The position numbers and the translations under genes were made by a program. A DNA stretch of 33,317 nucleotides from positions 1 through 33,317 of the IMG/VR virus record IMGVR_UViG_3300047365_000033. The stretch is one strand, 5' to 3'. The DNA comes from a virus. Within the stretch, counting starts at the first letter, position 1. Each line of letters starts with the position of its first letter. The notes under the pieces are model-generated. The model was given only the letters and a program-made list of their open reading frames with translations. It was not told the origin of the DNA and searched no databases. Shown here piece by piece: positions 1 to 33,317 of the stretch.

Positions 1-889
1 TGAGGTTGAACGCCATGGTTGACACGCCAAGAGCAGTGAACCAGATGCCGACAACCGGCCACGCAGCAAGGAAGAAGTGCAAAGAGCGTGAGTTGTTAAA
101 GGATGCATATTGGAAGATCAAACGACCAAAGTAACCGTGAGCGGCGACAATGTTGTATGTCTCTTCTTCTTGTCCGAACTTGTAACCGTAGTTCTGTGAC
201 TCAGTTTCAGTCGTCTCACGGACGAGTGAAGATGTAACCAAAGAACCATGCATGGCGGAGAACAATGAACCACCGAAGACACCTGCGACTCCCAGCATGT
301 GGAAGGGGTGCATCAGGATGTTGTGCTCTGCTTGGAAGACAAGCATGTAGTTAAATGTACCAGAAATGCCAAGTGGCATTGCGTCTGAGAATGAACCTTG
401 ACCGAAAGGATAGACTAGGAATACAGCAGATGCTGCTGCTACTGGAGCAGAGTATGCTACACAGATCCAGGGACGCATACCTAAACGGTATGAAAGTTCC
501 CACTCACGTCCCATGTAGGCGTAGATGCCGATCAGGAAGTGAAATACTACGAGTTGGAAAGGACCACCGTTATACAGCCACTCATCAAGTGATGCGGCTT
601 CCCAGATGGGATAGAAGTGAAGACCAATTGCGTTGGAAGATGGTACAACTGCACCAGAGATGATGTTGTTACCATACATGAGTGAACCAGCGACGGGTTC
701 ACGGATGCCGTCGATGTCCACAGGGGGAGCAGCGACGAAGGCGACGATGAAACAGATGGTTGCTGCCAACAGAGTTGGAATCATCAGTACGCCGAACCAA
801 CCGACATAGAGGCGGTTATTGGTAGAAGTTACCCACTCGCAGAAAGATTCCCACGATGAGGTTGATTGTTGCCTTGAAAGTGTTGCCAT
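1..889 (-). CDS. psbA: Photosystem II D1 protein (PsbA), partial
   Basis: D1 is the reaction-centre core subunit of photosystem II, in the thylakoid membrane, binding P680, QB and the Mn cluster. Translation from ATG at 887-889 gives about 296 residues of a roughly 360-residue protein; the C-terminus lies beyond the left edge. Motifs seen include [35 protein letters not shown], the Tyr-Z region [15 protein letters not shown], and [13 protein letters not shown] with the P680 histidine. The residue equivalent to position 130 of standard D1 is Glu, as in high-light-type D1, rather than Gln. The frame is continuous, so no intron interrupts this part. There is no clear Shine-Dalgarno before the ATG; a T-rich tract sits there. 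Phage D1 is known to replace turned-over host D1 during infection. Identity is certain; full length is not visible. Confidence 0.99.
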
Positions 890-1053
890 TGTATTGAAAA
901 AAAAGTAAGATCATCAGGGAAATGATGGTTTTACTATTCCTGTATCACCCTTAGATACAGGTATTAAAGACGTGATTTAGACACCCTATAGGTCTTGGTT
1001 TAAGGGGTGTTACGAAACGTTAAGAAATGTTTTGATTTCTTAACTTGCCGATG
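890..1053 (-). other. Structured 5' leader of psbA
   Basis: This is the predicted untranslated leader between the psbA promoter and ATG. It contains a perfect 10-bp inverted repeat (arms 1019-1028 and 1035-1044, loop 6), an approximate hairpin (ACACCC at 981-986 with GGGTGT at 1005-1010), a perfect 8-bp inverted repeat (939-946 and 954-961, loop 7), and a short 5-bp stem followed by a run of eight T (minus strand) just before the start codon. Its function is inferred only: transcript stability, or control of elongation or translation, are possible. Confidence 0.6.
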
Positions 1054-1087
1054 TATTTAGTATAGCAGGTTGTGCTATGTCCGTCAA
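1054..1087 (-). promoter_or_regulatory. psbA promoter: sigma70-type with overlapping late motif
   Basis: On the minus strand TTGACG (1082-1087) is separated by 17 bp from TATACT (1059-1064), which is preceded by an extended -10 TG. The -10 overlaps CTAAATA (1054-1060), the T4-like cyanophage late promoter motif. The same site could therefore serve host-sigma and late-sigma transcription. Predicted start is near 1052, giving a leader of about 160 nt before psbA. Confidence 0.75.
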
Positions 1088-1115
1088 CCCCTGAAAGATG
1101 AGTGATTATACTCAA

Positions 1116-1289
1116 CTAGTAGGAGGGGTCTTCCGAACTGGAATCAGTATAGCACGTTTCTACCTCCCAGTGCTTCCAATCTACCTCTCTTTTTGCTATC
1201 ATTTGTTCCAGTTCCTCAACTGTCATACACACTTTGACAGGTTTACTAGTCTCCTTGTCGTAGATATGGAACATTTGTGTATCAATCAT
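1116..1289 (-). CDS. Small hypothetical protein, 57 aa
   Basis: The frame starts at ATG 1287-1289 and ends TAG at 1116-1118. The product begins MIDTQMFHIYDKETSKPVKV and is acidic and soluble, with no membrane segment; it contains a short helical stretch (TVEELEQMIAKREVD) and two cysteines. It fills most of the gap between the terminator at 1311-1349 and the psbA promoter. I see no promoter of its own in the 20 bases between the terminator and the start, so expression would need read-through from the hli-petF operon. I do not recognise the family. The natural amino-acid composition and its fit into the gap support a real gene. Confidence 0.7.
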   Translation of the reverse strand: MIDTQMFHIYDKETSKPVKVCMTVEELEQMIAKREVDWKHWEVETCYTDSSSEDPSY

Positions 1290-1310
1290 TACTTATTTTA
1301 ATTCGGACAA

Positions 1311-1349
1311 TAAAAAAGGGACCTTCTGTTATGTGGCAGAGGTCCCTTT
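1311..1349 (-). terminator. Rho-independent terminator after the hli-petF operon
   Basis: A hairpin with 10-bp arms (AAAGGGACCT at 1315-1324 and its complement at 1340-1349), extended by CTG/CAG after a one-base bulge, is followed on the minus strand by a run of six T (1312-1317). It lies 22 bp downstream of the 41-aa gene and faces the minus-strand operon. Confidence 0.9.
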
Positions 1350-1371
1350 AGACGGCGACGATATATTTTAT

Positions 1372-1497
1372 TTAGGCAGGATTGGTAACAGGAACCATCA
1401 TGCCACCACCACCTTGATCATCATCGTCAATATCAATATCAGATAGGACTGCGTTAATAATAAAAAGAAGTACTAGACCTGATGCGAACATTAACAT
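1372..1497 (-). CDS. Small membrane peptide, 41 aa
   Basis: The product starts MLMFASGLVLLFIINAVLSD, one hydrophobic membrane-spanning stretch, followed by an acidic run (DIDIDDDDQ), a glycine run and a short tail ending VTNPA. The ATG at 1495-1497 follows the stop codon of the upstream hli gene directly, and the terminator follows 22 bp later, so it is the last gene of the hli-petF operon. The company of two Hli proteins and ferredoxin suggests a thylakoid membrane location, but this is inference. I do not recognise it as a known photosystem or cytochrome b6f small subunit. The second ATG, two codons in, is an alternative start. Confidence 0.7.
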   Translation of the reverse strand: MLMFASGLVLLFIINAVLSDIDIDDDDQGGGGMMVPVTNPA

Positions 1498-1617
1498 TTA
1501 CCATACCCCTGGAATAATTTGTCCTGTGGTTGCATAAGTTCCAACGGCTACGATGAAACCAAGCATTGCTAGACGTGAGTTGAGGATCTCTGCCTCAGGT
1601 GTGAATCCGAATTTCAT
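1498..1617 (-). CDS. hli: High-light-inducible protein (Hli), short form, 39 aa
   Basis: Hli proteins are single-helix relatives of light-harvesting antenna proteins that bind chlorophyll and protect photosystems; phage copies are common in cyanomyoviruses. The sequence carries the signature EAEILNSRLAMLGF, with the ExxNxR chlorophyll-binding pattern at Glu10, Asn13 and Arg15, followed by a hydrophobic helix to about residue 36. AGGAG lies 8 nt before the ATG at 1615-1617. The start overlaps the stop of the upstream 49-aa gene (ATGA), and the 41-aa peptide begins right after its stop, indicating a translationally coupled operon. Confidence 0.93.
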   Translation of the reverse strand: MKFGFTPEAEILNSRLAMLGFIVAVGTYATTGQIIPGVW

Positions 1618-1763
1618 TTGTTTTGCTCCTGTGATTTGTTGTAGATAATGACTCTGCCATTTTCATGAGTGAATACTAATTCATCATGATGCCCCCAGCA
1701 GAGTTCTTCGTAAAGGGCATTCAGTTTCTCCATGTCTTCATAGAGAGCATTAGGATTTGTCAT
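1614..1763 (-). CDS. Small hypothetical protein, 49 aa
   Basis: The product starts MTNPNALYEDMEKLNALYEE and continues with CWGHHDELVFTHENGRVIIY: a short helix followed by what looks like a beta hairpin. It is soluble, with a single cysteine. A strong AAGGAGG lies just before the ATG at 1761-1763. The gene overlaps the end of the 112-aa gene by 14 bp and shares ATGA with the following hli. No function is assigned; the operon position suggests a link with phage photosynthesis genes. Confidence 0.8.
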   Translation of the reverse strand: MTNPNALYEDMEKLNALYEELCWGHHDELVFTHENGRVIIYNKSQEQNK

Positions 1764-2088
1764 TTTCCTCCTTAACTTCCCAAGAACCACCTACACCGCC
1801 GTCCATGTTGACAACAATGTCTGATGTCTTTGAATGATGAGGTTCGTGTGGTCTATCCATGGGTTGAGACTTAGTGTCATCATTCCTGGATAGATTTTTA
1901 AGGACGATGAATGCATCCTTATTATATTTGCGATCCCCGTATTGGGCTGCCCACTTTTTGTTGTACTCTTCACCTTGGTAGATGCCAGATACCTGTGTAC
2001 CACCAATCTCTATTACAATATTGTCATCTCTGACATTCCAACCGAGAGTGTGAATTGTTTCCCAAAGATCATCTTGTGTAAGATTCAT
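1750..2088 (-). CDS. Hypothetical protein, 112 aa
   Basis: The N-terminal half ([20 protein letters not shown], then IVIEIGGTQVSGIYQGEEY) looks like a compact alpha/beta fold. The C-terminal third is polar and probably disordered, with HEPHHSKTSD, a glycine-rich patch and a charged tail. There is no signal peptide or membrane segment. Its ATG overlaps the petF stop (TGATG), so translation is probably coupled to ferredoxin. I do not recognise the family. Confidence 0.8.
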   Translation of the reverse strand: MNLTQDDLWETIHTLGWNVRDDNIVIEIGGTQVSGIYQGEEYNKKWAAQYGDRKYNKDAFIVLKNLSRNDDTKSQPMDRPHEPHHSKTSDIVVNMDGGVGGSWEVKEENDKS

Positions 2089-2381
2089 CAGTAAAGACTC
2101 TCTTCCTGTTCAGTCAAGACTACGCAATCGCTAGTGGGATATGACACACAGGTCAGAATAAATCCTGACTCCATTTGATCGTCATCCAAGAACGATTGAT
2201 CGCTTTGATCTACACTACCACTCTCAAGTTTACCAGCACAGGATGAACAAGCACCAGCGCGGCATGAATAATTAATATCAACACCTGCTTCTTCAGCGGC
2301 GTCGAGGATGTACTGATCGTCTTCACAAGGGAAGGACTCTTCAGTTCCATCTGGTGCTCTAGTTGTGATAGTAAATGCCAT
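2088..2381 (-). CDS. petF: Plant-type [2Fe-2S] ferredoxin
   Basis: Soluble one-electron carrier accepting electrons from photosystem I and passing them to reductases such as FNR or bilin reductases. The 97-aa protein has the full cluster motif: Cys40 and Cys45, Cys48 (CRAGACSSC) and Cys78 (FILTCVSYP), with the usual family length and acidic character ([13 protein letters not shown] before the cluster, EQEESLY at the end). The start ATG overlaps the stop of the 28-aa membrane peptide (TAATG), and the stop overlaps the next gene. Lying between hli genes under a sigma70-type promoter, it is probably expressed early. Phage ferredoxins can supply reductant to phage or host enzymes; the partner is not visible here. 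Confidence 0.97.
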
Positions 2382-2467
2382 TAGTATGTTTCAGAAAGTT
2401 GTTCTACAGAATATGCCAGTGCTACTAGGAACACGACACTTACCATTGTAAAGAATGATGCCGCCAT
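2381..2467 (-). CDS. Membrane micropeptide, 28 aa
   Basis: The product starts [20 protein letters not shown] and ends with a short polar tail (VEQLSETY). A single hydrophobic helix dominates. GGAG lies 10 nt before the ATG (2465-2467), inside the end of the upstream hli gene, and the stop overlaps the petF ATG. Size and topology resemble the tiny single-helix subunits of photosystems and cytochrome b6f, but I cannot match it to any of them. Coupling on both sides argues that it is translated. Confidence 0.7.
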
Positions 2468-2469
2468 TG

Positions 2470-2679
2470 TCAAGCTACTCCAAAAAAGAAGTTGCCTGTG
2501 ATGGCATATGACAGGAAACCAGCAATAATGCCAAGCATTGCCCAGCGACCGTTTGCTTTCTCTGCTTTCTCAGCATAGGACTCATATCCATAACGCTCTG
2601 CGTCAGTCTTAGAGATATACATTTGAGGTTCTTTAGCAAACAAGTTTTGTTGTCCTTGTTCGTTGGTTGTAACGGTCAT
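2470..2679 (-). CDS. hli: High-light-inducible protein (Hli), 69 aa
   Basis: Single-helix chlorophyll a/b-binding-like stress protein of the thylakoid. The C-terminal half carries EKANGRWAMLGIIAGFLSYA, with ExxNxR at Glu40, Asn43 and Arg45, and ends TGNFFFGVA as in many cyanophage and Prochlorococcus Hli proteins. The N-terminal 35 residues are polar. It is the first gene of the operon, 28 bp downstream of a near-consensus sigma70-type promoter; no clear Shine-Dalgarno is seen. Its likely role is protecting photosystem II or dissipating excess excitation during infection. Confidence 0.96.
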   Translation of the reverse strand: MTVTTNEQGQQNLFAKEPQMYISKTDAERYGYESYAEKAEKANGRWAMLGIIAGFLSYAITGNFFFGVA

Positions 2680-2706
2680 GATACGTTTCGTAATGAATCT
2701 TTACAT

Positions 2707-2735
2707 AGTATATAGTAATTCTTAAGATCTGTCAA
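2707..2735 (-). promoter_or_regulatory. Sigma70-type promoter of the hli-petF operon
   Basis: On the minus strand TTGACA (2730-2735) and TATACT (2707-2712) are exactly 17 bp apart. Transcription would start near 2700, about 20 nt before the hli ATG at 2679. This fits an early cyanophage promoter read by host RNA polymerase. Confidence 0.85.
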
Positions 2736-2769
2736 GTGATGTGTGCCACTTTGAACATAGGCACACCAA

Positions 2770-2776
2770 CTAAATA
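2770..2776 (+). promoter_or_regulatory. Late promoter motif CTAAATA
   Basis: CTAAATA followed by TATC lies 24 bp upstream of the ATG at 2801. It matches the T4-like late promoter form seen repeatedly upstream of structural genes in this window. It would drive the three plus-strand genes. Confidence 0.65.
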
Positions 2777-2800
2777 TATCAGATCCAAATATTATACGTT

Positions 2801-3295
2801 ATGAAGAAATTACTTCCTATCGTTATGTTATTGATGACCGCTTCTGCTACTCAAGCAGGTGGACTTGTATCAAAGCACTCTTCGAGTGTTCAACTGACTG
2901 TTGATTCAGCTAGAACTCAGGCAACACGAATTGGTTCCTCATTTAGCATTGGTGGTTCTAATATTGATACCACAGATGGTACAACTGCTGGTGCTGTATC
3001 TACTGGTACTATTACTAGTGGTATCTATTCTCCTGGCACTATTGGTGCTACTCAAGACACAGCTGGTGCTGCGTTCTCATTTAATCAGTCTTATACACAG
3101 GGTGATGCAATCCCAACAGGTGCTCCTACCGTAGGTGAAGTACCTAACTATGGATCAGTCCTTTCCTATACTGCTGGTTCAGCAGGATCATTAGCTGGTA
3201 CAGTAACTTCAGCTGGTGTTCTCACCGTGACTGCTGGTGGGGCTGGTACGACAGCCACGGGACAATTCGTAAGTGAGATCACCGTCATTGACTGA
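2801..3295 (+). CDS. Predicted exported glycine/threonine/serine-rich protein, 164 aa
   Basis: A typical Sec signal peptide (MKKLLPIVMLLMTASATQA, cleavage before GGLVSK) precedes a low-complexity mature chain rich in Thr, Gly, Ser and Ala, likely all-beta. It contains SSFSIGGSNIDTTDG, AGAAFSFNQSY and many T-x-T-x-G steps. There are no cysteines in the mature part and no catalytic motif. The next gene appears to be a paralogue: both have a PGAAF/AGAAF-x-F-x-x-x-Y block and a similar layout. The gene follows a late promoter motif. Function unknown; a virion-associated or envelope protein are both possible. Confidence 0.85.
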   Translation: MKKLLPIVMLLMTASATQAGGLVSKHSSSVQLTVDSARTQATRIGSSFSIGGSNIDTTDGTTAGAVSTGTITSGIYSPGTIGATQDTAGAAFSFNQSYTQGDAIPTGAPTVGEVPNYGSVLSYTAGSAGSLAGTVTSAGVLTVTAGGAGTTATGQFVSEITVID

Positions 3296-3306
3296 GGAAG
3301 ATAACA

Positions 3307-3744
3307 ATGAAGACTATGATTCGTTGGTCTGTCCTAAGTGCGGTGGTTGCAAGTGTCATACCTGCAACTGCCCTGGCGGTCCCCGTGGTCCCAAATTTCA
3401 CCCAAGGCTCAATGACAAGCCGAACTGAGACAACACAAAAAATAACCGAGACCATCAATTCGATGGACTATAACACTGGGTATCAGTATTCTGCTACTGG
3501 CACTGGTGTATCAGCATCTGGAAACCTATCACCAGGAACAGGTGCTACTAATGTAACTATTAATGGAGTGACTTCATCATGGACTGGAGCAACAAACAAA
3601 CCACAGTTCACACAAACAGTACCAGGAGCAGCGTTTCAGTTCACAGAAACTTATCGCGGACCTGGTTTGAGCAACCAAACGATTATTCAAAGAGAAACCG
3701 ACGTTACAAGCATAACCGATACCACAAGTATCTTCTCGCAGTAA
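3307..3744 (+). CDS. Predicted exported protein, 145 aa, paralogue of the preceding gene
   Basis: A signal peptide of about 24 residues (positive MKTMIR, hydrophobic core, cleavage after ATALA) is followed by a Thr/Ser/Gly-rich chain with TQKITETINSMDY, GVSASGNLSPG and VPGAAFQFTETY. The PGAAF-x-F-x-x-x-Y block aligns with the preceding protein, suggesting duplication. GAGGAAG lies 6 nt upstream of the ATG, 11 bp after the stop of the first gene, so the two are co-transcribed. The last 166 bp are also read in another frame by the next gene. Function unknown. Confidence 0.83.
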   Translation: MKTMIRWSVLSAVVASVIPATALAVPVVPNFTQGSMTSRTETTQKITETINSMDYNTGYQYSATGTGVSASGNLSPGTGATNVTINGVTSSWTGATNKPQFTQTVPGAAFQFTETYRGPGLSNQTIIQRETDVTSITDTTSIFSQ

Positions 3745-4490
3745 CATTATTATTTGCTAATCCTTCTTATGCTGAAACTGTTGGTGGTGTCTCTGCTACT
3801 GCTAATCCTGTGGCTAATAGTTCAGGCTCCGTTACAAACCAAGCTATTCAAGTCCTTCAGGGACCATACATTACAAACACCTACGGTGGAGGTATACAAT
3901 GTCAAGGTCCCACTCGCAATTTCACTCCGTATGTAACAGGTAGTGTCTCTGCTTCCAAACCTTTTGAAGGTTATTATGATGACCCAGTATATGATGTAAC
4001 CGATAACTTTGGTGCCTACGATGCTGACGGGAATCCAATGGGAGATGGTATCTTAGATAATCCTGGTGATGTAAGTTTCTTTAAAAGAACTAGAACAGGA
4101 CAAAAAGATAACTACAGTTTAGGTGTAGGTTTCTCTATGACATGGAGCACACCTACAGATAAAAAGTTACAAGATCTTTGTAAAGAAGCAGCAACTTCTA
4201 ACATCGCAATGATGAAACAACTGACTGCTAATAAAAGATTGGACTTTGAGATTGCTCGCCTTAAGAATTGTGGTGAGTTAAAGTTAAAAGGAATTCAATT
4301 CCACCCCAAGTCACCATACTATTCTGTATGTGCTGATGTCTTAGTAAACAACCCACCAGGACATAAGCATCCACACTACCACAATATCCCTAGCGTTTCT
4401 TCTTCCTCCTCGGGAAGACAGAGCGAAGCTCCTTCACAGCATGATTCATCTGACGCTGCTCTGCTAGGCGCTCCCCTACAGACAAAATAG
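3579..4490 (+). CDS. Predicted exported protein with start inside the preceding gene, 303 aa
   Basis: The frame from 3579 gives a basic 50-residue N-terminus encoded inside the preceding gene, then a signal-peptide-like core KYLLAVTLLFANPSYA with cleavage before ETVGG. The mature part of about 240 aa has acidic repeats (YYDDPVYDVTDN, AYDADGNPMGDG), a central SLGVGFSMTW strand, a helical segment (MMKQLTANKRLDFEIARLKN), five cysteines and a His/Ser-rich tail. No ATG, GTG or TTG exists in this frame between 3579 and the hydrophobic core, and GGAG lies 10 nt before 3579. So either the long N-terminus is real, or expression uses a rare start or frameshifting. The 3' end overlaps the opposing gene by 101 bp. 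Function unknown. Confidence 0.75.
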   Translation: MDWSNKQTTVHTNSTRSSVSVHRNLSRTWFEQPNDYSKRNRRYKHNRYHKYLLAVTLLFANPSYAETVGGVSATANPVANSSGSVTNQAIQVLQGPYITNTYGGGIQCQGPTRNFTPYVTGSVSASKPFEGYYDDPVYDVTDNFGAYDADGNPMGDGILDNPGDVSFFKRTRTGQKDNYSLGVGFSMTWSTPTDKKLQDLCKEAATSNIAMMKQLTANKRLDFEIARLKNCGELKLKGIQFHPKSPYYSVCADVLVNNPPGHKHPHYHNIPSVSSSSSGRQSEAPSQHDSSDAALLGAPLQTK

Positions 4491-5199
4491 GAGGTTTCTT
4501 ACCGCGTAAGGTAGAAATCTTTTTCATAACTTTCTTAACCGCTGGTTTGACTGCTTTCAATAGTATGTCTGCCAGCGGTTTTGCTAGTAGTGCTGATGAT
4601 GTAGCGATGACAGCAATACCACCTACCTGCATTACCTGTCCACCACTAGGCAGACCAGCAAGAATTTGTGTGGGTAGAGGAACTGGTTCTGTTATCTGGA
4701 CACACGTCTTATCAATGAGTTTATAACCAACAACTTCCTTTCTAAAACCTTCTACTAATGTTCCTACAGGTTCCTGTGCTTGCTGTACCTTAGTAGGACA
4801 TTCTACTTTGGCAGTAGGTGGTGGAGGTGGAGGTGGTGTATCTGTTTTTGTTTCTGGTGGTGTAGGTTTATCTGGTGTTCTGTTATCCACCTGAGGTGGA
4901 CCAGTCATAATCATCTGGTTTGGTTCATAAGAAATAGGATTAAAATTGGGAACACCAGAATCGCAAAACGTAACCACACCATTAGGATCGTCCTCTCTTA
5001 ATTGATTATTTTTAGCAGTATTAGTTTCAGTCGCTTCAACACATCCTGGTATATCAACCACAGGCACACCAATGTTAACAACTACTGGAGCTGCTATTGG
5101 TAGTGATGTTGAATTGTTATTGAAATCATAGGTGCGTATAGTATTAATTTGAATATCTTTAATACTAATATCTCCACCTGTAATAATAGGTATATCCAT
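4390..5199 (-). CDS. Proline-rich protein with hydrophobic segment and basic tail, about 269 aa
   Basis: The N-terminal region (DIPIITGGDISIKDIQI, VVVNIGVPVVDIPG) looks beta-rich. A proline-rich linker follows at about residues 100-130, with seven consecutive Pro, then a hydrophobic segment at about 195-218 (GGIAVIATSSALLA) and a strongly basic C-terminus ending PRRKKKR. Five cysteines are present. ATG at 5199 overlaps the stop of the upstream gene (TAATG); an in-frame ATG at 5205 is an alternative. The last 101 bp run against the end of the plus-strand 303-aa gene. I do not recognise the family; the layout resembles an anchored structural or membrane-associated protein. Confidence 0.75.
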   Translation of the reverse strand: MDIPIITGGDISIKDIQINTIRTYDFNNNSTSLPIAAPVVVNIGVPVVDIPGCVEATETNTAKNNQLREDDPNGVVTFCDSGVPNFNPISYEPNQMIMTGPPQVDNRTPDKPTPPETKTDTPPPPPPPTAKVECPTKVQQAQEPVGTLVEGFRKEVVGYKLIDKTCVQITEPVPLPTQILAGLPSGGQVMQVGGIAVIATSSALLAKPLADILLKAVKPAVKKVMKKISTLRGKKPPILSVGERLAEQRQMNHAVKELRSVFPRRKKKR

Positions 5200-5768
5200 T
5201 AGCAATCATTAAATACGCTTCCCACTTGTGAACCGAGTGTTGACCCTGCCTTCTGTCCTAGAAGCAGAGCCCAACCACCTGCTAACCACCCCACGTAAGG
5301 GATGCTAGCGACCGCTGGAACGGCGAGACCAGCAGCTATGCTAGTTCCTGCCATCGCACCTTGTGATCGTGCTCCAGCGTCCGCGATCAAACACTCTACT
5401 TCTTTCGCAGACTTTCCCTGCTCGTCAGTTGCACCTCCTAGGTTCCTAGTACCCTCACGGGTGAACTGATCTGTACGCCATTCACGGCGACTCTCTGTGC
5501 CACCACCGAAGAATCCTTTCTTGGTAACATCAGAAGATAAAGATCTTTGTGATTCTAAAACTTTAGGATCGTCAGCACGGAATTCAATTTCATAACCATC
5601 CTTACCTGCCTTAATCCTATAAGAAGAGTAAGGACCACGGGGGATGTGAAATGTAGGAGGTTGGAGCACAGGTTCAGGTTCCTGCCTGAAAACATATCCA
5701 AGCAGACCTATATGTGCTACAACAAATACTCCACCAACTGAAGCGGCGACGATCTTAAGTTTATTCAT
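5199..5768 (-). CDS. Membrane-anchored hypothetical protein, 189 aa
   Basis: An N-terminal membrane segment (VAASVGGVFVVAHIGLLGYV, about residues 8-27) is followed by a polar region (HIPRGPYSSYRIKAGKDGYE, FGGGTESRREWRTDQFTREG). A C-terminal glycine/alanine-rich hydrophobic zone at about 141-172 (IAAGLAVPAVASIPYVGWLA) could be a glycine-zipper-like membrane hairpin. Two cysteines, one at the extreme C-terminus. It sits in a run of four membrane-type genes between the exported proteins and the fibre cassette. Function unknown. Confidence 0.8.
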   Translation of the reverse strand: MNKLKIVAASVGGVFVVAHIGLLGYVFRQEPEPVLQPPTFHIPRGPYSSYRIKAGKDGYEIEFRADDPKVLESQRSLSSDVTKKGFFGGGTESRREWRTDQFTREGTRNLGGATDEQGKSAKEVECLIADAGARSQGAMAGTSIAAGLAVPAVASIPYVGWLAGGWALLLGQKAGSTLGSQVGSVFNDC

Positions 5769-5770
5769 GG

Positions 5771-6010
5771 TTAGAATGGCATAGTGGGACTAGGCACAGC
5801 AGGACCAGTAATCTCAGGGACACCTGGAACAGCAGCATCTACCAGTGATGGTAGTGCTTCTGTAATTGCTTCAGTGATAGCAGCAGTTACTCTCTCCCTT
5901 GATTGCTCAATTAATGTATCCTTTTGAACGTAAAGATAAGCACCACCCCCTAAGACAGCTAAAGAAACTAAACCAGATAACAACGCGACACCATTAATCA
6001 ATTTTTGCAT
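5771..6010 (-). CDS. Small single-helix membrane protein, 79 aa
   Basis: The product starts MQKLINGVALLSGLVSLAVL, one membrane helix to about residue 27, then an amphipathic helix (DTLIEQSRERVTAAITEAIT) and a Pro-rich end (VPGVPEITGPAVPSP). I chose ATG 6008-6010 because GGAGAAGAAAG lies immediately upstream; a longer in-frame version to 6070 would give an odd basic N-terminus and overlap the upstream gene heavily. It overlaps the preceding gene by 17 bp. Function unknown. Confidence 0.78.
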   Translation of the reverse strand: MQKLINGVALLSGLVSLAVLGGGAYLYVQKDTLIEQSRERVTAAITEAITEALPSLVDAAVPGVPEITGPAVPSPTMPF

Positions 6011-6278
6011 CTTTCTTCTCCAATGTAGGTGCTTGCTTAGATTCATCCTTCTTCTTAGAAGGCATGACACCGAACGTAGCTAAAGTTCCAGTAAAAACAC
6101 TGGCAATAAAAGTTGGATCGATATTTTTCTGAGGAATACCAGGAACAGTTACATAATTAAGAGTCAGAATTGCTGCTGACCATCCAAGAATAATAACTCG
6201 AACGAGAGTTGATACACCCTCATCCGCCCACTCAAATTTGTTTTCCTTTTTGGCTTCCTCTTTCTTTGGATTATCCAT
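5994..6278 (-). CDS. Two-helix small membrane protein, holin-like topology, 94 aa
   Basis: Charged N-terminus (MDNPKKEEAKKENKFEWADE), two predicted membrane helices at about residues 24-44 (LVRVIILGWSAAILTLNYV) and 55-72 (PTFIASVFTGTLATFGV), and a lysine-rich charged C-terminus. Size and topology would suit a class II holin, but no homology evidence is available and the recognised lysin is 24 kb away, so the role stays open. A late promoter motif (GATAAATA, 6300-6307) lies 22 bp upstream. Confidence 0.8.
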   Translation of the reverse strand: MDNPKKEEAKKENKFEWADEGVSTLVRVIILGWSAAILTLNYVTVPGIPQKNIDPTFIASVFTGTLATFGVMPSKKKDESKQAPTLEKKDAKID

Positions 6279-6299
6279 AAGTAAAGAGTTAGGCTCTTC

Positions 6300-6307
6300 T
6301 ATTTATC
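6300..6307 (-). promoter_or_regulatory. Late promoter motif GATAAATA
   Basis: Minus-strand GATAAATA overlaps the stop codon of the upstream oxygenase gene and lies 22 bp before the start of the two-helix membrane protein. It matches the NATAAATA late motif. Confidence 0.55.
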
Positions 6308-6920
6308 AAAACCATGCCATATTACCAGCAACTGATACTCTAGGTTCATCAGTTCCATAAAAAGGATACACTAAATGGTTCATCTCAGCAGGGAAAAACA
6401 CCATGATACCTTCCATCTGCTCACCCATAGGATAGTTAAATGATTTCCTGTGTCCAAAAATATTTACATACTCAAATTGAAAACATGATACACATTGACT
6501 AGTAGTTTTACTAGCGAAGGGTAACTGCAACTGATCCCTAGTATCAACAGGCATCTTCAACCATATGACAAAAGAGAATGCACCGAAGTGTACGTGTGAT
6601 GGATTGAACTCAGTTTGATACTGCCAGTTCACCCAGAGATCATGTAGTTGTAAACTTGCGTCATCAGATATCCTACTAACCATTTGATTTGGTTTGTAAT
6701 TAAACTGTTCGCGATACTCACTCGTTACGTTATCCATAAACGAACGAAACATATCAGTAGGATCCATCTCCAAACTACTAGAGATGTTACCTGCTAATTT
6801 ATCTTTGGCATCTACCTTTGCGAGATCAACCATACTCCACACATCTTTCATGATGTCTTGTGGTACACGAACTTCTAACCACCCATCTCTGATAGGTATG
6901 ATAGGTCTAGATTCAAACAT
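6306..6920 (-). CDS. 2-oxoglutarate/Fe(II)-dependent oxygenase-like protein, 204 aa
   Basis: The C-terminal half fits the double-stranded beta-helix oxygenases of the 2OG-FeII_Oxy_5 type common in cyanophages: a His-x-His pair in NPSHVHFGAFSFVIW (His109, His111), a distal His182 in FFPAEMNHLVYPF, and Arg194 in PRVSVAGN, which would bind 2-oxoglutarate. The N-terminal 100 residues are helical. The family couples 2-oxoglutarate decarboxylation to substrate hydroxylation; the substrate is unknown. It follows the fibre cassette, whose upstream edge is marked by a similar gene at 25982-26434. An extended -10 element lies 20 bp upstream. Confidence 0.82.
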   Translation of the reverse strand: MFESRPIIPIRDGWLEVRVPQDIMKDVWSMVDLAKVDAKDKLAGNISSSLEMDPTDMFRSFMDNVTSEYREQFNYKPNQMVSRISDDASLQLHDLWVNWQYQTEFNPSHVHFGAFSFVIWLKMPVDTRDQLQLPFASKTTSQCVSCFQFEYVNIFGHRKSFNYPMGEQMEGIMVFFPAEMNHLVYPFYGTDEPRVSVAGNMAWF

Positions 6921-6940
6921 GATAAAAAATAGTTGTTTAT

Positions 6941-6949
6941 ATTATAGCA
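6941..6949 (-). promoter_or_regulatory. Extended -10 promoter element
   Basis: TGCTATAAT on the minus strand is a perfect extended -10 (TGN-TATAAT), about 21 bp upstream of the oxygenase ATG at 6920. No convincing -35 is visible, as is common for extended -10 promoters. It could give this gene expression separate from the late fibre transcripts. Confidence 0.5.
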
Positions 6950-6951
6950 GA

Positions 6952-8298
6952 TTATCCTACCAAGTATCCCCAGAAAGCAGATTCGTTACCACCTTTAAAT
7001 TTAATAGTAGAAAAGTTTCCAGTGCGGTACATACAAACTGTATCGCCAGCATCTAACTGCATAAGGTGAGTGGGATTATGTGAATTATACACCGCATTGA
7101 AATTAGCATCAGTTCTAGTTCCACCTTTACTTTCATCTATTGTTGTAGCACCATTTACTATGAAAGCAATATACATCCAATTAGATCCACTTGTAAGATA
7201 ACCGCTACTAATTCCATTAGGAGATTCTAATTGTAATTCTGCTCCAAACAAATACATTCCAGCAACTGGTGCTGTGAATTCACTAGTAGAAGTATTAAAA
7301 TTACTACCCCTATCCATATTTTCTTCGTCAAAAGGAATTTTTGTCCAACCGTCTGACGCTACATTCCAAGTGGTCTCACTAACAGAATACCTAGCAATAA
7401 ATCCTGGTTGCTTTGGTTTTGTTACATAACCATCAGAAGTTATAACAAGTTTGTCGGAATAACTATTACCGCTTGTCTGGAATTTTAGACTTCCTCCATC
7501 GACACCAATAAATCCAATTGTACTGTCGTCTGAATCTTCTAGTCCTATGAATGAATTACCACCTGTGCCCTCAAAGTAAGCAACTGTTCCAGATCCCTTG
7601 ACATGCAATTCATAACTAGGATCGGTTTCTCCGATACCCACGTTGCCAACATTAGTACCAGCAGTTTTCAACATTAATCCAAATGTTGTCCCATGTCTTA
7701 GTCCTATGTAATCTTGTCCGCCGCCAGATCCAGCAATAGATCCAGAAACATTAGCAACACTAAAAGTAGATCCTGTTGTAATTGTGCCTACAGAAGTGAT
7801 ATTTCCATTACCAGAATCAATAGAACATCTAGCAGCACCAACTGCATCTGATGAAGTTCCAATTAAAAGAGATCCATATTTACTAATTCTACTAGAAAGT
7901 CCTGTAGGAGTGCTGCCACCCTCAATTTTGATTTGATCAGTCAGCGTGACGGCACCGTTTGCTGTAATAGATAATTTCTCTGTTTTTGTACCGCCTATAT
8001 CAGAAAACAGTTGGAAAGTTTTCGATGCTGCGTTTGTTGTTTGAGAGTAAAGATCAACTGTGGAATCCGTTAGATCTATGTTGGCACTAACTTCCAAGGA
8101 TCCACCAATCTTAGCATCACCACCAGTCCAAACTAATTCATTACTAGCATTAATCTCTAAACTATTGCTACCCTCAATCAATCTATCAGTAGGAGTAACA
8201 CCCAGTCCAATCCACTTAGAACCATCATAGGTGTAAGTGATAGATCCTACAGTAAAAGTATCATTGTTACTAGGACTTGCTGGAAATACAATTGCCAT
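6952..8298 (-). CDS. Tail-fibre-like protein with C-terminal C1q domain, 448 aa
   Basis: The N-terminal module (MAIVFPASPSNNDTFTVGSI, then TYTYDGSKWIGLG) is shared with two other proteins in the cassette (starts at 19305 and 20300) and probably attaches or caps the fibre. The centre is beta-repetitive with the tail-spike hallmark GNVGIGETDPSYELHVKGSG. Residues 295-448 resemble a C1q/TNF-like jelly roll: GFIARYSVSE, WTKIPFDEE, FTAPVAGMYLFGAEL, AGDTVCMYRTG and SAFWGYLVG. C1q domains are trimeric ligand-binding heads, so this is a plausible receptor-binding tip. A late promoter motif lies 29 bp upstream. Confidence 0.85.
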   Translation of the reverse strand: MAIVFPASPSNNDTFTVGSITYTYDGSKWIGLGVTPTDRLIEGSNSLEINASNELVWTGGDAKIGGSLEVSANIDLTDSTVDLYSQTTNAASKTFQLFSDIGGTKTEKLSITANGAVTLTDQIKIEGGSTPTGLSSRISKYGSLLIGTSSDAVGAARCSIDSGNGNITSVGTITTGSTFSVANVSGSIAGSGGGQDYIGLRHGTTFGLMLKTAGTNVGNVGIGETDPSYELHVKGSGTVAYFEGTGGNSFIGLEDSDDSTIGFIGVDGGSLKFQTSGNSYSDKLVITSDGYVTKPKQPGFIARYSVSETTWNVASDGWTKIPFDEENMDRGSNFNTSTSEFTAPVAGMYLFGAELQLESPNGISSGYLTSGSNWMYIAFIVNGATTIDESKGGTRTDANFNAVYNSHNPTHLMQLDAGDTVCMYRTGNFSTIKFKGGNESAFWGYLVG

Positions 8299-8326
8299 TT
8301 GACTTTAGATTAGAGATACCCTGATG

Positions 8327-8334
8327 TATTTATT
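8327..8334 (-). promoter_or_regulatory. Late promoter motif AATAAATA
   Basis: AATAAATA on the minus strand overlaps the stop of the 1220-aa gene and lies 29 bp before the start of the C1q protein gene. Confidence 0.6.
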
Positions 8335-11300
8335 ACTTAGCGTTAGCTGTTTGGAATGGCGACTCAGCAATTGCCATGAAGATTATGGTCTGTCCACTTT
8401 CATTAGAGAAAACATAATTCTTTCTAATTTTAAATCCATTTGAAAGAAAATCAATTCCAGGTTCATCAATTTCACTAGCATCAGTTGATGGTCTTAGATT
8501 TAATCCTACTGGATTGGTAGGATTTCTAGAACTATCATAGATATGCCAATCTCTTTCCGATCCTGTAACAAGTTTTATCATAAGGAATGCGGGTTTGAAT
8601 CCACACCAGATTACAGGTCCGTCATCATCAGAATTTCCGACATAACTTCCAAACTTACTGAAACCTTCCACTTCCGCCCACGCATAGAAGGCGAGATTGT
8701 TATCATTAGTTGCTCCGTTAGCACCAACATAAAATACATCAGAAGTTGGAGATGTTAGAGCCCAAGAAGAAGTGCTATCTGTCTCAGTAAATTCAGTGTT
8801 TGGAATATCCCAGTAAGAAACTTTAGTATTTCCACGAGCTTTGTGATACACCGCCCAACCACTATTAGCATTTCTTTCTTTCACCACGACCATCGCTGGA
8901 ACTTTTCCAAGTCCATGACCGATGGATTGGTTAGCCTGAAGGTTTCCGGTAAAAGTTCCACAACTAAATCCAGCGGTTTGGTTTACAGAAACTTGAGATG
9001 CTATTGTACCATTAGTGTTTGCTACTGCGGCACCACCAGCCTTCCAGCACCAAGCCACATAGTCCTGTCCTGATTGGTTTGTTCCTGTATATTGTCCTAC
9101 ACCAAAACCATCATCATCAAAACTGATTAGTCCACCATTTGTTACAAGTCCTTCTGTCGTATTAATCATCACGAGCTGTCTTAATTCTGGACCTCTAACA
9201 CTATCAAATAGAATGTGTCCCTCAGTATTAGTCCTTGACTTCACCCAGACGAGATCTGGTTTGAAACCGACGCCAGTAATTCCTCTCGAAGTACCACTTC
9301 CTTCGTAAAGCACACACTTAAAGTGCTCACCAGGATCAGCAACAGCAGGAGTAGGTAAGTTATCCTCACACAATGCTAGGAAACCAGTAGGGGGTTCATA
9401 ATGGAACTTACCAATTCCATTGTCATCAGTGTAGCATTCATCAATTTCAGACACCACAATTTCATCTAGAGAGTAATTTGAACCTGAGAAACCAGTAAAG
9501 TTAAATTCTCTAGTTCCTTGAATTATAAAAGAATAATAGTTTCCAGAACTGAGACCACTGGGAGCAACTGATCCATCAATAGCGGTCATATATCCTTGGT
9601 CGTTTTGAACTCCTAAGTTAGCTGGACCCGAAACATATTTGAATGAAAGTAGATAGGTTTTCTTAGGATCAATCGTTCCATCACTAGCTAACAACCATGC
9701 CCTAGCATAATTACCACTAGGAACATTAACACTAATCGCAGTGCCACCAGAACTAACAGTCCAGTCAACATGTGTTCCACCATTACTAGATTGATGCCAT
9801 ACATCATTACCAGTTCCATTGTTAACTCGGTTCTTATTTACTGCTTTGAGATTTGCAAATGTTTGGTTTTGACCGAAGTTTACATGAATGGATGGCACTT
9901 TATCGCTGTAGTTGTCACCACACATAACTAATAGATCTTCTGTAGAAGGTAAATTAGTATATGCTGCATTGCTATTAGTTGCTGGATTTCCCGAAGCAGT
10001 CCATGATCCATTTCTACCCCACCAAATGGATCCGTTTTCAATATCAGCAGCCATCATAATTACATCGCCGTTAGAAAACGAACCACCATAAGAAAGACCT
10101 GAACCTGACTCACCGTTAGCTTTATTTCCAGTATCTCCACGAACTAACCAGCAATCACTAGATGCAGTGGTATCAATGCCACCAGCGAAGGGTGTATTAT
10201 ACTTTGCTGCGCCAACATAGACACCAATAGCATCTGATGGTAAATAAAATTCACAATATACTTTGTCTTTAATTGCCGTATTTGACACAGCAGTTGTGTC
10301 ACTACCACCAGTAGCACCACTTGTAACTGTCAAATTACCCTTGGTGTATGTCAGTTGATCCTGTCTACCTATACCAAAAATAGGATTCAAAGTAGCAAAG
10401 TTATTCTTACAAGTATCAGCAGTTGTTCTAAATGGTTCAATACCTACTGGTGTATATGGTTTGGAAACATCAAAACCACCTTTGTATTTTGCTACACCTT
10501 TGTAGATACGGAGGTCTTGAAGGTATCCCTGCATTGGTCTAGTTCCATCACCACCATTACTTCCAATGTGAAGGCGATTTAAATTAGTATATTGTGTAGA
10601 GAGATAGTTACTTGTGACTGCAGTAGTTCCAACAGAAACACCATTCACCCAAGCAGTAATCCTATCTTTTGGAGTAGTTTCATACACGCAAGCAATGTGG
10701 TTCCACTGTCCTAATTTAACTACGTTTGGTATACTAACTTGAACATCTTGGTTGCTGCTATTCCTTAGCATCCACCTTAAGGTTCCTCCATCAACACTAA
10801 CTAACCATCCCGTATTACCATTATCCTGGTCATATTGAATGACGTGAGATCCAACCGAATCGAAGGAATTAATATAACACCAGAATTCTACTGTATAATC
10901 TCCGTCAGGTGTAAATGCTGTTCCAACTGTAGCTCTTGGGCAAATACTATTATTAGTTACATCCAGAGAAGAACCATAATATAATCCCTTATCTCCTGTA
11001 ATTTTTGCTTGGTTTCCAGATGCAATTAACCAATTAACTGCAGGAACAGAACTAGGACCACCAAGAGCTATGTGATAATCACCCAGTCCAGGAATAGTTG
11101 AACTGACAGCACCACCTTGACCGAATCCACCAGCAACAAAAGGACAAGCAAGAATTAAATTGGCAGCAAAAGGATCAGTTCTTAACTGACTGACATAAGC
11201 ATCAGAAGTTGTAGGAGCTCCATTACGTGGTTGTGGTAAGTCCTCTCCCTTCAGTTTGATAATACTATTAGGATCACAGTGGAAGTCAGCACCAGGATTA

Positions 11301-11995
11301 GAACTATCATTCATAGGCAGATAGAATCCATTGACTCCAAATCCACCACTACGATTGATCGTATACTTGATTGACTTTGGTGCTCTAGGACTCCATTGTC
11401 CTGGTCTAAAATCAGTTGCTTTTTCAGTTCCAGAAGACATATAACCGTCTCCATCTTTATAAAAACCAAACACATCTGGTGTGAGTGCTTGACCGTCTAC
11501 AAGATACAGATCAAACATTTGTCCATCAGTTGATCTTAGTGAAGTATCATCTCTTCTTCCTATGATATGTTCATATGGTCCATTGATTGCTAAGTCTGCA
11601 TTCTGACTAATGTTACCAACATCATCATAAATGTATTCCATACCATTAATCCAAAATCTTTGAATTTTATCTGGAGTTAAACTAGAAATAGTTGTATCTA
11701 CTGATAAACATATATGCATCCAAGAACCAGGATCTCTAGAATGTGCAGCACTACCTCCAGGTCCAGTAAAAATAGCAGACATACTAGTAGTTCCTGTAGT
11801 TCCCCATCTACCATCACTATAATGATATAAGTGAAATCTATTACTATTATCTGTACTTGTTCCAGCAGCAACACTCCACACAGTGTTGTATTGACTACTT
11901 CCAAAATCTTTGTTAATCTTTATCCAACCTGCCCAAGTCCATTTCTTACGATTACCAGTGCTGGTAGGAGTTCTCTTTAAACATTCGTTTGCCAT
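8333..11995 (-). CDS. Large adhesin/tail-fibre protein with LamG-like and SPRY-like domains, 1220 aa
   Basis: Residues 15-170 resemble a concanavalin A/LamG fold (KKWTWAGWIKINKDFG, SWMHICLSVDTT, QRFWINGMEY, GQMFDLYLVDGQALTPD). A second LamG-like domain lies at about 362-508 (DYTVEFWCYINSFD, GQWNHIACVYETT, ITAWVNGVSVG, GYLQDLRIYKGVAKYKG). Residues 558-715 look SPRY-like (KVYCEFYLPSD, FSNGDVIMMAADIENGSIWW, HVNFGQ). After a YEPPTGFLALCEDNLPTP linker (about 860-880) come related C-terminal units with the pattern GFKPDLVWVK, GKVPAMVVVKERN and GFKPAFLMIK, a layout common in marine cyanophage fibres. These folds bind sugars or proteins, so host-surface recognition is likely; the exact ligand is unknown. 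Confidence 0.88.
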   Translation of the reverse strand: MANECLKRTPTSTGNRKKWTWAGWIKINKDFGSSQYNTVWSVAAGTSTDNSNRFHLYHYSDGRWGTTGTTSMSAIFTGPGGSAAHSRDPGSWMHICLSVDTTISSLTPDKIQRFWINGMEYIYDDVGNISQNADLAINGPYEHIIGRRDDTSLRSTDGQMFDLYLVDGQALTPDVFGFYKDGDGYMSSGTEKATDFRPGQWSPRAPKSIKYTINRSGGFGVNGFYLPMNDSSNPGADFHCDPNSIIKLKGEDLPQPRNGAPTTSDAYVSQLRTDPFAANLILACPFVAGGFGQGGAVSSTIPGLGDYHIALGGPSSVPAVNWLIASGNQAKITGDKGLYYGSSLDVTNNSICPRATVGTAFTPDGDYTVEFWCYINSFDSVGSHVIQYDQDNGNTGWLVSVDGGTLRWMLRNSSNQDVQVSIPNVVKLGQWNHIACVYETTPKDRITAWVNGVSVGTTAVTSNYLSTQYTNLNRLHIGSNGGDGTRPMQGYLQDLRIYKGVAKYKGGFDVSKPYTPVGIEPFRTTADTCKNNFATLNPIFGIGRQDQLTYTKGNLTVTSGATGGSDTTAVSNTAIKDKVYCEFYLPSDAIGVYVGAAKYNTPFAGGIDTTASSDCWLVRGDTGNKANGESGSGLSYGGSFSNGDVIMMAADIENGSIWWGRNGSWTASGNPATNSNAAYTNLPSTEDLLVMCGDNYSDKVPSIHVNFGQNQTFANLKAVNKNRVNNGTGNDVWHQSSNGGTHVDWTVSSGGTAISVNVPSGNYARAWLLASDGTIDPKKTYLLSFKYVSGPANLGVQNDQGYMTAIDGSVAPSGLSSGNYYSFIIQGTREFNFTGFSGSNYSLDEIVVSEIDECYTDDNGIGKFHYEPPTGFLALCEDNLPTPAVADPGEHFKCVLYEGSGTSRGITGVGFKPDLVWVKSRTNTEGHILFDSVRGPELRQLVMINTTEGLVTNGGLISFDDDGFGVGQYTGTNQSGQDYVAWCWKAGGAAVANTNGTIASQVSVNQTAGFSCGTFTGNLQANQSIGHGLGKVPAMVVVKERNANSGWAVYHKARGNTKVSYWDIPNTEFTETDSTSSWALTSPTSDVFYVGANGATNDNNLAFYAWAEVEGFSKFGSYVGNSDDDGPVIWCGFKPAFLMIKLVTGSERDWHIYDSSRNPTNPVGLNLRPSTDASEIDEPGIDFLSNGFKIRKNYVFSNESGQTIIFMAIAESPFQTANAK

Positions 11996-11998
11996 TTA

Positions 11999-12181
11999 TC
12001 AACCCAATGTGGTGGAACCTGATGGAACATAATCAGTGAAAAGCTCTACCCACTCAGTGCCATTATATATTTTGTAAGCATTCTCTACAGTATTGAAGTA
12101 TTGATCTCCTTCAGTGTTGTTGCTAGTTGGATCACTAGCAAGGGCACCTAACATCTTTGTGCCGTTGACATATAGTGCCAT
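11999..12181 (-). CDS. Small fibre-associated protein, 60 aa
   Basis: The product reads MALYVNGTKMLGALASDPTS, then EGDQYFNTVENAYKIYNGTE and WVELF, ending near SGSTTLG. The segment GDQYFNT-x-x-x-AYKIYNGTEWVEL resembles the short GDLWY...YYNDGATSQWVD module of the larger fibre proteins, as if one module were encoded alone. AGGAGG lies 8 nt before the ATG, which overlaps the stop of the 1345-aa gene (TAATG). It may be a small collar, linker or chaperone-like fibre component; the role is inferred. Confidence 0.8.
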   Translation of the reverse strand: MALYVNGTKMLGALASDPTSNNTEGDQYFNTVENAYKIYNGTEWVELFTDYVPSGSTTLG

Positions 12182-15100
12182 TAGTTTACCTCCTGAAGCA
12201 TGAATTTGTACTTCTTACCGCTCCTTCTATTTATCAGGAACAGGTCTTCCTCACCCTCTTGAATTGTGTACTGACCCCAAGTTCCATCTACCTCGTTAGC
12301 AGCACCCTCGTTAGATAGTTGAAGGTCAGCAGAGTAGATGTTTGCGAAACGCTTAGTTGCTGAACCCAGATCCAAAGCACTATCTGTTTCTGGAGTAAAT
12401 GAGGATGTAGTAAGGTTCATTACAGCACCATTATTACCTACACCAAATCTCATGGTTTCAGTTCCATGATCGTATGCTAAGTATCCAACTGAAGCATCAT
12501 CTGTATCACCAAAATTCAAATATGATGTTGATGCGTTACCACCAATAATATTTACTTGACAACCACTAGCAGCAGTTGAAGCTCTAAAAAATGTTGCTAC
12601 AGATGGACCAGGAAGAACTGGAATAGTTCCACCAACATCAATTAGAATGGCAGAATCAAAAGTGCTAGCACCACTTACACTTAGCGTTCCATCAACAGTT
12701 AGATTAGTTGGCAATCCATACGGCGAGGAATCAACCCACTGAGATGTAGCTCCATCGTTATAGTATACAAACAAACGACCATCATCAGAATCATACCAAA
12801 GATCTCCAGGGTTAGGAGCAGAAGGAGCAGTGGTTGAAATAATAGCTCCACCACCAATGTTACCCCAAGCAGATCCATCATATACTTCAGTAGAACCAGT
12901 CGTGGTATTCCACCTAAGCATACCAGTTTCAGCAGAACTATCACGCTGAGCAGTAGTACCATTTGGAACTTTAAGTGATCCAGTTCCAGTAAACGCAAAC
13001 GATGGAGCACCACAACTGGTTACTGCACTACCAAGTGCGTAAGGTGTTCCCGCATTACCTAAATCAATTTGACCTTGACCGCCACCATTAGTAGGTCCAA
13101 TGACTTTACTTGTATCACTAGCAATCAAAATACCATTTACATAATAGTTCTTGCTAGATGCAAGATCCATATGCTCAGAAGATAACCAAGTGTTGTAAGT
13201 TACACCACCATCAGTTCCTTTCCAAAGGAATGTCTTATCAGTTAATCCCTTGACAATAAGACCACCATCTTCAGCCGCAGAATCAGAAGGACCAATAGCA
13301 CTAAAGGTAACAGCACCAGAACCAGTTACATTGTTTGTAAGTACAGCAGAGTTGCCAGTAATAGAAAGAATTGTTGTGCCGCCAGGAACTGTGATGCCTG
13401 CTGTGTTAGATATGACTTCCATACCAGGAATCAATCCTAGTGTGGGAGCAACGTTTGCAATATTTGCGCTGCCATCAGTTGTGTTAGCAGTAAACTGTGT
13501 ACTGACAACTGCTGCCAACTCAATGTTTTTATCAGTAATCTGAATAATATTTGACTTGATCGTGGTGGTGACACCATTAACTGTTAGGTTACCTTTAACA
13601 ACAGCATCACCATCTACTGTTAGATCATTGTTTAAAGTAATATCATAGTTAGAATCACCACGAATCCATGCTTGACCACCAGAACCAATAACTAATTGGT
13701 TGTCTCCCGAAACATCCAATGGTCTGAATGTTACATCAGAAGAATTCTCATTATATGCAGGACCAATAAGGACATTGTTACTTCCTAATACATCAAAACC
13801 TGCGTAGTGTCCGATACAAACATTGGAATTACCCGTTTGATTTGACTCCAATACATTATTACCAACACCAATATTTCTACTGCCAGAAAGATTAACAAGC
13901 AATACATCTTTACCAACACCAACGTTGTTACTTCCAACACCATTTACTCTTAATACTCTATGACCTACTGCAGTGTTAGAAGCACCAGCATTATTTGTAA
14001 ACAGTGATTGATATCCAAATGCCGTGTTCTGAGAACCAGAAGAGTTTGATTGTAATGCTTGTACACCAACACGAGTGTTTGTATTAACAGCACCGCCGCC
14101 ACGACCAACGCTCATTGCATCTACATCGGTTCCACGAATTAGAATGTCAGCACTCTCAGAATTAACAACACCATTAAATGTAATGGTATCATTTGTATTA
14201 ACACCAACTGTTAGATCTTTGGTGACTACTAAATCATGATTGATTGTTGTCGTGCCAGTAGCAGCACCCATTGTAATACTACCTGCTGCTCCACCAAATT
14301 GAATGCTAGTAGCACCAGAATTAAGTAGATTAAAACCAGTAGAGGTAGTAGTGATACCTGTAAGAATTGTTGGGTTGGTTTGGAACACCAGTTTATCCAA
14401 ACCCGTCGTGTCTGTAATTAAACCACGCATCTGTGTGGATGTGGTTGATGCAAACGTTGCTAATGTGTCTGATGTATAAGCAACGTTACCACCTTGCCTA
14501 AAGTTTGCTGTGATAGATCCATTAGAATTATCAGAAGTTAATAATAAAGATTCATCCACATCAAATACTTTTGTGGAAGCAATATCAATACTAGCAGATG
14601 CTGTAGATACAATCTCCAGACCGTTAACTGATGTAGCAGTAGCTGCTCCAAGGGTAGGTGCGGTAAGAGTTGGAGAAGTTAAAGTTTTGTTTGTAAGAAC
14701 TTGTGTCTCATTTTCTGTTACAAATCTATTGTCAACAGATCCATCAAAAGATCTCCAATATCCACCAGCATTATACCATTGAATAGATTGATAGGTTGTT
14801 ACAGATCCATTAACATCAGATGTTAGGTTAACCTGAACGCCGCCATCATTAGCAACTAGACTATCACCTTTTCTAAGTTCAATAATATTATCTTCTACTA
14901 CCAAGGTAGTAGTGTTCAGAGTTGTTTGAGTTCCATCAACAACCAAGTCACCACCAATAGTAACAGTAGAACCATTATCAGTAATCAAACTATTAGCTAA
15001 CTGACTGTTACCAGCATCCCATTTAACTACTGTATTACCACTGAAGTTAGCAGCATTTTTTAATTGGAAATCTGCGCCAGATAATATGACACCATTAGAT

Positions 15101-16218
15101 GCAGTAAGAGAAGCACCTGTATCAGAGTTAATAGAACTAATAGTTAGTGTAGTTACACCTGCTGCGGTTGCTTGACTAACACTAGTAGCACCTGTTCCGA
15201 CAATTTTAAAGTCTCCTGCTGTTACAACATTCGATCCAGACGCAAGTCGAGTTACCGTATTAGTATCAATACTAGCAATACTAATTACATTTCCTGCTTG
15301 AGATACAGTAACATTTGATCCACCTGTAAACTCAACATCTCCTGTTACTAAAGTTCCTGCTCCACCACCTTTGACTCTAGTGATAGTATCAACAGAACTA
15401 TAAGTAATTGTGGCATCACCGTTCCCATCTAAACCTTGGGTTACTGTGGATGCGCCACCATCCAAGAAAGTATAATTACCAGATGCTAATGTTTGACCTG
15501 ATGTTGCTCTGATTTTAGTAATCGTATCAACATATGTTGAATTGATTGTAATTGTTTTTGATACTGGATCCTGAGATACCGTAGAAGATCCAGTTGCAGC
15601 AATAGTAATATCACCTGTCTGTGCTGTGCCACCAACAGAAGATTTTAAAGTAGTTACTGTATCAGCATCAGGAGCAGTACCAGAAATAGTTACAGTATCA
15701 CCAGATCTATCAATAGAAAGAGCAACAGCATTAGAACCACCAGGAACAGAACCAGGAGGTCCGACTGCGATGTTAATATCATCAGTGCCAGTTCCAGATC
15801 CACCAGCAGTTAATCTAAATGTTTTAGTGTTACCGTTAATGCCATCGACCGCGCTGATGGCATACGTTGTATTATCGTTTGGTGTTACTACACTTCCGCC
15901 TAGAGCAATAGCAGAACCATTAATTGTAATAGTAGAGTTTGTAAACGCACTGTTTGGAATGTTAGTTAATGTATTAACAGATCCAGAAATAATACTATTT
16001 TCTAAAGTTTTATTAGTTAGTGTTTGTGTTTGAGTTAAGTATACATCACCCGGAGCGCCCCAGAATACCGTAGTTCCATCACTACTCAAATACTTACCGG
16101 CACCAGTATCACCACTAACAACAATCCCGTTGCCAGTTAATTCTAAATTGTCCCCTGCTACAATTTCTTCAATCTTCTTTGAAATTGCATTAACAATTAA
16201 CGGAAAGCGGTCAGCCAT
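12181..16218 (-). CDS. Very large tail-fibre-like protein with YadA-like repeats, 1345 aa
   Basis: Highly repetitive beta-structured protein rich in Thr, Gly, Asn and Val. It carries TQTLTNKTL (near residue 66) and TQVLTNKTLTSPTL (near 510), signatures of cyanophage fibre shafts. Around residues 705-820 there are tandem left-handed beta-roll repeats as in trimeric autotransporter heads (GVQALQSNSSGSQNTAFG, YQSLFTNNAGASNTAVG, NVLESNQTGNSNVCIG). Near 1120-1170 is the GDLWYDSDDGRLFVYYNDG...QWVDSSP module shared with two other fibre genes. The C-terminus has DSALDLGSATKRFANIYSAD, which often precedes a trimerisation tip. No signal peptide. A late promoter motif lies 32 bp upstream. Probably a long trimeric fibre. 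Confidence 0.88.
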   Translation of the reverse strand: MADRFPLIVNAISKKIEEIVAGDNLELTGNGIVVSGDTGAGKYLSSDGTTVFWGAPGDVYLTQTQTLTNKTLENSIISGSVNTLTNIPNSAFTNSTITINGSAIALGGSVVTPNDNTTYAISAVDGINGNTKTFRLTAGGSGTGTDDINIAVGPPGSVPGGSNAVALSIDRSGDTVTISGTAPDADTVTTLKSSVGGTAQTGDITIAATGSSTVSQDPVSKTITINSTYVDTITKIRATSGQTLASGNYTFLDGGASTVTQGLDGNGDATITYSSVDTITRVKGGGAGTLVTGDVEFTGGSNVTVSQAGNVISIASIDTNTVTRLASGSNVVTAGDFKIVGTGATSVSQATAAGVTTLTISSINSDTGASLTASNGVILSGADFQLKNAANFSGNTVVKWDAGNSQLANSLITDNGSTVTIGGDLVVDGTQTTLNTTTLVVEDNIIELRKGDSLVANDGGVQVNLTSDVNGSVTTYQSIQWYNAGGYWRSFDGSVDNRFVTENETQVLTNKTLTSPTLTAPTLGAATATSVNGLEIVSTASASIDIASTKVFDVDESLLLTSDNSNGSITANFRQGGNVAYTSDTLATFASTTSTQMRGLITDTTGLDKLVFQTNPTILTGITTTSTGFNLLNSGATSIQFGGAAGSITMGAATGTTTINHDLVVTKDLTVGVNTNDTITFNGVVNSESADILIRGTDVDAMSVGRGGGAVNTNTRVGVQALQSNSSGSQNTAFGYQSLFTNNAGASNTAVGHRVLRVNGVGSNNVGVGKDVLLVNLSGSRNIGVGNNVLESNQTGNSNVCIGHYAGFDVLGSNNVLIGPAYNENSSDVTFRPLDVSGDNQLVIGSGGQAWIRGDSNYDITLNNDLTVDGDAVVKGNLTVNGVTTTIKSNIIQITDKNIELAAVVSTQFTANTTDGSANIANVAPTLGLIPGMEVISNTAGITVPGGTTILSITGNSAVLTNNVTGSGAVTFSAIGPSDSAAEDGGLIVKGLTDKTFLWKGTDGGVTYNTWLSSEHMDLASSKNYYVNGILIASDTSKVIGPTNGGGQGQIDLGNAGTPYALGSAVTSCGAPSFAFTGTGSLKVPNGTTAQRDSSAETGMLRWNTTTGSTEVYDGSAWGNIGGGAIISTTAPSAPNPGDLWYDSDDGRLFVYYNDGATSQWVDSSPYGLPTNLTVDGTLSVSGASTFDSAILIDVGGTIPVLPGPSVATFFRASTAASGCQVNIIGGNASTSYLNFGDTDDASVGYLAYDHGTETMRFGVGNNGAVMNLTTSSFTPETDSALDLGSATKRFANIYSADLQLSNEGAANEVDGTWGQYTIQEGEEDLFLINRRSGKKYKFMLQEVN
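12228..12235 (-). promoter_or_regulatory. Possible late promoter motif GATAAATA
   Basis: Minus-strand GATAAATA lies inside the 3' end of the 1345-aa gene, 47 bp before the start of the 60-aa gene. Location and motif fit a late promoter for the 60-aa and 1220-aa genes, but the distance is larger than for the other sites, so it may be chance. Confidence 0.4.
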
Positions 16219-16249
16219 TTAACTACCAATGAATACTAGTGCTCTTGTT

Positions 16250-16257
16250 TATTTATG
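16250..16257 (-). promoter_or_regulatory. Late promoter motif CATAAATA
   Basis: CATAAATA on the minus strand lies 32 bp upstream of the ATG of the 1345-aa fibre gene, in the gap after the protease gene. Confidence 0.65.
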
Positions 16258-16259
16258 CC

Positions 16260-18329
16260 TTAGGATATAATGATCTGTCCTACCATTCCACTATGAAACT
16301 GACAGATATAATAGTATGTTCCAGGTGTTACTCCAGTAGTGTCCCATGTGACAGCAGCACTAACAGTTCCTTGTCCGGTAATAGTTCCAGTAGAAACTTG
16401 GTTACCTGTTCCAGTGGTAGCAGATGTCTTTACAAAGAATGGATGACCAGCTGCGTTAACATTAAACACTAATGTATCACCCACATCACAATTTATAGTT
16501 GGATCATTAGCATTACTGTGTGTTCTAGTAGAGTCAGTTCCAGTAAATGTATAATGTGATGCTCCACTGTTTCCTACAGTAAACGTATACGTTTGTGGTG
16601 TTGGTGGAACTGCTGCAGGAGATGGTCTATTGAATGTAGCAGTTCTGGGAAAAGTAAGTCCAGTAGATCTAGTACCCTCTACTTCACTCATGTATCCAGA
16701 CACCCGTCTTGGATTTTCAATATGTAGATACTTATTAGGACTGCCTTGACGACAAGAATTGTCATCTAACAATCCACCAGCAACATCAAATGTCATATCT
16801 CCATAGATGCTATGCCGATCCAAATATCTCAAAGCATCTGCTTGTGTGAATCTTTCTTTTGCTGTAGCAAGACATGCAATCACACCACATACCTGTGGCG
16901 ATGCCATACTAGTCCCACTAATTACATCATAATAATTTCCACCACCACCATATTTGGTATCAGAAGCTCCAGTATTACCAAATGATGAAAGTATTAGATC
17001 TCCAGGAGCGAAGACATCAATAGCAGGTCCAAACATAGTGTAATTAGATCTCCTGAAATCAGAATGATCGGATAAGGCACCTACAATAATGGATCCACTA
17101 TCAGGATTATTGGGCCACGATCCTCTATTATAGTAGAAGGATTCATTCTCTCCGTCTTTAAAAATTGTGAGATAGTTGTTCCAGTCATCAGTAGGAACTA
17201 CTGAGGGTGTTGCCACCAACAGATTATCATTACCAGCGGATCCAATAACTACAATGCCATCATCAATTGCATCCTGAACATCAGCAGCAACAGATGAAGA
17301 CCATGATGGATATGTTTCTAGACCAAACCTTATACCAAAATCCAATCCCAATCCAGCTTCAGTCCAACCAGATGGTCCAGGAGAACCTGAATTATATGTC
17401 ACTCCATGAAAAGTTACAGATATAAGATCAGCAAGATCTAATCTGTAAATATTATTACCTTCGCCATCAGTGCCTTTCTGTGGCATATACAAAATACCAC
17501 CATAACTATGGTTGGTAATGGTAGGATTTTTTTTCCCAGTCTCTGGATTGATTGGTTTATTTAAATGAAATGCTCTAAGGTAATCAAAGATAAGTAGAGC
17601 AGGAAATTGTTGCCCACTATCCCATGAATCTGTCACTGCCATATTATAAATGTTTGCCTCAGTCGCCCACCCATAATGTCTACCTGTCGCAGTTCCAGTA
17701 ACATGTATGCCATGATACTGAGCAGTATTGAGGTTGGGAGCATAGACAATTGTTCCTGTTGGAAGAGTCTGTCCGTCATCATCAATAGAACTAACAGAAC
17801 TATTCAGTTCGTTAAACCATTGATACTCAACAAACCTTGATTGTATTGATGAAGGACTGTACCACTCCTGACTATCAAATGATACAGGATCATCTACGAT
17901 AACTACATCAACATGTCTCCCATTATTAAATACATCTACGTTATCAGTAATAACTTCTGTTACTGATCCATCACCCCACGTAGTCTTTCTTCTCTGTGCT
18001 TGATCTCCAGCACAATGTAGTTGTCCCCATTGCCTTAGATTGGGGTTTAATGTTGTTCCTACAGGAGCATTTTTCCAGAAGTCTCCACCAATATTATAGG
18101 GTTCATTATTAATAACTTGTCTTTTAATCTTAAAATTATCTACTGCTTCGACTCCCCATACTCTAGGATCTTGACGCAATCTTTCCGCTTGATCTTCTGT
18201 CATCATATAGTGTGTGTTCCTACTCATAGGACGCTTCAACACTAAAGGAAATCCAGTAAGTTGCATCTCATTATAAAACTTCTCCAGATCATTTTTATCA
18301 CGGAGAGTTACAACATATTGTTTATCCAT
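16260..18329 (-). CDS. Subtilisin-like serine protease with C-terminal cupredoxin-like domain, 689 aa
   Basis: N-terminal residues 1-65 (MDKQYVVTLRDKNDLEKFYN, then VWGVEAVD) resemble an I9-type propeptide. The S8 peptidase domain follows: Asp146/147 in VDVVIVDDPV, His206 in QYHGIHVTGTATG, Asn367 in VIGSAGND, and the nucleophile Ser474 in SGTSMASPQVCG. After a Pro-rich linker (about 565-580), residues 580-689 look like a cupredoxin: AGHPFFVKT (His629) and YYYICQFHSGMVG (Cys676, His679, Met682), the four type-1 copper ligands with a Cys-x2-His-x2-Met spacing like amicyanin. No signal peptide is evident. It lies in the fibre cassette, one base after the preceding gene. It could process fibre proteins or degrade host-surface proteins; copper binding is a prediction. 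Confidence 0.9.
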   Translation of the reverse strand: MDKQYVVTLRDKNDLEKFYNEMQLTGFPLVLKRPMSRNTHYMMTEDQAERLRQDPRVWGVEAVDNFKIKRQVINNEPYNIGGDFWKNAPVGTTLNPNLRQWGQLHCAGDQAQRRKTTWGDGSVTEVITDNVDVFNNGRHVDVVIVDDPVSFDSQEWYSPSSIQSRFVEYQWFNELNSSVSSIDDDGQTLPTGTIVYAPNLNTAQYHGIHVTGTATGRHYGWATEANIYNMAVTDSWDSGQQFPALLIFDYLRAFHLNKPINPETGKKNPTITNHSYGGILYMPQKGTDGEGNNIYRLDLADLISVTFHGVTYNSGSPGPSGWTEAGLGLDFGIRFGLETYPSWSSSVAADVQDAIDDGIVVIGSAGNDNLLVATPSVVPTDDWNNYLTIFKDGENESFYYNRGSWPNNPDSGSIIVGALSDHSDFRRSNYTMFGPAIDVFAPGDLILSSFGNTGASDTKYGGGGNYYDVISGTSMASPQVCGVIACLATAKERFTQADALRYLDRHSIYGDMTFDVAGGLLDDNSCRQGSPNKYLHIENPRRVSGYMSEVEGTRSTGLTFPRTATFNRPSPAAVPPTPQTYTFTVGNSGASHYTFTGTDSTRTHSNANDPTINCDVGDTLVFNVNAAGHPFFVKTSATTGTGNQVSTGTITGQGTVSAAVTWDTTGVTPGTYYYICQFHSGMVGQIIIS

Positions 18330-18330
18330 A

Positions 18331-19305
18331 TCAAACCTCTAATGGAACTAAAGTTAATGTGATTTGTAAGCTCACCGGACCACCACTCTTGTTAACAATT
18401 TTAGCATAAGTAATATTAGATCCACCACTATTATAACAAATTGTTCCTGGTGTAATTAATTGTGTTACAGCACCTGTAGTTACAATCTCTGCTAATACAC
18501 CAGAACCAGGAACTGGATCAGTAGTTTCTGATCTACTCTGATCATTTGATCTGCTAGTTGTATCTGCATACAACGTTGCCCAAACAGCATGAGATGTTTC
18601 CATCTTCAATAGAGCATATGTTTTTGGTGTCGTAATTGAAATATCAGTAGCAACATTATCTTGAATTCCATTAGCAGTATACGAAATAGTTTTTCTAACA
18701 CTAGGAGCATCAGCATTTACCCAATTGCTACCATTATAACTAAGAACTTGTCCCGTAGTAAGAGTTGTCTCTACAACATTACCAACAGCATCTAGCGATC
18801 CCAGAGACCCTGCAGATCCAGTGACACTAATAGTATAAGATCCTGATAGTCTAGCAGCAGGTAATGTGCCAGCATTTTGATTGCTAGAGTTTAGATAGTA
18901 AGATCCCTCTTGTCCGTCTAAGAGATCAGCATCTAGTCCACCGCCAATACCAGTAGCAGTATTTTCCCACTTGAGATTTGATTGATTCCATGCCAACACA
19001 TCTCCATCAGTAGGAACTCCATGGTTAACATCAAGGTGTGTATTAAGATTACCAGTTGATGTCAGATAAGATGAAAGATCGGGTGGAGTTAATGTAAAAA
19101 CACCATCATTAAAATTATATGCTAGTGAACCACCCCCAGAAGCAGCAGCATTAGTAGCACTAAAGACAGTTCTGTCTGTAGCAGTAGCACCACCGCCAGC
19201 AGCAGTCCAACTCTCGCCGTTCCACGAGTAAGTAATACCTGCTACAACATAGGTAAATGTTCCATCTACTGCTTGCCCTGCTGTTGAGGGAAAATTAATT
19301 GCCAT
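18331..19305 (-). CDS. Tail-fibre-like protein, 324 aa
   Basis: Starts with the cassette's N-terminal module (MAINFPSTAGQAVDGTFTYV, then GITYSWNGESWTAAG). The centre contains LAYNFNDGVFTLTPPDLSSY and LDADLLDGQEGSYYLNSSNQ, elements recurrent in phage fibre shafts. The last 120 residues (TYALLKMETSHAVWATLYAD, RSETTDPVPGSGVLAEI, LITPGTICYN) match the C-terminal domain of the 999-aa protein, so this is a shared tip module. AAGGAG lies upstream of the ATG and a late promoter motif 24 bp upstream. Likely a receptor-binding or accessory fibre. Confidence 0.83.
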   Translation of the reverse strand: MAINFPSTAGQAVDGTFTYVVAGITYSWNGESWTAAGGGATATDRTVFSATNAAASGGGSLAYNFNDGVFTLTPPDLSSYLTSTGNLNTHLDVNHGVPTDGDVLAWNQSNLKWENTATGIGGGLDADLLDGQEGSYYLNSSNQNAGTLPAARLSGSYTISVTGSAGSLGSLDAVGNVVETTLTTGQVLSYNGSNWVNADAPSVRKTISYTANGIQDNVATDISITTPKTYALLKMETSHAVWATLYADTTSRSNDQSRSETTDPVPGSGVLAEIVTTGAVTQLITPGTICYNSGGSNITYAKIVNKSGGPVSLQITLTLVPLEV

Positions 19306-19328
19306 TTCTTAAAGTGCTCCTTCCGTAG

Positions 19329-19335
19329 TATTTAG
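19329..19335 (-). promoter_or_regulatory. Late promoter motif CTAAATA
   Basis: CTAAATA followed by CTAC on the minus strand lies 24 bp before the 324-aa fibre gene. Confidence 0.65.
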
Positions 19336-19337
19336 AA

Positions 19338-20300
19338 TTACCATGTTGCAAGTGCTGCTCTCTTCCACGTATCAGTAGCAATACAGATGTATACATAATC
19401 TGCATCATATCTGATATCACCTACACTGCCCGTAGAACTAGCAGTAGCAGGAGGGTTAGAAGATAATGATGGAGCGAGTGGTGGTGAAGCATCAACCCAC
19501 TGTGTGCTATCAGTATCGTTGTAGTAAATCTTTAAGCGTCCTTTATCACTCTCCCACCACAGATCACCCGCATTAGCAGAACCAGGAGCAGTGTCTGAGA
19601 TGGTTACATTAGCACCACCGCCTCCACCAGTAGGAGCAGCAGGTCCCCAGTTAGATCCATCCCACGTTAAAACATCACTCGCACTTGGTGCTGTAGTAGC
19701 AACATCAGCAAGTTCGCCAAGAGAAGAACCAGTGTCTAATAGTTGCGTCCAAGCACCAGCATGTGCGAAGTATCCATGACCTTCAGCATGAACGTGAGCG
19801 AACATACCATGATAGGTAGTTGCATTTGGAAGATCAACTGAGTTGGCAAAATTATTAGAGTAATAAATTTTACCTGTAGTTGTAATATCTCTAGCAGTGG
19901 TAGATCCAACTGACAAGACAGCATCCAATGATTGTGATTCTGCCGTTAGATATCCGGCAAGACTATGATCGCCCCATCCATATGCAGTATCCCATTCAGT
20001 AATCTTAGCGGCAGTTACATTAGCAGCATCAGAAGCAGAGAATACAGGATCAGTTTCAGTATAGGTTGTTAAGTATCCAGCACCAGCATGATCTCCCCAT
20101 CCATGTGCTGCGTTCCAGTTATTAATATTCTGAGTAAGAATACCAAACGATGGAGAACTAGTAAAGATAGGGTCAGTTTCAGATGAGGTAAACTGGAACC
20201 TACCTAAAACTTTCCACGTTGTTCCATCATAAGTCCAAGTTACACCACCAAATGTATACGTGTCGTTAATATTTGGTGATGCAGGAAAATCTAATGCCAT
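19338..20300 (-). CDS. Tail-fibre-like protein with 41-residue repeats, 320 aa
   Basis: The N-terminal module MALDFPASPNINDTYTFGGV plus TWTYDGTTWKVLG parallels the 448-aa and 324-aa proteins. Two copies of a 41-residue repeat follow (about 39-119), each with ETDP-x-F, a small helix and W(D)TA-x-GWGDH-x-x-AGYLT. Near residue 250 is the module GDLWWESDKGRLKIYYND...QWVDASP shared with the 999-aa and 1345-aa proteins. The C-terminus (SVGDIRYDADYVYICIATDT) resembles short phage tail-protein caps. A late promoter motif lies 27 bp upstream. Likely a fibre or fibre-tip protein. Confidence 0.83.
   Translation of the reverse strand: MALDFPASPNINDTYTFGGVTWTYDGTTWKVLGRFQFTSSETDPIFTSSPSFGILTQNINNWNAAHGWGDHAGAGYLTTYTETDPVFSASDAANVTAAKITEWDTAYGWGDHSLAGYLTAESQSLDAVLSVGSTTARDITTTGKIYYSNNFANSVDLPNATTYHGMFAHVHAEGHGYFAHAGAWTQLLDTGSSLGELADVATTAPSASDVLTWDGSNWGPAAPTGGGGGANVTISDTAPGSANAGDLWWESDKGRLKIYYNDTDSTQWVDASPPLAPSLSSNPPATASSTGSVGDIRYDADYVYICIATDTWKRAALATW
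19944..20186 (-). repeat. Two tandem 41-residue ETDP/WGDH repeats
   Basis: Protein-level repeat in the 320-aa fibre gene: two units, ETDP anchors 41 residues apart, each ending WGDH-x-x-AGYLT. Related to the three units at 25174-25542. Confidence 0.85.
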
Positions 20301-20326
20301 TTCTAGACTATACTACCTTTCAAATA

Positions 20327-20333
20327 TATTTAG
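20327..20333 (-). promoter_or_regulatory. Late promoter motif CTAAATA
   Basis: CTAAATA followed by TATT on the minus strand lies 27 bp upstream of the 320-aa fibre gene. Confidence 0.65.
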
Positions 20334-20609
20334 TTATCTATTGTAGTACCCTCTTGGGAAGAGCAATCCAAAGTATGGTCTCCTACCACGTAGGAATCCA
20401 CGTTCAGACCTTCTACGTTCACGAGGAGAAGCACCTTTGTCTAGATCAGTAATGTCAAAATTTTGTGGTCCCAATGGAGGACCAGAAACTCTATCTAAAC
20501 TAGAGAAGTCTGGTGTGATAACCGCAGTAGAAGTAGTAGCAATCAATTTAGTTGTGTCGAAACCAGACACCACAGCGCCTGGTGTTTCGGAGAGTGTTAT
20601 ATTTGCCAT
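20334..20609 (-). CDS. Small putative structural protein, 91 aa
   Basis: The N-terminal half (MANITLSETPGAVVSGFDTT, then KLIATTSTAVITPDFSSLD) is beta-like. The C-terminal third is strongly basic and aromatic (SPRERRRSERGFLRGRRPYF, then GLLFPRGYYNR). There is no signal peptide or membrane helix. Its ATG overlaps the stop of the 775-aa gene (TGATG), so the two are probably made together and may assemble together. I do not recognise a family beyond its position among virion genes. Confidence 0.78.
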   Translation of the reverse strand: MANITLSETPGAVVSGFDTTKLIATTSTAVITPDFSSLDRVSGPPLGPQNFDITDLDKGASPRERRRSERGFLRGRRPYFGLLFPRGYYNR

Positions 20610-22936
20610 CAGGTTGTACGTGCGAGGAATAGCATACCCATAGAACTATTATTATCTACGTTATCAAGACCGTTCTGACTAGTTTGATATCCAGCTAGAA
20701 CAACTTCATAAATCTCAGAAGCACTGACTGTTACAGTATCTCCTGGTCTGAATACAGTTGCTCCTGGTGTAGTTGAGAACTGAAGCATGACAAAATCATC
20801 AGGTAAGTAGTAAGGGCATGGAACCATGTTATGTGCGACAGGAATACCTTTGATTGGTTTGTAATAATCAGCAGCAGGATTTACAGAATTACCATTATAT
20901 TGATCGTAAGTGCTGTTTCTATAGTAAGTCATAATCTCATTACTAGTAGTTTCTTCATTGTCAGTGTCAATATTACATTTATATCTTGACAAGAAATTAG
21001 TTCCATAATTTGTATCTCTCATGTATCCGTAAGAAGCTTCCCTAGATTTAGAGTATGTGTTTGCTGGTTCTTCAGTTGGTCTATCAGTAGATCCGGCATA
21101 ATATCCGGGGGAAATATATGACATGTCAATAGCTCTAGTTGTGGTGCTATACTGTGTGATTGATCCAATGTATACATTGTCTAAGTCCCAGACATTGGAT
21201 CCAAAGGTAGCACCATTATGAATTGTGAATTGTCCGTATGGAATAATACTTCCATTAATTGTTTGGGTGAATTGAATGACCGCAAAATTTGTATCTTGTG
21301 GTGCCTGTGCTCTATACACCCTGATACTCAATGGATAAGCAGTTGGTGTCGAGGAACTAGCATATGTAAATCTCGTGAAAGAACTATTACTATCTCTATT
21401 AATATAATTTTGACTATTTCGTCTATCTAATCCAGGAGCTCCACCAAAGTATCCATATTCAGTTGTACCATTAAGAATTCCAGAATTTGTGCCAAATCTA
21501 TTTAAGTAATTCCAATGATTACCACTATTAATATACATGGTATTGCTATTATAATTTGCCGTACCAAAACCATAATATGATGTGCCATAATCTTTAGCAG
21601 CATCATTCACAACTTTCAATACAGCAAAACGACCGTCATCACTTTTCTGATAGAAGTTAGATCCTGCACCCAAATTTGTTATGTAAATTTGACAGACTCC
21701 ATCATTAGCACCAGTAGAAGATTCTGGAGTTCTTGTACCAAAATTAATATCATCCGATGGAGTCTGTCCACCAACCTGATCTCCTGGGATTGTAAACGTA
21801 TCACCATTAGTCCATCCAGATCCAACACTATGAATTGTAATTCCTTCAAGTTCCGAACTTTGACTTACATCTCTATAAACTCTCAATTTTAATTCCGATC
21901 TACCACCATTTGCTGGAACAGTATATTTCCAGTATGGATCCCATCCTGAGTTAGAACTAGCTCTTGGATTAACACGGATTTCTCCTTTCATACCAGCATG
22001 GGTATCATTAGCATAGATATACTTTTTGATTCCATAATTGTCAGTGATAGATCTGTATACTAAAGGAATTCTCTCATCAGGAAGGCTTCTTTCATCTTCA
22101 GTTTGTTTCCAATAATAAGCTTGCCAATTCAATTCACCGGAGGTAATATTACTAGTGCTAGCAAGAGATGCAGAGCTAGTAGTAGCGTAAGACGTTCTAA
22201 AAGTCGAATCATTTAGTAGTTTAGCAGCATCGTAGTTATCAGTGCCGCCACAGAGACTGAAGTCACCACCACTTGTGTCAGTTACATTAAACTTAATCTG
22301 ATCTCCAGTTCCTATTTCAATAGTGCGGTTATCAAATTGAGCGTCATCAATGTCTCTAAAGTAAGAAAGACTAGAACCTAGTGCAGCACTATCACTCCAA
22401 ATATTACCATACAACAAATCAATTGCTACTCCATTACCAGCATCAACAGCATTAGCCGCTAGTTTAATCTTTGTAGAATCAACTACAATAACATAATAAA
22501 CTGTATCTAATGTAAGTCCATTTAAATTTTTGTTATTATCAGATTCACCAGGACCCCAGTGAATTGGATCTCCTGTTGTTAAACCATGCATCCAACTAAA
22601 AGTAATCTCATCAGTATCAGAGTTAGGACCACCAGATGTATAAGTCGCAATAATATTTTTTTTCAGCATTCTATATGCCGAAGTTCCCTGACTGATCACA
22701 TCATATTGCCATACACGATATGAAAGATTTCCCCGATCCTGAACAGCAGTATTCCATCCTAAATTAAAACCTCTTTCTCCTGTTGGAGAAACAACAGTTA
22801 CAGGAACTCCACTTACAGCGGAACCACCATGAAATCCTAGGTTGGCAAACACAGTCTCTAACGCATCCATTACGTCGGTATTAGTCCAACCTGTGTTGCC
22901 GTTATTGACATCAACGACTGACCTTAAAATTGCCAT
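20609..22936 (-). CDS. Large putative virion structural protein, 775 aa
   Basis: No repeats of the fibre-shaft type. The N-terminus MAILRSVVDVNNGNTGWTNT with TDVMDALETVFANLGFHGGS suggests a short helical attachment region; the rest is Tyr/Asn/Ser/Gly-rich beta structure. One stretch (DEITFSWMHGLTTGDPIHWG...DTVYYVIVVDSTKIKLA) is typical of phage adhesin domains; another is VYRAQAPQDTNFAVIQFTQT. GGAG lies 10 nt upstream of the ATG, 6 bp after the 999-aa gene. Size, context and composition support a virion protein, perhaps a baseplate-attached fibre or spike. Specific function not determined. Confidence 0.8.
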   Translation of the reverse strand: MAILRSVVDVNNGNTGWTNTDVMDALETVFANLGFHGGSAVSGVPVTVVSPTGERGFNLGWNTAVQDRGNLSYRVWQYDVISQGTSAYRMLKKNIIATYTSGGPNSDTDEITFSWMHGLTTGDPIHWGPGESDNNKNLNGLTLDTVYYVIVVDSTKIKLAANAVDAGNGVAIDLLYGNIWSDSAALGSSLSYFRDIDDAQFDNRTIEIGTGDQIKFNVTDTSGGDFSLCGGTDNYDAAKLLNDSTFRTSYATTSSASLASTSNITSGELNWQAYYWKQTEDERSLPDERIPLVYRSITDNYGIKKYIYANDTHAGMKGEIRVNPRASSNSGWDPYWKYTVPANGGRSELKLRVYRDVSQSSELEGITIHSVGSGWTNGDTFTIPGDQVGGQTPSDDINFGTRTPESSTGANDGVCQIYITNLGAGSNFYQKSDDGRFAVLKVVNDAAKDYGTSYYGFGTANYNSNTMYINSGNHWNYLNRFGTNSGILNGTTEYGYFGGAPGLDRRNSQNYINRDSNSSFTRFTYASSSTPTAYPLSIRVYRAQAPQDTNFAVIQFTQTINGSIIPYGQFTIHNGATFGSNVWDLDNVYIGSITQYSTTTRAIDMSYISPGYYAGSTDRPTEEPANTYSKSREASYGYMRDTNYGTNFLSRYKCNIDTDNEETTSNEIMTYYRNSTYDQYNGNSVNPAADYYKPIKGIPVAHNMVPCPYYLPDDFVMLQFSTTPGATVFRPGDTVTVSASEIYEVVLAGYQTSQNGLDNVDNNSSMGMLFLARTT

Positions 22937-22941
22937 CTGTA

Positions 22942-25941
22942 TTATTCTCCGATCTGTAGTGCTGTTAGAGTAACTGTAATTGTAGTTGCCGATCCACTTC
23001 TGTTAGTGACTGACAAATAAATGGTGTCCGTTCTTGGACTATCATTATTAAACCCCATGATGCCTGGGGATATTAGAATTGATTCTGCTCCAGATGTTCT
23101 CACTTCAGAAATAACACCGCTACCTGGGGTAGGATCTTCTCCCTCACTTCGTGTAGTATCAGCATCTCTTGACGCATCATCTACATACACTCGCACCCAT
23201 GCCTCAGCATCAGTAGTAACTTTAAATAACGAATAGGCTTTGTAACCTGTAATATTTAGTTCTGCTGATTGGTCAGCAGCAAGTGATGCGGTAGTTCCAG
23301 AAAGATCTTGAATTGATGGAACACTAGAACCACCAGTAGCAGTCAGGACTCCATTGCCATCGATAGATAAACCAGAACCTACTTTAATACCACCAAGTGT
23401 TGTGGCATCTGCTGTTGGTAGTGTATATCCCCCAGCATTAGCACTAAGAATACCATCGCCATCTATGCTCAGATTAGCACCAACTTTAATACCACCTAAA
23501 GTTCCTGCTGCAGCAGTAGGTAATGCATATGCTGACGGAATAGATGGTTTATTGAGAATCTCTGCTAGTCCTGATGTTGCATCCCAGTCTGGTTGAACTG
23601 GTGCTGTGCTACTAATAGTAATTTTTTCATTGGGACCATCCCAAGAAACGTCAGTTCCACCACCACCAGTAATTTCAATATTATCTTCGTTATTATTAGC
23701 ATCCAGTAGAGTAATAATAGCATTATTGCTATTAGTATTAGAACCCACTAAGTCATAAGTAGTTCCACCACCACCTCCACCGCCTGCTTGTGCTGTGGCA
23801 CTAAGAGAGTTGTTAGTATCATCATATGTAAATGTGATATTTGTATGTGTACCATTAGCAAACATCGTAGCAACAGCATCTTGTGCTTCCTCATCAGTAT
23901 AGAACTGAGAAGAAATATCAGGTGCTCTGAATGTAATTGTATTTGCGTCAGTGTTTTCTACTGTTAAACCATCAGCACCAGCAAAAACAACATCATCTAG
24001 GACTCCCTGACTATCAGTTAATCTTAAGATGGAGTTAGCACCAGAAGATGCCTCAACAGAAATGCCATACGTGGTGTCAACTACATCATTGTTGAATGTA
24101 ATCTCGTTATTAGATTTGACTACTGATAATCCTGTTCCTGCTGTCAGGATAATATCACTAGTAACACCTTGAGAATCCGATAATCTTACAATTTTTCTAG
24201 CATTATTATATGCTGCTGATCCACCTGTAGTATAATCTATTGCGCTAACAGAATATGTTAGTTGAGTATTAGCAAGTAGTGTAGCAAAGTCGGATGAAGT
24301 GGAACTATTGGTAGTAACAAGTCTCTGACTAGTCCAACTTACAGAGTTGGAATAATACATCGCACCAGTCGCTTCAGAGTATGAGAAAGCACCAGTATTT
24401 ACATTTGCTCCAGGGAAGAATGCTACACTAGCATACACATTTTCAAATGGATCGCCAACAGGAGAAGCATCAACCCACTGTGCTGTGTTGCCATCATCAT
24501 ACCACACCTTCATGGTGCCTTCATCAGACTTCCACCACATGTCTCCTGGCGATGGACTAGATGGAGCAGCATCTGAAATAGATGCTTTAGCAGTAATTGA
24601 TGCTGGAGCATTTACCCAATCACTACCATTATATGATAATACATCACCATTAGTTGGTGTGCTAATTGTAACATCACCAAGAGAATTGATAGAACTTGAA
24701 GTTGTTAGATACCCAGCATCATTTGTAAGTTCACTTGCGTTGATAGCAAAATTATAATAGGTAGATCCATCGTTAGTAAACTGCCACCTATCAGTGGTTT
24801 CATTCCATTTAATACTTACATCAGCATCAGTACCCCTCTCATTTGTAAGGAGAGCATCTAATCCACCAGACGCTTGGTTCTCGTTGAGAACTATTTCGTT
24901 ATTAGTTACATTTAAGGTTGAAACGTTATTAGTAGTTGTTGTTCCAAGAACATTTAAATTTCCACTTATATTAAGATCGGTTAGAGTAACTGTAGTTGTT
25001 GTGCTAGCTCCTCTGGCAGTAATACTAGCTAGTGTATCGGTTTCTGTATACGATTCTAAGTATGATGGAGTATAATTAATCCAATTAGAACCATTATATT
25101 TCAACAACTGATCTGCAACTGGTCCACTAATAGCAACATCACTCAATAATCCAATTGAAGAAGAAGAAAGACCAGTTAGATAACCTGCTTGCCCATGATC
25201 TCCCCACGTATAAGCAGTGTCCCAGTTAGATACATTAGTAAGAGTAATTCCAGCAGCAACTGAAGCAGTGAATACAGGGTCAGTCTCTGAATATGAGGTT
25301 ATATAACCCTGAGTGGCATGATTACCCCACCCATATGATGTGTCCCAGTTAGTCTTATTCTGTGTAGTAATTCCAGCAGCAACTGAAGCATTAAATACAG
25401 GGTCAGTCTCAGTATATGTTGTAATATATCCTGCTTGACTATGATCTCCCCAAGAATATGCAGTACTCCAGTCGATTCTATTCTGACTGGTAATCTGATA
25501 CGCTGGAGACGCTAAGAAAATAGGATCTGTTTCTGTATATGTTGTAAGATATGAAGAAAGATCTGGCGGAGTAAATGTAAACTCACCATTTGCTTGGTTG
25601 TATGTTAGTGTCGAAGAACCAACACCAGTTAATACAATACTAGGTTGTGCTGGAATAACTGGTTTGTTTAAAATCGCAGAAACATCATTACCAGTAGCAT
25701 TCCAATTAGATTGAATTTGAGCAGCAGGAATTGTAGGTGTGTTGGTAAGACTAAGATAACTGCCATCAAAAGGAGTAGTCCACTGAATAGAAGCACCAGT
25801 TGCTGTAAGAACTTGACCAGAAGCACCTGGAATGCCTGCTGCTTGTAGTGGTTTTCCAGCAGGAATATTTACACCCTCCTTCACCTCAACAGGAGAGTTA
25901 TCCCCGTAGTTGGCAATTTGGTTTGCAAGAATTTTTGACAT
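22942..25941 (-). CDS. Large tail-fibre-like protein with 41-residue repeats, 999 aa
   Basis: N-terminus MSKILANQIANYGDNSPVEV, with VNIPAGKPLQAAGIPGA, is a common start of cyanophage fibre proteins. Residues 134-256 hold three 41-residue repeats (TYTETDPVF, NWDTAY-x-WGDH, AGYLT). Near residue 465 is the module GDMWWKSDEGTMKVWYDDG...QWVDASP. Shaft-like repeats with AAGTLGGIKVGANLSIDGDG and DATTLGGIKVGSGLSIDGNG occur near 820-860. The last 120 residues (KAYSLFKVTTDAEAWVRVYV, GEDPTPGSGVISEVRTSG, LISPGIMGF) match the tip module of the 324-aa protein. A late promoter motif lies 38 bp upstream. First gene of the fibre cassette in transcription order. Confidence 0.88.
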   Translation of the reverse strand: MSKILANQIANYGDNSPVEVKEGVNIPAGKPLQAAGIPGASGQVLTATGASIQWTTPFDGSYLSLTNTPTIPAAQIQSNWNATGNDVSAILNKPVIPAQPSIVLTGVGSSTLTYNQANGEFTFTPPDLSSYLTTYTETDPIFLASPAYQITSQNRIDWSTAYSWGDHSQAGYITTYTETDPVFNASVAAGITTQNKTNWDTSYGWGNHATQGYITSYSETDPVFTASVAAGITLTNVSNWDTAYTWGDHGQAGYLTGLSSSSIGLLSDVAISGPVADQLLKYNGSNWINYTPSYLESYTETDTLASITARGASTTTTVTLTDLNISGNLNVLGTTTTNNVSTLNVTNNEIVLNENQASGGLDALLTNERGTDADVSIKWNETTDRWQFTNDGSTYYNFAINASELTNDAGYLTTSSSINSLGDVTISTPTNGDVLSYNGSDWVNAPASITAKASISDAAPSSPSPGDMWWKSDEGTMKVWYDDGNTAQWVDASPVGDPFENVYASVAFFPGANVNTGAFSYSEATGAMYYSNSVSWTSQRLVTTNSSTSSDFATLLANTQLTYSVSAIDYTTGGSAAYNNARKIVRLSDSQGVTSDIILTAGTGLSVVKSNNEITFNNDVVDTTYGISVEASSGANSILRLTDSQGVLDDVVFAGADGLTVENTDANTITFRAPDISSQFYTDEEAQDAVATMFANGTHTNITFTYDDTNNSLSATAQAGGGGGGGTTYDLVGSNTNSNNAIITLLDANNNEDNIEITGGGGTDVSWDGPNEKITISSTAPVQPDWDATSGLAEILNKPSIPSAYALPTAAAGTLGGIKVGANLSIDGDGILSANAGGYTLPTADATTLGGIKVGSGLSIDGNGVLTATGGSSVPSIQDLSGTTASLAADQSAELNITGYKAYSLFKVTTDAEAWVRVYVDDASRDADTTRSEGEDPTPGSGVISEVRTSGAESILISPGIMGFNNDSPRTDTIYLSVTNRSGSATTITVTLTALQIGE
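25174..25542 (-). repeat. Three tandem 41-residue ETDP/WGDH repeats
   Basis: Three units in the 999-aa fibre protein with ETDP anchors at residues 137, 178 and 219, exactly 41 residues apart, each containing W-x-T-(A/S)-Y-x-WG(D/N)H. Confidence 0.9.
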
Positions 25942-25978
25942 ACTTCCAGTCCTGAAGACACTATTTCTAAGCTAGAAG

Positions 25979-25986
25979 TATTTATG
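25979..25986 (-). promoter_or_regulatory. Late promoter motif CATAAATA
   Basis: CATAAATA on the minus strand lies 38 bp upstream of the 999-aa fibre gene and overlaps the stop of the upstream oxygenase gene. Confidence 0.65.
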
Positions 25987-26434
25987 AATATACAAGATTG
26001 CCTGCTACTATACTACGTCCAACACCTTTATTAGGAGGAACATAGTGATCCACATACCCAGGAAATAATAGCATCATACCAGCAACAGGTTTAATCCTCT
26101 TGCTCATTCCCCTGAATACAATTGGAGATGACCCTGGTGGTGTATTAACATAGTAAACAAAAGACCAGTCATTGTGTATATGATTATGAAAGGTTTGATA
26201 ATGTCCCTCGTTATATACTTGACCCCATAAGTCAACTAACTTGGTTGGTTTATCAAGCAAACTCTTTGCGTAGTCGGCAAGAACATTAAATTCTTTAACA
26301 TCAAAACAATCCCACTGTGTCATCAATGCTCCCTTATCACTGATAACACTGTTGTCACATATAATTTTATGGAGAACAGGATTAATATCTGCTGCTTCTG
26401 GATACTTATGTGCTTGTATATCTCCTATCTTCAT
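25982..26434 (-). CDS. 2-oxoglutarate/Fe(II)-dependent oxygenase-like protein, 150 aa
   Basis: The C-terminal two thirds form a compact cupin-like oxygenase core: YQTFHNHIHNDWSFVYYVNT contains His85-x-His87 and also His87-x-Asp89, the distal His130 is in FPGYVDHYVPP, and Arg140 is in GRSIVAGNLVYS. The strand pattern after the motif is typical of the cyanophage 2OG-FeII_Oxy_5 type. It probably hydroxylates an unknown substrate. It stands directly upstream of the fibre cassette. Its downstream counterpart at 6306-6920 shares the His-x-His, FP...H and R-S/V-VAGN layout. Confidence 0.82.
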   Translation of the reverse strand: MKIGDIQAHKYPEAADINPVLHKIICDNSVISDKGALMTQWDCFDVKEFNVLADYAKSLLDKPTKLVDLWGQVYNEGHYQTFHNHIHNDWSFVYYVNTPPGSSPIVFRGMSKRIKPVAGMMLLFPGYVDHYVPPNKGVGRSIVAGNLVYS

Positions 26435-26450
26435 ATCTATATTTTAAAAA

Positions 26451-26521
26451 GCGAATGATCGGACTTGAACCGACGACATCTAACTTGGAAGGATAGCGTT
26501 CTACCGCTGAACTACATTCGC
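26451..26521 (-). tRNA. tRNA-Gly (TCC)
   Basis: A 71-nt cloverleaf on the minus strand: 7-bp acceptor (GCGAATG/CATTCGC), D arm with AGCGGTA, anticodon loop CTTCCAA (anticodon TCC) and T loop TTCAAGT. The anticodon stem CTATC/GTTAG has one T-T mismatch. CCA is not encoded. It lies between a terminator and the oxygenase gene. Confidence 0.95.
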
Positions 26522-26545
26522 AAAAAAAGGGGAGGTCAATCCCCT
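26522..26545 (-). terminator. Rho-independent terminator
   Basis: A 6-bp stem AGGGGA/TCCCCT (26528-26533 and 26540-26545, loop of 6) is followed on the minus strand by a run of T (26522-26528). It would end transcription of the upstream minus-strand genes (26700 onward) just before tRNA-Gly. Confidence 0.8.
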
Positions 26546-26699
26546 AAGGCACATGCACGCCACTTGTTTGTTTCAGTTGTAAACAAGAACCAACCACACG
26601 GAAGGGGTTTTGGCACCACCACTTACTTTTTATCAGAAGTAAGAAACTGAGCGGCAACGTAATCACCCGCACCAGGGCTAGTTTAGAGTCTTACCGAGA
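26546..26699 (-). other. Intergenic region, no gene identified
   Basis: These 154 bp lie between the 101-aa gene and the terminator. On the minus strand a small hairpin (AGTCT/AGACT with a 5-base loop) directly follows the stop codon. Short open stretches exist (for example an 18-codon stretch ending near 26626) but none has a credible start and length. It is read as a 3' untranslated region. Confidence 0.5.
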
Positions 26700-27005
26700 C
26701 TAACTGAAGGTGATACTATCATCACTATTAGTATTGATACTAATGTTACCACCAAAATCAATAACATTATCAAAATTATCCAAATCTCCCCCAGGACGAG
26801 GGAGATAATCAGACGACAGATTGAAATTGTAATTTGAATCATAAGCAAAATGAGTTAAGTCATTTACTTTTTTATTCAGATTACTGATTGCTTGATACTG
26901 AGTAAACAGTTCGGACAAACAATCTTCATCTCCCTCAGCAAGAGCGTTAATCAGTGCTTGACGGAGTGCTTCTTCAGCAACTTGAACTTGTGATCTTACG
27001 CTCAT
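26700..27005 (-). CDS. Hypothetical protein, 101 aa
   Basis: Helical N-terminal half (MSVRSQVQVAEEALRQALIN, then ALAEGDEDCLSELFTQYQAI) and a polar, Asn/Asp/Ser-rich C-terminal half with NFNLSSDYLPRPGGDLD and an end ISINTNSDDSITFS. There is no membrane segment or signal. GAGG lies just upstream of the ATG and 9 bp separate it from the preceding gene. I do not recognise the family. Confidence 0.8.
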   Translation of the reverse strand: MSVRSQVQVAEEALRQALINALAEGDEDCLSELFTQYQAISNLNKKVNDLTHFAYDSNYNFNLSSDYLPRPGGDLDNFDNVIDFGGNISINTNSDDSITFS

Positions 27006-27014
27006 AATAACCTC

Positions 27015-27257
27015 TTAGTTTGTTACAGTGTCACGGACATAGCAGGGCACACCATCTGGATCTAACCATTTGGTATACTCTACATCTTCTAGACAGGTGT
27101 CTAGTTGCATTTGATTGTCAAGGAAATACATGTCAAAGTATCTCTTCTTCCACTCATGATACTTTTGAATACGGTAGTCAGGTCTACCGTTGATCTCCAG
27201 AAGACCGCACTGAACGTAGCGGTAAGGAAATCTCTCAAGAATGACAGTGGGTTTCAT
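27015..27257 (-). CDS. Hypothetical protein, 80 aa
   Basis: The product starts MKPTVILERFPYRYVQCGLL and is rich in aromatic and charged residues (YHEWKKRYFDMYFLDNQ, TKWLDPDGVPCYVRD), suggesting a small soluble fold. I chose ATG 27255-27257 because it overlaps the stop of the upstream membrane-protein gene (ATGA); a longer frame to 27302 would run into that gene. Function unknown. Confidence 0.78.
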   Translation of the reverse strand: MKPTVILERFPYRYVQCGLLEINGRPDYRIQKYHEWKKRYFDMYFLDNQMQLDTCLEDVEYTKWLDPDGVPCYVRDTVTN

Positions 27258-28300
27258 AGGACGAAGGTGACGAGTGCTGCGTACCCAATAAGTATAGCAC
27301 ATAATCGGGTGAGGACAACGTAGTATTTACGAATTGGTGTGCCGAAATACTGTTGTCCGATCATGAGACACTTGTGGGCGGGTGAGATAAGGTATCCTGA
27401 ATACTCAGTACAGAGGAACCACACCAAGTATTGAGGACCAAAGATTGCTACCAGAGCAGAGGTCATGCCAGCATACTTACCAGATGAACCCATAGCATAG
27501 GCAGCAACCATTGCCACCAGAGAGGCAGGTATAAGCATCCCAGGCGTTGCTGAGTTGAGATACTCCATAACTGGTCCTTTCACCAATCCTACCACACCAC
27601 CAAGGGCAAGGACAAGTGTAGCGATGATGGCAAACTTACCATCCAACCACTTGCCCCACTTCCAATCCTTGAACACAATAGAATAGTAGATTGCCATTCC
27701 AAGGAACCAAGGGAAGAAGAAGATTGCCCCACCTTTGCCTGTATTCAATAGAAGAATCACAGTAGCAATCAGTGGTGCCCATCCAGTGAGAGCACGACGC
27801 CAGTTGAACTCACGAACATAATCTAGATTAGGGACAACAGACGAAGCTGGAACCTTAGTGAAGATGTACCACCATGTGTATGTCAAGGTGATAATCAAAG
27901 GAACAATAGTATATCCTAGGAATGTTCCATAGGATACACCCATCACTGCCATAGGTAGAACAACTGTCTTCTCTAGTGGAGACCACCAGTAGTAATGGTG
28001 GACTGATAGGTAATCAATTACACCAAAATCAGAACGGCGTTCTTGATCTCTTGGAGCAATGGCATCTAGGAGTGGTGCTGATAAAGCAACACGTCCTGGA
28101 ATAGGTAGTATACCACCCAACAGTGAGGTGATAATAACAAGGACACGATTGTCCTTGATGTATTTCTTTGCTAAAGCATATACATCCTCAAGAGCACTAT
28201 AATCACGGATGAATCCACCCAAGATCATGATGCCAAAGATGTACCCCATGTAGAGTTCATTCTTAGCAATAGATTCTAATGTTTTAACTAGCATCGTCAT
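27254..28300 (-). CDS. DUF401-like polytopic membrane protein, 348 aa
   Basis: A strongly hydrophobic protein with about nine or ten predicted membrane helices. The block GGILPIPGRVALSAPLLDAI, followed by FGVIDYLSVHHYYWWSPLEK, resembles the DUF401 family of predicted transporters. A second inverted-topology half contains PASLVAMVAAYAMGSSGKYA and FLCTEYSGYLISPAHKCLMI, which fits a two-fold transporter repeat. Substrate unknown. The start at 28300 (or 28294) overlaps the upstream Phd-like gene by 11-17 bp and the stop overlaps the next gene. Position next to talC suggests an auxiliary metabolic role. The family assignment is from memory of conserved residues and needs a profile search. Confidence 0.7.
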   Translation of the reverse strand: MTMLVKTLESIAKNELYMGYIFGIMILGGFIRDYSALEDVYALAKKYIKDNRVLVIITSLLGGILPIPGRVALSAPLLDAIAPRDQERRSDFGVIDYLSVHHYYWWSPLEKTVVLPMAVMGVSYGTFLGYTIVPLIITLTYTWWYIFTKVPASSVVPNLDYVREFNWRRALTGWAPLIATVILLLNTGKGGAIFFFPWFLGMAIYYSIVFKDWKWGKWLDGKFAIIATLVLALGGVVGLVKGPVMEYLNSATPGMLIPASLVAMVAAYAMGSSGKYAGMTSALVAIFGPQYLVWFLCTEYSGYLISPAHKCLMIGQQYFGTPIRKYYVVLTRLCAILIGYAALVTFVL

Positions 28301-28487
28301 GTGTTGTCATCATATTTTCCCAATCAGTATCAGTAACCTGATCTGTTAGTTCTTTGTATTCATCAGCAGGGACTGCCATAACAGCAGTTCCATCTGGTTT
28401 ACGAACTATAAAGCTTTCGCCTGCTTCAATGCGATCCATGTAAGCATCGAAGTCTTTTTCAAATTCATCAAACGGAACTTCAACCAT
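28284..28487 (-). CDS. Phd/YefM-like antitoxin-type protein, 67 aa
   Basis: MVEVPFDEFEKDFDAYMDRI, then GESFIVRKPDGTAVMAVPAD and EYKEL match the N-terminal fold of Phd/YefM antitoxins (strand, helix, helix, strand-turn-strand). I chose ATG 28485-28487 for its AAGGAG five bases upstream; a longer frame to 28511 overlaps talC. The C-terminal tail (DTDWENMMTTHDDAS) is acidic, and no toxin gene (Doc or RelE type) is adjacent. It may be an orphan antitoxin that neutralises a host toxin, or a small DNA-binding autoregulator. Confidence 0.72.
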   Translation of the reverse strand: MVEVPFDEFEKDFDAYMDRIEAGESFIVRKPDGTAVMAVPADEYKELTDQVTDTDWENMMTTHDDAS

Positions 28488-29127
28488 TGATCTCCTTAAA
28501 ATCTTTTTCAAAAATTGCCAGACCAGAATCGGTCAGCACATGGTTATACATTTTGTCGAATACAGCAGGTGGCAATGTAACTACACTAGCACCATACATC
28601 AAGCAGCGAGAGACATGGTGGACATCTCTCAAACTGGCAGCAAGGATCTTGGTACGAACACCATGAGCACAATACAAACCAGAGATAGCACGAACAAGTT
28701 CAACACCACTGAGTGAGTTGTCATTCATACGACCCACGAAAGGTGAGATGTATGTGGCACCTGCCTTCGCTGCCATCACTGCCTGAGCGGCGCTGAAGCA
28801 TAGCGTAACGTTAGTCTCTACACCTTGAGCAGTGAGTTCTTTACATGCCTTCAAACCCTCTACAGTGAGGGGCAGTTTGATCGTAACATTCTCACCAATA
28901 TCACGATACTTAATAGCATTGGTAAGCATCTCAAAGCAAGACTCACCTTCTACTTCAGCAGAAATGCTTTCAAAGGCAAAGTTATTTGCTAGAGTTTTAA
29001 TGAACTCCACATAGTCCACACCAGACTTACGAACTAGTGTAGGATTTGTAGTGATACCATCAACTAGACCAGTCGTATAGCGTTCAGCAATTGCTTCGTA
29101 GTCAGCAGTGTCTAGAAAAATTTTCAT
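28480..29127 (-). CDS. talC: Transaldolase-like protein TalC
   Basis: TalC acts in the pentose phosphate pathway, moving a three-carbon dihydroxyacetone unit between sugar phosphates through a Schiff base lysine. The 215-aa protein begins MKIFLDTADYEAIAERYTTG and has GITTNPTLV, the Schiff-base Lys84 in VTIKLPLTVEGL, TNVTLCFSAAQA, YISPFVGRMND and KILAASLRDVHHV, all features of the short TalC/fructose-6-phosphate-aldolase-type family. The start at 29127 is chosen over an upstream in-frame codon because the upstream stretch is coding for the 68-aa gene. Phage TalC is proposed to push host carbon toward NADPH and ribose for nucleotide synthesis, consistent with nrdA/nrdB nearby. Confidence 0.95.
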   Translation of the reverse strand: MKIFLDTADYEAIAERYTTGLVDGITTNPTLVRKSGVDYVEFIKTLANNFAFESISAEVEGESCFEMLTNAIKYRDIGENVTIKLPLTVEGLKACKELTAQGVETNVTLCFSAAQAVMAAKAGATYISPFVGRMNDNSLSGVELVRAISGLYCAHGVRTKILAASLRDVHHVSRCLMYGASVVTLPPAVFDKMYNHVLTDSGLAIFEKDFKEING

Positions 29128-29141
29128 ATTCAGTAGGTTGA

Positions 29142-29348
29142 TTACACTCCGATGCGTTGCTGCATCGAGATACATTGTTCTTTCATATTATACTGGAGTT
29201 TATAGTTCTTTGTCAAGACATAATACCCATTAATGGTCACTCCATCATCTGTCCACCCGTAGGCGATTACTTTTTCACATGCTCCATCGATAGTAAAGCA
29301 TTTGTTACTATGTAAGTATTCGTGATAACGAGCGTCTAGATTAATCAT
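29142..29348 (-). CDS. Small hypothetical protein, 68 aa
   Basis: The product starts MINLDARYHEYLHSNKCFTI and continues GWTDDGVTINGYYVLTKNYK, a short alpha/beta protein with a basic, Gln/Met-rich end. Start ATG overlaps the stop of the upstream zinc-ribbon gene, and it ends 15 bp before talC. Unknown function. Confidence 0.72.
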   Translation of the reverse strand: MINLDARYHEYLHSNKCFTIDGACEKVIAYGWTDDGVTINGYYVLTKNYKLQYNMKEQCISMQQRIGV

Positions 29349-29596
29349 TAGCGTTCCTCAAAAGTGATGCGGCGGACCTTGCGTTGGCGTCGTTCCTCTT
29401 GGTATTTTAGGTCATCAGGTGTCAGGATACCATGATATTTGATCTTTTTGTCATGTTTCGTTAGAACTACTTGACCCAAGTCAATTGCTCCCACGGTATC
29501 GTCCACAACCTTCATCTGATTCGGACACCCACAGAACTGAACCTTGCTATTGCTTGTCAGTTCTTTGTTGCATAATTTACATCTTGCAGATAACAT
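29348..29596 (-). CDS. Small zinc-ribbon-like protein, 82 aa
   Basis: The N-terminus has CKLCNKEL and FCGCPN: a Cys-x2-Cys pair and a Cys-x-Cys pair within the first 25 residues, as in a single zinc-binding knuckle. The C-terminal half is basic (KHDKKIKYHG, ERRQRKVRRI). This suggests nucleic-acid or protein binding; no enzyme motif is seen. It is the first gene after the tRNA cluster in this operon. Confidence 0.75.
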   Translation of the reverse strand: MLSARCKLCNKELTSNSKVQFCGCPNQMKVVDDTVGAIDLGQVVLTKHDKKIKYHGILTPDDLKYQEERRQRKVRRITFEER

Positions 29597-29625
29597 TAGT
29601 AAGCATTTAACCTCATATGAGTAAT

Positions 29626-29696
29626 GCTCGAAGAGGGGATCGAACCCCCGACAATCTCCGTGTAAAGGAGGTGCTCTACCTCTGAGCTATTCGAGC
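29626..29696 (-). tRNA. tRNA-Val (TAC)
   Basis: 71-nt cloverleaf on the minus strand with acceptor GCTCGAA, anticodon loop TTTACAC (anticodon TAC) between stem CCTCC and GGAG, and T loop TTCGATC. CCA is not encoded. Confidence 0.96.
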
Positions 29697-29700
29697 GAGT

Positions 29701-29781
29701 GTCGGTAAGAGGACTTGAACCTCCACGTCATAAGACACCAGAACCTAAACCTGGCGCGTCTACCAATTCCGCCATACCGAC
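29701..29781 (-). tRNA. tRNA-Leu (TAG)
   Basis: 81-nt class II tRNA with acceptor GTCGGTA/TACCGAC, anticodon loop TTTAGGT (anticodon TAG) between CCAGG and TCTGG, a long variable arm, and T loop TTCAAGT. It directly abuts the CCA end of tRNA-Arg. CCA is not encoded. Confidence 0.96.
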
Positions 29782-29858
<77 letters not shown>

Positions 29859-29866
29859 ATATTTTT

Positions 29867-30316
29867 TTAACTTTGCCAATGATAATGGTAAAAGTTTCCT
29901 CTACGATCACACATTGGATCTTCTGCAACTACACGATAAGGCAACATACGCTGTCCTTTAAAACTGGTCCTGTCTCCAATAATTGAATACGCTTCCAGAA
30001 GATTGTCTGTGTTTTTTAACCTAGCAACAACACTTGACTTTGCTGCTGGACGACGGTATAAGAAACCTTCGTATTGACCAGGAGCATAAACTACATCGGC
30101 AACATTGTTAGGGAATACAGGGGAGTTAACCCTGTTAAGGATGGAAACCGCAACGCAGTATTCATCTTTAGTTCCAGTTGCTGCTTCAACTTGTACTGCT
30201 CTCGCAAGGTGGTCATAGTCAGCAGGCGTCAATGCCAGAATTGTTTCCAAAATCAAAATAGTCTTTCCTGTAGTAACGTCCGAGGATGTTGCTATTATAG
30301 TAGGCAGGGGTGCCAT
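29867..30316 (-). CDS. Cell-wall hydrolase (SleB/Hydrolase_2-like), likely endolysin, up to 149 aa
   Basis: The core LARAVQVEAATGTKDEYCVA, followed by VSILNRVNSPVFPNNVADVV and YAPGQYEGF, matches the SleB/CwlJ lytic-transglycosylase-like family; Glu44 in VQVEAATG is the expected catalytic residue. It probably degrades peptidoglycan at lysis. No signal peptide or membrane helix is seen, so a holin is expected. The longest frame starts at ATG 30316 and overlaps the endonuclease gene by 98 bp. Its first 28 residues are not part of the fold, so an internal TTG start near 30256 or 30232, close to the endonuclease stop, is equally possible. tRNA-Arg follows downstream. Confidence 0.82.
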   Translation of the reverse strand: MAPLPTIIATSSDVTTGKTILILETILALTPADYDHLARAVQVEAATGTKDEYCVAVSILNRVNSPVFPNNVADVVYAPGQYEGFLYRRPAAKSSVVARLKNTDNLLEAYSIIGDRTSFKGQRMLPYRVVAEDPMCDRRGNFYHYHWQS

Positions 30317-30698
30317 CTGTCAAGCTTTCCGTCAGAACACCGTGTAAGAAGAGTTGGCGGGTCTCTTCGTAGTTGACTCGTCCTGGTGTGGTGTGTAAGG
30401 AGAGGATTTCTCTAGCAAAAGACTCCCGTCCATATTTTTTAATATCATCACTAAGTTCTGGACAACTTCCATAGTAGTTTCTCCAGTTACTTTCACTTGT
30501 AACTCTTCGCCGCTTCTTAGTTTGACCAGTATCTCTAGGCTTTCGTTTTTGCCAGAAGTATTTTCTACCGATGTAGGAACGGTTGGTGGTGCTACAGGCA
30601 ATCTTGTAAACAAAACCATAGTTGTCCCCAATAAGAGACCCGTCAAAGACGCTCCCACAATACATCCAGGGATTCGGATACTCTTTATTTTCTGCCAC
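30219..30698 (-). CDS. GIY-YIG-like endonuclease, 159 aa
   Basis: Contains GFVYKIACSTTNRSYIGRKY, a GIY...YIG core with Arg45, then a basic stretch (WQKRKPRDTGQTKKRRRVT) and NWRNYYGSCPELSDDIKKYG, as in SegE-like phage endonucleases common in T4-like cyanophages. These cut double-stranded DNA and often promote gene spread. The only upstream start is GTG 30696-30698, 8 nt inside the ATG of an overlapping frame; the alternative ATG is at residue 12. The single GGAGG site is better spaced for the overlapping frame. About 365 bp of this gene are thus potentially read in two frames. Confidence 0.82.
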   Translation of the reverse strand: MAENKEYPNPWMYCGSVFDGSLIGDNYGFVYKIACSTTNRSYIGRKYFWQKRKPRDTGQTKKRRRVTSESNWRNYYGSCPELSDDIKKYGRESFAREILSLHTTPGRVNYEETRQLFLHGVLTESLTDGTPAYYNSNILGRYYRKDYFDFGNNSGIDAC

Positions 30699-30706
30699 AT
30701 ACTCAT
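30332..30706 (-). CDS. Overlapping-frame membrane protein, 124 aa (possible dual coding)
   Basis: This frame starts at ATG 30704-30706, 7 nt after GGAGG and 15 bp after a late promoter motif, and runs inside the endonuclease gene in a different frame. The product has a basic N-terminus (MSMWQKIKSIRIPGC), a membrane helix (IVGASLTGLLLGTTMVLF), a Pro/Thr linker and a folded-looking domain (ESLEILVKLRSGEELQVKVT, then MEVVQNLVMILKN), ending KRPANSSYTVF. The topology, membrane anchor plus external domain next to a lysin, would suit a lysis accessory protein, but this is inference. It may instead be a chance frame; the initiation signals are the main argument for it. Confidence 0.5.
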   Translation of the reverse strand: MSMWQKIKSIRIPGCIVGASLTGLLLGTTMVLFTRLPVAPPTVPTSVENTSGKNESLEILVKLRSGEELQVKVTGETTMEVVQNLVMILKNMDGSLLLEKSSPYTPHQDESTTKRPANSSYTVF

Positions 30707-30720
30707 GATATAACCTCCAT

Positions 30721-30728
30721 TATTTATT
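30721..30728 (-). promoter_or_regulatory. Late promoter motif AATAAATA
   Basis: AATAAATA on the minus strand overlaps the stop of the 69-aa frame and lies 15 bp upstream of the ATG at 30706, followed by GGAGG. It would drive the endonuclease/124-aa region and the lysin late in infection. Confidence 0.6.
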
Positions 30729-30937
30729 CAGTCCCATGGGTCACGTATTTGTATTTTATTGCCTGCATTCGCCACGCTTGAGCGAGACTTGACGGACCCT
30801 TTGAGAGGAGATCTCTCTCCTCCTGATTGAGTCGGTTTGTCCGTAGGAGATCTTCCCTCCAACCAGGTAAAGAATATCTTATCACAACTGAAAACCAGCG
30901 AACGTATCTTTTTCAACATCTTGTTTAATACTCCCAA
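30728..30937 (-). CDS. Small basic hypothetical protein, up to 69 aa
   Basis: Frame MGVLNKMLKKIRSLVFSCDK, then FFTWLEGRSPTDKPTQSGGE and a basic Ser-rich tail ending KIQIRDPWD. It overlaps the 3' end of nrdB by 56 bp from the first ATG, less from the second ATG (30919), which has GGAG 11 nt upstream. It occupies the only gap between nrdB and the late promoter. No family recognised; it could be disordered. Confidence 0.5.
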   Translation of the reverse strand: MGVLNKMLKKIRSLVFSCDKIFFTWLEGRSPTDKPTQSGGERSPLKGSVKSRSSVANAGNKIQIRDPWD

Positions 30938-32072
30938 TTAGATATGATTCTACTTCTGTTTCCTGAGGAGCAACTTGCATACCTTTAGAAGATAACCAGT
31001 GCTCGGTCCATGGTAGAGGGTTGTTTGTGATAGGAGTATCAAAAATTGCCTTTAATCCAATAGACTTTAGACGACGATTAGCAGTCCACTCAACATACTT
31101 AGCAAGAAGTTTGTCATTAAGACCAATAAGAGAACCATCTTTAAACAAATACTCCGCCCAAGACTTCTCTTCTTCTACACACTCACGGAACATCTGATAT
31201 ACATTCTCTTCCTCTTCCTTAGCAATCTCGACCATCTCAGGATCATCACCTTCCAACCACTTTTTGATAATGTTCTTGGTAATAGTCATGTGTTGACTCT
31301 CATCTCTAGCAATGAGACCAATAATCTTAGCAGATCCTTCGAGAAGTTTGAGTTCACCAAAAGCAAATGAACAAGCAAATGATACGTAGAAACGAATACC
31401 TTCTAGGATGTAAACATTGACCACAGCACGATACAATTTACGCTTGAGTTCACGAAGTTCTATCTGTGCTGTTGGAACTTCATCCAAAGCATGTTCCCAT
31501 TGATTACCAGCACCCCATTCCTGTGCTGCCTGTAGAAACTCATCATAAGCACTAGTAACTGACTGTGCTCTAGCAAGAATCCTGTCATCATCTAAGATTT
31601 TATCAAAGACATCAGAAGGATCAGCATATACATTCTTGATAATGTGGGTGTAGGAGCGACTATGGATCATCTCCATGGTCTGCCAGATATTCATGGCACC
31701 CTCAAGCTCGGGTAGGCTGCAATAAGGCATGAAAGCCATGCCAGGACCACGACCTTGTACAGAGTCAAGGAGGATTTGATACTTAAGGTTCGACGTGAAG
31801 ATGTGTTTCTGTGCATCATTTAAAATTTGATAATCAGCGCGATCTTTTTGAAGAGATACCTCTTCAGGACGCCAGAAATAACCTAGTTGTTGCTGTGTAA
31901 GTTTATCAAACACAGGGTACTTAAACTTATCATATCTCTGAACCCCAAGAGGGGGTCCAAAGAACATTTTTTGCTTGGTGCTGTCAACAATGCTCGTATT
32001 AAACACCGTCATACCATCTACTTGACTACGCATTTGATTATTTGTTCTAAATTTTGCAACTGTCACAGTCAT
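30882..32072 (-). CDS. nrdB: Ribonucleotide reductase class Ia beta subunit (NrdB)
   Basis: NrdB carries the di-iron/tyrosyl radical cofactor that starts reduction of ribonucleotides by NrdA. All metal ligands are present with the E. coli spacing: Asp103, Glu134, His137, Glu224, Glu258 and His261, with radical Tyr141 in HSRSYTHII and the helix RFYVSFACSFAFGE. The C-terminus (EVESYLIGSIKQDVEKDTFA, then GFQL) is the peptide that docks into NrdA. The first ATG (32072) overlaps nrdA by 26 bp and has GAGGAGG just before it; ATG at 32012, giving MTVFNTSIVD, would better match the usual N-terminus. It makes dNTPs for phage replication together with NrdA. Confidence 0.98.
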   Translation of the reverse strand: MTVTVAKFRTNNQMRSQVDGMTVFNTSIVDSTKQKMFFGPPLGVQRYDKFKYPVFDKLTQQQLGYFWRPEEVSLQKDRADYQILNDAQKHIFTSNLKYQILLDSVQGRGPGMAFMPYCSLPELEGAMNIWQTMEMIHSRSYTHIIKNVYADPSDVFDKILDDDRILARAQSVTSAYDEFLQAAQEWGAGNQWEHALDEVPTAQIELRELKRKLYRAVVNVYILEGIRFYVSFACSFAFGELKLLEGSAKIIGLIARDESQHMTITKNIIKKWLEGDDPEMVEIAKEEEENVYQMFRECVEEEKSWAEYLFKDGSLIGLNDKLLAKYVEWTANRRLKSIGLKAIFDTPITNNPLPWTEHWLSSKGMQVAPQETEVESYLIGSIKQDVEKDTFAGFQL

Positions 32073-33317
32073 CCTCCTCGGTTTCTAAAATTTCTGATAA
32101 TAAATCTTGGACTTGATTTGGTTTCTCATCAATAGCATCTAACAAATCATCTTTGTTATCATATGTGTTTTGATAATAAGAAGTTTTCCATCCATACTTG
32201 TATGTCTTCAGGAAATCACCTGCCATAACAGATACTGGGACCTCATTATTGTCATAGTTCTCTGGATTATAACTCCAGTTGCCAGAAATTGCCTGATCAA
32301 AGAACTTCTGCATAGCAGCGACAACTTTAATGTATCCATCGTTGCCCTTCATATCCCATAGAAGAGTGTAATTATTCTTGAGAGTACCATACTGAGGAAC
32401 GATCTGTTTGAGTGGTCCTTTTTTAGACTTTTTAGTGGACAGATATCCTCTAGGTGGCTCGATTCCATTAGTTGCGTTTGACACAACGGAACTGCTCTCT
32501 GAAGGCATCTGTGCGGACAGTGTTGAGTGCCTAAGACCGTAGGTAGCGATAGATTCTCTAAGACTTTCCCAATCATGATTCAATTCCGTTCCACAGAACT
32601 CATCGATATCACGCTTGTAAGTGTCGATTGGGAGGATACCGTCTGCATACTTGGTTCTATCAAAATATCCACACCTGCCCTTCTCTTTAGCGATGGCATT
32701 ACTTGACTTGAGCAAGTAATATTGGAAAGATTCAGACAAGTCGTGGACGAGTTTCCATGCTGCGGGATCATCATAGTGTTCTCCATTTTTTGCTAGGTAA
32801 TGTGCGAGTCCGATATAACCAATACCAAGAGATCTACGATTCTTGGTGCTCAATTCTGCTGCTTCTACTGGATACTCCTGATAATCTACCAGTTCCTCCA
32901 GACCACGAACAGCAAGATCACAAATTTCTTCCAGTTCATCTTTCTTTGATACCTTACCTATGTTAACAGCAGACAAGATACACAAAGCAATCTCACCGTT
33001 AGGGTCATCGATATGCTGAAGTGGTTTTGTTGGGAGAGTGATCTCTTGACAAAGATTACTCATGTAAACTTTGTCTTTAAAGGACGAGTGTGAATTACAG
33101 TGGTCGATATTCATAAGATATAATCGACCAGTCTCTGCTCTCTCCTTCAAAATATCTAGGATAAGTTCCTGCGCCCCGATAGTCTTTCTTGGAATAAACT
33201 TATCTGATTCATAACGTACATAGAGATCGTCAAATGTATCAGTACCAAAAGCATCATAGAGACCTGGTACGTCATGCGGTGAGAAGAGGCTAATCTCTCC
33301 ATTCGCAATGAAACGTT
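32047..33317 (-). CDS. nrdA: Ribonucleotide reductase class Ia alpha subunit (NrdA), partial
   Basis: C-terminal 423 residues of the catalytic subunit; the 5' part lies beyond the right edge and the frame stays open to 33317. Visible motifs: LFSPHDVPGLYDAFG, RAETGRLYLMNIDHCNSHS, the radical-site loop SNLCQEITLPTKPL (Asn, Cys, Glu), the partner redox Cys in EIALCILSAVN, MPSESSSVVSNATNGIEPPR, the radical-transfer Tyr pair in TSYYQNT, and a C-terminal Cys pair CDSCKI that would be re-reduced by thioredoxin or glutaredoxin. The stop overlaps nrdB, so the two subunits are translationally coupled. Reduces NDPs to dNDPs. Confidence 0.98.
   Translation of the reverse strand, partial: RFIANGEISLFSPHDVPGLYDAFGTDTFDDLYVRYESDKFIPRKTIGAQELILDILKERAETGRLYLMNIDHCNSHSSFKDKVYMSNLCQEITLPTKPLQHIDDPNGEIALCILSAVNIGKVSKKDELEEICDLAVRGLEELVDYQEYPVEAAELSTKNRRSLGIGYIGLAHYLAKNGEHYDDPAAWKLVHDLSESFQYYLLKSSNAIAKEKGRCGYFDRTKYADGILPIDTYKRDIDEFCGTELNHDWESLRESIATYGLRHSTLSAQMPSESSSVVSNATNGIEPPRGYLSTKKSKKGPLKQIVPQYGTLKNNYTLLWDMKGNDGYIKVVAAMQKFFDQAISGNWSYNPENYDNNEVPVSVMAGDFLKTYKYGWKTSYYQNTYDNKDDLLDAIDEKPNQVQDLLSEILETEEDDCDSCKI

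Follow-up and report, generated by a model that had tools for sequence, protein, structure and literature searches.

The window analyzed here is a 33,317-nt stretch of a virus record and represents a fragment of a T4-like cyanomyovirus close to ACG-2014e/j and S-CAM4; the 4.5 kb of the window that were tested matched the T4-like Synechococcus phages ACG-2014e/j/i and S-CAM4 at 88 to 91%. Three consecutive genes (ORF1, ORF2, and ORF3) are the sole plus-strand genes, and every other credible gene of the window lies on the minus strand, so that the isolated plus-strand trio described in the original prediction was indeed found. Just upstream of the trio are a psbA-like D1 gene, which is cut by the window end, a ferredoxin gene, and a gene for a high-light-inducible protein. 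The minus strand also carries four tRNA genes (Gly at 26450-26521; Val, Leu, and Arg within 29625-29858). The trio forms half of a seven-gene module, the other half being four convergent minus-strand genes for membrane proteins (4390-6278) with a late-type box of their own. The original prediction, correct on the three genes, had overlooked these convergent partners and the putative start of ORF3 nested in ORF2. The features are as follows.

2770..2776, plus strand: late-type box CTAAATA, 31 nt upstream of ORF1
2801..3295, plus strand: ORF1 (T4-GC237, phrog_564); predicted exported protein, Gly/Ser/Thr-rich, called "OMP1 protein" in some records
3307..3744, plus strand: ORF2 (T4-GC236, DUF6322, phrog_650); predicted exported protein, beta-rich, distant paralogue of ORF1
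3579..4490, plus strand: ORF3 (T4-GC235, phrog_848); putative start at ATG 3579 inside ORF2, long basic leader
4390..5205, minus strand: GC234 (phrog_570); Pro-rich, with a C-terminal hydrophobic segment and a basic tail, start at TTG 5205 or ATG 5199
5199..5768, minus strand: GC219 (phrog_605); N-terminal hydrophobic anchor
5771..6010, minus strand: GC414 (phrog_568, labeled "plasmid stability"); small, N-terminal hydrophobic segment
5994..6278, minus strand: GC218 (DUF6450, phrog_721); small, charged at its ends, with a clear hydrophobic segment and a second, weaker one; candidate for a holin-like protein
6300..6306, minus strand: late-type box ATAAATA, 28 nt upstream of GC218

Identity of the seven genes

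By sequence homology and gene order, the trio belongs to the T4-GC237/236/235 cyanophage cluster. The trio genes are considered real because of the many matching phage records (407 for ORF1 and 444 for ORF3) and the purifying selection seen in the mature part of ORF3 (pN 0.13 versus pS 0.52). ORF2 scored 139.8 bits for DUF6322 (PF19847; curated cut-off, 30.6) and GC218 scored 111.4 bits for DUF6450 (PF20048; curated cut-off, 25). In the 177-kb genome of Syn9, the trio orthologues gp165-167, together with gp7-9, are the only genes running against the main direction. In the window, ORF3 and GC234 share 101 nt at their 3' ends (4390-4490), on opposite strands; comparable overlaps of 95 to 101 nt appear in the annotations of Syn1 and ACG-2014g. 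The proposal that ORF1 and ORF2 are paralogues sharing a GAAFxF block holds for a distant relationship, which is weak by BLASTP (E of 0.013) and clear by profile-profile comparison, where the alignment of the two family profiles spans about 52 columns around the block and has a probability of 80 to 84% (P of ~1e-5), versus 0.1 to 0.3% when either profile was compared with ORF3 as a control.

Searches of Pfam, PHROGs, NCBIfam, and PADLOC returned no named function for the seven module proteins. Pfam and PHROGs gave no enzyme or transporter domain in the module; with NCBIfam added, they gave no peptidoglycan hydrolase among the seven window proteins and no match of any module member to a known lysis family, and GC218 matched no holin family.

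Export signals and structural models

The proteins were scanned for export signals by a simple heuristic, which looks for a basic n-region, a hydrophobic core, and a small-x-small (A-x-A) site. The scan flagged ORF1, ORF2, and ORF3 and, among the 31 other window genes, GC219 and GC414 alone, which are better read as membrane anchored. The signal is kept in the homologues examined, i.e., 93 of 93 for ORF1, 73 of 73 for ORF3 in the close myovirus set, and 78 of 78 for the podovirus ORF2. ORF1 to ORF3 thus appear to carry Sec-type export signals, which are probably cleaved. All seven module proteins of the window have an export or membrane segment, although the second hydrophobic segment of GC218 falls under the cut-off of the scan. 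No Cys, as would form a lipobox, was found near the predicted cleavage sites of ORF1 to ORF3, and therefore the trio contains no classical spanin.

AlphaFold2 yielded a moderate model of ORF2 (pLDDT of 78), with two strands of about 24 residues each, and a weaker model of ORF3 (pLDDT of 67), in which beta strands are followed by a 42-residue helix. Fold searches of both models against the PDB gave no significant match; the best result for ORF2 had a Z score of 4.3 (5gaq; rmsd of 5.3 over 52 residues), and no Foldseek match reached an E value of ≤0.001. Resemblances of the two models to pore stems and phage collars were weak and were not counted as evidence. Sequence searches against solved structures produced chance matches only, and the significant ranks of a viral library were all uncharacterized proteins. 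Four Cys residues are invariant in the alignment of the ORF3 family, suggesting the formation of disulfides and an oxidizing compartment.

A putative start of ORF3 nested within ORF2

ORF2 and ORF3 overlap at 3579-3744 in different frames. No ATG, GTG, or TTG lies between ATG 3579 and the signal sequence of ORF3, and because the frame offers no other start codon ahead of the signal, the hydrophobic core begins at about residue 51. Therefore, the prediction of signal-peptide-like N termini in all three proteins stood as to the presence of the signals and failed as to the position of the ORF3 core, which is not N-terminal. The ORF3 frame was compared with a recoding control, in which ORF2 was rewritten with synonymous codons and the share of trials leaving the ORF3 frame open was recorded. 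In four groups of loci, the frame was open in 85 of 87, 82 of 82, 49 of 79, and 77 of 80 cases, versus 1.5%, 1.5%, 1.8%, and 0.03% of the recoding trials. The siphovirus value (49 of 79) is lower because the tested region includes the codon before the ATG, which may be a stop, such as the TAG immediately before the ORF3 ATG of MED4-117; counted from the start codon, 79 of 79 siphovirus frames are open. Within each group, the ATG itself keeps a constant spacing to the ORF2 stop (73 of 87, 80 of 82, 78 of 79, and 65 of 80 loci), which alone is less telling, since it partly follows from a conserved Trp codon (chance of 22 to 61%).

The overlap encodes a basic leader, with a median net charge of +6 to +12, and the hydrophobic core behind it starts at residues 41 to 63 across the groups. 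The leader sequence drifts in the ORF3 frame (pN of 0.19 versus pS of 0.20); in the same stretch, ORF2 is constrained (pN of 0.11, pS of 0.49). Since the amino acids of the leader are not conserved, the evidence for dual coding consists of the open frame, the ATG, and the hydrophobic core, and from these we infer that translation of ORF3 begins internally, at ATG 3579 within ORF2. We also considered that a ribosomal frameshift might join ORF2 and ORF3 but set this aside: inspection by eye showed no slippery heptamer, and the ORF3 frame of the myovirus and siphovirus sets opens just before the conserved ATG. The nested start helps to account for the truncated or missing ORF3 of several annotations. 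In two records, KJ019094 (ACG-2014e isolate Syn7803US33, 5300-6600) and NC_026924 (ACG-2014g, 4506-5700), the annotated ORF3 is shortened because the frame is broken near its 5' part, whether by a real change or by a sequencing error; in the former, the break lies beside a local sequence duplication.

Late-type promoter boxes

A late promoter had been proposed in front of the trio, and the evidence from related phages agrees with it. In addition to the CTAAATA box of the window, an [ACT]TAAATA box occurs within 100 nt upstream of ORF1 in 63 of 92 and 38 of 72 myovirus loci, versus 9 to 14% in shuffles, and mostly lies 28 to 37 nt before the start of ORF1. In the siphovirus set the box was found in 3 of 69 loci only, as expected for phages that have no T4-type late transcription. 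Boxes of the same type precede GC218 and several large minus-strand genes of the window, including structural genes. The raw number of late-type boxes in the window is not above chance, and it is their placement, not their number, that carries the information.

The module occurs in three phage families

A total of 343 loci were searched with profiles. These loci were fetched by similarity and include many close relatives, so that counts within a group are not independent and the agreement between phage groups is what matters. In myoviruses, ORF1, ORF2, and ORF3 are convergent with GC234, GC219, GC414, and GC218. In the MED4-117-type loci (a Prochlorococcus siphovirus), GC218, ORF1, ORF2, and ORF3 are convergent with GC234 and GC414, which come after the tail genes. 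In T7-like cyanopodoviruses, GC234, GC218, ORF2, and ORF3 run in one direction and, in annotated genomes, are followed by the small terminase gene; most GC234 matches of this group are limited to the C-terminal part (E of ~1e-10 to 1e-19 in annotated genomes). The shared core thus comprises the DUF6450 protein, GC234, one or two beta-rich exported proteins, of which ORF2 is common to all three families, and ORF3.

The podovirus module is placed between the tail fiber and small terminase genes. In T7, the same interval holds the holin gene 17.5, and by this analogy of gene order the cyanopodovirus module occupies the T7 holin site. In Syn5, whose structural proteins include gp53/54/58, two proteins with no assigned function, gp47 and gp48, are encoded between the tail fiber and the small terminase. 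In podoviruses and the MED4-117 siphovirus, the neighbors of the module include a DUF7936 (phrog_7802) protein (L087, 3521-3835; L088, 6340-6648; L085, 9275-9607). A full module of the cyanophage type was also seen in the assembly of a flavobacterial isolate (Nonlabens xiamenensis, NZ_RMVE01000006, 188 kb), which is probably a phage contig brought along with the culture or the assembly.

Relatives in cyanobacterial genomes

A scan of a genome collection revealed ORF1-ORF2-ORF3, in the order of the phage module, in three freshwater Synechococcaceae assemblies (L368, L369, and L371), with a convergent GC234 in L368 and L371. These loci differ from the module in lying on host-type contigs, in an ORF3 start that is not deep within ORF2, and in that no DUF6450 was found. 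One contig runs on into genes for NAD kinase, ndh subunits, and citrate synthase, and these core metabolic genes argue for a chromosome; the trio lies near the contig end and may alternatively be a prophage remnant. All three contigs stop near the locus. Matches were rare (6 of 300 genomes of Synechococcaceae), and two of the six had the podovirus arrangement (G072 and G284) and were the only cyanobacterial assemblies in which DUF6450 was found, while two were weak ORF3-only matches.

More remote relatives of ORF3 sit with other tandem secreted proteins in other cyanobacteria. At one locus (L397; G546 contig 61), a partial ORF1-like gene, an ORF2-like gene, a gene for another small secreted protein, and an ORF3-like gene are in tandem, and the next gene encodes a predicted exported protein of the Staphylococcal-nuclease type. 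At two loci of large-genome cyanobacteria (L395 and L396), the distant ORF3 relatives adjoin one or two related small exported proteins (MKKVLGLAIL...AGETFV) and an anchored protein, a similar layout with no detectable homology to ORF1 or ORF2. A Pfam match of one host ORF3 to OEP/TolC was weak (E of 0.003, under the cut-off) and was not relied on.

Possible functions of the module

Our leading, still tentative reading is that marine cyanophages carry a late cassette for breaching the envelope (lysis/egress), of which the trio is the exported arm. It is favored by the late-type boxes, the membrane partners, the hydrophobic phage protein at the T7 holin site, the sharing of the module across unrelated virion types on the same hosts, and the lack of a named lysis gene. 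Further points in its favor are that GC234 and GC414 of the siphovirus come after the tail genes and that all DUF6450 matches found in cyanobacterial assemblies were in podovirus-type loci. The DUF6450 protein would open the inner membrane late in infection in a holin-like manner, while ORF1 to ORF3, secreted earlier by Sec, would build up in the periplasm or outer membrane and, together with the anchored GC234 (and GC219 and GC414), would disrupt the wall or the outer membrane, allowing the progeny to escape. The trio and its partners might thereby do the job of the spanins of enterobacterial phages, though without spanin features. The records of Syn9, MED4-117, and S-RIP1 name no holin, endolysin, or spanin, an absence from annotations that is weak evidence; gp5 of Syn9, a tail lysozyme, serves in entry, and no peptidoglycan hydrolase was found among ten unannotated proteins of MED4-117. 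According to a 2026 study of Syn9 lysis timing, further work is needed on whether the holin-endolysin mechanism applies (PMC13371907). The case is circumstantial, and against it count the cyanomyovirus S-PM2, which is without the cluster, the lack of a match to any lysis family or of a peptidoglycan hydrolase among the seven window proteins, the missing spanin features, the second hydrophobic segment of the window GC218 that is under the scan cut-off, and the relatives of the trio and GC234 on host contigs. In its most specific form, the proposal is of an undescribed lysis system common to marine cyanophages of three unrelated families, made of a DUF6450 holin, Sec-exported beta-rich proteins, and a C-terminally anchored protein, which would open the outer membrane without spanins by means of a set of exoproteins with relatives among the chromosomal genes of cyanobacteria, one component being translated from a nested start; the full combination is rather unlikely to hold in every part.

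Late remodeling of the envelope is a possible alternative that we weigh seriously and rate as somewhat improbable. Here, the trio and GC234 would form a host-type outer-membrane or surface structure made late by the phage, with DUF6450 as an accessory, for example to block superinfection or to keep progeny from sticking to the dying cell. The freshwater contigs with the trio and convergent GC234, one of which extends into core metabolic genes, and the more distant ORF3 relatives adjoining other secreted proteins speak for it; these host relatives suggest that the proteins are not lethal alone and are rather structural. However, superinfection exclusion is usually early, whereas the boxes are of the late type; DUF6450 and the T7 holin site are left unexplained, and none of the seven proteins matched a PADLOC model of anti-phage or exclusion systems. 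Among the three roles originally suggested, lysis fits best, given the late-type promoters and the T7 holin site, and envelope modification and superinfection exclusion stay in play, given the trio relatives in cyanobacterial genomes.

It is improbable that these are metabolic or nutrient-related exoproteins, e.g., periplasmic proteins that support the physiology of the infected host. Metabolic helpers are numerous in cyanophages, and photosynthesis or phosphate genes adjoin the module in some genomes, but this adjacency looks incidental because the neighbors vary between phages while the module stays intact, and no enzyme or transporter domain was found. A role as virion or assembly proteins with signal-like N termini is least likely: the late-type promoters are of the kind that precedes structural genes of the window and the podovirus module adjoins a tail fiber gene, yet the proteins have export signals, the module is common to three unrelated virion types and missing from S-PM2, and the virion-protein labels of the S-SM1 and Syn9 records are given to other proteins and not to these. 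The conserved signals and membrane-protein partners likewise support the original view, in which the proteins are sent to the host envelope and are not part of virion assembly.

By lysing Prochlorococcus and Synechococcus, these phages give rise to a large carbon flow in the ocean. If the module is a lysis cassette, the question of how lysis occurs becomes directly testable through a few genes; if it instead makes a host-related envelope structure, it represents a widespread class of virus-carried exoproteins.

Comparison with known systems

The gene cluster itself is already known. Sullivan et al. (2010) reported most of it from 15 of 16 cyanomyoviruses, S-PM2 being without it, and treated the genes as hypothetical (PMC3037559). 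Their T4-GC218/219/234/235/237, with the "plasmid stability" gene GC414, are identical to the module in genes and layout, and the window is a member of this cluster. No function was assigned there; the siphovirus and podovirus counterparts, the nested start of ORF3, and the host relatives are added here. The spread over three families, the holin-site position, the nested start, and the host relatives are unmentioned in the accessible literature, most subscription papers being outside its scope.

The lysis genes of T7 (holin 17.5, near the small terminase gene 18, and spanins 18.5/18.7) resemble the cyanopodovirus module in genome position, in the presence of a small hydrophobic protein, and in a gene nested in another frame, but there is no detectable homology, and the trio has exported proteins in place of a lipoprotein spanin. 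The Rz/Rz1 spanin pair, like ORF2 and ORF3, consists of overlapping genes for envelope proteins in different frames, whereas ORF2 and ORF3 have no lipobox and both have predicted Sec-type signals, followed by mature parts that are beta-rich or contain a helix. Finally, the long beta strands of the ORF2 model are also a trait of beta-barrel pore-forming proteins of the lysenin and aerolysin type, a similarity that is weak and not significant and from which we claim no family membership.

Follow-up and report, generated by a model that had tools for sequence, protein, structure and literature searches.

Our analysis revealed that one gene of the window (the whole 33,317-nucleotide stretch of DNA analysed here) encodes a subtilisin-like protease fused to a C-terminal cupredoxin, and that this cupredoxin is a mobile, exchangeable module of phage tail and fibre proteins. 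The domain anatomy of the protein, its intact active site and complete ligand set, the fold and mobility of the module and the fibre-operon setting of the gene were all computed here. Taken together they lead us to favour, by a modest degree, a virion-mounted zymogen protease with an exchangeable copper-competent fibre domain, in which self-cleavage, copper occupancy, virion location and substrate are what we infer.

Source phage and fibre operon

The protease gene lies on the minus strand within a cassette of fibre genes, of which the following are relevant here:

16260..18329, minus strand: protease-cupredoxin open reading frame, 689 aa, uninterrupted; putative propeptide, S8 subtilase, linker and cupredoxin
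18331..19305, minus strand: 324-aa cassette protein upstream of the protease; phrog_9627, with segments in common with tail-fibre families
12181..16218, minus strand: 1345-aa virion structural protein downstream of the protease; phrog_6002
22942..25941, minus strand: tail fibre protein of the same cassette; phrog_9729

The window is a fragment of a T4-like Synechococcus phage. The nearest named protein to the 689-aa product is that of Synechococcus phage ACG-2014e (Kyanoviridae, Chalconvirus), with 90.6% amino acid identity over the full length, and the PHROG match of the reading frame is phrog_9158, likewise full length (1196 bits). Only a 1-base gap separates the end of the 324-aa gene from the ATG of the protease, and the 324-aa protein, the protease and the large structural protein follow one another in the same way in the window, ACG-2014e, S-RSM4 and S-WAM2. 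The annotation of the gene that follows the protease in S-RSM4 points to similarity with a structural protein of S-PM2 that had been identified by MS. The genes around the protease in the window have their PHROG matches in tail-fibre and virion-structural families, which bears out the fibre cassette setting proposed for this gene, with the strand left unspecified, in a sequence-only reading made before our analysis.

Putative propeptide and catalytic domain of the protease

The full-length protein was modelled with AlphaFold2 using 45 homologues (mean pLDDT 87), and its parts ahead of the cupredoxin were assigned as follows:

18144..18329, minus strand: putative I9-type propeptide, residues 1-62; Inhibitor_I9-like, beta-alpha-beta-beta-alpha-beta in the model
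16701..18098, minus strand: subtilase catalytic domain, residues ~78-543; PF00082, proteinase-K-like fold
17892..17894, minus strand: catalytic Asp146; D in 78/78 ungapped rows
17712..17714, minus strand: catalytic His206; H in 78/78 ungapped rows
17229..17231, minus strand: oxyanion Asn367; N in 79/79 ungapped rows
16908..16910, minus strand: catalytic Ser474 (GTSMASP); S in 80/80 ungapped rows
16593..16700, minus strand: linker, residues 544-579; mostly disordered, 544-575 below pLDDT 50 in the model

The full-length protein matched Peptidase_S8 (PF00082) with E=1.8e-20 (73.9 bits vs a cut-off of 21.8), and proteinase K-type structures were the best PDB fold matches of the catalytic domain, at a target-normalised TM of 0.81 (up to 0.82). 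Catalytic residues were counted in an alignment of the window protein with 82 homologous ORFs, taking only the rows that cover the position. The Asp-His-Ser triad and oxyanion Asn named earlier were confirmed as D146, H206, S474 and N367, which are invariant in the homologues covering them. The fold, the triad, the oxyanion Asn and the propeptide-like N-terminus are common to this protein and to the proteinase K group of subtilases (MEROPS S8, PF00082); it differs from the solved members of that group, to which it is ~18% identical, by its place in a phage fibre operon, by the lack of an apparent signal peptide and by its C-terminal cupredoxin.

The anatomy described before, a protease followed by a cupredoxin, stands, while the putative N-terminal propeptide had been overlooked and was seen in the secondary structure of the model. 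Weak matches to Inhibitor_I9 (PF05922) were obtained for 16 of 25 homologues (best E 6.1e-4; 15.1 bits vs gathering 21.2), and the best PDB profile matches of residues 1-62 were subtilisin BPN' prosegments, at non-significant E values of 0.46-0.68. Since residues 1-62 resemble a subtilisin propeptide, the model suggests that the protein is made as a zymogen. A signal peptide is not apparent in the 689-aa protein.

Fold of the cupredoxin module

The module was also modelled as a stand-alone domain, together with 48 diverse modules:

16263..16592, minus strand: cupredoxin module, residues 580-689; model pLDDT 98.1, pTM 0.91
16443..16445, minus strand: predicted copper ligand His629 (GHPF motif), just ahead of a strand in the model
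16284..16304, minus strand: predicted copper ligands Cys676, His679 and Met682 (C-x2-H-x2-M), in the last inter-strand loop

Judged from the model, the module is a distant but clear cupredoxin (Greek-key beta-sandwich). Its best solved fold matches were nearly all type-1 copper proteins, at a query TM of about 0.5-0.6, and comprised rusticyanin, the cupredoxin domain of Hyphomicrobium nitrite reductase, AcoP, plastocyanin, pseudoazurin, amicyanin and a Nitrosopumilus cupredoxin. A sequence-profile search of the PDB with the module likewise placed copper nitrite reductases, amicyanins and plastocyanins on top. The Pfam family Copper-bind (PF00127) stayed below cut-off in the full-length scan (E=0.0074, 17.1 bits) and was just above its gathering threshold for the module alone (21.6 vs 21.2 bits).

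The ligand numbering given in the sequence-only reading (H629, C676, H679, M682) proved exact. In the model strands 670-676 and 683-688 bracket H679 and M682, and C676 ends the penultimate strand, as in known cupredoxins. Prediction of residues 580-689 gave a confident cupredoxin with the ligands in canonical loops; the objection raised in the sequence-only reading, that they might not be brought together, was examined at the level of fold and loop positions. The module has the order and spacing of ligands in common with amicyanin (His plus C-x2-H-x2-M), whereas plastocyanin and azurin have His-Asn at the first ligand in place of the His-Pro of GHPF, so that the second shell differs. Laccases carry His-Pro at the type-1 His, and the His-Pro-Phe of the module is closer to laccase than to the His-Asn of plastocyanin. 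From these residues we predict a type-1 copper site with a complete ligand set, which would be competent to bind copper. The fold is shared with the type-1 copper cupredoxins, from which the module differs by its fusion to virion-type proteins.

The module on other phage tail proteins

The cupredoxin occurs far beyond the protease. Matches to the module were found by tblastn in 102 phage records, nearly all of cyanophages, together with an actinophage and a podovirus, and a scan of IMG/VR yielded at least 430 stretches that encode a relative. It forms the end of gp9 baseplate connectors that also contain a T4_gp9_10_N domain, and is present on a tail-collar protein and on many collagen-like fibres. 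Among the matches in BFVD were named cyanophage baseplate connectors, proximal tail fibres, S74 and S8 proteins, as well as further proteins containing YHYH. In actinophage DSL-LC01 (L003:5140-6507) a YHYH domain, a predicted metal-dependent hydrolase (PMC7824862), is joined to the same cupredoxin, a fusion comparable to that with S8. Most complete cyanophage genomes contain 1-4 copies of the module; S-WAM2 has none and S-RSM4 one weak copy. In 16 of the 27 copies on collagen-like fibres the Gly-x-y run ends at most 60 residues ahead of the module, nearly always at its first residue, which suggests that on these fibres the module may cap the triple helix, much as C1q caps collagen.

Furthermore, module and protease can occur apart from each other. 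When 90 protease homologues were placed on a tree (a quick one with some long branches), a minimum of 8 gains or losses of the module on well-supported branches was required. The protease of P-SSM2 is devoid of the module, which is found instead near the N-terminus of a tail spike encoded by the next gene; the complete phages S-RSM4 and S-WAM2 keep the protease without the module. At one metagenomic locus (L035:2600-2790) the protease stops early, most of the module is deleted and the last 21 module codons are out of frame, an apparent deletion scar on a single contig in which an assembly error is possible.

The pairing of protease and cupredoxin claimed earlier therefore exists and is not specific, the module being present on many other tail and fibre proteins; a unique protease-cupredoxin enzyme was rejected on that ground. 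Because the module is exchangeable among such proteins, we regard a protease equipped with a common copper-type fibre domain as more likely than an enzyme dedicated to proteolysis plus redox chemistry.

Conservation of the ligands and possible role of copper

Twelve modules, 34-50% identical to that of the window, were chosen from tblastn matches without any peptide pattern. Among these modules, which come from varied contexts, seven columns are invariant and include all four ligands; if columns are treated as independent, the odds that four given columns all lie among seven out of about 109 are near 6 in a million. In a larger set thinned at 70% identity the HCHM ligands are complete in 74 of 83 copies, where their conservation ranks are third, fourth, fifth and seventh. 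As the peptide pattern used in that search included the Cys and the second His, copies that do not fit it were counted separately, and 25 of those 34 have all four ligands. A chance match of the ligands was rejected on these three counts.

The remaining 9 of the 83 non-redundant copies have lost ligands, some of them being the second or third copy in an ORF with several modules; the cupredoxin fold can therefore serve without copper. This bears on a less probable reading in which the cupredoxin serves for adhesion or caps a trimer simply as a beta-sandwich, comparable to Ig-like domains or C1q, with copper incidental or structural and the ligands holding the fold. Such a role would agree with the promiscuous occurrence of the module on fibres, where it follows collagen triple helices directly, with the existence of ligand-less copies and with the tolerated loss of the whole module. 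However, the axial Met, although weakly bound, and the other three ligands are as strongly conserved as core glycines and tyrosines at 34-50% identity, and a free Cys and Met are rarely needed for a purely structural purpose.

A redox-active site, which would pass electrons to or from a partner on the host surface or in the periplasm or handle Cu/ROS at adsorption, appears improbable to us. The type-1 ligand set is complete and the best fold matches are electron-transfer proteins, but the protein is without a fused redox partner or second cofactor, the same module is found on many fibre proteins without redox context, and it is distinct from phage plastocyanin.

Proposed action of the protease

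For the virion-mounted zymogen protease that we favour, the following course can be proposed. The I9-type propeptide would fold and then inhibit the proteinase-K-like domain, and the catalytic domain would free itself by a presumed self-cleavage. The enzyme may be built into the tail or delivered with it, where the cupredoxin on its flexible linker would most likely mount or display it, or else contact the cell. Bound copper might stiffen the beta-sandwich or join in the surface contact; copper is scarce in the cytoplasm, and the site would therefore probably be filled after lysis. At adsorption the protease would then trim a host surface protein (S-layer or outer-membrane) or a fibre protein.

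Alternatively, the protease may work within the infected cell or the virion under assembly, where it would mature fibre or baseplate proteins from its own operon, and not act as a host-surface enzyme, a possibility to which we give about one chance in three at best. The apparent absence of a signal peptide, the co-transcribed-looking place between fibre genes with the single-base gap upstream, and the conserved fibre neighbours agree with it. On the other hand, the fused module otherwise sits on external parts of the tail, and the conserved protease stands beside very different fibres in several related phages, which would all have to share a cleavage site. The structural-module and intracellular-maturation readings are both partly compatible with a virion-mounted zymogen protease and not fully exclusive of it.

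Origin of the module

Most of the cellular relatives found for the module are secreted or resemble lipoproteins; they belong to Flavobacteriia, OCS116/Rhodobiaceae (Alphaproteobacteria), Acidobacteria and Myxococcota, and some are only ~140 aa long. Among these cellular matches, which come from a non-exhaustive scan by two short peptide patterns, no cyanobacterial relative was found. At marine Alphaproteobacteria loci (L164, L170 and similar) ~430-aa proteins carry a divergent and a typical cupredoxin copy in tandem.

An origin of the module by capture of plastocyanin (petE) from a cyanobacterium or a phage would be suggested by the common fold family and by the presence of petE in cyanophages; the gene of P-SSM2 measures 345 bases (PMC3037559). 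We consider this origin highly improbable. In NCBIfam the module scored 26.2 bits for the plastocyanin equivalog vs a cut-off of 87.85, and 18.9 vs 110.2 bits for amicyanin, with rusticyanin also well below; a profile search of the P-SSM2 genome recovered four modules, all in ORFs of 566-1175 aa, and did not pick up the short petE; and the recovered cellular relatives are the secreted bacterial proteins mentioned above. A captured petE plastocyanin as the source of the module was rejected by the equivalog scores and the P-SSM2 genome search.

Relation to known phage proteins

S8 peptidases have already been recorded in cyanophages as T4-GC518, listed as of unknown function (PMC3037559). The window protein is of the same family and cassette as these cyanophage peptidases, among them the 'subtilisin-like serine protease' of S-WAM2 and S-H9-1 and the members of phrog_9158. 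The cupredoxin was not named for cyanophage S8 proteins in the UniProt, GenBank and PHROG entries examined, and the open literature searched on subtilisin/S8 in cyanophages or subtilases in tail fibres gave no account of the protease of the window phage. Cupredoxins on phage virions were likewise absent from the open literature searched, with subscription journals and preprints mostly outside it, so an earlier description is possible. The module apparently has gone unrecognised so far on tail and fibre proteins of aquatic phages, and the earlier remark that the combination has no established function holds within the same literature.

Metal in phage fibres has been described as His-x-His iron sites in T4 gp37 and marine phages (PMC11705849). 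Both cases have metal ligands, predicted ones for the module, built into receptor-binding tail parts of marine phages; the iron sites are octahedral and lie on the trimer axis, whereas the module is predicted to hold a type-1 copper site formed by one chain in a separate domain. As a tentative and rather doubtful extension, aquatic phages may carry a mobile copper-loaded cupredoxin family on baseplates, fibres and, in the window, a tail protease, and may use copper from the water in host contact. If true, this would be the analogue for copper of the 'Ferrojan horse' that has been proposed for iron, with virion metal mattering for adsorption or trace-metal chemistry. Should the module bind copper, type-1 copper sites would be common in the tails of abundant ocean phages, which would offer a testable reason for virion copper and tie adsorption to the trace-metal chemistry of seawater. 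The protein is as well a candidate for a protease capable of opening up the surface of marine Synechococcus, and the module is a domain that can be sought in hundreds of fibre proteins labelled 'hypothetical'.

Other genes of the window

A number of further genes of the window, all on the minus strand, deserve mention. The 775-aa fibre-cassette protein (20609-22936) is without a match in Pfam or PHROGs. A fibre-type protein (6952-8298) ends in a C1q domain (PF00386, E 4.7e-7), a trimer-capping fold known in animals. The 1220-aa fibre (8333-11995), with Laminin_G_3, a weak SPRY match and DUF7483, is likely to function in carbohydrate or receptor binding, as predicted from these domains. Two putative 2OG-Fe(II) oxygenases (PF13759; 6306-6920 and 25982-26434) flank the fibre cassette on either side and could hydroxylate fibre proteins; S-WAM2 also has a 2OG-Fe(II) oxygenase just ahead of its fibre cassette. 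A predicted multi-pass membrane protein (27254-28300; DUF401, PF04165, E 1.4e-10) is transporter-like, which is unusual in a phage. At 30219-30698 a SegE-type GIY-YIG endonuclease is encoded (PF19835, 3.4e-48). Similarly placed genes of S-WAM2 and S-RSM4 carry the label 'NAD synthetase', which looks wrong in view of this PF19835 match and of the S-WAM2 note, which itself mentions GIY-YIG.
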